In this document: positions 1-64,000 of the stretch, one piece after another
How positions within the stretch are numbered: position 1 is the first letter of the stretch
Layout of the letters: each line of letters begins with the position of its first letter
Source: Closterium sp. NIES-65
Lineage: Eukaryota; Streptophyta; Zygnematophyceae; Desmidiales; Closteriaceae
Direction: 5' to 3'
Length of the DNA: 64,000 nt
Assembly (NCBI GenBank): GCA_948144175.1
Contig: CANXME010002463.1
Span: forward strand, 2,069,001-2,133,000
Program-made: the position numbers and the translations under genes
Notes under the pieces: generated by a model
The model's input: only the letters and a program-made list of their open reading frames with translations
Databases searched by the model: none
Told to the model about the DNA's origin: nothing

Positions 1-3000
1 TAACTTTGACTGCGACTGGACAGGCGGTGGACCCTCTAAGAGAGGAGGAAGACCAAAAACCTGCTGAAGGAGCGGAACGAAGTACGGCCGAGGCCGCGCG
101 GCGGCACCAGACACAGCAGAGACAGCACCAGCACCCTCAGCACCTCTGGCAGCACCAGCGCCAACAGCACCTCCAGCGGCAGGACCTCCAGTAGCGCCAG
201 CAGCACCCGCAGCACGACCACCACCAGGACGTACAATAGTAGTCTCAGAACCAACACCCTCAGCAGCTCCAGCTCCAGGCGGACCCGCAGGCCCAGCAGC
301 TCCGGGACCGGCGGCACCAGCACCCTCAGCGGCAGAAGAAGCGCCAGCTCCAGCAGTACGCCTCCAGCGGCGAGCAAACCACTCACGCAGCTCTTGAGGA
401 GAGAGTGGCTCCCGCCGAGACGAAACACCCGGAGAACCTCCAGGCCCAGTACCTGCCAGACGCCACAAGGGGAGGTCCAGTGGTCGCAGGCTCCACACCT
501 CCAGGCTCAGCAGCTCCAGACGCAGCACCCCCAGGCTCAGCACCCCCAGGCTCAGCACCCACGCGCGCAGCACCCTCAGAGTCAGCACCCCCAGGCTCAG
601 CACCCCCAGAGGCAGCACCCCCAGGCTCAGCACCCCCAGGCTCAGCGCCCCTAGGATCAGCACCCCCAGACTCAGCATCCCCAGAGTCAACACCCCCAGG
701 CTCAGCACCCCCAGCAGTACCAAAGTCACCAGCAACCTCGACTGGCTCGACTGCATCGACCTGGGACACACTTGAAGGGGCAGGACCCTTGAGGGGGAAG
801 GGGGTCTACAGGGGGGGGACCTGGCACAAGGAAGTGCGGCGGCGGCGGGAGGGAAGGAGTGCGGTAGGGGAAGAGGCGGTAGAAGGGGACTGACTCGTCG
901 AACGTGACGTCCTGGGAGGACAGAACACGACGAGAGGAGGGGTGGTAGAACTGCCACCCTGGGGCGTCAGGGGGGAAGCCTAGGAAGACACAGGGAGCAG
1001 CACGAGGGGACAGCTTGTCCGCAGACAGGTCACGGACAAACGCCCGAGATCCCCAGACACGGAACGCAGACGCATCGCCGACCTTCCCCGTCCACAGCAG
1101 AGCTGGAGATGTCTCCGGCCGGGAGACCCTGGGGTGAAGGTTGAGCTGATGCGCCGCGTACCGAACCGCAAACGGCCACAGAAAATGGGGGGCAGCCGCA
1201 TGCATCATGGATGTACGAGCGACGTCCATGACCATGCCAATGCGGCGCTCAGCAATCCCATTTTGCTGTGGAGAGTCCGGAAGCGTGAAGGTCTGGCGGA
1301 TGCCTCGTGCACGACAGTAGGCTCGCAGAAGGCCAGAGGAGAACTCTCAGCCTCGCTCAGAGTGCAAACGCAGAACAGGAAAGTCCGAGCCGAAGCTCCT
1401 CCTGAGCTGGAGACGAGCCGCGCGGATCCAGTCGATCAACACCTCAGTGACATCACCCTTGTTGCGCAAGGGGAAGACTGTGGTGTAACGCGAGTAGTCG
1501 TCAACCACCAGCAGGAAGTAGCGCTCGTGACCCTGTCCACGGACGCGGGCCGGGCCCCACACGTCCATGTGAAGCGTCTGCAGAGGAGCCTCTGTCGGGG
1601 GAAACTGGGAGGAGTGAGGGGCAGCCCGGAGCCACCCCTCGACACAGGGGACACAGGAAGGTCCTGGCCCCGAAGGAAGGGGAGGGAGAGACCGGGGGAG
1701 ACCAGGGACAAGGACACGGGAAGCCATGCCCCGAAGACGAGGCAAGGAGGGGTGGCCAAGACGGTGGTGCCACAAGAGAGTCTCGTGAGACAGGAGGCGA
1801 CACGAGCAGTGGGCAGACTCAGGACCAGACCTGGACGCAGCAGCAAACACCTGACCTGACATAGCTACCTGGCCAGACGCAGGGACTGGAGGAGACTCAA
1901 TGGTCAGGGTGTAGAGACTCGACCCGGGCCGACGCGAAAACGTGGCTAGGTGTCGGCCTGTGCGGGCGTCCGAGCAGTGGGTCCCCCGCTGACTCGCAGG
2001 AGTAAACTGGTGAACCCCCGCATCCTGCAGGTCAGCACCACTCACCAAGTTCGTCGAGAACGAGGGGAGGTACAGACCCGACAGGGTGCCCGAGGGGGCA
2101 GCCGGACACGGGAGGACAGTGGAGAAGTGAGACAGGACAGGACCCCCAGAGGGGTCAGCCAGGGAGACTGCAACCGGCCGACCAAGCGGCGTGAGTGTGG
2201 TGCGGTCTCGAAAGAAGGAGCGAGAAGCCCCTGAGTCAAGTGTGAAGGTGAGGGAGGCCGAAGCCGACGCAGTACCTGAGAGCGCAGCCTCACTAGTACC
2301 TGAGAGTGCAGACGCACTGGCACCTAGAGCAGTAGCCTCACAAGCACCTAGCGCAGCAGTACCAATGCCCGGGTCGGGCGGGAAACACCGGTAACAGTCA
2401 CCCTCATCACTAATAGTCACAGCATACATGGCAGCAAGGATAGCATCAAAGTCAAGATCAAAGATAGCCACGCCAGCCCTAGACAGCTCTCCCCAGCGGG
2501 GGATCTCCGTGGCCTCCGGAAACTGCTGACGCCAAGCGTCCGTCAGGCGGCCAAAACAGCGCTGGGTGGGGTGGGCACCCCCACACTCCTCACCCGCCCG
2601 GTCGCCGGTGCGAAGGACGTAGGTGCAGGGACCAAGTCCCCCACCACGCTGACGCTGCGTGTACCACTCACGGAGCTGCTGAGGGGTGGGGACGTCGCGA
2701 GAACGCTGCTGCTGCTGCTGCTACTGCTGGCGCTGACCACCCCCAGTGCCGCTCCGCTGTGAAGTGCCACTCCGACCACCTCCACCACCTCCTCCTCCAC
2801 CTCCTCCACCTCCGCCACCGCCGCCACCCCCGCCAGTACCGCCGCTGCCAAAGCCGCCTCCGCCACCACTGCTGCCACCACTAGCACCCCCACCCCTGCC
2901 ACCTCCTCCACCGCCACCCCCACTCCCTCCGCCGCCTCCACCTCCACCGCCACCGCCCCCGCTAGCCCCACCCGCTCCCTTGCCCCCCTTGCCCGTGCCA

Positions 3001-3889
3001 GGGCGACGTCTCCCGCTAGGGGCAGACGCCGCACCGACCGACTCAAGACCAACGAGGTCGGCCGTAGCGGCAGAGGCGACAGAGGGCAAGAGAGGGGAAG
3101 GAGAACACCCCTCAAAGATGGGGGCGCGGGGGTCACCTCGAGAGGCTCCTACAGCGACGATGCTCTTCTCCGCCGCTAGGAGGGCCTTCTCTAGGCTGTC
3201 GACTGTGAGAGTAGTGGGACAGACCGCAAGGAAGTGGTCCCGGACTACACGAAGGGAGTCGGGGAGGCGGGTGACTAGAAAGTAGAGAGTGATGTATATG
3301 GGGGGGGGGGGGGGTTCTCGGCGCAGAAGTCAGCAGGAAGCGCAGCGCGGTAGCGGGTGTCACTAGTGCGGAGATGCGTAATGAGATCAGCGACTGTGGG
3401 AAAGGCGGCAAGGTCAGGGAAGAGGAAGGGTAGCATGAGGCGGCTCAGTGCAGCAGTGGCAAGGGAGGAGTAGCGCGCAACTACAGCGTCGTACAAGGTC
3501 TGAGCACTCTTGTACTGACTAAAGTGCGCACGCTCAGAGGTAGGGAGGTGGCGACGCACAACAAGACGTGCAGCAGCATCGCGCGTAGCCCACTGGGAGC
3601 AAACAGTAGGGTCAGCATCAGCAGCAGGGGCAGGGGAAGCGCCAGAGGTAAGGTCAAAGAGAGAGAGGCCGTCTGCCTATCGCACTATAAGAACAGCTGG
3701 AGGTCATCTACCCAGACCTCAAAGTCAATGGCCCGACCCTCAGCGTCAAAAGCGAGGACACTGGGGGTAGCCATGACGACAGACGCCTAGCAGTGCAAGT
3801 AGTAGGGTGAGGGCAGCGTAGTGAAAAAGAAGGCTCTGTGCTCACCAGACTGGGCAGAACGGGCCGTATGGAAGTAGGGCAGCTCAGAG

Positions 3890-4570
3890 GCCGGTGGCTC
3901 GGCTGCGGGGCGGCTCGGCTGCTCGCCGGCTCGGCTGCTGGGTGGCTCGGCGGCTCGGCGGCTCAGCGGCTGGGCGACCCGGCGGTCGGGCGGCGGGTGG
4001 GCCGCAGGTAGGGCGGCGGGAGTGTCGCAGGTAGGGCGTCTGGCGGGCCGCTGAGTAGGGCGGCGGGGCCGTGACGTAGTATGGCGGGGCCGTCGAGTAG
4101 GGCGGCGGGGGCCGCAAAGTAGGGCGGCGGGGCCGTCGATGTAGGGTAGGGCGGCGGGGTCCGCAACGTAGGGCGGCGGGGCCGCGAAGTAGGGTAGGGC
4201 GGCGGGGCCTCGACGTAGGGCGGCGGGGCCGTCAAAGTAGGGCGGCGGGGCTGCAACGTAGGGCGGCGGGGCCGTCGAAGTAGGGCGGCGGGGCCGCGAC
4301 GTAGGGCGGCGGCGCCGTCGAAGGGTAGGGCGGCGGGGCCGCGACGTAGGATAGGGCGGCAGGGCCGCGACGTAGGGCGGCGGGGCCGTCGAAGTAGGGC
4401 GGCTGGGCCGCGACGTAGGGCGGCGGGGCCGTCGAAGTAGGGCGGCGGGGCCGCGACTTAGGGCGGCGGTGCCGTCGAAGGGTAGGGCGGCGGGGCCGCG
4501 ACGTAGGGCGGCGGGGCCGCTAGAGTAGGGCGGCGGGGCCGCGACCGAAAGGCGGCGCGACGGGCCGCTG

Positions 4571-4603
<33 letters not shown>

Positions 4604-4605
4604 GA
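3890..4605 (-). repeat. GC-rich tandem array in the copia-1 leader
   Basis: Imperfect tandem units built on GGCGGCGGGGCC with GTCGAAGTAGG or GCGACGTAGG joints fill the space between the primer site and gag. A pure G run of about 35 bases follows near 4567-4602. The frames look open on the minus strand only because the repeat lacks stops; this is not a gene. Confidence 0.85.
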
Positions 4606-4698
4606 CACGACGGGTCGCTAAAAAAAAACGCGCGCCTCGGGGCGTGCTTCGGTGGGCCCAAGAAACAGTCCCTAGGAGGGGGACCTGCTCTGATTCCA

Positions 4699-4812
4699 TG
4701 TGAGAATGAGAATGAATGAACTAAGAATGAAGTGATACAAACATGCAACCCTTGAAATGTGTACCCCATATAGGCTACCCCACTATAGCCTACACAATAG
4801 TATAATTTGACA
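4699..4812 (-). repeat. 5' LTR of copia-1
   Basis: A 114-bp segment that starts TG and ends CA and is similar in layout to the LTRs of copia-2 and copia-3, sharing the GTACCCCATATAGGCTACCC-like core. The sequence just outside its left end matches a tRNA-Met-type primer binding site (minus strand begins TGGAATCAGAGC). The partner LTR is outside the window, so the ends are judged from the TG...CA termini, the primer site and the sharp loss of gypsy-1 coding sequence at 4813. Confidence 0.75.
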
Positions 4813-7800
4813 GTATGTTGAAGATATTGCAAGCTTTGTCCCCAAAAGTCCCATGAGCTCCTTCCAGAACTTACTCGTGAATTTTGGGTCTCTGTCTGAG
4901 ATGAGTGTAGCGGGGATGCCGTGGATGGTGATGATGCGGTCGAAGAAGAGGCGAGCAGCTGCTTCAGCTGTAGCTGTGGCGTTGGTCGGTATGAAGTGAC
5001 CCATTTTGGAGAACTTATCGATGACTACGAGGATGGAATCGTGCCCTCGTGAGGTCGAAGGAAGTCCTGTGATAAAGTCGAGGCTAACGACCTGCCATGG
5101 CTGCTCCGGTACGGGTAGAGGCTGAAGTAACCCTGCTTTTTTCTGCTTGCTACTCTTCATCCGCTGGCACGTGTCGCAAGAGGTGACGAACTGCTGCACG
5201 TCTGCTGCCATCCCGGGCCAGTAGTAATACTTCGCTATCCCTGTTAACGTCTTGTTGCTCCCGAAATGTCCCGCGTAAGGTACGTCGTGAAACTCCTCCA
5301 ATAGGATCCACCGTAGCGGGGCGTAATTCGGTACCCAAATCTTTCCATGAACCCTTCCTTACCGCTAGGTCTTTCTCCCATCGTAACAGCTTCTTCGTCT
5401 GTGCTGTAGCGATCTCTGCGTCCACGGAGTACCCATGTTGGAATAGACCCTTGAGTAGAGGGTTCATCCCATCGAGCTGGATGTCTGCTACATGTCCGGG
5501 GCGGCTCAATGCGTCTGCTTTGTTGTGTAGCCCGGGCTTGTAGACGATGTCGTAGTGGAAGTGAGTGTCCAGGAAGTCCACCCACCGCACCTGTCGTCGT
5601 GAGAGCGTCGGCTGCGACTTCAGATATTTGAGACTGCAGTGGTCAGTATAGACTGTAGTCTTGGCTCCCTCTAGGTAACACCTCCACGCCTTGAAGGCTA
5701 TGACTATCGCTAAGGCTTCCTTATCGTGAATGGGGTGGTTTAGTTCTGCTCTATGTAGTTTCTTACTGAGGTAGGCGATAGGCTGCAAACCGCGTCCATG
5801 ATCCTGCATCAGTACTGCTCTGACTGCCTGGTCACTCGCATCTGCTTCCACCACGTAGTCCTTGTCTGGATCCGGTAAGTTGAGTACTGGCGCTGTAGTT
5901 AGTGCTGTCTGTAGCTGCTCCATGGCTTGCTGATGAGGGGTATCCCATTTGTAGGGCGTATCCTTTTTCAGTAGGTCGGTCAGTGGCGCTGCTATCTTAG
6001 CGTACTGCGGCACGAACCTGTTGTAGTAGTTGTCGAAGCCTAGGAACTGCTGCAACTCCTTCACGTTCTCCGGTACTTTCCACTTCTTGACGGCTTCGAT
6101 TTTCCGCGGGTCCACGTGTACGCCCTCGGCACTCACCATGTGCCCGAGAAACTGCACCTTCTTCAGGGCGAAATCGCTCTTCGACAGCTTCACGTAGAAC
6201 TTGTTGTTCTGCAGGATCTCGAACACCTTCCGTAGATGCTCCACGTGCTCCTTCATGTTCTTGGAGTAGATGAGAATGTCGTCCAAGTACACCACCACGC
6301 ATTCGTCCAGCAGGGGTCGTAGGATGTGATTCATCTCTGCCTGAAACGTTGCTGGTGCGTTGCAGAGTCCGAACGGCATCACCAAGTATTCGTAGGAGCC
6401 GTATCTGGTACGGAACGCCGTCTTGTGGATCGAGTTGTCCGCCATCTTAATCTGCCAGAAACCCGACCGTAGGTCCAGCTTCGAGAAGACTGTTGCTCCA
6501 CGCAGTTGATCGAGTAGATTGTCTATGCGCGGTATGGGATATTTGTTTTTTACTGTCTGTTTGTTCAGTGTGCGGTAGTCGATGCACATCCGTAGACTGC
6601 CGTCTGGTTTTGGAGTGAAGAGAACTGGTGCACCGTAGGGAGAGGTGGATGGGCGGATCAGTTGTCTGTCCAGTAGATACTCTATCTGTTTTTTCATGTC
6701 TGTCAGTTCAGTCAGACTCAGTCGGTATGGTGCACGTGAGACGGGTTTCGCACCTGGTTCCTCCACGATCTCGTGCTCGTAGGTGCGTGCTGGAGGTACG
6801 CCTGCACGTAGGTTGTCGGGCATTATATCCTTGTACTGCTCCAAGACCTCCTTTACTACTGCAGGGAGCTCGGAACTCGGCTTCTCCTCCTCTGCTGCTG
6901 TCATGACCAGTGCTAGGTAACCCGTGTTACTCTCGCTCACCGTCTGTTCGAACCGTGCCAGTGTCGTTTCAGGTACATCCCCTGTATCCGTCCAGCTTCG
7001 CAGTGCTATCCGCTTCCCGTTGTTGTAGATGCACACCTTGCTGTTGACCCAATCGATCTTGGGGTTGAACCGCTTCAGAAAATCTCGCCCCAAGATGAAA
7101 TCTAATCCTTTGATATTGGTGACTGGTAGCTTCGGCTTCCACCTTAACGCACCTATATGCAGCTGCAGTGATACTTCGCCGTGGATAGGAAGCTTTGTAC
7201 CGTCCACCGTGGTTGCTGAAAACTGGGTCTCTTCCGCCTTCTCTCCACTTTTCTCCAATGCTCCGCGGTCACACACCGAGTGAGATGCACCGCTATCCAC
7301 CATTGCCTGGAGGCGTTGCCCATTGCATAACACCTCGAGGAGTAGTGGTTTCTGCTGCGCTGAGTAGCCAAAGAGGGTCTCGTTAATAGGATCATAGGGT
7401 ACATCAAACTTAATACCTTCCCTTTTTCCTATACCGGACTCAGCGCTTTCCAACTTCACCTGGGGGGTAGGAGGATTTTTCTGAGGCTTGTATAATTTCT
7501 CCTGAGCCTGGATGTCTCCTCTAGGCCTTGGCAGCTGTGTAGGCTTCACCTTGTGGGCAACGGGGAGCCTTAACACTGTGCTACGGGGAGAGAATATTAA
7601 CTCCACGGAACGCACGACCCTTTTCTACGCTCCGTAGTACTTTGCCCAACTTCTCAGGTACCTGAATAATTTCTGAAGGCTTTTTCTTGGCCTCTACACC
7701 TCCCCTGAAAACCACAAGAAGCAATATTCTTCGTTAGAGCATCTTTTTAGGATACTTTTAACAAATTCTTACTTTCGTGGGTGTTCGGCTGGAGTTTCCC

Positions 7801-9132
7801 GGCCGGTGCAGGGTCTTTTTTCGCGAAGCCTCCATTCGCCTCGGTGATTTCCCCTGATGCCAGCCGGTCGTGACGTTTTAAATTTGCGCCATCATTTTCT
7901 CCTTTTTTCACCTGCTCCGAAGTCGCCACGTTGTCGCCCTTTCCTCCTTTTCGAATCTTTACGCGATCGCCAGGTCGATCCGCGGCTACTCGCGATTCCC
8001 GTTTTTTTACTTTGGGGGTGCTCCACTGTTTCTGTCCCGGAGTGCCGCACGTGCTTTCTTCATTTTGTAGCACGACAAAAACTGATGTCCTGTTGCGACG
8101 CAAAATTCGCATTTTGTCGGCTGTTGCTTCGCGCCGTATTTGTCGATATCCATCGGTTCGGCGAACGTGGGGGGTGCCGATCGCTCCGTGCCGAATGTAC
8201 GGTTCGGCGTGAAGCGTCGTGTTTCGGGTTGACCTCGAGTCAAGCGCGTCGTATCACTCGGCAGCACGCACGATGTCTCTATAGCTGTTGTAATTCGCCG
8301 CAATCACCTGCCGCCGAATCTCCATTTATAATCCTTCGGTGTACGCCTGGATTTTTTCGCCTTTGGTCAGGTCGGTGATGCGGTTGAACAGTAACTCCAT
8401 CTGCTGCGTGTACTGTGTTACACTACTGTATTGCTTGTGTCGCAGTATCTGTTGCCGCGCCATGTAGGTTGTATTAATTGGTTCGAAACGCTCGATTAAA
8501 TCTGCCCAAAATCGCTGCCACGTTTTCTCCCCGCGGGCTACGTCGGTGTAGTAAATCCATTCGAGAGCCGGTCCACGTAATAGTGTCGCTGCGAGCCGAA
8601 TTCTTGCTGCGTCGTCTTGCGGGGTCGAACAGCCAATGGGCTCGAAGTAAATTTCGAGGGTGGCCACGAATCGCCGGACGTCGGATCCCTTCGCGCTTGG
8701 ATCGAACGCCTCTGGGAGCCTCGGTCGTGCTGCTTCGAGGTTCGGCGACAGTGGTGTCATTGGTCCGTGAAATGTCGGTGTCGCCACTGCTGCTGGAGTT
8801 ATCGGTGCTGCAGTTGCTGCGGTCGCTGCTGCTGCGGTGGCGAACCCTGGTTGGCTTGTCAGAAAAGCCTCGAGTCGACAAAGCGTCGCCTGCGTCTGCT
8901 CCATGTCGGTGCGGAGGCTCGCGATGTCGCTCGTAGTCGCGTAGTTGTCGCCTTGGCCCTCCATGCCTGACATCAACGCGTCTGAAAAAACCGAATCGAG
9001 GGGGAGCGAAAAACCAGAACCGATTTTACGTACCCGAAAACGATGTTTTACTGTGTCGCCCCCGCGGTTTTTTTAAGACTGGTTTTTAGCGGTCGAAAGA
9101 ACTTCGCGTGTAAACAGGCTCTGATTACCAAG

Positions 9133-9491
9133 TGTGAGGATCTAGGATCGAGCTCAGAAAAGAGAATGAGATTTGAGTCGAATTGAATGATCACCTGGGT
9201 ACAACACGAAGCTATATATAGGCTCGACACAAGGCCCCGTAACGAGGTGTTACGCGAAGGTTCCGCGGGTCGAGTAGCGTCCCGAATAGACCCTTACCAA
9301 ATTCGGTAGAAGGCAATTCGGTGGCAACCGAAAAGGCCAGAATTCGGTGCACGTAACCTAGCTCGGTGCTATAACCATGATAAAATATAGGAAAGCACCT
9401 AGCCTAGGAAATCAAGCAATTCATGCATTCATATGATTATCCTATGCTAGAAATAGCATGATAAAGTAAAGGCAAGCAAGCATAGCTGGCA
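9133..9491 (-). repeat. 5' LTR of gypsy-1 (inferred limits)
   Basis: An AT-richer non-coding block next to the tRNA-Met-type primer site. On the minus strand it would run from TGCCAGCTATGC to CCTCACA, giving TG...CA ends, and it contains a TATATATA box at 9214-9221 in a sensible position. The second LTR is off the window, so the limits cannot be confirmed here. Confidence 0.55.
9214..9221 (-). promoter_or_regulatory. TATA box in the gypsy-1 LTR
   Basis: TATATATA followed downstream on the minus strand by AGCTTCG. It lies about 80 bp before the inferred end of the LTR, as expected for the U3/R promoter of an LTR element. Activity is not shown by sequence alone. Confidence 0.45.
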
Positions 9492-9495
9492 TAAG

Positions 9496-9622
9496 TGACG
9501 AGAAGTGAGGATGGATGAACTATGAAAGAGTTGGGTACAAGTACTAACCCTAATTGGGTTGTACCCCAAATGGGCTACCCCACTACAACCTACACAAATG
9601 TATAAGCTATAATGTTCTAACA
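9496..9622 (-). repeat. 3' LTR of copia-2
   Basis: A 127-bp direct repeat of 19341-19467 with 5 mismatches and no length change. It begins TGACGAGAAGTG and ends AACA on the plus strand and is flanked on its left by the target duplication ATAAG. A short G-rich polypurine tract adjoins it at 9623-9632 (minus strand ATGGGGGTG). Confidence 0.93.
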
Positions 9623-12600
9623 CACCCCCATAGGCAAAGTGGGGGAGAACAAGTGGTCAAAAGACCAGTTAAGCAAAGCAAAGCAAGCTCAGGGTGGATC
9701 ACAAAATCAACACATAGTATGAGCACAAGAGCAGGGCCACAAGGCCAAATCACATGCAAGAACATATATATAAAGGTAAAACAAGCAAGGGCAGGTATAG
9801 AAATATTACAGTACGAACAATATCAAGAAGTGAGCAAGTGAGGCCAGGTAGGCACAAGACCTAGTACAGTACAGAAACGCTGATGATCACAAGGCGGAAG
9901 GGCCTTGGTGAAAATATCAGCAGTTTTGGCCTCAAGAGGCCACGTAGGTGAGGCAGAGCTGACCACACTGCTGCAGCTCACAAGCAAGGAAGTAGCGGAG
10001 AGCAATGTGCTTTGTTCTGTGCTCCAGTCTGTGCTCCCGACACAAGGCCAGCATGGCCTTGTTGTCTACGTACAGAACTGGAGGAGAACGAGGCGGCTCT
10101 CCTAGGTCACTCAGAAGGTAGGTGAGCCAGCGTAGCTCCTGTCGACCCATGGCCCCTGCGTAGATCTCAGCCGCACAGCTGGAGCCGAGAACAGAGGACG
10201 AGCGGGTAGACCGCCAGGATGTGTCTCCCAGGAACAACATAGCGTGCCAAGATGCTAAGAGGGTATGCAAGGTCAGGTCGTGTGCATGTCATCAGGTACA
10301 TGAGGCAGTCAACAAGCTCTGGGTATGGGCCACTCGACTCTACGAACTCATCCGAAGGCAGAGCTGAGAGCGAGTGGCACGTAGACAGAGGAGTGGCCTG
10401 AGGCGAGGAGTACGTGAAGCGGAAGCGCTGAAGGACCTGCTGCACCATGTGTGACTGAGTCAGGGTAATGGTGCGCTGTGCTCTATCCAGGGTGATCTGC
10501 AAGCCAAGGTAGCTGCGTAGTTCACCCAGGTCTGTGCACGTGTGTCTCCTCTGCAGCTCGGACTTCACGTGGGCGAGTCCAGCAGTGTCAGCAGTGGCAA
10601 AGACCAAGTCGTCGACGTACACGAGGATGTAGAACGGCGGCAAAGAGGTGTCGGTGCGTAGAAATAGCGACGGGTCGGCAGTAGAAGGAGCAAACCCAAG
10701 AGCCGCAAGTGTAGTCCTCAGTGTGTCGTGCCACTCACGGGGCGCCTGGCGGAGACCGTAGACTGGCCGCCGGAGGCTCCACTGGGTACCAGGAGAAAAC
10801 GACCCAGTGAAGCCAGGTGGGCGGCGCAGCCAGATCTCCTCGTGCAGGCTGCCCTGCAGGAAAGCAGTGCTGAAGTCAAGAGAGTGAAGCTCGTAGTCGC
10901 GCTGAGCGGCTATGTGCAGCAGCACCCAAAGAGTGGTCATCTTCGGGGTGGGAGAGAAGATCTGAAAGTAGTCAACTCCCTGCCGCTGACTGAATCCTCA
11001 AGCCACTTAACGCGCCTTGAAGACAGGCGGAGAGCCAGGCGGCCGCTTCACCCTGAAGATCCACATCCCATTGACGATGTTCGCCCCAGGTGGGGGAACC
11101 TCGTCGACGTAGGTGCCTGTGGACTTCCAAGAAGCCATCTCTGCGTCCATGGCTGACTGCCACTGAGAGGAGTAGGGACCCTCGATCGCCTCAGCGTACG
11201 ATCGAGGAGTCGGGATGTCTGGTGCATCCGGGTCTCCCTCAGGGGCAATCAGCATGGACACGAGATGGGGCAAAGCAGCTGCAAAGCACTGGAACTCCTC
11301 CTGCCTGTCCTCAAGGACGTCCGTGCTAAGAGCACACTCACCCCCGACGGACGGAGGACAGACAGACTCAGACTCAGCAACAAGACTGGCAGCGTAGTCT
11401 AAACGACAGCGAGCAGCGAAGTCGACAAGCTCAGCAACTAAAGCAGACACAACAGTGGACTCAAAGGTAGGGTCAGTGACAACAGTAGCAAGAAGGCGCG
11501 TGACCGAAGGACTAGCAGCACCGAAGGGAGTCAGACTCCGAGTCAGCAAGAGAAGGAAGAGAGGACTCTGGAGGAGACGGCAAAGGGACACGCAGAGGAG
11601 CAGTGGACGGACGCAGTGCCATCTGGTGTGTGCCGGGGACCACAGGAGGACGCGGACGCGCAGCACGACGACTAGTGCGAGCAGCACGAACAGGCGACGC
11701 AGCACGAGACGCAGGCTCACGATGCTCAGCAAGACCTCCAGTAGGAACAATGTAGGGAGAAGGAGCAGATAGCGGGGAGGCAGGCTGTAACAGGGACTGC
11801 GACTGGACAGGCTGTGGACACTCTAAGGGAGGAGCAGGACCAGGAGAGGGCGGGAGACCAAGAACCTGCTCCAGGAGCGGAACGAAGTACGGCCTCGGCC
11901 GCTCAGCGCCTCCAGAACCAGCACGGACGGCACCGGTACCCCCAGCGCCAGCAGAACCTCCAGCTCCAACAGCGCCAACCCCAGTACCCTCAGAAGCACC
12001 AGCGCCAGCAGCACCGCCAGCGCCAACACCCCCAGCAGCTCCAGCTCCAGCAGCACCAACTCCAGTAGGACCGTCAGCACCAGCTGCCTCAGCAGCACGC
12101 CCAGACGCTCCAGCACCAGTAGAAACACCACTGCCAACACCCCCAGCAGCTCCACCTCCAGCAGCACCAGCACCGACAGCAGCTCCAGCAGCACCTCCGG
12201 ACTCAGCAGCACGTCTCCAGCGGCGGGCAAACCACTCGCGCAGCTCCTGTGGAGAGAGCGGCTCCCGCCTCGACGAAGCACCACCGGCGGCCACACGAGC
12301 AGACCCAGCACCCCTAGGCTCTGCACCCCTAGGCTCAGCACCCACAGACTCAGCACCCCCAGTCTCAGCACCCCCAGACTCAGCACCCCCAGACCCGGCA
12401 CACGCAGACCCGGCACCCGCATGCTCAGCACCTCTAGCAGCACTAGAGTCAACAGCTACCTCGATAGGCTCGACTGCGTCTACCTGGGACACACCTGAAG
12501 GGGCAAGACCTCTGAGGAGGGAGGGGGGTCTACCTGGGTAGCACCTGGCGCAAGGAAAAGCGGCGGCCGGGGGAGGGGCGCAGTGCGGTAGGGGAAGAGA

Positions 12601-13387
12601 TGGTAGTAAGGCACCGACTCGTCAAAGGTGACGTCCTGGGAGGACAGAACACGGCGCGTGGTGGGGTGGTAAAACCGCCAGCTAGGCGCGTCGGGGGGGA
12701 AGCTAAGGAAGACGTAAGGAACAGCACGGGGGGACAGCTTGTCCGCAGACAAGTCGCGGACAAACGCCCGAGATCCCCAGACTCGAAACGCAAACGCGTC
12801 GCCTAGCCTTCCCTGTCCACCGCAGGGCGGGGGGGGTCTCTGGCAAGGAGACCCGGGGCTGAAGGTTGAGCTGATGCGCGGCGTACTGAACCGCAAACGG
12901 CCACAGAAAAATGGGGGGCAGCCGCATGCATCATGGACGTACGAGCGACGTCCATGACCATGCCAATGCGGCGCTCAGCAATCCCATTTTTCTGTGGAGA
13001 GGCCGGAAGCGTGAAGATCTGGCGGATGCCCTGTGCACGACAGAAGGCTCCCAGACGGGCAAAGGAAAACTCCCCGCCTCTGTCGGAGTGCAGACGCAGA
13101 ACAGGAAAGTCCGAGCCGAAACTCTCTCTGAGCTGGAGACGAGCTGCTCGGATCCTAGTCGATCAACACCTCAGTGACGTCCCCCTTGCTGCGCAAGGGG
13201 AAGACTGTGGTGTAACGCGAGTAGTCGTCAACCACCAGCAGAAAGTACCGCTCTCGCTCGTGCCCACTGACGCGGGCTGGGCCCCACACGTCCATGTGGA
13301 GAGTCTGCAGTGGAGCCTCTGTCGGAGGAAACTCGGAGGAGTGAGGGGCGGCGCACTGTCGCCCCTCGACGCAGGGGACGCAGGTAG

Positions 13388-13600
13388 GGATGAGCAAATG
13401 GCGAACTCGAACATGTTTGGGTTCGAGTTCGCTCGAACATCAACTTTTCCCGAACCGAACACAGTTCGGTTCGGCGAACAACTTAGGGTTCAGGAGCTGT
13501 TCGCCGTTCGCCCTTGGGGGCGAACATTTGGTATGTGTGGGCGAACTCGAACATGTTCGAACCGAACATGTTCGAGTTTGCCCGTGGTCACTTTCATTAT
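13388..13600. repeat. Subterminal palindrome cluster, left end of the hAT element
   Basis: Several GAACATGTTCG-like palindromes and GTTCGGTTCGGCGAAC variants crowd the first 215 bp, including CGAACATGTTCG about 13552-13575. hAT transposases commonly bind short motifs repeated near both ends, so these are probable binding sites by analogy. Confidence 0.65.
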
Positions 13601-13741
13601 AGTCACAATAGAGAAACACGGAATCTGGAGGGTTGGGAAGATAGATAGGGGGGTGGAAGGTGTATATATAATCATGCAACGCACACTAGCATACGACACC
13701 ATCATGTAGTGCCTATATAAAAGTCACTGCCAAATTACATC

Positions 13742-16700
13742 CTACGCCTGCACACCACTGCTACTACCAACAACAGCATGCTCCGCGTCAGAGGTGTCGC
13801 CAGCACCCACCCCCACCTGCTCCTCCTCCCCCTCCTCCTCCTCCCACTCGTCGTCCTCCTCCTCCCCCTCGCCTTCAATGGCGAACTCTGGTGGTGCCTC
13901 GCCTTTTGCACGGCGGCCCCCGCCTATCCTCTGTCCAGGGTGTGAGGTGTACCATGATCTGAGAATCATGGAAGCTCGTGTCCTCTGAGAGGCTAGGCGG
14001 TGCCGCTTCCAGGATATGAGGTTGCGGTCGAGGGAGAACACGCGCTCGCTCGACGCGGACATGGCAGGGATGGCAAGATAATCCCGGGCCATGCGCCTTA
14101 GCGTCTGCATGTTGGTGGCGCTGCGCCAATACTCCAACGCTGACACGTCGCACCGCACCCTCTCTGATAAGTACCTGCCAACCTCGTCATCCTGCACCAT
14201 CCCACCCCTCCCCGCCTCCTGGCTCGCCGACAGACGCGCCGCAAGTCGTCGGCGACTAGGGAGAAACTCGGCGTCTTCGTCGTCATCCGCCGCGTCTCCC
14301 TCCTCCTCCTCCGTCACTGGGGCAAGTGGGGTCGGCAGAGGGGCAATCGCTGCAGCCCGGGCCTGGTACTCGGCCACGCGTTCGCGAACCAGCTGGATCA
14401 CCTCGCCTGACGGGGGACGAGGCCTCGCCCTCCGCTCTGTATCGGGATGCAGCGTCTCCCAGTGCGCGTCGTCAAACCACGCCGCCTTCATGGAAGGGTC
14501 CAGGAAGGTGGCGATCCACAACTCGTTGCTTGACATCAATTCATACTTCTTCAAGAGACCCAGCGCCGCCTCAATCATCGGCTTCAGCATAGCCGATGGC
14601 CCCTTGGCAAGGCGCGACTCCATAGCGTCGATCAGGCCATTGTAGTACGGCAGGACCATCGACACTGTAGGGTACGCCGCTCCCTCTGCGGCCTTGGAGA
14701 CTTTGGCGAATGGGCTGAGGAAGGTCTTGACAGAATGCAGAGTCTCCCAGTGTGCGTCCGTCAGGCGCAAGGTGTCCATCTTCGCCTTGTCAGCCTTCGA
14801 CACGCCCTGTCGGGTAGAACGTATGGGTGGGCGGGTGATAGGATGGAAAGTGGGGTGGTTGAGGTTGTTGGAGGTCCGAAAAGTTTAGTCAAGCATGGCC
14901 AACAGTGGTGCAAGTCCCAGAAGAAAACACCCCGACCGACATACCAACACATAAAACAGCATACACAACACCTGGCACACACACACACCTGTGTCTGGGC
15001 AAAGAAGACAGAGATGGGTTCCTGCAGAACCCCGGCTCGCTCGACCATGTCGTGGGTCGACCCCCAGCGTGTAGGGACTGTCCTGCACCAGCTTCAATGC
15101 TGGCTTCGGTTTGGCGGGGTTGCCCTACGCGTTCAAACTCCACTGAAGGCCCAAGAACTTCCCCGAGCGCTGTGGCGAGTAGCCTATCCACGACGCCATC
15201 TCTCTCAGAATCTTCAGCAACTTGCGGATGGCGGTCACAGCGAGTGCTGCCTTCACTGCAAGGTTGATCACGTGTGCCAGGCATCTGCGCACATCACAAA
15301 ACATTCATGGCGGAGAGAAAGGGAAGTGTGAGTACACATTGGCATAGATCCGAGATACACTACCACTCTCAAGCCGCATAGGCCCACCCGCCTGTACTAG
15401 AACCACAACATGTTCACATCACAGGAACGACGCACCCAGACTCCCTCATCGCACATCCCACGCACACTCCCTTTCGTACCAGAAGTGCATGCGCGAGTTG
15501 AAGAAGCACTGGCCACCACCCTCCTCCGACATCCATCTGAAAGCGGCAGTGTTGCTGGAGGCGTTGTCCGAGGTGAACCCAAGACAACGCGTCTCCAACC
15601 CCCACTGCACCACCGTCACCTCAACCACCCTCGCCATCTGCTTGCCCGTGTGACGCCCGTGAATCTCGCGGAATTCAAACACCATTGTGCGCAGCTGGTA
15701 ATTCTCGTCGATCCAGTGACCCGTTACCACTAGCCACGCCCTGTTGTTGGGCGACGTCCACATGTCGATGGTGAACGACACCCTGCACCCCAGCTCCCCC
15801 TCCTTCGCCAGCATCTCCGCGATGGCTGACTGAAGAGCGGCAGCCGCATAGACCACTGTGTCGCGGGAAACCGTCCAGCGCGAGGGGATGAAGTTTTTCT
15901 GCGCGCAGTTGCGGTTTAACAGGATGAGTAGCTCACGAAACTGGAGAGGGGAAGAGACAAGGGGGGAGAGGGGAGTACACGTCAGGGGGATGGGATGAAA
16001 ATAATATAGCACTGCATTGGGCCACACGCAAACAGTCAAAACACAAAGGGACAGACACGTCCACTAACCACATACTTGCCCAATCATGCATGGGATGGGA
16101 TGGGGCACTTACACCCTCGGCCTCGACGATGCGGAAGGGGAGGTCGCAGGTGACCACCAGCTTCGTGATCGCCTGCCGTAGCTGCACCGAGGTCAGTTTG
16201 ATTGTCATCCACCGCTCGATCCCTCCTGACCCATCACCTCCACCAGTCGCCATCGCTTTCCCCTTGGCGAGCTGCGGCCAAGTCTTGGCATGTGGCCACT
16301 GATAGACGTAGCCATCCGGCACTCCCTTGTAGCCCCCTCGGGGAAACGTCTCCCCTGGCAAGTGAACGGACGGGGTGTGGTAACGGTGATGCCACACATG
16401 CATGTGCGCAGTGTGGAAGCTCGCAAAGTGCCGCTCGCCCGGGGTTGTTGTGGATTGCTTCCACGAAATCCTGTCTGTGCAAATCTTGCACTGACGCTTA
16501 TCGTCTGCCCCTAACGGTCCGAACATCATAACTTGCCACCCCGGCTTCCTATTACCCTTGCCAGTCCCCTTACTACTCTCGGACCCTCCGTCCTTGTCTA
16601 GGAACTCGGGAGCGATCACACCCTCGCCCAAGGGCTCCCCAGTGAACGTGCAGGGATACGCCCGCTCTCTCAACTTGTTCGCTTTCTTCCTCTGCCTCGG

Positions 16701-16850
16701 CTCCCTAATGGTCATGGCCTTTCCCCCCCCCACCTTAACCCCCACGCTCCCTCCCCCTTCACGCACATGCTGTGATCCCGCCTCTGTCGCCGCCCTTCCA
16801 CCACCCTCTCCCACCTCCTCCTCCCGGCCCTCTGGCTCCAACCCATCCAT
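13742..16850 (-). CDS. hAT transposase, five exons, intact frame
   Basis: Predicted exons are 16850-16113, 15940-15462, 15284-15129, 15082-14989 and 14806-13742. All have GT-AG borders and phases that match, giving 843 residues. Domains: an acidic and basic N-terminus; a BED zinc finger with C121, C124, H141, H146; the RNase-H-like catalytic core with D305 in TIDMWTS and D371 in FTSDNASSN; CLAHVINLAVKAAL after the second junction; and the C-terminal dimerisation region with YWRSAT about 715 and SASSERVFS (E743). The first Met after an in-frame stop was taken as the start. Intron 3 is only 48 nt, but splicing it restores VPTRWGSTHDMVER, a conserved hAT block. The protein would cut and join the element's own ends. 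Splice sites are predictions; without splicing the frame does not run through. Confidence 0.85.
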
Positions 16851-17189
16851 CTCGTGGTCTTCATCATCAACGTTAGCGTTGGATGGTGCCGCACGTTCCT
16901 AATGCCCGATCCGAATCCTACGGCGAAGGATACGCCCTACTTGAGCCCTTTGCGGAGATGCTCGCTGAACCTTAATAGTAACCCTAAACTCCCTACACTA
17001 CGTTAAACCCTATGCATAGATCTATCTATGTAATGTTCGTTTACACTCCAAGTATTAACGTGCACTTGCTTGCACCTAGAACAAGGAGGCTAGGGCGCCT
17101 GTGTGAGGGAGCGCTAAAGCCTAAACAACTTCTGAGTTTGAGCTCACGAAATGAGCTCAAACAAAAATTGGCCGCGACCTAAATCTGGT

Positions 17190-17411
17190 CGCGGCCAATT
17201 TTGACGCGAACACTTTTGGTGTTCGCGTCGAATCCCAGCCGAACACGAACATGTTCGTGTTCGGCTTGGAGAGGCGAAATCCAAAGCCGAACGTCGAACA
17301 TGTTCGGCCGAACACCGAACATGTTCGGCCCGAACAATTTAGCCAAAAAAAAAAAGCCTGTTCGGTTCGCCTCGAACATGTTCGAGGCGAACCGAACAAG
17401 CGTTCGGGATC
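17190..17411. repeat. Subterminal palindrome cluster, right end of the hAT element
   Basis: At least four GAACATGTTCG palindromes (about 17246, 17297, 17315 and 17385) lie among GCCGAAC/GTTCGGC flanks. They mirror the cluster at the other end in motif but not in exact order. A further inverted pair GGCCGCGACC/GGTCGCGGCC lies about 17170-17200. Confidence 0.65.
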
Positions 17412-18184
17412 TTGCTCATCCCTAGACGCAGGTAGGGCCAGGCCCCGGAGGAAGGGGAGGGAGAGACCGAGGGAGACCAAAGACAAGGACACGGGAGGCC
17501 ATGCCTCGGAGACGAGGCAAGGAGGGGTGACCAAGGCGGTGGTGCCAAAGGAGAGTCTGGTGGGACAGCAGACGACATGAGCAGGGGGCAGACTCAGGAC
17601 CAGACCTGGACGCCGCAGCAAACCTCGACTCGACGCAGCTATCTGGCCAGACTCAGGACCAGGAGGAGACTCAGTAGTAAGGGTGTACAGGCTCGACCCT
17701 GGCCGACGGGTGAACGTGGCCAAGTGTCAGCCTGTCCAAGCACACATGCAGTGGGTCACTCGCTGACTCGCAGGAGTGAACTGGTCAACCCCTCGATCCT
17801 GTAGGTCCGCTCCACTCACCAAGTTCGTAGAGAACGAGGGGAGGTACAGACCACACAGGGTGCCAGAGGGGGCTGCAGGGCACGGAAGGACAGTGGAGAA
17901 GCTAGCAAGGACAGGACCCCCAGAGGGGTCTGCCAAGGAGACCACGTGTGGCCCACTGTGAGCGAACAGTGGCGTCAGCATCAGCAGCAGGGGCAGGGGA
18001 GGCACCAAAAGTGAGGTCAAACAGGGAGAGGCCGTCTGCCCTATCGCACTGCAGGAAAAGCTGCAGATCATCTACCCAGACCTCAAAGTCCACTGCCCGA
18101 CCCTCAGCGTCAAAGGTGAGAATGCTAGGGGAAGCCATAACAGCAGTAGGTGGCAGAGACTGTGCTCTTACTAGGTAGGTGGAG

Positions 18185-19195
18185 CGATCGGGCTACTCGG
18201 CGGCTCGGCTGTCGGGCGGCTCGGCTGCAGGGCGGCTCGGCTGCAGGGCGGCTCGACTGCTGGGCGGCTCGGCTGCAGGGCGGCTCTGCTGCTGGGCGGC
18301 TCGGCTACTGGGCGGCTCGGGTGCAGGACGGCTCGGCTGCTGGGCGGCTCGGCTGCCGGCCGGCTCGGTTGCTGGGCGGCTCGGGCGGCTCAGCTGGCCG
18401 GCGGTTCGGCTGCTCGGCGCTGCGGGCGCTGGGAGGTGGGGTCGCTGGCGGTGGCGAGGTCACAGGTGGGGGCGGGCCGCAAGGGTGGGCGGGGCCGCGT
18501 TGGCGACGGGGCCGAAGTGGGCGACGGGGCCGCAGCGGGGCCTAAGAGGGGCCGACGGGGCCGAAGTGGGCGACGGGGCCGAAGTGGGCGACGGGGCCGA
18601 AGTGGGGCCGTAGCGGGGCCAACGGGGCCGAAAGGGCCGTAGCGGGGCCGTAGTGGGGCCGCAGCGGGGCCGAAGTGGGGCCGACGGGGCCTTAGCGGGG
18701 CCGTAGCGGGGCCAACGGGGCCGTAGCGGGGCTGTAGCGGGGCCGCAACGGGGCCTAAGTGGGGCCGACGGGGCCTAAGCGGGGCCGCAACGGGGCCGAC
18801 GGGGCCTAAGTGGGGCCGACGGGGCCTAAGTGGGGCCGACGGGGCCGTAGTGGGGCCGACGGGGCCAAAGCGGGGCCGACGGGGCCGTAGTGGGGCCGAC
18901 GGGGCCTAAGCGGGGCCGACGGGGCCGTAGCGGGGCTTAAGCGGGGCTGTAGCAGGGCCGACGGGACCTAAGCGGGGCCGATGGGGCCGTAGTGGGACCG
19001 TAGCGGGGCCGTAGCGAGGCCTAAGCGGGGCCGACGGGGCCGTAGCGGGGCCGACGGGGCCGTAGCGGGGCTGACGGGGCCGTAGCGAGGCCGTAGTGGG
19101 GCCTAAGCGGGGCCGACGGGGCCGTAGCGGGGCCGAAGCGGGGCCGTAACGGGGCCGACGGGGCTGTAGCGGGGCCGAAGTGGGCGGCTCGAGGA
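18185..19195 (-). repeat. GC-rich tandem arrays in the copia-2 leader
   Basis: Two arrays occupy the space between the primer site and gag. About 18185-18400 is built on GGGCGGCTCGGCTGC units. About 18470-19195 is built on GGGGCCGACGGGGCCGTAGC units with many one-base variants. Open frames across them are by-products of the repeat. The same position in copia-1 and copia-3 also holds arrays, but of different units. Confidence 0.88.
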
Positions 19196-19340
19196 GCAGT
19201 AAGGGCGGCCAAAAGGGGCCACTAAGGCGACTCGGGACGCTCTTCGGGTTAGGAGCCAAGCGCGCTCCGGGCAGGGAAGGGAAAAAAAATACGTGGTGGG
19301 CCCTAGGCAGAATTCCCACTTAGGAACCTGCTCGATACCA

Positions 19341-19467
19341 TGACGAGAAGTGAGGATGGATGAACTATGAAAGAGTTGGGTACAAGTACTAACCCTAATT
19401 GGGTTGTACCCCATATGGGCTACCCCACTACAGCCTACACAAAAGTATAAGCTATAATGTTTTGACA
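19341..19467 (-). repeat. 5' LTR of copia-2
   Basis: A 127-bp LTR starting TGACGAGAAGTG and ending TTGACA on the plus strand. It is followed directly by ATAAG, the right copy of the target duplication, and then by gypsy-2 gag coding sequence. The primer binding site lies immediately to its left. Confidence 0.93.
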
Positions 19468-22400
19468 ATAAGCCGTCGTACTCTCACAGCGGAGAAACTT
19501 GACTTCTTCCGCCGACCGGGACCGAGGTCCTTCAAAAGCAGCAACTGGGGACATCGGTCTCGTGGGACGAACAAGGGCGCTACGATACGTACCGTCGTTG
19601 CGAATGCTGATGCAGCACCGTTCAAAGGGCGCTGCTTCGTGTGCAATAGGCCGGGACACTGTAAGAGCGAATGCTTGGAAAACGCTAAGGGAAAGGGGGA
19701 AGCTGAGCAGCATAACAGACCAAGCAGCAGAGAAACGCTGGGAGTCATTAGCTGACGGGCCCTCTACTGACAGGTCACGCTGCTCGCCCGACCCAACCGA
19801 CCCTCACCGAGTGATTGTGCCGGTTCACGCAATCGACCACACCCGGCCAAATATGGAGGGTACTACGGTAGACAGCCCCATACTGCTTAGTGGGAAAATC
19901 GGGACAGACTTAGTTAAAATCTTCGTAGACGGGGGAGCCAGCCATAGCCTTATCAACACTGCCACAACACGGAAACTACAACTGTCACTGGACAGATGCT
20001 TACCTGAAATCGATGCAAGACTGGTCGACGGCACGCTGCTGGCGATACGGGAACGTGTAGACCGGGTTCGGATTCGATGCTGGGGTAACTTCACGTTTAG
20101 CCAAGAAATGCTCGCAACGACCCTCGACAGATCCGACATTTTAATCGGTCGTGATTGGCTGCGACGACATAATCCTTGAATCGACTGGACGACGGGTGAG
20201 TGCATTGTGCGAGTGCACGGTAACAACATCGCCTTACCTCGCTAGGGCTCGCCTGAGTCTTTGTCGGTGCGTGTCAACGCAATCACGATGAAACGCGCCG
20301 TAGCGGGAGGAGCTGACGTGTACGCGATTGACATTCGGGAAGCCGAGGCAGCAGACAAAGGGGGGGATTTACAGAAACTGCTAACCGACGTACCGGATGA
20401 CCTGGCAGCACTCCTAAAGCAGTACAGTGAAGTATTTCCGGACGATCTGCCGGCGGGACTGCCACCTCAGCGACCGCACGACCACAGGATAGAACTAGAA
20501 CCGGGGGCACAACCGTGAGTACAACGACAGTTGCGACTGACCCAACCTGAATTGAACGAAGTGAGGAAGCAACTGAATTACCTGCTCAAAAAGGAGTTTA
20601 TTCGTTCGAGTTCGTCACCTTTCGCAGCACCGATAATGTTCACTACGAAGAAGGACGAGGGTTTTTGCATGTGCATAGACTACAGAGCACTAAACAAAAT
20701 TAGCATTAAGTCCCGTTACCCCATCCCGCGAGCGGACGAACTGATCGACCAACTGCGTACTGCGTACAGCCCGGGTTTTTTTCGAAAATTGACCTTCGAG
20801 GAGGTTACCACCAGATCCGCGTCGACCCACCCGACAGCCCCAAGACAGCCTTCCGAACACGCTATGGATCCTTCGAATATACAGTCATGCATTTCGGATT
20901 GACCAACACCCGCGCCAGTTTTCAAATGACCATGAACGAAGCTCTCCGCCCATTTTTAGATAAGTGCGTCATCGTGTACCTTAATGACATACTGATTTAC
21001 AGCCTCGACAGATCCCAGCACTTACAGGACATCGAAGCCGTTTTTAAAATACTGAGTGAGAACCGCCTACTGACCAAAGCCTCTTAGTGTGAGTTTCTAC
21101 AGGACCGACTGGAGTTTTTAGGACACATTATTTCAGCTGATGGAATGGACATAGACCCGAAGAAGATTGCGACGATTCAAGCATGGCACTGCGCCGACCA
21201 ACTTGACCGAGTTGCAGAGTTTTCTGGGGTTTGTCAACTATGAGCGGTGGTTTGTCCTCGACATGGCGAAGTTGACTGCCTCGTTGACCGACCTGCTGAG
21301 GAAGGGGGTTGCGTACACATGGGGGGAGAAAGAGCAAGCTGCCTTCTCGACCCTCAAAAATATTTTGTGCTCGCTGCTCGTGCTTCACATCGCAGATCCG
21401 CACCGTCTGTTCGAGCTCGTCACCGACGCAAACAACGTCGTTGTGGGAGCAGTACTGTTGCAGGACTTCGGGAACGGCCTCCAACCAATCGCGTACGAGT
21501 CCCGCAAGCTTCACCCGCCCGAACGCAACTACCCGATACTCGACCGCGAGATGCTGGCGATCGTGCACGCGTTCAAGGTGTGGCGATGTTACCTCACGCG
21601 AGCAGACGTGACAGTACGGACAGACCACTGATCACTACACTATCTTCACGCCCAACTGAACCTCAACCCATGACAGATCCGCTGGTTGGACTATCTCGAG
21701 TCCAACTTCCACTACACGGCCACGTACAAAAAAGGTGCATCCAATATCGCCGACGCACTCACACGCCCCACCGCCCAACTCCACGCCATCCTACTCGCCC
21801 AAACCAACCCACTTCTAACAGGCCTATTCACCCATGGATACAGGACTGACCCATTTTTCACGACTGGGAATTCACAGCAACTGGTAGAAGCAAAAGGAGT
21901 CTATTTCGTAAAAACAGGCACCAACCGTATCCGGGTGTTACCGAGGGAACTGTTACTGCAGGAGGCACACGACGGGATTACCTCGAGACATTTTGGGGCT
22001 GCATAAATGGGACAGTAACTGCAGCGGTACTACTACTGGCCAGAGCTGTTGACTGACGTACAGCACCACATGGGCTCATGTTTGGGGGCAACGACGCGGT
22101 TATGGTGGTCGTGGACAGGTCGACGAAAATGGCACACTTCGCTGCGTGCAAGAAATCGATCTCAGCCAAAGAACCCGCTCGCCTGTTCATCGCAGCCGTC
22201 GTTCGACTGCACGGGATACCAGCCGCAATAATCAACGACCGCGACACGAAGTTTACAAGCAACTTCTGGAAGAACCTCTGGGAGCAGCTCGGGACCAGGC
22301 TACAGTTCAGCTCGTCGTACCATCCCGGGACCGACGGTTAAGCGGAGCGGACGAATCAGACGATGGAGCAGTTGATTCGTGCCACGTGCGATGACCCGAC

Positions 22401-22840
22401 AACTTGGGAGCAGTAGTTGCCGCTGATTGAGTTCGCGTACATCAACGCCACGTCAGCGACGACGCAGCAGTCCCCGTTCTACCTGAACTACGGGCATAAC
22501 CCTACAGTGCCCATGGCGCCGAGTTCGGACAACCCAACGCCACGTGCACAACAATTTGCCGAAATTCTGCAAGCTACCCGCACCAGAGCCGCTGAAGCAA
22601 TTAAAAAAGCAAATGCCATCGCTAAACGCAACTCTGACCGCCACCGCCGCTTAGTCACATACCAGTCAGGTGATTACGTACTGCTCGACACACATAACTT
22701 AAGACTGCCCATCGTACCCGTCGTACTGCCCGCATTACTGTGGACAATTCCAGATGAGCCACATGATTACCCAAGTGACAGCACACTTACTGTTGTCGAC
22801 AAACTGGTACATTAGCCCTTCATTCAACGTCACCCTGCTT
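19468..22840 (+). mobile_element. Ty3/gypsy chromovirus gypsy-2, main part
   Basis: A broken plus-strand fossil, the oldest layer of the nest. Parts here: C-terminal gag with zinc knuckle CFVCNRPGHCKSEC about 19638-19680; protease VDGGASHSLI about 19930; reverse transcriptase about 20530-21090; RNase H about 21370-21630; integrase about 21690-22700, with the core motif INDRDTKFTSNFW about 22230. At least half a dozen breaks split the coding region. The gag N-terminus and 5' LTR lie beyond gypsy-1 and are outside the window. Copia-3 separates this part from its 3' end, which resumes at 30167. Confidence 0.87.
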
Positions 22841-22974
22841 TGTCAGAATGAGAACCGAGAATGAGGAGTGACTAGTAGGAACAACAGTACAAATATGTCA
22901 AACCCTAATATGGTGTACCCCTTATGGTGTGACCCACTACAGCCTAGAACCACACAAACATATAATGTTTGACA
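22841..22974 (-). repeat. 3' LTR of copia-3
   Basis: A 134-bp direct repeat of 30033-30166 with 2 mismatches; TG...CA ends; the target duplication TGCTT abuts it on the left. The polypurine tract adjoins at 22975-22984. Confidence 0.95.
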
Positions 22975-25900
22975 CACCCCCATAGGCAAAGTGGGGGAGA
23001 CCTAGGGGTCACAAGACCAGTCAAGGCAAAACAAGGCAAACAAGCTCAGGGTGGATCTCGAGGATTCCACACAAATTCCGAGCACAAGCAAGCGGTCACA
23101 AGACCAGTTCACATGCAGTTTTATAATAGAGCAAGAGGTACAATGATCACAAACTAACAAGACAAACATGCAGGTATATATATAATGATCACAGTACAGG
23201 TAAAGTCAAGAAGTAAGTAAGTGAGAAACAGTCGGCACAAGGCCTAGAAGAGTGCAAAAACGCTGATGGTCAACAGGCGGAAGCGCCTTGGTGAACACAT
23301 CAGCAGTGTTGGCTTCAGTGGCCACGTAACGCAGAAGAAGCTGACCACGCTGCTGTAGCTCTCAAGCTAGAAAGTAACGCAGAGCAATGTGCTTCGTCCT
23401 GTGCTCCAGTCTGTGCTCCTGGCACAAGGCAATGGTTGCCTTGTTGTCGACGTACAGCACTGGAGGAGAACGAGGCTCCTCTCCAAGGTCAGTCAGCAGG
23501 TAGGTGAGCCAGCGAAGCTCCTGGGCAGCCATGGCCGTGGCGTAGATCTCAGCCTCACAGCTGGAGCTGAGAACAGAAGAAGAACGAGTAGAACGCCAAG
23601 AGACAGAGCCAGAGCCAAGACTGAAGGTGTAACCCTGAGACGACCGCTGAGTAGCCTGGTCGTCTGCCCAAGAAGCGTCTGAGTTCCCAGTGAGAACAGG
23701 CCGGTCTCGCCCTCCAAGCACTAGCCCCATGCCTGACGTACTGCACAAGTAGCGCAACACCCTCTTAGCTGCATCCATGTGCTCCTTCCGATGACGGCCG
23801 GGAGCAACATAGCGTGCTAAGATGCTGAGAGGGTATGCTAGGTCAGGTCGAGTGCAGGTCATCAGGTACATGAGGCAGCCCACAAGCTCTGGATACGGAC
23901 CACTCGACTCTACGGACTCATCCGAAGGCAGAGCTGAGAGCGAGTGACCCGTAGGCAGAGGAGTGGACTGAGGCGAGGAGTACGTGAAGCCGAAGCGCTG
24001 AAGGACCTGCTGCACCATGTGTGACTGAGTCAGAGTAATGGTGCGGCGTGCTCTGTCCCGGGTGATCCGCAAGCCAAGATAGCTTGTCAGTTCACCCAGG
24101 TCTGTGCACGTGTGTCTCTTCTGCAGCTCGGACTTCACGTGGGCGAGTGCGGCAGTGTCGGTAGTGGCAAAGACCAAGTCGTCGACGTACACGAGGATGT
24201 AGAACGGCGGCAGCGAGGTGTCGGTGCGCAGAACAGCGACGGGTCAGCAGTAGAAGGAGCAAACCCAAGAGCCGCAAGTGTAGTCCTCAGTGTGTCGTGC
24301 CACTCACGCGGCGCCTGGCGGAGACCGTAGACTGGCCGCCGGAGGCTCCACTGGGTGCCAGGAGGGAACGACCCAGTGAAGCCAGGTGGGCGGCGCAGCC
24401 AGATCTCCTCGTGCAGGCTGCCCTGCAAGAAAGCTGTGCTGAAGTCAAGAGAGTGGAGCTCGTAGTCACGCTGAGCGGCGACGTGTAGCAGAACCCGAAG
24501 AGTGGTCATCTTCGGGGTCGGGGAGAAGGTCTGGAAGAAGTCAACTCCCTCTCGCTGACTGAAGCCTCGTGCAACGTAACGCGCCTTGAAGACAGGCGGA
24601 GAGCCCGGCGGCCGCTTCACCCTGAAAATCCACATGCCACTGACGATGTTCGCCCCAGGTGGGGGAACCTCGTCGACGTAGGTGCCTGTGGACTTCCAGG
24701 AAGCCATCTCTGTGTCCATGGCTGACTGCCACTGAGAGGAGTAGGGACCGGCCATCGCCTCTGCGTAAGAGCGTGGGGTCGGGATGTCTGGTGCATCCGG
24801 GTCTCCCTCAGGGGCAACAAGCATGGACACGAGATGGGGCAAAGCAGCGGCAAGGCAACCAAACTCCTCCTGCCTGTCCTCAAGGACGTCCGTGCCAAGA
24901 GCACACTCACCCCCGACGGACGGAGGACAGGCAGACCCAGACTCAGCAACAAGACTCGCTGCGTAGTCTAGACGACACGCAGCTGCAAAGTCGACAAGCT
25001 CAGTGACTAGGGCAGACGCAGCAGCGGACTCAAAGGAAGGGTCAGTGACAACCGTAGCCAGGAGACGTGTGACAGTAGGACTGGCAGCACGAAGGGAGTC
25101 TGACTCCGGGTCAGCAAGATCAGGAAGAGAGGACGCATGAGGCGACGGGAGAGCAACACGCTGCGGAGCAGTGGACTGACGAAGCGCCATCCGGTGCGTG
25201 CCTGGGACAGCAGGAGGACGCTCACGCGGGACACGACTACCAGTGGTAGCAGCTCGAACAGGCGACGCTCGACGAGACGCAGGTGACACAGGACGTGACG
25301 CAGGCTCACGTCTCTCAGCAAGACCGTCAGTCGGACCAGTGTAAGGAGCAGGCACAGGGAGTGGGGAGGCAGGCGGTAACTGTGGCTGTGACTGGACAGA
25401 CGGCGGACACTCTAAGGCGAGAGGAGAACAAGGAGGAGGAGGCTGACCAAGAACCTGCTGAAGGAGCGGAACGAAGTACGGTCGTGGCCGTGCAGCAGCT
25501 CTCGAACCAGCAGAGACACCAGCGGTAGCAGCAGCACCTCGAGAAGCAGCAGCACCTCCAGCACCAGGGTCCGCAGCACCTCCAGCAGCACCGCCAGCAG
25601 CAGCAGCACCTCCAGCAGCACCGCCAGTAGCAGCAGTACCTCTAGCAGCACCGCTAGCAGCAGCTGCACCTCCAGCACCAGGGTCCGTAGCACCCACAGC
25701 AGCTCCAACGCCCGGGTCCTCAGTACTAGCAGCACCTCCAGCAGCACCGCCAGCAGCAGCAGCACCTCCAGCAGCACCGCCAGCAGCAGCAGCACCTCCA
25801 GCACCAGGGTCCGTAGCACCCGCAGCAGCGTCAACTCCGGGGACCCCAGCACCAGCAGCTCCACTACGGAGACTGATGTGCCTAGCGTACCACTCTCGAA

Positions 25901-28900
25901 GCTGAGGGGAAGAGGGCGGCTCCCGCCGTGGTGGGGAAACACGAGGACCAACTCCAGCAGCACCACGAGCCCGAGACTCACCCCGCCGGAGGCTGCAGTA
26001 CTGTGAGTACCACTCACGCAGCTGCTGCGAAGAGGGAGGTCCTCCAGGCGCCTCACAGTCAACTGCAACACCACCAGGCTCAGCACCCCCAGGTTCAGCA
26101 ACTCCAGGCGCAGCACCCCCAGACTCAACAACGCCAGGCTTAGTACCCCCAGACCCAGCACCCCCAGGCTCAGCACCCCCAGGATCAGCACCCCCAGACT
26201 CAGCACCCCCAGGCTCCGCCCGCTCAGGCTCCGCACGCTCAGGCTCAGCACCTCTAGTAGGACGCGAGTCGATAGCTACCTCGGCAGGCTCAACCGGGTC
26301 TACCTGAGAGACACCTGAGGGAGCGGCACCCTGAGGGGGAAGGGGGTCTACCACTGCAGCACCTGGCGCGAGGAAGAGAGGCGGGGGAGGGAGCGGGGCA
26401 GTGCGGTAGGGGAAGAGGCGGTAGAAGGGCACGGACTCGTCAAAGGTGACGTCCTGAGAGGGGAAGACTCGGTGCGAGGCGGGGTGGTAAAACTGCCAGC
26501 CAGACGCATCCGGGACAAAGCCAAGAAAGACACAGGGAGCAGTGCGGGAGGAGAGCTTGTCCGCAGACGTGTCGCGAACAAAAGCTCGGGATCCCCAGAC
26601 ACGGAAGCGTGACGCATCGCCAACCTCCCCCGTCCAGAGCAGTGTGGGCGAGGTCTCCGGAGCGGAGACACGGGGCCAGAGGTTGAGCTGATGCGCAGCG
26701 TACCGGACCGCAAACGGCCACAGAAAGTGGGGGGCAGCCGCGTGGACTAAGGAGGTACGAGCGACCTCCATGACCAAGCCAATGCGGCGTTCAGCAACCC
26801 CATTCTGCGGTGGAGAGGCCAGGAGCGTGAACGACTGGCGAATGCCGTGCTCGGCACAGTAGGCTGCCAAGAGGTCGGAGGAGAACTCGCCACCTCTGTC
26901 AGAGTGCAAGCGCAGAACAGGAAACTCCGAGCGAAAACGCTCTCGCAGCTGAAGACGTGCTCTGCTGATCCAGGGGATCAGAACATCAGGGACTTCACCC
27001 TTGGTGCGCAAGGGGAAGACCGTGGTGTAGCGTGAGTAGTCGTCAACGACGATCAAGAAGTACCTCTCCTGGCCCTGACCACGGACGCGGGCTGGGCCCC
27101 ACACGTCCATGTGGAGCGTCTGCAAAGGAGCAGTCGTCGGGGGGAACGAGGAGGAGTGAGGGGCAGCGCGCTGCCGCCCCTCGACACAGGGAAGACAAGG
27201 AGGAGCAAGGGAGGGTGGGAGGGGAGGGAGTACCCGAGGAAGACCAGAGACAAGGTACCGGGCGTGCATGCCCCGAAGGCGCTGCACTGACGGGTGACCA
27301 AGTCGGTGGTGCCAGAGGACAGTCTTGTGCGCTAGAGAGCGACACGAGCAGGGGGCAGAGAGCTGACCTGACGCAGACGCAGACGCCGCTACCTGAGGGG
27401 ACTCAGTGGTCAGTGTGTACAGGTCCGACCCCGGCTGCCGAGTGAAGGTAGCCAGGTGACGGCCCGTCCGAGCACACGTGCAGTGTGTCACACGCTCGTA
27501 GGCAGGGGTGAACTGGTGAACACCCCCATCCTGAAGCGCACAACCCGCCACCAAGTTCGTAGAGAACGAGGGGAGGTGGAGACCTGACAGTGTGCCCGAC
27601 GGGACAGCAGGACAAGGAAGGAGGGTGGAGGAGGTCGCAATGACCGGACCCCCAGAGGGGTCAGCGAGCGAGACAGCGACTGGTCGAGCAAGGGGCTCAA
27701 GAGCAGTGCGGTCACGAAAGAAACAGCGCGAAGCGCCTGAGTCTAGAGTGAAGGTGTGCAGTGCCTCAGTGGACTCAGTAGTACCTGGGGTGGCGGACAC
27801 ACACGCACCTAGAGCAGTAGCCTCACCAGTACCTGGGGTAGCAGACACGCAAGTACCTAGGGCGGCAGCCTCACTCGTGCGGATGCCTGGGTCAGGCGGA
27901 ACACTCAGGTACTGGTCCTCCTCTCCACTAATAGTCAATGCATACATTGCTTTGAGAATAACATCAAAATCAAGAGCATAGATATCGATATCCTTCTTGA
28001 GGAGATCAGCCCACTGAGGGAGCTCAGGAGCGTCAGGAAACTGAGCACGCCAAGCGTCATCTAGGCGAGAGAAGCAGCGCTGCAAAGTGTGCGCCCTCCC
28101 GCACGTCTGTCCCTTGCGGCGACCAGTGCGGATGACGTACGTGCAGCTAAGGCTACCCCCCCCACCCCCGTGCTGTAAGTACCACTCACGAAGCTCCTGG
28201 GAGGACTGAGGGTGCTGCGCACTCTGGCCAGTGCCAGAGCCTCCACGACCACCACCGCCGCCTCCACCACGACCACCACCGCCCCTGCCGCCGCCACGTC
28301 CACTGCCGCCACCACCACCGCCCCCACCCCGGCCACCGCCGCCGCCGCTGCCTCCACCACCCCCACCGCTGCCACTAGCCCCTCCAGCCCCGCCACCGCC
28401 CCCGCCGCTGCCACCACCCCCACCACCGCCTCCCCCGCCGTCACCCCCACCGCCCTTGCCTCCCCTGCCCTTGCCGCTGCGGCGCCCGCTGGGAGCGGAC
28501 GCAGAGCCGACCTGCTCAGCACCAAGAAGGTCTACAGCAGCAGCAGAGGCGACAGAGGGGAGGAGGGGGGAGGGGGAACACCCTTCGAAGAAAGGGGTGC
28601 GGGGGTCGCCACGAGAGGTACCTACAGCTACAATGCTCTTCTCAGCTGCAAGTAGTTCCTTCTCTAGGGCGGTAATGGTGAGCTCAGTGGGGCAGCGAGC
28701 TAGGAAGTGGTCCCTGACTGTACGCAGAGTGTCAGGGAGGCGGGTGACTAGGTGGTAGAGAGTGAGCCAGAGCGGGGGAGGGTTGGAGGCAAGAAACTCA
28801 GCGGGCATGGCTGCACGGAAGCGGGCATCACTAGTACGGAGGTGAGTGATGAGGTCAGCGACTGTCTGGAAAGCGGACAGGTCGGGGAACAGGTAGGGAA

Positions 28901-29324
28901 GGGAGAGACGGCCTAGTGCAGCTGAGGTCGGGGAGGAGTAGCGCGCAACTACTGCAGTGTACAGGGCCTGCGCAGTCTGATGCTGGCCGAAGTGCTCACG
29001 CTCATCTACTGGCAGGGAGTTGCGAATAGCAAAGCGGGCGTGGGCATCGCGAGTCTGCCACTGCGAGCGAGCAGTAGCGGTAGCAGTAGTAGCAGGAGCA
29101 GGGACTGTGCCTAGTGCGTGATCGTACAGCGAGATATCCTCTCTGGCAGTGAGCTGGAGGAACAGGTGCAGATCATCGAGCCAGGTATCAAACTTAATCG
29201 GGTGGCCCTCAGAATCGAACGAGAGAACTGTAGGGCTAGCCATAGCTGAAGTAGCAGTAGTGGTAGTAGCAGTAGCAGTAGCAGTAGCAGTAGCAGTGCT
29301 GTGCACAGGTAAGTAGGGCACGGC

Positions 29325-29925
29325 TCGGCTAGGGCGGCGCGGCTCGGCTAGGGCGGCGCGGCTCGGCTAGGGCGGCGCGGCTCGGCTAGGGCGGCGCGGC
29401 TCGGCTAGGGCGGCGCGGCTCGGCTGGGGCAGCGCGGCTCGGCTGGGTCGCGCGGTTCGGTTCGGGTCGCGCCGTGCGGCTCGGTCGTAGAGGGGCGAGC
29501 GCGGGAGGGCCGGTCGGGGCTAGCGCGGGGCCAAAAGGGGGGGGGGGGCGTGAGAGGCTAGCGCGGGGCCTGCAGGGGACGTGGGAGGCTAGCGTGGGGC
29601 CGTGAGAGGCTAGCGCGGGGCCTGCAGGGGCCGTGGGAGGCTAGCGCGGGGCCGACGGGGGCCTTAGGAGGCTAGCGCGGGGCTAGCGTGGGGGCCGACG
29701 GGGGCTTAGAAGGCTAGCGCGGGGCCGATCGGGGGCCTTAGGAGGCTAGCGCGGGGCTAGCGTGGGGCCGACGGGGGCTTGGGAGGCTAGCGCGGGGCCG
29801 ATCGGGGGCCTTAGGAGGCTAGCGAGGGGCTAGCGTGGGGCCGACGGGGGCCTTAGGAGGCTAGTGCGGGGCCGACCGGGGGCCGTAAGAGGCTAGCGCG
29901 GGGCCATACGGGGCCTTGAGAACGA
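29325..29925 (-). repeat. GC-rich tandem arrays in the copia-3 leader
   Basis: About 29325-29450 holds GGCTCGGCTAGGGCGGCGC units of about 19 bp in near-perfect copies. About 29560-29925 holds GAGGCTAGCGCGGGGCC units with GACGGGGGCCTTAG joints. As in the other two copia elements, the arrays lie between primer site and gag, but the units are not the same. Confidence 0.88.
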
Positions 29926-30032
29926 GGCGCTCGAGGCGCAGGAAAAAGAACGGTGGCGCACGAGGGCGCGGATAGCGGAAACGGTGGGCCCTATCGTTTC
30001 GGTCCTAGGTGGAACCTAGGCTCGTAATACCA

Positions 30033-30166
30033 TGTCAGAATGAGAACCGAGAATGAGGAGTGACTAGCAGGAACAACAGTACAAATATGTCAAACCCTAA
30101 TCTGGTGTACCCCTTATGGTGTGACCCACTACAGCCTAGAACCACACAAACATATAATGTTTGACA
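30033..30166 (-). repeat. 5' LTR of copia-3
   Basis: A 134-bp LTR starting TGTCAGAATGAG and ending TTTGACA on the plus strand, followed by TGCTT. The tRNA-Met-type primer site touches its left edge. Confidence 0.95.
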
Positions 30167-30820
30167 TGCTTCGCCCTTACATCCCAACCACAAGCCAACT
30201 GCCTCGCCACCGCCCGCCATCCATGACTCGCCCTGCATCGGAGCCGATCATCGAGTCCAAAAAAATCCTAAGCCATCGGATTCGACACCCCACGGGAATC
30301 ACGAGGATTGAATTCCTCATTCGCTGGAAGGACCGCACGCCAATTGAGGATACCTGGGTGCCCCTGGCCAACATCGAAAACCAACTAGCCCTGCAAATGT
30401 ACCTGAGGAGCCGGGGTTTCCGCGATATACACGCACTCGCGTAGCGGAGGGGGCTTCTTGAGGGGGGGGGGGGGGGGAGGGGGGGGGGGTAGTGTAAGGA
30501 ATTTTATCGACGTTTCTTAGCGCGCATTACAACATCGCGTACATCAGCAACCGTTGTTCGCTCGTTAATGCTAACGGGGCTTCGCCGACTTCGGGCGCAG
30601 TGTTTCACCAAACCTCCCACTGCTGGCCTGGCCGTGTCGGCCTACGCTTCGGGACTAGCCCGAGCATCGCTAACAACATAGCACCAGCTAGCTCGCACGC
30701 ACTGCGTTACCGTTTGCATGTTTCGGCTTATAAATGTTCGCTCATGCCTTCGCTCATATTTTGTACCCGTTTGACACCTTAGTGCAATCCTCGCTACCTC
30801 GTTTCATTGCACCCGTAACA
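30167..30820 (+). mobile_element. Ty3/gypsy chromovirus gypsy-2, 3' part
   Basis: Continuation of gypsy-2 after the copia-3 insertion. A chromodomain (FLIRWKDRTPIEDTWVP) about 30240-30440 follows the integrase, as in plant and fungal chromoviruses, where it guides insertion to modified histones. Next come a purine-rich tract about 30449-30492 and the inferred 3' LTR. Fossil copy. Confidence 0.82.
30493..30820 (+). repeat. 3' LTR of gypsy-2 (inferred limits)
   Basis: Begins TGTAAGGAA directly after a long G/A-rich polypurine tract and probably ends CCCGTAACA, giving imperfect TGT...ACA ends. A TATAAAT box lies at 30729-30735. The 5' LTR is outside the window, so the right limit is an estimate. 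Confidence 0.55.
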
Positions 30821-31776
30821 ATGAGCTAATGATACCAGTCACGTTTCAGCAACGCTTTCGAAACGTATAAACTCTTGGAAGCTGTCTAAACCATAGTCGT
30901 ATGAACTCATTAAGGCATCACGAATGGTAATAAACATTGCCGATGCTGCTCATAACGCTCGTGTAACGACCAACAACCTCCAACCAACACACGTAACACC
31001 ATGGAGGATGTACAGTGCCGTAAACTGCGGCTATTTCCGGCACGCTACTCGTCGCAAGCAATCAGCTGCTTTTGTAAAGAAACCTCCAGGTTGCCCGCAC
31101 GCCAACAGTGACCCACATTCAAAACCTGCCCATTCTCCTGGGGTAAATTTGCTCCCCGCCACCCTTTTTACACTCCCGCTCACCGCACCAGTGTACAGAA
31201 ATTAACCACCTCCAACCCACCCTGCATCGGTGCCATCCGACGCGGCGCGATGCAATGCGCCCTCCCCCATTTCCGCTTCGCCGCAACGCAATCACTGCCA
31301 AAATCTCTGTCAGTTCCGTACGTTCAACTCACAAATCACCAAGCAGAGGCGGTATGTGAGGTGCGGCCGTAGCACGCCCTTAGACGACTTTTGCAGCTGA
31401 AGCAGAAATCACAAGCAGCCAACAACATTTGCGTCGCGTCTCTTCCACAGACTCCTCCCTGTACTGCCACAACAGCATGTACATAACCTTGGACTCAAGT
31501 CAATCACCAGCCCTACGTACCCACGCACCAGCTAGAAGGATTATCACTTTCAACAGGCCAGGCTTTGTTTGAGCATCGAAACGCACTAAAGCTTGTGAAT
31601 CTCTGTTTCGCACTCTATTCGCTACGCAATAGTTATCCGTTCCCATATTTCTTCTCGACAACGGATTTTTAGCTCTTTGAAGCCCCAGTCAGTATTTTCT
31701 TTCCCTCCTTGGACCATTTCTTTCAGTCAAGACCCAGTTCACCCTTTCTCCCACATCTCCACGCGTCGCCGTTGAA
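30821..31776. other. Intergenic region upstream of gene A
   Basis: No convincing coding sequence. About 31045-31330 is recognisably similar to about 33975-34250 upstream of gene B: both have CGTCGCAA-CAATC, AACCT-CAGGTTG and CAGTGACCCACATTC blocks in the same order. This shows that the duplication which made genes A and B included upstream DNA. Confidence 0.5.
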
Positions 31777-33491
31777 ATGGCTGCGATTCACCAGACACCG
31801 CCAAATCAACGAGATAGATTCTCATCGACGAGTCGCCGCCGCTCGTGTACGCGATCAGCCCCACGGAGCGCTACCAGTCGACTCCAAGTACACCTGCTCC
31901 TCGCTACCCTTTTCTTACCCGCCTTGGCGCTCGCGGCTCGCCCCCAGTTTCCGACAGAAGGAACGCGCGACTCTAAGGACAGCGTCGTCATTGCGGTAAG
32001 CTCCAAGTCTCCGACGCTTCGTGCAAGGTCGTAAAGAGAGCAATTTGTGCGTGGTCTTGTTGGACACACTTTCCAGAAACAAACTCACGCCGTTTAATTA
32101 AATCAAGCATCCCATAAGTTTTTTTTTTTTTTTTTTCAACCTCATAAGTTTTTTTATCTGACGCTCTTTTCTTTCCTTGGCGCTGTTCTCCCCAGAGGTA
32201 TCAAGCGGGGCTGTCGAAGCTGTGTCTCGGAGCCAGTCGCGACAGGGCACGGGCGGTTATTTCAAACGCCGATTATGCCGGCAGCGACGCCAACGTGGCG
32301 CTCGCCTATTCGCAGCCCACGAACGCCACCTTCATGTACATCGGCGGCGCGAGAATTAAAGGTAAACTTCCCTTTTTTTTGTTTGTACCAACCTCCGTTA
32401 TTTCTCTCTTCCCCTCTCTGCAACCCGTCGCTCCATCTAATCCACTTGTCCCGTCCCCCACGCCTCACCCCTGCCCCCCACTCGGACTTGCCCCCATTAC
32501 TCAATTGCATACCATCCCCTCAGGCCTCCCTTTCTCCCCCCTTCTCTCTCCTTTATTCCTCTCAAGATTATACCATTCCCCTTACAACAGAACTTTCGTT
32601 TTCACATCCCCTGTATCTTCCATCTACTATCCCCTCCTTCCTCAGGACCTCGCCGCTGCGTCCCACCGGGTCTATTGGGTGTATACTCCTACTACCCCTC
32701 TACAAACAAATTCGTGAAGGGCGATCTGCGCAGCCTACCCGAGCGTGTAGTGGACTCGTCGTATGTGGTCTCCCTGACAGTGCCATCCGCGTTACAAGTC
32801 GCCCCGCAAGTGACTTTGGACGTGTCGAACATGTATCCTACGGCTCTCGAGGTTGACGCTGCAGGAACAGTATCAGCCCCTCCCATGACGCAGACCAATT
32901 TCACGGTAAGCGAGTTTTTGCCTGCCTTGAAAGTCCTTGTTCTGTAACCTCCACCTTATCCGGTACTCATGCCCCTGCATATAAGCTTCCATGTCTACAT
33001 ATTTCATCTTCCATGTCCTGGTTTCCCTGCGTTTAGTAGCTATGCACTTGTTCATATTTCCCCTCCTCATTCCAAAATCACCACATTCCTTCCTCCACTT
33101 TCGTGCAGATCTCTCCCCTCCGGCCGACCCATATGGAATGGTTTCTTCATACCTTGAGCAATACGGCGCCAAAGCTGACCCTAACGACCTCTCGGGGGCA
33201 ATTCTCGTTACTTATGACCCGTATATCGAGGCGCACGTTACGGTGTACATGATTTACCGACCCGTCTACAGTCCCGCAGCGGTGGTACAGCAGTACTGCA
33301 ACTCGAACGCTCCGTGCTACTTTGCATACGAAATGGTTGGGAGGTATGCAGCTCCTCAGGATGTATCTGCGAGGCGTCGACGAAGGCTGCTCGCAAGCAG
33401 TTCGCGAGCGGATACAATATCATCGATGGGAACGTGTGTGCGATACGTGTATGTCCCTTCGTGCAAGTGTTACAGGACCCAGCCCTGTTAG
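31777..33491 (+). CDS. Gene A: secreted or anchored protein of unknown function; last junction out of frame
   Basis: Paralogue of gene B. Exons 31777-31995, 32196-32361 and 32646-32905 match B exon for exon, with the same lengths in exons 2 and 3 and the same phases. The protein has an Arg-rich N-terminus, a hydrophobic segment (LLLATLFLPALALAA), NAT and NFT sequons, and a C-terminal part with SPPADPYGMVS, a basic RRRRRLL stretch and a cysteine cluster ending at 33491. The last exon is preserved to the stop, but the B acceptor and first few codons (TTTCAG then VAGADL) are missing here. The only nearby AG (ending 33110) gives the wrong frame. So A is either a recent pseudogene or spliced in an unusual way. 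Family not recognised. Confidence 0.6.
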
Positions 33492-34852
33492 AGTTCCAAG
33501 GTGCCAAAAAAAGGCATGACTTGCTATGTACAAATACGTGCTCCTTGGACAAGGCGTCTGGCCTAAACGCACGACCCCTGAAGTAGTAGGACCTGCGTAC
33601 GAGGACTAACGCAGAGTGGACTGTTGTATGGTAGTAGGAGAATTGTAAATGTTGATCACTTGCTCCATAAAGGAAATTTGACATCACTTGCTCAGTGCTA
33701 GAGTAGGAGTTTATTACAATACACCCTCTTTCTCGCCATTGTGAATTCGGTTATAGTGAAGTCAAGATGGGAAAAGCACGGTTAACGGTGGTTAGATTAA
33801 GTCTAGGTATGGTTCAATCAGACAAATCGAAGGTAACTAGGTTTTCCATCAGTTCAGCACAGTTCAGTGTAGTGAGAAAGAGGGTGTATCCTGAGTGAAA
33901 GACACTATGTTCGAACTTCCTATTCGTCCCGTTACAGCCCTCCCCGACCGATGCTAGGGCAAAATCCAGCATTGCGGTGGCGCACAAAGAGGATGCAGTT
34001 ATTTTGGGCAAGCGCATTCGTCGCAACCAATCGTATTTGTCGCAAGAAAACCTGCAGGTTGTTTGCTTCATCTCGATTTGTCGTTTCAACCTGCTTTCAA
34101 CAACCACACCTGTACAGTGACCCACATTCACAACCTGGCCCTGCCCTTGGCGAAAATTGCCAAATCTATTCACTCCCCCAACCCAGCCCAAACCACTCTA
34201 GCCTCCAACCAATCGGAAGTCGCGCGATGCGATGTCCCTCGGCATTTCGGCCATGCAATCAGGGGCGGCATGGCTGGCTGGATCTCGGCCATGCAATCAG
34301 GGGCGGCATGGCTGGCTGGGGGACGATTCGACAAGACATTGACGAACCAACAAGCAGCATGATTGACGACGAAAGATGCCAAGTCATTTCTGGGTGACAC
34401 AGTCTGGTCGGGGGAAGAAATTGCAGGGGGCAAGAAGGGGAAGCGTGGGGGCTTGCAGGGGCGCAATGTGTGGTGCGCATGTCACACTGATTGCGCTGGA
34501 GTGGCGGAGGGTTGACAAATCTAAGCCAACCCCAAGCAGCCAACAACTTATCGCCTCGTCACTTACCGACCGATCGACAGCTTCAGCAGCATTGCCAGAG
34601 CTGCCAGCACACTACCTTGAAGTAGATTACTAGCCATCTCAGTCTACGCACTACATGCACACAGTCAATCAGTCACATTCCATCCAGGTTATCTGCCATT
34701 CGAAGCCATTGTCATCTTATGTGCTCTCCCTGTAACACTTGAACAACAACCTTTTTCAGTCGCGTTTCCGGCAGTCGTTCCACTCAGCGATTCCGTCGAC
34801 TCGACAAAGCTCGCCATCTCGCTTACCTCGCAACTCTGTCGAATTGGCTGCA
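33492..34852. other. Intergenic region between genes A and B
   Basis: No gene seen. It contains the block (about 33975-34250) shared with the DNA upstream of gene A. A 38-bp unit containing GCAATCAGGGGCGGCATGGC occurs twice in tandem at about 34249-34322. Confidence 0.5.
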
Positions 34853-37800
34853 ATGCAGCAGGAACAGTTGAATCGACGAGGCTCTTTCTCAGCCACCGGC
34901 CGCAGACGATCGTTCACCTCTTCCCTGCGGAGAAGTTTTTTCGATCAAATCCATCTCCAAGTGCTACACGTGCTTGTGGCTGCACTTCTCGTACATTCCC
35001 TCAGTCTCACCGTACGGGCCCAGTTCTTGACAGAAAGAACGCGCGCGCAGGACAGCGTTATGATTGCGGTAAGCTCGAGGCCCCGCACAAGGCAACCTCG
35101 TATCTTTCAATGCGTCCTAGTGTCCTATCACAAATTTGGCCTTCTCTGGCCTTCGCATTTCACTAACTTCGCCCTTCTCTCTCGTCGTCTTCCCCCCTAC
35201 CGCAGAGGTATCAAGCGGGGCTGTCGAAGATGTGTCTCGGAACCAGTCGCGAGAGTGCGCGGGCGGTTGTCGCCAACGCCGATTACGCCGTCAGCGACGC
35301 CAACGTGGCGCTCGGCTATTCGCAGGCGACGAACGCCACCTTCATGTACATCGGTGGCGCGAAAATGAAGGGTAAAGTACCCCTCTTTTTCTTCTACATC
35401 GCGAAATTGGGAAGTGCGGAAAGTAGCCCTGAATACACTCTTGCACAACTTACCCGATAGTACACCCCCGGCACTTTTGAGTCAAGGTTTTAGAACTGCG
35501 TGGCGACAGTCACTGGCGTAGTAACTTCCGAGTCACTTTCCCGCGCCTTTCTGCACAAACTCAGTCAACCGTTTAGCAACGCCACCCGCATCTGCGCACA
35601 TGCTAAACAGTCACGGGCTGCTCCACCCAAATGTTCACCTGCCCATACCGTGTCAACCAACTCGAAAGCGACGAGCACGTAACCCCAACTGCCAATCCGT
35701 ACGGGCTTCCCCACGTGGCATACTGTTTCAACTCCCACGTCCACGTAAGCGTACATGCAGCAAAACGTACAGCAACCACAACCGTTGGATGGACACCCTG
35801 GTCACGCAATCACTACGGTACACGTGTCGCCTGTACATAAACTCGCATAGCACGTTACGCATTCGCGCACACAAACTCGCACATCCTTGCAAGCTCACCG
35901 CGCTCCGATCTGCACCGTACATCTGGTGGTCAAGCATCCTTCCCACACCGTACATTTGGATGCATCCCATAGGGCAGCAAACCGCATATCACGCCAACGG
36001 TAGCCACTACCCCTCATCCACGCGGCCTCACTCCACTTGCGCATCGTGCGTCCGCACCAGACGCGCCAATGCATAAACACCGTACACCTGAACCAATGCC
36101 ACCGTTTCGTGCACTTCGCGAAAAGTCTCGCCTACCATTAGGGTTGCGCTCGCAACTAGATGACGACGACACCTGCGTCGTCCATCTGTATACATCGTAA
36201 ACACCACCGACCTTCCACGTCACGCACAATTAATCCATCTTACCCGTACACTTGCAACCCGATCATGCAATCGCACAAACGGTAACCGGTTGCCCTACCC
36301 ATCGTGGCTCACGTTTGCGACGTATGCGCGAACCACTCACAACCGTGCATTTGTCGCACCCGTATAGCATATCACAGCGCACATCCCACCGTCGGCCTCA
36401 TCTTCACGCTCGTCCACGATTGTGACACGGGTGTACAAGCGCGTGCCACCCTCCCATACCATTGGCTCCACGTCATCCCTTAGCCTTGTTGCGGTCCAAC
36501 CAGATGTCTACTTACGCGCACCGCTGCATCCTTTACGTCCAACGTACAGGTGACACATGGCACACACCGTAAAATTCGCCGCAGAATGCGGCGCATCCCT
36601 CTCCGTCCCGCACATCTGGGCGACGGCGGGTTCGCTGTGGCATGCACCATATAGTTTCTGTTATGTGCTGTCATATGCGAGCAATACCCCAATTGAAGCT
36701 TTTCCCATTAACAACAAACGCACACACAAACATACAACGCCTCCACGCCTATGTCTAACCCCCCCACATCTTCAACACTGACACATGCTTAACCCAGGTG
36801 CGCGTTCCACAGCTACACATAACCCTGTCACACAGCCGCAAATCATCGTACACACGCAGCCAATCTACTGTCCCCGCAACGGTAAAACCCACGCTTCCCC
36901 CATCCCCTCCACGCCAGCCGTCCTACTCATCCCCCACGGATGCCGAAAGGTCGTCGTCCCCCACTGGCTCCTCCGGCTGGGCTGCGCCGGCGGGCCTCAT
37001 GTGCTCCAGGCCGCACGCAGAGATGCGCAGGCCATGGCGCCCCCAGATCCACGCCTCCCGCTCCGCGTCATACTCCGGGTTGCGGATCCTGATCGCCCTC
37101 TCCACGGCCTCCTTAACCAGGACCTTGAGGCCGTCCACAACGTGGGCGTTTCCGCCGGCCGAGTTGGAAAGCCGGCCTTTCCTCTGCTCCCAGTAGAGGA
37201 CGCAGTCGGAGACCTGCGCCATCACGCATCGTGTCACTCAAATGGTTAGACGTAAACAACACAGATGCATGGCACACATAGAGCGCACAGACTCACCACA
37301 TGCTCCAACCAGGCCAGGTGGTACACCTTCAGCGTCATCACCAGGCCGGCCTTCTTGGGCCTGAATGCAGCCTTCGCACATGTCGCGAACGCCCGAGAGG
37401 CGAACGGCATGCCATCCCGGTCTGTCGCCCATGTCGTGAGCACCAGTGTTTCTGCATTCCCACGTGCATGCAGGTCAGTGTCAACGGCCGTCACGCACGA
37501 GGGTGACAGCATAACGATGCGGTGGCAAGCCTGGTTGCTGGGGTAGACCGCACTCACCAGGGGGGTCAGCGCCGAACCCAATGCGCTCCCGGATCTTCTC
37601 AATACTGCGTTCCTTCTCCGGTGCCCATGGGCTGGATGCGTCCCGATCGTCGCGGAACAAGCCGAGCTTGGGAAGTGCAATGTCGCGCACGCGGGCGGCA
37701 GCCCGCGTCTTCCACTCAGAGAGTGTCTTGTTGAGATCAGCGCGACGCGACTAGTCAGCCGCCAACGCCAAACAGGCGAAGCTATGCGGCAGGCGGTCCA

Positions 37801-40800
37801 GCACCGCACACACCCCGTGTGTCTTGTCGTCGCTGCTCGGGTAGAAGGTCATCATCGACGTCGGCCTGTTGAGAAACATGTGCACCCTGGCCAGCTCGCA
37901 CACCCGCTGCGCACATAAGGTATACACAACAACATGAGTGGCGCACACCGGTATGCATGACGGTTGAATAATGGAACCGGACGGGAACGGGCCCGCTCAC
38001 CTTCCACGCCTTGTCCGCAGGCAAATGCTCCAAGGCGCGCTGCAGAATAGGAGACTTGGCCGTGCGCATATGACGGCCACCAGATCCATGTGTGTCGTCA
38101 TCGTCGTCCTCGCCGTCATCGTCTGACCCGCCACTCCACGTCTCGCCACGCTTACGCTTCGGGTTCATACAACCCTGCCCCGGGTCTCTCTGCCTGGTCG
38201 CCTTACGCTTATGAGAGCCGCTGGACGGCCGAGACATCGCATTCAAGAACAGCGCCTCCAACCGCGCGTTCTCCTTGGCGCTCTTGTCCTGAGCCTGAAT
38301 GAGTTGCTCGAGGATACGGCTCGGTATGCGCACGTCATCGCTGTTGGCGTCCACTGTGTCCCAGCGTGTGGGTCCCACCAGTCCGTCCACGTCGTGATTA
38401 GCGCGAGTGTCAGCGTTGGCCGCGGATGGTCCCGCACGCCCATCGTCGTCCGTCTTCCCCCCCTTAGCGGGCTCGGCTGATTCTTCGCCTGATCCTGATG
38501 CCGACGTGTCTCCGCCTTCCTCGTCCTCATCCTCGCTGCGCTCGGACGAATCTGCACTCTCCGCCCCAGTGCCGTCATCTGTGGGTGACAGAATGACAAC
38601 AGGCGCACAGAACCGCAAGTTAGCATACGCGCGCAACAACCGCCGCGAACGTCGTGACTGATCCACTCATGATCGTAATGCATACCTTCCTCTGGCTGCA
38701 CCACCTCCTTCCCCTTCTTGCGGAAGCTCAGGCTCTTGGGTAAGGGCGCCCCACGGTTCCCGTTGGACAGTCGACCTCGCGGCATCGTCAACTGGTATGA
38801 CGCTCGCAGGTACGCAGGCGGGAGCGAGACACGACGGGAGCGTCCCCCAGCTCGGGTATCCTCAGAAGCAATTGAGGTATCCATTGAAGCAACTGAAGTA
38901 TCCAGTGAGATGCGCACATAATGACGCGATAACCACTTTTCTACGTAGCGGTGAGATGCTCAGCTTCCATGACACTCCGCTGCACCGAATACATGAGGAG
39001 GTTGGTACCCAATACTGCCTCGTACACATCTGGATGACCGCAATCCAAAACCCCCAATTACAGAACACCACGTCACTCGCACATTGACGGGTGTCCACCC
39101 CCGAACCATACACTGCGCACATCATGTGGTCACAACATTGTCCACATACCTTCATTGTGTGGACACTCGTCACGGAACTGGTTCCGGTATTCGTTGAGGC
39201 CCTTACTCACTTAAACATGTAGTACACCAAGTTCACGATTGCATTACCAGCTAACGGTGTTTGTCGTTCATACTTTGCACGCACAAGACTCTTCATTCCA
39301 AATGCAACATTATCCGAAAGCTACACAAGGGTGAGCAACTACGTGCACGGACATGTTTCAACCACACATTGACTCCACACCAATTATGCAGCCATCTCTG
39401 ATGTCTTCTCCTCAGCTCCAGTGTCTTCCCTCCGCTCTTCCTGGTCATTGTCCCTTGCACCTCCGCCTTGCTCGTTTGTCACTGGGGCCGTCCCCCCACT
39501 CTCAGCATTGTCGGTTGCCGCTGGGTCGTTGGTAGCTGTGTGGTCGTGGTCCACAACCCTGCGCCTCTTTGATGCACCTGTTGCACCCCCACGCTTCCTC
39601 ACTCGTTTCAACCGCTGGCCCACGCTCTCCAGCGCCTCACGCCAACTCCTCCACCTCCACCACTTCCTCGCTTCCACCAGGGTCTGTAAATCTTCTTTGG
39701 TGCACCCCCGCAGCGTTGCCTTCTCTGCGGCCGACAGGCTGACGGTGTTGGGTATCCTCTCGCTAGGCCTCAGCACGAACGCACCGGCGGCGTATGCAAA
39801 TGCCGCCTCCTCCTCAGTGGTGTACCCTCCCAGTCTCTGCTGCTTGCGCTTCCCACGTTCTTTAAACAGAATCTTGACGCAGTACTTGCCGGTGTTCGGA
39901 TCCAGCTTCACACCCGTGTACCTGGTTGCACATGTATCTTCGCCACCGTCCTCGTCATCTGAATCTGACACGAGATCCTCCTCTTCGTCGGCCTTCGCCG
40001 TCTCCTGCCCAAGCCTGTCTCCCCACACGTCAGGTCCAGCTGGCACACCCGTGCCGGACAGCAGCCGCGGGCGCGTCAACATCCAGGGAGGTATGGCCCC
40101 GTTCGAGATCAGCGGGTTCTGCAGCAGGCTCGGTGTCGGCGCACATGCGGCGAACGTGGAGGCCAGCGCCACCTGGGTGAGGTTGCGCACGCCGTCCTCC
40201 TCAGGACTGCTGTCATCTCGCCTCTTCCGGGCAGACGGACGCTGGGGTGTGCGTGGCGCATGCTTGTTGCCACCCGCCTCTGTTTTCGTGCCGTTCCCCG
40301 CGACCCCTCCATGCAGCAGCAGTTGGGTTGCAGCGGACACCACCTCGTCCCGGCTCAGGCCCACGAAGTTGGCGATCACGGTGAAGCTGGCGTCCAGGTA
40401 CCTCACATCGTTATGCAGCGATGCTATGCGCCTCGTCATCTCCGTAAACCGAGCGTCCTCATCATGGCGAGTGTTTGGCGCCTGCCTCCCATCTCCCTCC
40501 GCAGTGTTTCTCACCTGCACCACTGTCCCCTCTGCGGTAACCAGGCCTTCGTCTTGCGGCGGGACTTCAATCCCCAGTTCCTGTAGTTGTTTCAGAAGCT
40601 CTCCGCCAGCGTGTGCACACAAGTCTCGGCGCATCTCCCGCCTGTATTGGTGCGGTGTCACACCCTGGAACCAGAGGCCCGAAAACACCGTGGCGAAGTC
40701 GGTATGCACCAGGGTCTTGAGGTACTGACAAACAAAAATCCCACAGTCCTCCTTGTTCGGCTGCTGTGGCAGCTTATCCTCCTGTCATAAGGGTAACGAA

Positions 40801-43800
40801 TACCGAAGTTATCAGTATGCACACCTGTGTATGCAACCAGCACAGCTGTGTACAGAACGAACGAGGCGTACTCACCCGTAGAATTACGCAGTCCGCCGCG
40901 CTCAGCGTCCTGTCCACAACCTCCATGTTAGCGTTTGGGTTACTCGCCTTTGCGAGTTCGGACAGCAACCTGCATACAAGAGTTCGTCCGGTATTAACAA
41001 AATTGAGCATGGACGTATATGCTATGCGCTTCGTTATGCCGAAACCCCTACTCACAGCTTCGTGCCTGCGAAAATCTTGTGGCTATTTCGATTCTTGATC
41101 GCGCTGTCCAGCAAGACCAAAGTCAGGCGCTCCTTGCCCTTGGTTCTCTGCGTCTTGGTGAGCACCGATGGGTTTATAGCGATGACGAGGGAATAGTGCT
41201 CACTGCGCGCAAGAAGATTGGGGTGAAACGGGATCGGTGTTAAACAGCAGTCGGTTGCACATCACGGAAACCAACCGGGAACACTGGTAAGATGAGTACA
41301 CTCACGACTCTAGGACCGGGATCGCAAGATAATCGTGTTCCAAAATCGGCCGCCCACTCCCCAGCGTTAACGGCACTCCATGCGCAGCTGTCGTCTGTGA
41401 ATAGGCCTTGCAGTCCATGGCGGCCCATGTCTTGCCGTCGCGGAGCGACGGCTTCCTGATGCTAAGCAGCCTGCGCAGAGGTGAACACGAACAAGTTAAC
41501 ACACCGTGCTACAGTGAGATGCGCAGAAAATCGTACAAAAGCGCGCGCATGTGCGGGGCTGTCAGCACGGTACTTACACGTTGTGAAAGTCCACCACGCC
41601 ATCGGTGATCCACTGTTCGTCCTCGATCGACATGAAGTCGTCCTTGTCCACCTCACATCCGACACCGCGGTGATTCATGAGCCTGATGTTGCGGTAAGAT
41701 GATTTCGCATAGTTCCGGGCGATAGCGGCCACCACATCGTCCGGCACCGGCTCTGTCGCCTTTTCCACGACATGGGTCGCGAACCTAGAAGCCCTTCCGC
41801 CGTCCTTTGTCGGCGGACACGGAGGTGATTTTTTGTCGCCCTTGGTCGACGCTCTGGTTCTGGGAACAGACGGGTCAGGATCTTGGTCATCGCCGCTGCT
41901 GCTAGTCTCCGGTTCATGGAACCGGTTGCGCTTAGAGACAGACTGTTTAGGAATCGCCATCAAGAACGGACACTGAATACCATGCGGAGGAGGCCGGCCT
42001 TAATACGAGGTGAGCACGGAGGGGATGACTGGGAGAACACAGCCACTCACGGATCTCGCCTGGAGGGAACTACTCTGATTGACGGGTGGGCCAAGATGTC
42101 GCCTATAACCTGGTGGGTGTTGGGCATGCATAGGCGAAATGGTATACACCGTTGGATGAGATGCGCATGCGATGTCCACCTGTGACTCGATAACGAGACT
42201 GGATGTGATGGTGAGGCAGCATGCATATCCACGTGTTGTAAACCAAGGGGTTCGGAACACGAGGATGCGAGATTTAGGGTGGGTCAGCAATTCTGGTGCA
42301 TGGAACACCATTTGGTTTTCCTTGTACAATCCAAGTGACGCGGAATCCGATAACGGCGTACGCGGACGTCAGCACTTGGGTTGTTGGGCCACCAGCGCGC
42401 ACTAAGTATGGGTTGTACACGATGTAGTCGTGTACTCTTAAAAGCGGAAGTAAAATTTGTAGGTTGTCGTAAACAATATTGCAATATGCATAACGGGTAT
42501 ATGACGTGCAAAAACAATACACAACGTCTTATGGAGCCAACTGTGTACAATCCCACGACGTCAGTTATTGGCTATTTCTATTTCTGGTCGTACTAATTAC
42601 CGCGCTGATAATTCCGGGTCAAAAACGGGGAGTGTTATTTACCGGACCACCGTTACACATTCTGCAATTATAATATGGTTGTGCATTATGGTTGGGTGTA
42701 TAATGTTTACCGGTGACAATCGAACAGATGGTATGTGCACACTTTTCAAAGTTCTGTGCACATGAGTGTGCACCATGTTGATCCTCTGAGTTGTGTTAGA
42801 GCACACCTGTGGCCAGTCCGAGTTTCTATCGCCACGGTCTCTAGGGTTTCAAGGTTGCAGGATGACGGGGAACAGTTGCATGGTGTGCGAGACGGTGTTT
42901 AAGGACGACAGCCGGTTACAGTCACATGTCGCTAACGGTGCAATTTGTCGCGCAGAGTTGAAGAGGAAACGGGAGAGTCTTTTGTTGGCGGCATATTTGG
43001 AAGCAATTGCCCGTGACGGAGAGAGTAGACCAAACACACCGCCCGCATCGCGGCTTAAGGATAATGACGGCAGTGTTGTATCGGTTGCTCCGACCGCCTC
43101 TATTCCCGAAGTTAGCCTGGTTAGCGTCGCGGATACACCAGCTGACGGCGAGAATGCGGAGTCATCGGAACACAGCGAGAGGGCGGAGATTTTCGACACA
43201 CTGACCGAGTTGTATCTATTCTTCCGTGACGCCGATCTTTCGCACCGGGAAGTTAACCGTCTGTTACACATTTTCCGCAACCCGCGCTTCAACTTACGGG
43301 CCCTCCGACGATGGCGCAACTGGGTGGACGTGCGCCGATGGGGAATGGCGCGCGCTCCAGCAGACATGGTCCCGTGGAAAACGGAGGAGATAGTGGTGCG
43401 GGGCCCCAAAGGAATGCAAATGAAGCTGCTACTGCACTACCGCGACACAGAGCTGGTTCGTAAACGGCGGCCACACCCGCATCCCCCGTCGTCGTCACTG
43501 GGAAGGAATCTTGCCGCTCACTCCTGATTATATCCCGATGCGCGCAGATTCTGAAGAAGCTGGTGCGGACGTTCTCATCCAAGAAAGGGTTCGTGTGGAA
43601 ACCTAAGAAGATTCATCGGAAGAAGAATGGCGAGAGGGTATTCGAGGGGCCGGAGACGGGCGATTGGATGCACGCTGCTCAGGTAAGTGCATCGGTAGGC
43701 CAGTCCACATTACATGTGAGTCCCAGAATGCTATAAGACGGAGTCTAACATTTGTGCAAGGGCATGTATGGTTGGCATGGCAGAAGGAGATTAATGACAG

Positions 43801-46800
43801 TGAGGCACTCATACTAGGCGTGCTGATATACAGTGATAGCACCCAGGCATCACGGAATGGTCGGAGGAATGCGTGGCCGGTGCTGATCTCGCTTATCAAC
43901 ATACCAGCGGAATTACGTGGGGTGGAGCCTGGGCACACGTTGGCGGCGGTGCTGCCATTCCCACCCGAATGGGCATCGCCCACGGAGAAGACGCGGGTTT
44001 TCCAGGAGGCATTGAAGATCATCCTCGCGCCCATCATGCGAGAATCTGCAAGGTACTGAGGTGCATATGCTACACGAGCAGCAGGCCAGTGGGGACCCCA
44101 GCAGATATTGCCCCGTGTTATGACCGCGTATTGTGTGTACGTTCCTAACCTAACTCACGGCCACGTGTGCATCGTCACAATGTGCAGCGGGCCAGTTCGC
44201 TTCTTCTACTGCACGGACGCGGACGGGAAGGTGCACAAAGCGGTCCCTTGCCTGTACGGATACCCTGCCGACTTTCCGGAGTCCAGCAGAGCTTCTGCGA
44301 CTCTTCAGCAGGGGACGCACCGGCCGTGCGCTAACTGCTATGCAGACAAGGGGGAGTTGACCATGATGGTGGGGAAGGCCGATCCGCGTACCCCCGAGAT
44401 GCAGAGGGACATTGTCCGCCAGATCCTGGCGTGTAAGAAGAAGGGCGACGCTGACGCCGTGCGGAGGCTATGGTCAACACATCCGATCGAGGTGGGCTAA
44501 ACCCTGAGGGCGTTTGCGTGCCTGTAGTGTACGGTGGAACCTAATGACGCGGTGGTGTCTTTGGTTGGACATTGCAGTGCGTACTTCACAGGTGGAATTT
44601 CGCGGACACAGAGTGGGGCAACGTGTATCTGGCATGCCTTGCAGACACACTGCATGTTCTGGACTCCGGTGTGCTGATCCACATGATGGACACCTACATC
44701 GAACCGCTTGGGAAGGTTGAGATGCGGACGCTTGAACGGTGAGCAGACTGTAGCCTGCATGTCATATCCTGGTGGGGTCATTTGGGTTGTAGTACACCAT
44801 GTGTGCAGCGCTGATGGGCACGTCGAATACTTGGTGTGCGCAGACGCAAGAAGGAGTTTAAGGCCATCACGCCTAGCGTGCTCCTCCGAATCCCAGGGGG
44901 CTCATCGTTCTTCGGTTCCGGCGCAAACTACGCTGCGTTCGAGCACAGGAGCATGATGCAGATAATGCCGATCTTGGTGGCTGACGAGAGCGCGTTGAAG
45001 GGTGATGAACCGGGAGAGCTGCGCGCGTTGCAGGTCAAAGCGTTCAGGCTGTTTGCTGTGTTTTACAAGGCGTTTCTGGCTGTGGACCGGCACACACATA
45101 CCACCATTGCGATTGCACGGCAGCATGCGATAGCGTAAGTGTGTGCATTAGGTGCATCGCTGGTCGGAATTGCGGTGGGTTTGTTGTGGCGGCCGTCGGG
45201 TGGCACACGAGTGTGCATTGACTGTTGCCTGCCATCGTGGACGATGTGGCAGGTTGGTGGCGTTGCTCCCGAGAGCATTTCCAAAGCAGGCATCCCACTG
45301 GAGACTACCAAAGATACACATGATAAGACATTTACTGGACAACGTGGTGGAGCGCGGGATGCCGCACCATTATTCCACTGAGATGTGGGAGCGCACGCAC
45401 AAGGGCACGGTCAAGGGTCCAGTTAGAGGGAGCAACTGGAGCGACATTCCGCGCCGAATCGTGGAGGAGGAGGTGCAGAGAGAGGTGTACCGTGAGGTGG
45501 CTGCAGACGCCGGCGGTGGGCGGCAGTATGCGTCTGCATTGCGCGAGGTGCGTAGGGGAGTGGTTGGTGCTACGATGGCCATTCATTGTGTAATGTTGCA
45601 CGGGTGCCCATGTACGAGCGGAGCCTGAGGCAGGTTGCGGCTTGTTGTGGGAACGTGGTTGTACACGTGCAGGCAATCAAGACGAGGAAACCGGTGCTTA
45701 CAAAGAAGTATCGGATCATGCGCATAGGCGGGGCGTCGGATCCGGTGTACGATGAGTACACAGCCGCGCTTGGAGACGAGATGAAGGGGATGGCCGCGGA
45801 GTTTAAGGCGTTGGACCTGGCTACCAACAACGTGCAGGTGTGGTGATAATGCTGTCGCACATACATCTCGCACCTGGGGCTTGCACGTTGGTTGCCACTG
45901 CACTCATGATGCTAAGAGATGTTGGATTGTACACAACCGCGTGACAGGTCCACACCGCGGTGGCCATTCCGCGCACAAGAGGCGGCGAGCTGGTGGCCAA
46001 AGGGACGTTTGTGAAGGCATCTCCACGAGAGAGGTGGTACTCGAACGTGGCACTTCTGAACAACAAGAAGGGGGACTGGTATGCAAGATGTCTGTGCATC
46101 TTCAGGGCGCTTGACCGTGATGGGGAGTGGAAGGGATACGCATACGTGAGGTACTACGAGAGGGCGGGAAGCTGCAAGCTTACAGGGTGCACGCAGCTGC
46201 ACAAGAAAGTGGAGAAGGTGAGGTATTCGGTGGTGGAGCTGGGCAGCCTGCAGAGAGTTGTGCACGTGTGCCCGTCGTACAGCAACAACAAGGTGCAATT
46301 AGTTAACAGGTTTTTGCTATGTGAGTGACGGCACGTGTTGGTATGGTGGAACTTAGGAATGATGGGTACAGGATTGCAGGGAGTGTAGTCAACTGTGGTG
46401 GGATGTTTATACTTTGGGTGGTTCAGGTTAGTGTTGACGCTGATGTGTCGCCACATATTGTGATGAATAAATGTGATATGGTGTCCGTGGGTGTACATTG
46501 GCATTTTGTGCATGGGTACGCGGTGGCAACCCTAAACCCGAAACGTATATGTTGGTGTTTAAACAGTGAGGTTATAGTGGTAGCGGTCAGTAAACCCGGC
46601 CTATAACGGGTCTTGGTACGGTTGACGCTTGTGCGGTCGAAGTTGACGCGCTTCAATGTGTGGTGGTGTGACCGACCGAACACCCGCCGTTGGTTGGTCG
46701 GATACGGGTGACGCGTACGTGGCTTCGATTCGCGAGGTGGCCTATCTGAATGTCACAGGTGGCCGTTTCACATGTGTCCGTTATCTTGGAGCGGCGCAGG

Positions 46801-49800
46801 AGTTGTGCTCGCAAACTTGTGTGGCGCTTGTCAACCCTCGTACGTAGTGTGCGTACGAGGGCAAACCGGGGTACGTTCCAGTGAACTACAACGTATATAG
46901 CAAGACTGGGTGCCATCCCCCAACGCATACTTGCCCACCTGGGTGACACACAGCTTCAATGGGTGACCTGAAGGGACTGCTGGCTACTGCGCACCCGGAC
47001 GATGTGTTCTGCTTCCACGAGATTAATTTTCTTCCGAGCCGCCTCCCGAAGACATACATTCCAGACAAGCGTAATGTTTGCGAGCGGATTGTCAGCATCG
47101 GCATTCTTTACAACGCGACGGGCAGTTGTTCCGCGGTGCCACTGGTGGTCCTATCGCCGTACGATAGGCCCGAGCGCAGGCGGGGGCGTGCGGCATCGCG
47201 CATGGTGGCAGTCCGATATACGCACCGCGGCCGGTTGACTCCGGAGGTAGGTGACAATTACACCTCGCTGTGCACCATGTCTGTGTCATGTTTGCAACGT
47301 ACATGTGTGGGCCGACACACTGATGGTGTTGTGCTGTCGGTGTATGATGCTATGCTCGCAGGTGTTCACGGAGTTTGTGGAGACTGTCAACGGTGTGCAC
47401 TTTAGTCGTGATCGCAACACACTCATCCTAACCATACACGAGGCGCATCACATCACCGGCGAGGTCGCGCGCCCCGTCTCGGAGCACGGCTTCAGTGTGC
47501 AGCACCTCACCAACACCCGTGTCGTCAACATACGTGGGTCGGTTCCCGAAGGGGGCCTTCCGCACCTGCAGGGAGTGGAGGACGCGCTGAAGGCCCATTA
47601 CCGCGTTATGCTGATGAAGCGGGCGATCGCGGCGAAGCGGTTCCAGTTCGACTATGCCGCTTCTATCGCCGACGTGGACTACGGACTCATGCTGGAGTGG
47701 CTGGGGGAATCGTGGACCCGTGTGCGCGCTGCAACCATGCAGAGGAGCTGGTGGCGCGCCGGATGCGTGCCGCCGAGCTGGCCGCCGCTGATGGCGTACC
47801 TGAACGACACCAGCGCGACGGGCATGTTTGAGCCGCTCATTGCGACTTGCGTCGAGCTGCAGTTGCTCATCGAGAAGTTTAAGATGAGGCCTGCGTGCTA
47901 CATGACGGCGGCGGAGTTCGTCAACTGCGACGCGGGGCTCTGCGTGGAGCAGGGGTTCGTTGCCACACCTGCTGCAAGCGCGTCGGATGACTCGTCGGGC
48001 GAGATGAGCCTGCCAGACGGCCCGCTGCTGCGGGACGAGCGCAGCAGGCGGCGCGTCATTCGCAACGTCACAAACGCGTACGTGGAGCGTGCCGATGAGC
48101 TCGGCATTCCCCCGGCCCTCGTGCCAGCAGAGGTCGGCGCATCTAACCAGGAGGTGATTTCCCGCCTCGGCAGGACGCCAGTTAAGCGTGCGCGAGCGGG
48201 GCTGCGCACGGAGGACATGGCAGGCCCTTCGGAGCGCAAGGACGAGGACGACGAGTGATGCAGTTGGTTGAAGTTGTGCGGTGTGTGCGTTGTGCGTGGT
48301 GTGCGTAGTTGGCGTTGTGTGTGTGCGGTACCGTACGCCTGTGGATGACGGGGTTGGGGTTGTATTGCTGTTGTAATAGTGGTTGGAGGATTTTAATGAA
48401 AATGGATGAGTTGGGGAACCTTGTGAGACATTTGACGGTACGCGTGAACTTCGTTTACGGTCCGATGTTATAAGTTGGCACAATGGACGCACCGCGGTCA
48501 CCATAACGCGGGAATTTCATCGGGAAATTTGTGCACACGTTCGCGACTCGGGGTGTAGGTGTGCGCTCCGGGAATTCGATAGCTTTGCGACAAGGATACT
48601 GTAATGTCAGTTTTTTGTGTCTGATGTACGCGCGCGTTTCCGGTGTTCAGAATGTTGCGATTTGCGTGCGTTGTTTTACCGCAGCTTTCCGCAACATTCA
48701 CGCAAGGCAGAGGCAGAAAAACCTTCGGGGGCCAAAAAACGCAGTTTTCCTTTTTCGCGATGTATCCTTCTCTGTCCCTGCTCTGCTCTCATGTGTCCTC
48801 GCCATCCTCCGTGCTGTTCCATTTTTCCAGACTCGCCCGACGGCGCTACTCTTTCTTCCCCTTCGATCCCTCTCCTCAACTGTCTCCCACCGCTACCTCT
48901 CCGTTTTCCCCCTTCCCCCCTTTCCTCTCCCCTGTCTCTTCGTTCGCGCGTGCGCTCATTCCTCCCGACCTCACGTCGTCCCTCCTCCTCCCCTTCCCCG
49001 TTTCTTCTTCTTATCCTCTTTCCCCAGGCCCTCGCCGCTGCGTTCCCCCGGGTCTTTTGGACGTGTACACTTACTACCCTTCTACAAAACAATTCGTTAA
49101 GGGTAATCTGGGCAGCCTGCCCGAGCGTGTAGTGGACTCGTCGTATGTGGTTTCCCTGACAGTGCCATCCTCATTACAAGGCGCCCCGCAAGTAACGCTG
49201 GACGTGTCGAACATGTACCCCACGGCTCTCGAGGTTGACGCAGCAGGAATGGTGTCAGCTCCTCCCATGACGCAGACAAATTTCACGGTAAGCACGTTGT
49301 TCTGTGAGATAAAATTTCTCGTCATCCGTTACTCATTCTGTGTCTACATGGTGCTTGCAGTTTTGGTTCCCACACCTCATTCCATGATCACCGCATCCTT
49401 TCCTCCATATTTTTCAGGTAGCTGGAGCAGATCTCTCCCCTCCGGCCGACCCATATGGAATGGTTTCTGCTTACCTTGAGCAATATGGCGCCAAAGCCGA
49501 CGCTAACGACCTCTCGGGCGCTATACTCGTAACCTACGACCCTTATATCGAATCGCACGTTACGGTGTACATGATTTACCGACCCGTCTATAGTCCCGCT
49601 GCGGTGGTGCAGCAATATTGCAACGCGAACGCTCCGTGTTATTTTGCGTACGAAATGGTTGGTAAGTATGCAGCTCCACAGGATGTGATTGCACGGCGTC
49701 GGAGGAGGCTACTCGCTACACGATCCGATTCGCTGACGACGATGGGGACGTGTGTGCGATACGTGTATAGCCCTTCGTGCAAGTGTTACACAACCCAGCC

Positions 49801-49807
49801 TTGCTGA
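34853..49807 (+). CDS. Gene B: secreted or anchored cysteine-containing protein, intron 2 is 13.7 kb
   Basis: Exons 34853-35068, 35206-35371, 49028-49287 and 49418-49807 join with matching phases and GT-AG borders to give 343 residues. Exon 1 encodes a basic N-terminus and a hydrophobic signal or anchor (VLHVLVAALLVHSLSL, about residues 40-58). Exon 2 carries DANVALGYSQATNATFMYIG, exon 3 SLPERVVDSSYVVSLTVP. Exon 4 has SPPADPYGMVS, a QQYCNANAPCYF cysteine pair, RRRRRLL and the cysteine-rich tail CVRYVYSPSCKCYTTQPC. NAT and NFT sequons suggest an extracellular location. No known family was recognised. The start is the first ATG in frame. The second intron holds the multigene transposon; paralogue A has a 284-bp intron in the same place. 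Confidence 0.72.
35463..36922. other. Non-coding left end of the Plavaka-like element
   Basis: No gene seen. CGTACAC and CCGTACA words recur irregularly (for example about 35818, 35917, 35948, 36080, 36244). This could be a subterminal binding region for the transposase, but the spacing is not regular enough to be sure. Confidence 0.35.
36923..38785 (-). CDS. Unknown acidic, probably nuclear protein of the Plavaka-like element
   Basis: Supported pieces: exon 1 38785-38686 (MPRGRLSNGNRGAPLPKS start), exon 2 38578-38001, exon 3 from 37906, a later coding block ending at 37297, and a last exon 37213-36923; outer borders are GT-AG with agreeing phases. Exon 2 has long Asp/Glu/Ser runs, a likely helical stretch (SRILEQLIQAQDKSAKENAR) and basic nuclear-signal-like motifs (HKRKATRQR, PKRKRG). 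The C-terminal part contains YWEQRKGRLSNSAGG and IWGRHGLRISACGL, which I do not recognise. The middle is unresolved: an in-frame TAG at 37751-37753 needs either a 68-nt intron or is a true stop, and the frame changes near 37540-37558. It lies head-to-tail behind the Ulp1 gene. No function is proposed. Confidence 0.5.
38786..39383. other. Spacer between the two minus-strand genes of the element
   Basis: No coding sequence seen. It holds short direct repeats of GAAGCAATTGAGGTATCC type at about 38869-38910 (three near copies of about 18 bp) just upstream of the acidic-protein gene start, where its promoter should be. Confidence 0.35.
39384..41963 (-). CDS. Ulp1-type (C48) SUMO-like protease with C-terminal AP2-like domain
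   Basis: Exons 41963-41578, 41470-41306, 41202-41056, 40969-40876 and 40781-39384 all have GT-AG borders and phases that agree, giving 729 residues. The N-terminal C48 domain has the DEQWITDGVVDF opening, catalytic H186 in EHYSLV, D216 in LVLLDSA, Q271 and C277 in QQPNKEDCGIFVCQYL, so the full Ulp1 catalytic set is present. About residues 550-605 (YTGVKLDPNTGKYCVKILF, then GGYTTEEEAAFAYAAGAF) resemble an AP2/ERF DNA-binding fold, followed by a Trp/Arg-rich segment and an acidic tail. Ulp1 proteases are known passengers of several eukaryotic DNA transposons, and deconjugation of SUMO is the expected activity. The gene is divergent from the transposase, 0.9 kb away. The AP2 call rests on the pattern only. 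Confidence 0.82.
41964..42861. promoter_or_regulatory. Divergent promoter region between Ulp1-AP2 and transposase genes
   Basis: An 898-bp gap between two genes pointing away from each other, so it should carry both promoters. A perfect 8-bp dyad GTACACGA/TCGTGTAC lies at 42415-42435 and an AT-rich TTATAATATGG block at about 42667. No further signals can be assigned. Confidence 0.4.
42862..46328 (+). CDS. Plavaka-like DDE transposase, nine exons, uninterrupted
   Basis: Exons 42862-43455, 43548-43682, 43784-44052, 44188-44491, 44578-44738, 44844-45134, 45253-45547, 45634-45837 and 45948-46328 join in phase to 877 residues; every intron is GT-AG and about 80-140 nt. The N-terminus has a C2HC finger (CMVCETVFKDD, then H and C). 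YRDTEL followed by GERVFEGPETGDW across the first junction is the usual Plavaka block. The catalytic acids fit D261 (IYSDSTQ), D457 (LADTLHVLDSG) and E628 or E631 (YSTEMWERTHK). WPVLISLINIP and YGYPADFPESS are other family landmarks. The C-terminal part (WYSNVALLNNKKGDWYARC) resembles the end domain of the same transposases. Plavaka belongs to the CMC (CACTA-related) group and is best known from fungi. The weakest border is the GTGTGG donor at 45838. Confidence 0.82.
46329..46958. other. Spacer between transposase and DDE_1-like gene
   Basis: 630 bp without a convincing exon. No CENP-B or Psq type DNA-binding helix that could belong to the downstream DDE_1-like gene was found here, so that protein appears to lack the usual N-terminus. 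Confidence 0.4.
46959..48258 (+). CDS. Pogo/DDE_1-like protein with all three catalytic acids replaced
   Basis: Two exons, 46959-47246 and 47362-48258, joined in phase at a GT-AG intron, give 394 residues. The fold pattern of DDE_1 (pogo/Tigger type) is visible: VFCFHEINFLPSRLPKTYI matches the first block, NTLILTIHEAHHI the second, and GLPHLQGVEDALKAHYR the third, followed by the W-rich end (WTRVRAATMQRSWWRAGCVP) usual in this family. In these blocks the expected Asp residues are His, Ile and Leu, so the protein should not cut DNA. The N-terminal DNA-binding domain is absent. The C-terminus is acidic and basic. An open, spliced frame with a dead centre suggests a kept, non-catalytic role in the element or simple recent decay of the active site. 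Start is the first ATG; an upstream exon cannot be excluded. Confidence 0.7.
48259..49027. other. Right end of the element and rest of gene B intron 2
   Basis: No gene seen. The element probably ends about 48555. From about 48810 to 49027 the sequence is pyrimidine-rich and ends in TTTCCCCAG, the acceptor of gene B exon 3. An inverted pair AATGTTGCG/CGCAACATT lies about 48649-48700. Confidence 0.45.
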
Positions 49808-50179
49808 GTTACAACCTCCTAAAAATGTTCGAGAATCCGTTGGTTCTAACTCGAAGCCCCAGTGGTGTTGGAGAGGAGGGAGGTGTACAATACGTGATGC
49901 ATTCGTATTGCCTGTATAATAACGCTGCAATTTAGCATATCAAGAAAGTAAGCAATTTCCCTGTGAACAGTCTAGGTAACTCTTCCCATGGTGAACAGTA
50001 TGCATGTATTTAGCTCGCATCAAGGATAATGCAAACATCTTGTAAGCACACATGAAACAGTTCTCCCCATACCCTCATAGGTTCTTTTCTACGCACTTTT
50101 ATGGGAGCCATATGGTGCTTCTGAAGTCATGTAAACCACTAGCTTTCAGAATTACAGTCATTCCAAACACACGATAACA
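49808..50179. other. Convergent intergenic region
   Basis: 372 bp between the 3' ends of gene B and the GT77-like gene. No coding sequence; presumably holds both 3' untranslated regions. No polyadenylation signal can be assigned with confidence. Confidence 0.4.
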
Positions 50180-53100
50180 CTATGTAGTCGCCTTAATCAC
50201 CTTCACCTCAGGTACAATCACGTCCGGAAGCTTGCTGTGCCAATCCCACGTGCACATCCGTCTCAACCCATCGTAGTGCCAAAACGAGTTCACCACAAAC
50301 CTCTCTTTCTTAGCATCCTTTCCAGCGATCCAGTTGTTGTGCAGAATCTTACTCCCCTTTCTCCGGCACGCCCCCATCACATCTGCCGCTTCCCAAAACC
50401 CGTGCACCGCGCCGTTAGGGTAAATCGCCCTGTCGAGGAAAATCGTCCGAAGACCGTTCTTCCACACACATTCCTCCTTTCCGGGAACCACATTCTCTCC
50501 TTTCACCCCGCAGAGGATATCATAGAAGCTCGGCTGCTCGGATAGCTTAGTTGTGGCTGCGTGTGCTGTGATCGCCTCAAACCCTTCGATTGTCCGCGCA
50601 TCTGACCTCGCGAAATAAAACCCGGAGTTGATCCTGCGGATTCCAGTCCCAGGAAGGCTGGCGTTCGGCTCGTTGCTCTGGATCGGGAAGGTGCCAGGCC
50701 CGTACGACATGAGGTCCGGGAGAGGGTCGGAGAACCAGACGATGTCAACGTCGGTCCAGAGGACCGAGTAGCCTGCCTTGAGCACTCGCAGCACGGCGCG
50801 GGATTTGAGCTTGGTGAATTGGCGGAAGCACTGGCTGCCAAAGGCGCAGTTCTTAGAGTCGATGCCCTTGAGACCCACGCTAACCTGGAGCAGGGAGAGG
50901 AAGGGAAGGAAGCGGGGGAAAGGAGGAAGTGTTGAATTGAGGCAATTTGAGATTGACGATTTGGCAAAGAACTGGCTGCAAAGACCAGCTCCCTTTCATG
51001 GAAGAGGAAAAGGAGGGAGGAGGAAGGGGGGAGAGGGGAGGGGGAAGAAATAGGAGAAATGTGAGGGGGGGAAGAGTGGGGGATGCAAAATGACTTCGAC
51101 AAGGAGGTGCTGGCCTCACTGGTTACTGGCCTCACTGGTTACTAGCCCATCCATTGCTCATTCATCCATAGCCAGATTCATTACTGGCCCAGCTACCAAG
51201 TAGCATGATCCGTTACTAGCCTGATTCGTTAGGAGGGCTCACCTGCTCGTAGTACACCGCCAGCCCTTGCGTGAACGCGAAGCGATAGAGGTCCTCATCG
51301 AGCGCTGCGACCACGAGATTATCCGCCAGGCCGAGTCCCCTCAGGCGGCACACGAAGCTCATCAGCATCTCCGCGTAGCCGAACGTAACCGCGACTAGGG
51401 TTACCACCTTGAGCCCGTTCTCCTCCCTCGCGACGCGCGGCAGCAGCTGCTCCATTGTGTGCGGCAGACCGATGGAGGTTTTTGGCGAAGGAACGGCTGC
51501 GATTGAGTAATCCTCCTGCTTATCGACGGACACGGTTCCGCACTGCCACTTGTGGCCCGTCGCGTCGAGCTTGGGATCCGATTGGCTGTTTTCGACGAAG
51601 TTGGAAAACTCGCACGTGCACGTGGCGGGACGCAGGCGCTTCTGAAGACACATGTTGAAGACTGCGGGGGGGGTGGCGGAGGGGAGAGGGGGACAGAGGG
51701 TGAGAGGGAGAGGGGAAAGTGGGAGCGGGGAAAGAGGGGGAAGGGAAAGGGGGAAGTTGGGTTGGAGAACTCGTGCGTGGTGGGGCGCAATCGCTTTAAC
51801 ATATAGGGGGAGCGGGGGAGAAAACTGTGGAGAGGGGTGATTGGGGGGTTGGTGGGGGGCGGGGTAAGGGGGTTTGGAATGAGGGGAAGGGGTGATTCGT
51901 TCGCACATGCACCTGACTGGGCGCACACACCCTAAACGAGTTCAATCATAATTATGTTCTCTTGCAACTTTACTCAATTTGCGGTTGAAGAGTACACCCC
52001 ATACAGCCCCTCCGCTACTGTTTTCCTCCTCCCCGCCTTCTCTCCATTCCCCCCTCCCCCACCAGCTGTCCCCCCAACCCGACTTCCCCCCGCCCCCCCA
52101 ATTCTTTCCGCCTGCGAACCCTGCTGTATCCTAACACCCCCGCCTCGACCAGCGCCATACCTGACGGTTCGTGACACGTGGCGAGTTTCCACGGCACGTG
52201 CAGCGCCGTGCCCTTCTGGTTGACGTACGATCCGTGGGTCTGCGCCATGTGAATATTCGCGAATAACTCCCAGCTGCTATGCTTCCTCGTCGACCAAAAA
52301 CTCTTTCCTAGAAGACCCTTCCCTTCCTTAGTCGCGTCGCCCTCCACCACGTGCGAATAGGAATGGGCCACGTGGATTGCCGTCACCGCGTCGCTCGCGT
52401 CGACGACTTGCCGGACGCCCGACGCGACCATCTCGTGCGTCAGCCAGTTGTCGTATTTGCCGCGTCCGAACATGAAAGGAGGCATAATTCCCGTGAAAAG
52501 CGGAAGCGGAGAGTTGTTCCAAGCCCAAAAGTCAACTCCACCATAGGTATGCAACGACCCGGTTTCCCGAACGAGCTTCTTAATCTCCTTCTCGATCGCG
52601 GCGCTGCTGCGTCCGCCGCCGCCGCCAGACGAAGCCCACATGGAAGGTTCGAACGAGTACGGAAAATCCTCCTTCACGTCCCACCGCGCTGACGTCATCA
52701 CCCAGTGCGGGAAGCTGCGGTGAATCTTCTCAATGGCAACCATGACGTCATTGAGGAGAATAATATCGCCGTTGATGATCATGGAGAGGTCCGTATCGGC
52801 GGCCTGTGCGCGCGCCACGATGCTGTGAAACTGCGGCACGCCGTAGAAATTGGTGTCGATCGCGTCGTCCACGGAAATGCGCGTCGGGAACTCCCGCGCG
52901 AGCGCGTGAAACGTCGTGTCGTTCCCGAGAAGGACAATTTTAGGAGCCGGAGTCAATCGCAGCCACGACAGCAGCGCGCGGCGCTGGTTGTCAACTGCGC
53001 GATCCTTAGGGCTCAGCACCGACTCGTACGGCTTCGGGGCGCAGAAGATCGTCAGCGAGGGAGCAGCGCCATCTGCGGCGCCTCTCGCGGCGCCACCTGC

Positions 53101-53271
53101 GCCGTCCCCGCCTCCAGAGCCTTTCACCTCCTTGTTACGGTATAAGCTCTGACTCTTCTTGGCCAAAAGGAGGCCTTCCTGGAGCTCGCGCCGCTTGTGC
53201 GTGGCGAGGGATGGAGATGCGACCACGATCGCGGCTAGGAACGCTAAGACGAAAAGTGACCGAAGCTTCAT
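50180..53271 (-). CDS. GT77-like nucleotide-sugar glycosyltransferase with an extra N-terminal sugar-transferase-like domain
   Basis: Exons 53271-52161, 51661-51243 and 50884-50180 join in phase to 744 residues. MKLRSLFVLAFLAAIVVASP is a good signal peptide or anchor, so the protein should act in the secretory pathway; an in-frame ATG 33 bp upstream (53304) is an alternative start. Residues about 70-340 (SLTIFCAPKPYES, IVLLGNDTTFHALAREF, MIINGDIILLND, GGVDFWAWNN) look like a nucleotide-sugar transferase fold. The C-terminal half has the GT77 pattern: LRGLGLADNLVVAALDEDL, WTDVDIVWFSDPL with the DVD metal-binding motif at 555-557, and INSGFYFARS. Plant GT77 enzymes add arabinose, xylose or galactose to cell-wall polymers and hydroxyproline glycoproteins; the exact substrate here is unknown. 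The two introns are about 360-500 nt and pyrimidine-rich. Confidence 0.82.
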
Positions 53272-54970
53272 GGTGAACGAGATTAAAGCGCCTTTAGGGC
53301 GCATACGCGCGAAGGTCTCTCGCAGCTTGGAAATCCAAAAGGTGCTAACTTAAACCGGGCAACTGAGCCGAAAAAGGAGGATAAATAGAGCGCCGCGTGT
53401 GCTGTGTGAGCACAAGCGTTGTACGTACAGGTATATCAACTGCGCAATGGAGGGAACTTGAGGCAGCTCGTGTGCTTTGTGGGCTGGGCTACAAGGCAAA
53501 CACATCAATCCTAAGAACACAGTTTTATATCGGCTTCGTATCAGAAGGGGTGTGGGTGTTGGTGGGTTCCTAAATGTGCGGGCTGGTAGTCTCGTGCTCG
53601 TGCTGCTGACTCAGGGAGCGCGGAAGGAGAAATTAGACAGGTTAGGTGGACAGCGCATAGCGAGGTGGGAGCAAGGTGGGTGTGCTACATATTTTTTTTC
53701 GGTTGTGTGCTTTCCCATACGGTAACAGCCAGGCTTTGCGCTGTACCGCTTTGCAGCGCAACACATGGCTTGAGGAATGCTGCGGGCGGGACTTTTCTTG
53801 GTTGCGGGAACTGAGGCGGGGCTAATTAGGCTCGGGCAAATCAGAACTGGGGCAATCGAGAAGCACCGGGGGGAGGGAAGCGAGGGAGAAGGTTGGGGGA
53901 GGCGGGGGGGTGAGGGGGGAAGAGGAGGGGGAAAAGAAGGAACATCCGATCAGTTCGGCACATGTGATGAACCGAATCGGATGTTCCTTCGTGCCGGTAA
54001 CGTCGACCATCCGATGCTGTGGTGGTTGGTGAAGAAAAGCATTCGGCGGTCAGGATGTCTCGTTACAGATGGTTGGCTTGCTTCCTGGCACACTGCATGA
54101 GGGGAGACTCGGGGGACAGGCATGGTGCAGCGCAAATCAAAGGAGCGTTACAACGCCCTTATCACACACCGTGATAGGTAAAATAACCTTACGGGTGAAT
54201 CGGGGGCAGGGTATCATATTCGAGTCACATTCAAAGTGGAGGCTGTACTGTATGTTACAAGGCTCGGTCAGAAAAAGAAAGGGATTGCGCTGACGAGGAA
54301 TTGCGGGCAGCTGCCAATGGGCAGGTACAGCACTCCCCCCAATCTCCGCCCCAACCGACATCCTGAACTTTTGACTCCGATTCGTCCGATTCGTTCGGCA
54401 GGGGGGCGGTCAGCCACACCACCAGCCGAATAGAGAAGATGAGGGTACAGTACCGAGGTCAGAAAGAAACAGTTTCGGTTCGGCGACGCGCTGATGCATG
54501 TCAGGTAGGAATTCCCGCGTCGCAGGGTTAGCGAAACATTTTCGAAGTTCGTAAAACTGTTGAGGTGGAGCAGAATCGGGGGAAATTTCAGGTCATCTGG
54601 GGCAACCAAATCGCAGATCCTTCAAGCAATATGATTCGGCAATAGACACCTCCAGCTGCATGACGGACCGCAGGTAAATTGTCTTCTGCGCTCATAAAGC
54701 ATGTCTCGTACTACGTACATTACAAGAGGTGAGACAAATGGCGACACCAAACAACTCCTAGTTATCCAAGTTTTCCGGTTCAATTTGGCCCATCACTTGA
54801 GTGACAAGAGCCAGAGGCGCATGGCTACCACCTACGGTACTCTCACTTCATGCACCCATGGCTACCGTCAAGTACCTTCCGATGCCACAATTTTAGTGCT
54901 AACAACCATGATAAGTGGTAAGGTTCAACGGACATCAAGGAGAGCAAGAGAAGCTTAGTTACATAAGCAA
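53272..54970. other. Intergenic region with a near-perfect hairpin
   Basis: No gene recognised over 1.7 kb. At about 53936-53991 the arms GAAGGAACATCCGAT and ATCGGATGTTCCTTC are exact inverted copies, with inner arms CAGTTCGG/CCGAA. The left part is the probable promoter of the GT77-like gene and the right part the 3' flank of the aquaporin gene. Confidence 0.5.
53936..53991. repeat. Inverted repeat (hairpin)
   Basis: Fifteen-base arms match exactly and enclose about 25 bases that pair further near the stem. It could be a small foldback element remnant or a structured transcript; no target duplication was seen. Confidence 0.6.
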
Positions 54971-56617
54971 TTACGGGACAGTAATACTAACATTGCTCTC
55001 ATCATGGCGGGCATTGCTAGCCCTAGAAGGACTCAAAGCCTTCACCTTATCCCCATACTCCCTAGGCACCAGAAACACCAGGCAGTACGCCACACTAACA
55101 ACACAAGCACCAATTATACTACCAACCCAATAAATCCAATGGTTCTCCCACACATTCGACCAGACAGCAGCGCCGAAGGAACGGGCTGGGTTCATGGAGG
55201 CTCCCGTTAGAGGAACACCCACTATGTGATCCACAAGCACGGCAAAACCAATCATCATCGGAGCGAGGTGGGACGGACCCTTGGGGTCGACAGCAGTAGC
55301 AAAGACTGCGTAGACTAGAATGGCTGTGAGAATGATTTCAGTGAGGACGCCTTGGCCTACAGAGACCCCGGCACCGAGCACGTGTGCACCAAGAGCGTCC
55401 TGCAGAGGAGACACACGGATGAGAGACAGAAAAATTGGTGTTAAGTTGCACAAAATCTGAAGAGAAGGTTGGAAAGGAAATGGGGTGAAAGGGGAGGAGG
55501 GAAGGCGGGGAAGGGAGACAAGGGGATGGGGGGGTGGGGGGGTTAAGGGTGGGCAGGGGAAGGGAAGAGTTGTGCTGGGGTGTAGAGAGGGGGGAAAACC
55601 CAGTGAAGGGAATGACTGGGGTGGTCAGAAAGGGACTTACATGCGTACTGGCAGGAGTTATTGCCTTAACAAGACCAGCACCGAACACAGCGCCTATCAG
55701 CTGCGCTGCCACGTAGGCTGCTGCTGTGATGACGTCAACGAGGCCCACTGCTAGCATGCCAAGTGTGACAGCTGGATTGATGTGTCCCCCTGAAATCCCT
55801 GATGCAGCCCCCACAGCAACCACGAGAGCAAGACCGTGTGCGATGCCAATGGAGAGTATGCGGGTCACATCCAGTCCCTGAACGAATTCACCTGCAATTC
55901 AACAGAGAAAGAGAGAAACAGGAAAAAGAATATTGGCCAACCATCTCAAGTTTCAGAAGTCTCAAAACGCAATGCGTATGGAGACTATGCGGGTCACATC
56001 CAGAACCTGAACGAACTCACCTGAAGATCAACAGGAGAAAATGAGATGGGAGAGAAAACTAAGAACATCTGCCAGGTTCATCATGAAGCAAGCACCCAAA
56101 ACTTTTCCAATTTTGTAAGGCCCAACTTCACACAGATTCTTGAACCAGACCAGATTGAAGTAAATCAACCATGGAAAGGGGAGAACACCAGCTTGAATTG
56201 AACTCACTTGAGACAGCCACTGACCCCACGCCAACGAAGATGGAGAACATGGTTCCAACCAGCTCCGCCGTTGCGGCACAGGCAAGGTGAACCAGGTTCA
56301 GCATGTGGGCTATATGGACGGAACTCGCACAAGAGCTGCTTTTTACTCACTTGAGACGGCCACTGACCCCACGCCAACGAAGATGAAGAACATGGTTCCA
56401 ACCAGCTCCGCCGTTGCGGCACAGGCAAGGTGAACCAGGTTCGGCATGTGGGCTATATGGACGGAACTCAGACAAGAGCTGTTTTTTACTCACTTGAGAC
56501 GGCCACTGACCCCACGCCAACGAAGACGAAGAACATGGTTCCGATCAGCTCTGCCATGGCCGCACAGGCAAGGTGAACCAGGTTCGGCGGCTGAAGCCAC
56601 TGCTTGAACTGAGGCAT
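54971..56617 (-). CDS. TIP-like aquaporin (tonoplast intrinsic protein)
   Basis: Exons 56617-56494, 55891-55641 and 55399-54971 join in phase to 267 residues. This is a normal length for a major intrinsic protein with six membrane helices. Both pore motifs are present: GGHINPAVT (NPA 80-82) and GASMNPARSFG (NPA 195-197, with R198 of the selectivity filter). His60 in IGIAHGLAL fits the helix-2 filter residue of TIPs, so water and small-solute passage through the vacuolar membrane is the likely role. The first exon encodes MPQFKQWLQPPNLVHLACAA and ends after the FVGVGSVAVS helix. Two further copies of most of this exon lie downstream (56351-56447 and 56208-56304), each with its own ATG and GT donor; they may be alternative first exons. 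A short copy of the start of exon 2 lies about 55975-56024. Confidence 0.88.
56208..56304 (-). repeat. Third copy of aquaporin exon 1
   Basis: Encodes MLNLVHLACAATAELVGTMF followed by SIFVGVGSVAVS and ends at a GTGAGT donor (56207-56202). It shares several differences with the second copy, so the second and third copies are closer to each other than to the upstream exon. Confidence 0.8.
56351..56447 (-). repeat. Second copy of aquaporin exon 1
   Basis: Tandem copy with donor GTGAGT at 56350-56345. It would encode MPNLVHLACAATAELVGTMF and then FIFVGVGSVAVS, with the same splice phase as the upstream exon. It has an ATG of its own (56447) but no acceptor in front, so it could serve only as an alternative first exon or be inert. 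Confidence 0.8.
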
Positions 56618-57864
56618 GATGCTGACGTCAGGTCGATCCGGAACAGATTACAATAGTCCAATCGCTGGGTCGGTCAGAAGCGCGTCGGCCGCAGGTACTG
56701 AACCAGTCTCAACGAAACTGACTATGGAATTGGTTGAAATTGATTTATCTTCTAGACTGGATCAAAGAACAGCTGGAAGACCAGGAGATTAAGCACAACG
56801 GATAATGGTCTGGACGAAAGATTTTATACTTACTAAAGCTGCAATGACCCTCGCCGTGACGTTCGTCAGTCATCTCTTTTCACCGCGGCGGCACAAGTCC
56901 TCAAACTCCCCCTCCCCCTTGCGCGTAGCAAATGCGTGCTTTCCACATATCACCTCAAACCGGGCTGCCATCTGTGCGTGCGTCCCTTCCGGAACACGTC
57001 ATTGTCTCCTGTTTCTCCGCGGCGGCTGAGAAACTACTTACGAAACTTCCGCCGCCGCGACATGCGTCGTCAAAGACTCAAGTCAGTTTCGAGATACCCG
57101 AACCAACGCGCGACGATAAGATAGCTCAAGCATGGCAACGTCACAAAATTTTCAATGAGCGAGCACGTGAGCAGTCGAGAAGATTCTCCCAATCGGAGGT
57201 CGTCATCGTCAATTGCCGGGCCGATAACGTTGTCTCACGGCTGTAAGGTTCATTCGACTGCCAGCGTCAGTTGCAGAGGCTGTGAGACATCGAGCGCACG
57301 CGACGCGAGGCTTTGCCAGCACGACAGCGACCCGTCACGCTGGACTCTCCCATGCTTCTTCAGTCGACCTGAAAACATCGAAAGTGACTGACATACGTAC
57401 GACCCTTGGACGATGCCATTCTCTTACACTGGACTTGAGGTAGAGAAGCCGAACAATGATAGTGACTGCCACGCTGGATCGTGCCATGTCATCACACCAA
57501 ACCAAACCCGAACCTCCCCTGCTCTGCTGCGCAGCGAAGACTAGACAAGCGGGGACAAGCAGCCATGCTTGCATGCAACGGCATGCGCGGGATCATGCTA
57601 CAGGAAATGGATATGTAAATGAGCTAGATAGTCACCACCATTGTTCAGCTTCTCCACCTCAACACGAAGGTACCTCGATTTTGACGCCTGCCGTAAACGT
57701 CATGTCACGTCAACACAGGCTTTATATTAAACGTGCTTCTACGCAAACCAAAATACACCACAATACATAAATTCAGCAATGAATACTAAAACTAATGGAA
57801 ATATAACAGCAATTTGTGCAACAGAACATAATATCATATTCCGACATATGTTCAGCACGTCCTT
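56618..57864. other. Intergenic region between aquaporin and L-aspartate oxidase genes
   Basis: No gene recognised in 1.2 kb. It should contain the promoter of the minus-strand aquaporin and the 3' flank of the oxidase gene. Several short open frames here lack family patterns and splice support. Confidence 0.4.
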
Positions 57865-60800
57865 TCATTGAGGCGGAGGCTGGCTCTCCAAACGTTCTGG
57901 CTTCCTTTTTAGAGTCGGCTTCGCTTGCGGACGCAGCGGACCTCCCTGTCTCCTTGCACCACCAGCTCTCCTTTGCACTGGCCGAGCCTGCCCCGCACCC
58001 GAACCTGTCTGCCGAACCACAGGCCCAGATTGCCTCCACCACGTGGTCCACCCGAGCCTCTCCGTGGCCCCGAACCTCGCCTCTAATTCACCCGCACCAT
58101 CACTATCACTCTCTCTCTCCCTTCCACCCTCCTCCCACTCATCCTCCTCTTCATCTAAACACCCCGCCACCAACACTGTATGCAGACTCGCCGATTCTGA
58201 CTGCCCCGGAAAATCCGTGGTGAAATGCAATCCACGGCTCTCTCTCCTCCTCAGTGCGCTACGTACGACCAGAGACGCGACATTGATCAGATTCTCCATC
58301 TCGCACGTCTCCATTGAGACGGCGCCACGTGGCAGCAGCACATTGGTCTCCAGGTCAGCTCGCCAGGAGGACGCCAGCATGTCGATTTCCCTCTGGGCTA
58401 TTCGGAGACGGTCGGTGGATCGGACAATGCCGACGTAGCGCCACATAATAGCCTGGGGATACAATGGTGGGTGGAAAATGGAGTGGTAAGGGAGATGAAG
58501 TCAAAGAAAACTAAGGGAAAGTTTGAGGAGGAAAAATAACTTCCATCCGTACACGAAGTCGATGAACGTGCCCCTCAGTCCATTAAAAACAGATGCCTAC
58601 CTATAGTAATGACGAATGCTCTTCCAAAAAGGCTCACCTTAAGTTGCTCCCTGTACTTGGCAGTCACTCCAGCAGCAGCAACCGCTCCTGAATCCCCCTT
58701 GCTCAACCCCACCACCTTCACCTCCTCCCCCTCCCCTTCCACCTCGCCCTCCCACTCCTCCCCCCCCCACATCGTTCCATCCATATCCCTCCCATCAGGC
58801 AACCCCGCAAGCACATGATTCAGCGGCGCAGCAGCCACCGCATGTTCAATTGCCGGCTCGACTGCTCTCTGCGCAAACACCAGCGCTTCCAGCAGCGAAT
58901 TCGATGCCAGACGATTCGCCCCATGGAGACCCGTGCATGCCACCTCCCCCGCCGCCCACAACCCCCGGATCGAAGTCTCCCCAAACAACCCCGTTTGGAC
59001 CCCCCCGCACATGTAATGCGCGGCGGGGACAACTGGGATCGGGTCCTTGGTAATATCCACCCCCCACCGCTTGCATTCTGCTGCGATGTTCGGGAAGTGC
59101 CGGAGGATCTCGTCCGTCGGTTTGTGGCTGATGTCGAGATAGACGAACAGATCGCCGCGCCGCTTCAGCTGGTCGTCAATGGACCGGGCGACCACGTCGC
59201 GAGGGGCGAGCTCTGCCCGCGGGTCATAGTGAAGCATGAAGCGCTCTCCCGCTTGGTTGTACAGCAGCCCGCCTGCCCCTCGAACAGCTTCGGAAATGAG
59301 GAAGGAGTTGGGGCGCGGCCCTGGGGGTTGGATGGGCAGGCCTGCGTCCGCAAGGGCTGTTGGATGGAACTGGATGAACCTGAAGGAGGGGGGATGGAGG
59401 AGAGCGGAAAGAGGAGAGAGAGGAGTGAGTTGAGCCCGTGGGCGACCACGTCCTGGGGAGTGAGCTCTGCCTGCGGGTCGTAGTGCAGCATGAAGCACTC
59501 GCCGGCTTGGTTGTACAGCAGCCCGCCTGCTCCCCTCGCGGCCTCGGAAATGAGGAAGGAGTTGGGGCGCGGGCCGGGCGGGTGGATGGGCAGACCCGCG
59601 TCTGCCAAGGCTGTTGGGTGAAACTGGATGAACCTGAAGGGGGAAGGGTGGGGGTGGGGTGAAAACAAGGGGAGGGGGATGAGGGTGTTGCGAAGGGCAT
59701 GGAGTGGGGGAGGGGCATGACAGCACTGAGTGGGGGGAGCGGGGAGGAAAGGCAGGAAAATTGGGGGGAGAGGGGGATGGGGAAGACCCAGAGGAAGAGG
59801 AAGTGGACTCACTCCATGTTTGAGATGACAGCGCCTGCACGCAAAGCCAGAGCTACACCGTCCCCAGTTGCCACCTGCACACATACATACACACACACAT
59901 ACACACATATGCATAGGCGGTGAGACACTGGGAGACTGAGAAACTGAAGCATCTTGAGAACAGTAACATGTGCAGGCGAGACATGAACCGGTTCCAAAAA
60001 TGGAGGTGCCAAAAAAACAATCTTCGTACCGTGGGGTTGGTGGTGTTGGGGTACACGTGGCCTGCTCCCCCTGTAGCGAGCAGTGTGGATCCCGCTATAA
60101 AGCGGATGATCTGCCCCGTCTCCGTGTCCAGCGCCTCCACGCCGTAGCACGTGCTCTGCCCGCCGTCCTCCTGTAGATACCAAGGAGGAAGGGAGTGGGG
60201 AAAGAGTGGGAATGTTGATGCTCTGCTTCCTTGATCTGCCCCGTCTCCGTGTCCCGAGCCTCCACGCCGTAGCACGTGCTCTGCCCGCCGTCCTGCTGTA
60301 GATACCAAGGAGGAAGGGAGTGGGGTAAGAGTGGGAATGTTGATGCTCTGCTTCCTTGATCTGCCCCGTCTCCGTGTCCCGAGCCTCCACGCCGTAGCAC
60401 GTGCTCTGCCCGCCGTCCTGCTGTAGATACCAAGGAGGAAGGGAGTGGGGTAAGAGTGGGAATGTTGATGCTCTGCTTCCTTGATCTGCCCCGTCTCCGT
60501 GTCCCGAGCCTCCACGCCGTAGCACGTGCTCTGCCCGCCGTCCTGCTGTAGATACCAAGGAGGAAGGGAGTGGGGTAAGAGTGGGAATGTTGATGCTCTG
60601 CTTCCTTGATCTGCCCCGTCTCCGTGTCCCGAGCCTCCACGCCGTAGCACGTGCTCTGCCTGCCGTCCTCCTGCAGGGGTGGTGAAAGGGGGAGGGTAGG
60701 GAAGAGGGAAGCGTGGGGAAAGAGTGGGGTTACTGATGCTCGAGCTTCTTCAAGCATAATCTGCCCCGTCTCTCTGTCCAAGGCCTCCACGCCATAGCAC

Positions 60801-62417
60801 GTGCTCTGCCCGCCGTCCTCCTGCAGTGGTGATAAAGGGAGGGGGGGGGGGGGGGGTGTGGTGGGAGCGTGGGGAAATAGCGGAGAGATTGATACTCAGT
60901 CGATCTGCCCTGTCTATTCGTCCAGTGCCGTGCCTCCACGTCATAACACGTGCTCTTCTACAAGGGTTGAAAAAAGGGGTGAGCGAGACCGACAAAGGGC
61001 CCCATGCAACAAATTGAGACACAAATGGGCTGTGGGGAATGAGGAGAAGTTTGGCTCAGTGGAATGATGTCAAGCCGTATGCCCGCCTCTGCAGCTGCCT
61101 CTGGCGCTGCTTCAGGCGCTGTGTCTGGTGCTGCTTCAGGCGCTGTGTCTGGTGCTGCTTCAGGCGCTGTGTCTGGTGCTGCTTCAGGCGCTGTGTCTGG
61201 TGCTGCTTCAGGCGCTGTGTCTGGTGCTGCTTCAGGCGCTGTGTCTGGTGCTGCTTCAGGCGCTGTGTCTGGTGCTGCTTCAGGCGCTGTGTCTGGTGCT
61301 GCTTCAGGCGCTGTGTCTGGTGCTGCTTCAGGCGCTGTATCTGGTGCTGCTTCTGGCGCTTCTTCTGCCCTACACCTGCCGCTGCCTCTGCCTCAGCCCT
61401 ACATTGCCCCTAACCCTAATAGAAAAGGGCTTCTCTGCTCCTCTGTGTGGCCCACTCCAATGTCCCCATCCCGTCTCCCTCCCCTCTCTTCGCCTCGACG
61501 TCTCCTCCTCTCTCCCTTCTACGCCTCTCTCACCTGCCACGTCAGCAGGTCGATCGCCATGTGGTGTTCAAACATATCGATCCACTTCGTCTTCAAGTTC
61601 TGAGACATCTAAGCACTCGCCGTCACTCCCCTGCCCTCCTCTACGCTCTCTATTCCTCTCTATCTCTTCATTACTCCTCCCTACTCCTCTCTATTCCTCT
61701 CCACGCCTCTCTCACCTGTCGCGTGAGAAGGTCGATCGCCATGTGGTGTTCAAACATGTCGATCCGCTTCGTCTTCTGCGCGGCCGTCAGCAGCGCGCGC
61801 TGAATCTCCCGCCCGGTCACGTCCGCCGCGTGAACGATCCGCGAGTGCGAGTGCCCCCCCTCGCGCGCAAGCAGCAGCCGCCCGTCATCCCCGCGGTCGA
61901 AGCTTGCGCCCATGCGCATCAGCTCGCGAACGCGCTCCGGGCCCTCGCGGCAAACCACCTCCACGACTTCCACATCATTTAAATACGCGCCCGCCACGAT
62001 CGTATCCGAGATATGATTCTCGATCGAATCTAGCGGATCGAGGACCGCGCTCACGCCGCCCTGCGCGTAGTTCGTGCTGCCCTCCTGCGGCTCGGCTTTC
62101 GTCACCACCGCTACAGTGCCCTTCGCCGCGACGCCTAGCGCGAATCGGAGGCCGGCAATGCCGCTCCCAATAACCACGTAGTCGTATAGCTTGGTCTCCG
62201 GTGGGGGGACTTCCGCCGCTCCCGCGCCTGCTTGCGCTTCCGCGCGCACACGAGTGCGGCCCGCCAGTGCTTCCGCTGAGAGGGATGGGCGCGGGGAAGC
62301 GGCACGCGGGGCGCTGAGGGCATCCGCGCAAGGAGCCAGCCAGAGGCGCTTGGCTTGCAGTGGGACGGGGAGTGCTGACGTGGCAACAGCTGCAGTACCG
62401 GAAGTAGCGCAGCTTGG
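57865..62417 (-). CDS. nadB/AO: L-aspartate oxidase, plastid-type (first exon unresolved)
   Basis: A flavoprotein that oxidises L-aspartate to iminoaspartate, the first step of NAD synthesis from aspartate, in plastids of plants. Exons 62417-61716, 60170-60030, 59874-59813, 59379-58638 and 58452-57865 join in phase. Visible motifs: FAD-binding [14 protein letters not shown] and [114 protein letters not shown], and [13 protein letters not shown] near the end. Before the Rossmann motif lies a Ser/Ala/Arg-rich stretch fitting a transit peptide. The start is open: an acceptor CAG sits at 62420-62418, but the frame also runs back to an ATG at 62562 through intron-like pyrimidine-rich sequence. About 90 charged residues extend the C-terminus beyond the usual end. 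Several exons have partial tandem copies in the introns. Confidence 0.9.
59434..59633 (-). repeat. Duplicated 5' part of an L-aspartate oxidase exon
   Basis: Copies the acceptor and first 60-odd codons of the exon at 59379 ([34 protein letters not shown]). It lies about 250 bp upstream, with a similar pyrimidine-rich lead-in. It lacks the second half and a good donor, so it is probably skipped. Confidence 0.82.
60111..60965 (-). repeat. 125-bp tandem array derived from an L-aspartate oxidase exon border
   Basis: Units begin with CTGCCCCGTCTCC at 60111, 60236, 60361, 60486 and 60611, exactly 125 bp apart and nearly identical. Two more diverged units start at 60761 and 60904. Each carries the start of the exon ([13 protein letters not shown] coding), its CAG acceptor and about 60 bp of upstream intron. 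Only the unit at 60111 continues into the rest of the exon. Seven competing splice acceptors therefore precede one complete exon. Confidence 0.92.
61111..61362. repeat. 24-bp minisatellite in an L-aspartate oxidase intron
   Basis: About ten copies of GGTGCTGCTTCAGGCGCTGT plus GTCT, nearly perfect, lie between the first two mapped exons. Open frames of Ser-Gly-Ala repeats on the plus strand are a by-product. Confidence 0.92.
61532..61607 (-). repeat. Duplicated 3' end of the first mapped L-aspartate oxidase exon
   Basis: Copies the end of the exon at 61716-61790 ([13 protein letters not shown] and the donor region) in the intron downstream, with a few changes. It has no acceptor that would make it a full exon. 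Confidence 0.78.
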
Positions 62418-64000
62418 CTGTATGAGGAAGGGGAAAGGTATGGGAGAATGGGGGGAAGCGAGGAGGGGTGGAGGAAGAAGGGGGTGCGGGGAGGGAAAGA
62501 TGGGGTTGGGGGACGAGAAAGAAGAGGGTGAGGAAGGAGAAACAGGCGAGGGTACTTTCATTCCTCGTCTCTTAAATCCGTTATGTGAGAGCTGGAGGTA
62601 TGCATGTAGCGTCCTCTGGTATAGCCTCCAAACAACACTTGATGACAAAGTGAAAATATTGTCAGAGGCAAATCCAAAAAGGGGGTCCATTTCACACAAG
62701 TGTTAACCACGATTGTCTTTTCTCGAATGCCAGCCAATAGCACGTACCCGAAAAGCATCGTCATTGCGACGAGTGATCCGCCATTGCTGGGACCTCCTTC
62801 CATGCTTGGACCGGCGATCTTGCGCTGCAGCCTGGAAAAACAAAACCACATACACAAAGGTTGTGTGAGCAGATTTATTTTTTGGATCAGCCGTTTCTTT
62901 GTTTCTTTAAAAACCCACTTGGTTATAGTAGCAGAAGCTCTTTCACCGACTTAACAATACTTGATATCAAGTTATAGGCTAATAGAAAGAAAAAGAGGGA
63001 AATGTACTAGCGGAATCTCGTACCTTCCATACCTAGTAAATGCTGGTCACTAACGGGGAGCATCGACGCAGAGCTAACGCATGTCAGAAAGAGATACCCG
63101 CGGATCCAATCCGAGCAAGCCACATTGACCAGAAAGCTAGTGTGCGACACGCATATCCCTTTCTGATCGATTTCAATCCCTACGACCAGCAACCTAACGC
63201 GCTTTACGCACATCCTTTTCTGTTCGATTTCAATCCCTCTGACCAGCAAGCTAGCCTGCTATCACCAAGTTTCGACTTCAATCTCTACGCGAGCTCTGGA
63301 CTGCCTGTCGGAAAAGCACGCACCTGGTGCAAGGAGCACACGGACGGTCCAGTCGCTGCGAGAGCCTCCATGGTTCTCACGTGACCCGGCTGCAAACTAG
63401 CTCGAAGGTAGCCTGGTCTAAACCTAGCTACAGCGAGACCAGTACACAGCAGATTCGACCCCTGACCAGGACAGATAAACGCATGTAGGAGAAGCCGAAA
63501 AAAAGGAAAATCACTCTGAAGCAATCCCAAGCTAAATACTGTAGAACAGTTGTGATTTCAAGGCCAGAGCATGTCTGTAGACCCGAGGTCTCCTGAACCT
63601 GTTCCCGAGGAGCATGGAAGGCAAAAGCGTGAAGCGGATTGGACGATGCCGAGATATATTGGGCTGGGGAGCCATTGGGCAGCCAACCGCAGTCCAATCA
63701 GCCGCATGCAAGCTGAGCCAGTTGAGCCACAACACCAGCAAATTCTATAAGAGCCACGTTTACCGAATTGGAAGGGGTTATCTTCGGAATTCAAACGTTT
63801 ATTTCGAAGCTTCAAGAGTGAGTTTTAGCCAAGCAATGCCACTACGTTTCGCAACGGGCTTGTGGCTTGGGTGACGTGTGGTGGTCGTCAAGCGTTTCTG
63901 GCGGGGATTCGTCAGCTTCAGGAGAAGGTGGTTGTTGCAACCAATTTTGATGGATTGCGTGGCGCACGCTAAATGGGCGATGACCCAGAAGCTTCGGAAA
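62418..64000. other. 5' flank of the L-aspartate oxidase gene; no resolved gene
   Basis: Immediately upstream (62421-62560) is pyrimidine-rich on the minus strand and looks like an intron. A minus-strand open stretch 62558-62850 (MEGGPSNGG, MTMLFGYVLLAGIREK) follows a TTTTCCAG-like acceptor about 62832 and could be an exon, but I do not recognise it. About 63110-63260 holds two imperfect copies of a roughly 62-bp unit (TTCGATTTCAATCCCT core). The last 600 bp show nothing I can support. Confidence 0.4.

What the first reader, a model, noticed from the sequence alone, without database searches (positions are those of the whole stretch)
35463..48555. A 13-kb, four-gene DNA transposon inside a host intron
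Paralogues A and B share exon structure, yet intron 2 is 284 bp in A and 13,656 bp in B. The extra DNA carries a nine-exon Plavaka-like transposase whose frame closes exactly (2634 nt), a divergent Ulp1-AP2 gene whose frame also closes (2190 nt), a dead DDE_1 protein and an unknown acidic protein. The sequence shows the insertion and gene content; Plavaka and Ulp1 are known families; the view that these four genes travel together as one undescribed element is inference.
Basis: partly seen in the sequence, partly recalled or inferred. Interest (0 to 1): 0.92.

Follow-up and report, generated by a model that had tools for sequence, protein, structure and literature searches.

The report
Four-gene Plavaka transposon in alga
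A 13.4-kb jumping DNA element carrying four genes sits inside an intron of a desmid alga gene, and some twenty nearly identical copies show that the four genes move as one unit, including a second, apparently dead transposase-like protein that selection still preserves.

Summary
Intron 2 of gene B (35372-49027) holds a 13,366-bp element at 35397-48762, bounded by CATCGCGAAA...TTTCGCGATG and a 2-bp target duplication (TA). It carries Ulp1-AP2 and an acidic protein on the - strand, Plavaka transposase and a DDE_1-like protein on the + strand. The host assembly, taken to be Closterium sp. NIES-65, holds 21 places at 99-100% identity, the window included. All 21 show all four genes in the same order. 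Matching 2-bp duplications are present at 17; 3 do not match (two reciprocally swapped) and 1 has lost its left end. A related locus lacking the insert of another copy reads across the junction with one TA. Four ~80% copies keep all four genes; of 15 ~72% places only one shows all four in capped lists, and that one keeps the same ends and a matching TSD. Predicted proteins show the same neighbours in other Closterium strains. The DDE_1-like protein has lost recognisable catalytic residues, yet evolves at dN/dS 0.11-0.20: a conserved accessory, not a fossil. The window's acidic gene has a premature stop. New variant of a known kind; I did not find this gene set in print.

The parts
35395..35396 (.). 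left copy of the 2-bp target site duplication (TA)
   Evidence: matching 2-bp TSDs at 17 of 21 places
35397..48762 (.). whole element, 13,366 bp
   Evidence: exact ends at ten other copies, 7 of 10 also 13,366 bp
35397..35406 (+). left terminal inverted repeat, CATCGCGAAA
35915..36619 (+). six subterminal CCGTACAYYTGG-like motifs, same orientation (tentative binding sites)
   Evidence: six here with up to 2 mismatches, 8 in the whole element, about 3.2 expected per 13.4 kb from the rest of the window; motif picked after looking
36923..38785 (-). acidic / coiled-coil protein gene, 5 exons (38785-38686, 38578-38001, 37906-37558, 37451-37297, 37213-36923); premature in-frame stop in exon 3 of this copy
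39384..41960 (-). Ulp1 (C48) protease with AP2-like domain, 5 exons, 728 aa; catalytic H, D, Q, C present by motif
41961..42861 (.). central divergent intergenic region, presumably the two promoters
   Evidence: position only; inference
42862..46328 (+). Plavaka transposase, 9 exons, 864 aa, C2H2-like N-terminus, D-D-E with C(2)C and H(3)H
   Evidence: frame closed in 11 of 11 copies
46959..48258 (+). DDE_1 (pogo/Tigger-type) protein, catalytic residues replaced, 2 exons, 394 aa
48753..48762 (-). right terminal inverted repeat, TTTCGCGATG on + strand
48763..48764 (.). right copy of the 2-bp target site duplication (TA)
35372..49027 (+). intron 2 of host gene B, into which the element is inserted

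Best explanation
This is one autonomous-type cut-and-paste DNA transposon of the Plavaka group (CACTA/EnSpm relatives), 13,366 bp, inserted at a TA in intron 2 of gene B of Closterium sp. NIES-65. Shown: exact ends, 2-bp TSDs, some twenty near-identical copies, a related empty site for one of them, and four genes in fixed order. Inferred mechanism: the Plavaka transposase excises and inserts the element by DDE chemistry at the CATCGCGAAA ends. The Ulp1-AP2 protein most likely binds element DNA through AP2 and removes SUMO (or cleaves a partner) to relieve silencing or regulate the transpososome. The DDE_1-like protein most likely acts as a non-catalytic DNA-binding or assembly subunit taken from a pogo/Tigger transposase. 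The acidic coiled-coil protein is a scaffold or regulator made alongside Ulp1. A break of the acidic gene in one copy need not stop mobility if other copies supply the protein in trans (inferred).
For: Whole-copy alignments: the window element matches ten other copies end to end at 99.3-99.8%. TSDs: 17 of 21 near-identical places match at 2 bp, 1 in 16 expected each by chance. Gene order: acidic, Ulp1, Plavaka and DDE_1 at nearly constant offsets in 21 of 21 near-identical places, and all present in the same order, with varying spacing, in 4 of 4 ~80% places. Empty site: C1548 reads across the C501 junction with one TA. Old copy C531 (72% in Ulp1, 77% in Plavaka, 86% in DDE_1) has the same TIRs and TSD CA/CA. 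Selection: dN/dS against the window Plavaka 0.08-0.11 (4 of 4 copies), DDE_1 exon 2 0.11-0.20 (9 of 9), part of Ulp1 exon 5 0.34-0.45 (6 of 6). Of 140 homologous predicted Closterium proteins, 48 join Ulp1+acidic and 18 join Plavaka+DDE_1.
Against: Three of 21 near-identical copies lack a matching TSD: two on C2325 with swapped dinucleotides, C2270 with TC/TG. One has lost its left end; in C2031 the left TIR carries two changes. In the 72% class only 1 of 15 places shows all four genes in the scored lists, 13 of 15 show at least one partner, and 2 of 15 none (only the 40 best of 54-167 candidates are scored, and two of the five DDE_1 partners lie 28 and 47 kb away). Ulp1 and Plavaka lie 7-25 kb apart there, so old copies carry extra DNA. 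The left TIR was found in 1 of 5 old-copy left stretches, the right TIR in 4 of 4, and neither in the four ~80% copies. Two predicted proteins show another neighbour order (P0029, P0066). No expression or activity data exist. The roles of three of the four proteins are inference. The fold of the acidic protein could not be predicted. Within the recent family DDE_1 shows a ratio of 0.90 on 15 changes, and 0.48 between two old copies.
Confidence: 0.9

Rival explanations
1. A cluster of independent insertions: separate elements carrying Plavaka, Ulp1-AP2, DDE_1 and the acidic gene happened to land in one intron.
For: DDE_1 belongs by sequence to another transposase type; in older copies the gene blocks lie farther apart.
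Against: Same order, nearly the same spacing and the same outer ends in some twenty copies with different flanks; expected chance of a Plavaka match within 30 kb downstream on the same strand is about 0.0007 per place; same neighbours in predicted proteins of other strains.
Confidence: 0.02
2. A Plavaka element in which only the transposase matters, the other three genes being passively captured cargo.
For: Ulp1 domains are known as additions to plant CACTA and MULE elements (PMC2528002, passages read); the acidic gene is broken by a stop in 3 of 11 copies and shortened in a fourth.
Against: dN/dS 0.11-0.20 for DDE_1 and 0.34-0.45 for Ulp1 between subfamilies; the genes co-occur over deep divergence.
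Confidence: 0.2
3. The copies spread by segmental duplication of the host genome rather than by transposition.
For: C2198 carries the same insertion with flanks 99.8-99.9% identical to the window locus; C531 and C1894 share a right flank; gene duplication is widespread in these strains (PMC10407611, passages read).
Against: The 12-base flanks differ at the other near-identical places and most have their own 2-bp TSD, and a related empty site exists for C501.
Confidence: 0.03

Closest known systems
Plavaka transposons of fungi, PlavakaB lineage (Kojima 2025, PMC12730594; outline, passages and section 20 read)
   Same: Transposase family (PF18759), C(2)C and H(3-4)H motifs, 2-bp TSDs, termini beginning CATC (CATCA..TGATG in fungi).
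   Different: Fifth base is G (CATCG..CGATG); host is a desmid; no TET/JBP domain among the Pfam matches of the four proteins; carries Ulp1-AP2, acidic and DDE_1-like genes. A word search of that paper's main text found no Ulp1, AP2 or DDE_1.
Plant CACTA/EnSpm elements with Ulp1 (grapevine, PMC2528002; passages read)
   Same: Related transposase superfamily, Ulp1-type domain carried within the element.
   Different: Different ends (CACTA, 3-bp TSD, recalled) and transposase family (Tnp2); no AP2 fused to Ulp1 and no dead DDE_1 reported in the passages read.
EnSpm-Plavaka elements of the green alga Auxenochlorella (PMC12633428; passages read)
   Same: Plavaka-type element in a green alga.
   Different: One-sentence mention; no accessory genes described in the passages read.
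pogo/Tigger DDE_1 transposases
   Same: The fourth protein matches PF03184 above the curated cut-off.
   Different: Catalytic acidic residues not kept; not the transposase of its own element; travels inside Plavaka ends.

Membership tests
Plavaka | Plavaka transposase domain PF18759 | tested here: met
   E 4.3e-32, 112.1 bits against cut-off 26.3
Plavaka | D, D, E with C(2)C and H(3-4)H between second D and E | tested here: met
   Present in the window protein; motifs kept in 16/16, 18/18, 20/20, 20/20 and 22/23 homologues in which the stretch could be recognised, of 32 (the one exception, P0025, still has the E). D, D, E assigned by motif, not by structure
Plavaka | 2- or 3-bp TSD | tested here: met
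   2 bp at 17 of 21 places
PlavakaB | termini CATCA..TGATG | tested here: inconclusive
   CATCG..CGATG: four of five bases agree
PlavakaB | phylogenetic placement in PlavakaB | not tested
   No fungal sequences fetched; the 32 hits of the protein search were all from Closterium
CACTA/EnSpm proper | CAC..GTG ends with 3-bp TSD (as given in PMC12730594) | tested here: not met
   CATCG ends, 2-bp TSD
TET/JBP-bearing transposons | TET/JBP dioxygenase gene | tested here: not met
   None among the Pfam matches of the four proteins
Ulp1/C48 protease | catalytic H, D, Q, C and C48 domain | tested here: met
   Residues present by motif (positions recalled); C48 E 2.5e-11; profile of ten homologues matches yeast Ulp1 1euv, E 0.0015. 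Activity not testable
AP2 domain | AP2 profile match | tested here: inconclusive
   Pfam E 0.0023, below cut-off; 3 of 10 homologues at E<=0.01; profile match to WRI1 AP2 7wq5, E 0.0047
pogo/Tigger DDE_1 transposase | DDE_1 domain | tested here: met
   E 2.7e-9, 37.3 bits against 22
pogo/Tigger DDE_1 transposase | intact catalytic D residues | tested here: not met
   Second D replaced in 17 of 18 aligned rows (P0019 keeps a D), third not recognisable in 17 of 17 rows with the stretch; positions recalled from the family and placed by eye

The most novel reading that the evidence does not exclude
A Plavaka element that has recruited a pogo/Tigger-type transposase, stripped of catalysis, as an essential second subunit, together with an AP2-guided Ulp1 and its partner: a four-protein transposition machine assembled from two transposase superfamilies and kept over deep divergence in Closterium.
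Probability: 0.45. Interest if true: 0.78.

Novelty: new variant of a known kind. Interest (0 to 1): 0.63.

Why it matters
It gives exact ends, TSDs, a related empty site and full gene content for a recently spread Plavaka element in an alga of the group closest to land plants. It also shows a non-catalytic transposase-like protein under strong purifying selection inside another transposon. With some twenty near-identical copies and strains that can be crossed (NIES-64 x NIES-65; PMC10407611, passages), the roles of the accessory genes can be tested directly.

Tried and rejected
Ends at 35463/48555: rejected, other copies begin and end at 35397/48762. TA as part of the TIR or as a fixed target: rejected, TSDs are GC, TC, GG, GT, AA, TA, TG, GA, CA, AG. 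Empty site of the window locus in the same genome: not found, only the two occupied copies and paralogue A. Fold of the acidic protein: two AlphaFold jobs gave mean pLDDT 42.9 and 41.7, so no fold search was run. Ends of four ~80% copies: TIRs not found in the eight stretches fetched; one right end (C1654) matches up to 21 bp short of the tip, the other seven gave no match. Left ends of old copies: found in C531, not in C1661, C1721, C2400, C1851. Count of all TIR ends by pattern: not completed. A motif script missed most DDE_1 sites and was replaced by an alignment. First exon set for the acidic gene was wrong and corrected.
Full report
Observation. Intron 2 of paralogue A is 284 bp and of paralogue B 13,656 bp. 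Within B's intron a perfect inverted match TACATCGCGAAA / TTTCGCGATGTA lies at 35395-35406 and 48753-48764. Taking TA as target duplication, the element is 35397-48762, 13,366 bp. Leaving one TA, the host intron would be 288 bp, close to A's 284 (by coordinates; joined-flank alignment).

Genes. A small splice model gave Plavaka (9 exons, 864 aa), a DDE_1-like gene (2 exons, 394 aa), Ulp1-AP2 (5 exons, 728 aa) and an acidic gene (acidic exons corrected). Pfam: Plavaka E 4.3e-32, DDE_1 2.7e-9, C48 2.5e-11, AP2 0.0023 below cut-off, nothing above cut-off for the acidic protein. A profile of ten Ulp1 homologues matches yeast Ulp1 (E 0.0015) and the AP2 domain of WRI1 (E 0.0047) among solved structures. 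The pairs are divergent: acidic <- Ulp1-AP2 | Plavaka -> DDE_1.

Host. All listed protein hits are from Closterium (32, 33 and 82 hits). The window is contig C2165 of a genome of 874 Mb in 2400 contigs. Five contig lengths (C2293, C2165, C1642, C2198, C783) equal those given for NIES-65 proteins, so I take the host to be Closterium sp. NIES-65.

Copies in the genome. Window 40000-41500 gave 40 places (40 of 54 candidates scored): 21 at 99-100% including the window itself, 4 at 79-80%, 15 at 71-73%. In the 21, the acidic gene, Plavaka and DDE_1 are all present at nearly constant offsets in the expected orientation (21 of 21 each). In the 4, all three partners are present (4 of 4), with wider and varying spacing to the acidic gene (7.8-16.8 kb) and in one case to DDE_1. 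In the 15, the acidic gene was found at 9, Plavaka at 9, DDE_1 at 5 (two of these 28 and 47 kb away); all four genes at 1, at least one partner at 13, none at 2. Those lists hold only the 40 best of 63 (acidic), 167 (Plavaka) and 66 (DDE_1) candidates, so misses there are weak evidence.

Ends. Ten copies were read whole: each aligns with the window element from base 1 to 13366 (one in two blocks), at 99.3-99.8%, and 7 of 10 are exactly 13,366 bp. For ten more, only the ends were read. Including the window, 17 of 21 places have matching 2-bp duplications; one of the 17 (C2031) has two changes in its left TIR. C2198 is the same insertion as the window in a duplicated locus, so 16 are independent. 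C2325 holds two inverted copies whose dinucleotides are swapped (GT..GG and GG..GT), as an inversion by recombination between them, or a misassembly, would give. C2270 has TC/TG. C783:403114 has lost its left end. Two others outside the 21: C191, an internally deleted copy of about 7 kb with TG/TG, in which acidic and DDE_1 matches lie 3.2 kb apart and no Ulp1 or Plavaka match is listed; and C531, a relative at 72% (Ulp1), 77% (Plavaka) and 86% (DDE_1), about 20.9 kb long, with the same TIRs and CA/CA. Of old-copy stretches fetched, the right TIR was present in 4 of 4 and the left in 1 of 5; in the four ~80% copies neither was found.

Empty site. For the copy on C501, a related locus on C1548 reads through the junction with a single TA, 96% identical over 188 bases. 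For the window locus no empty site was found in this genome.

Other strains. Of 140 homologous predicted proteins (host strain included), 48 join Ulp1 and acidic and 18 join Plavaka and DDE_1, among them P0029 with DDE_1 before Plavaka; 1 joins DDE_1 and Ulp1 (P0066). These are gene predictions, so joins show neighbourhood, not real fusions. Contig lengths shared between the three lists pair Plavaka with the acidic gene on 9 contigs, Plavaka with Ulp1 on 5, all three on 3. Identity matrices of Plavaka and acidic proteins over 11 contigs and the window agree (rho 0.70; 4 of 2000 permutations reach it); contigs are long, so a pair may come from two copies.

Integrity and selection. In 11 copies (window and ten) Plavaka closes in 11, Ulp1 in 9, DDE_1 in 10. 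The acidic gene closes at full length in 7, has an early stop in 3 (the window among them) and an in-frame deletion in 1. Five of 11 have all four closed. Within this recent set the ratio of replacement to silent change is 0.45, 0.29, 0.90 and 0.48 for Plavaka, Ulp1, DDE_1 and acidic, on 30, 40, 15 and 28 changes. Between subfamilies, against the window, it is 0.08-0.11 for Plavaka (4 of 4 copies), 0.11-0.20 for DDE_1 exon 2 (9 of 9; one comparison of two old copies gives 0.48) and 0.34-0.45 for part of Ulp1 exon 5 (6 of 6). Six of the nine old DDE_1 copies and two of the four old Plavaka copies carry stops, so part of their change is neutral and the ratios are more likely too high than too low. 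The acidic gene was not tested this way. The DDE_1 protein has H or N where I recall the second catalytic D in 17 of 18 rows, and no recognisable D at the third, yet the protein is kept.

Mechanism. Shown: one mobile unit with precise ends, recent spread, constrained genes. Inferred: Plavaka does the chemistry; the three other proteins bind, assemble or shield the element. I commit to the DDE_1 protein as a non-catalytic DNA-binding subunit and to Ulp1-AP2 as an element-directed deSUMOylase, both at moderate likelihood.

What is known. Fungal PlavakaB elements make 2-3 bp TSDs and end CATCA..TGATG (PMC12730594; outline, passages and section 20 read). Ulp1 in plant CACTA is known (PMC2528002, passages). 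A Plavaka-type element is named in one sentence for Auxenochlorella (PMC12633428, passages; [quoted passage not shown]). A word search of the Closterium genome paper finds no Plavaka (PMC10407611, passages). Searches of the held open-access library: Plavaka with transposon 9 papers, Plavaka with alga 4, Plavaka with Ulp1 0, Closterium with genome and transposable element 17, Ulp1 with transposon, transposase and AP2 3, Ulp1 with DNA transposon and EnSpm 2, Ulp1 with transposable element and green alga 6, a search on inactive accessory transposases 6, two of EnSpm/DDE_1/Ulp1 2. None of the titles listed names such an element; most of these papers I saw only in the listing. Repbase and closed journals were not searched, so an entry there may exist.

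Noticed in passing
window 60107-60673: 125-bp tandem repeat, 4.5 copies at 98%, whose unit looks like a short exon plus intron of an FAD-binding (L-aspartate oxidase-like, name recalled) gene: repeated exon duplication.
   Followed up: no
window 56202-56588: 143-bp tandem repeat, 2.7 copies at 94%, perhaps also exon plus intron.
   Followed up: no
window 24135-29366 (-): Long open Ty1/copia-type polyprotein frame (1743 aa; integrase and RVT_2 domains), with GC-rich tandem arrays beside it.
   Followed up: no
window 5150-7624 (-): Reverse transcriptase/RNase H frame of Ty3/gypsy type.
   Followed up: no
window 13742-14884 (-): hAT transposase C-terminal dimerisation domain in an open frame.
   Followed up: no
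G000 C2325 93377-108542 and 146555-161720 (L015, L016, L021, L022): Two inverted element copies about 55 kb apart with reciprocally swapped 2-bp TSDs, both lacking the Ulp1 stop codon: sign of inversion by recombination between copies, or misassembly.
   Followed up: partly
G000 C2198 (L017, L018): Second copy of the window's A/B locus with the same insertion, flanks 903 of 904 and 898 of 900 bases identical; it lacks the acidic-gene stop of the window copy.
   Followed up: partly
G000 C191 215348-222397 (L057, L058): Internally deleted derivative keeping both ends, with acidic and DDE_1 matches 3.2 kb apart; TSD TG/TG.
   Followed up: partly
L061, L068: C531 and C1894 share the right flank beyond the element, so one old insertion was probably duplicated with its surroundings.
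   Followed up: no
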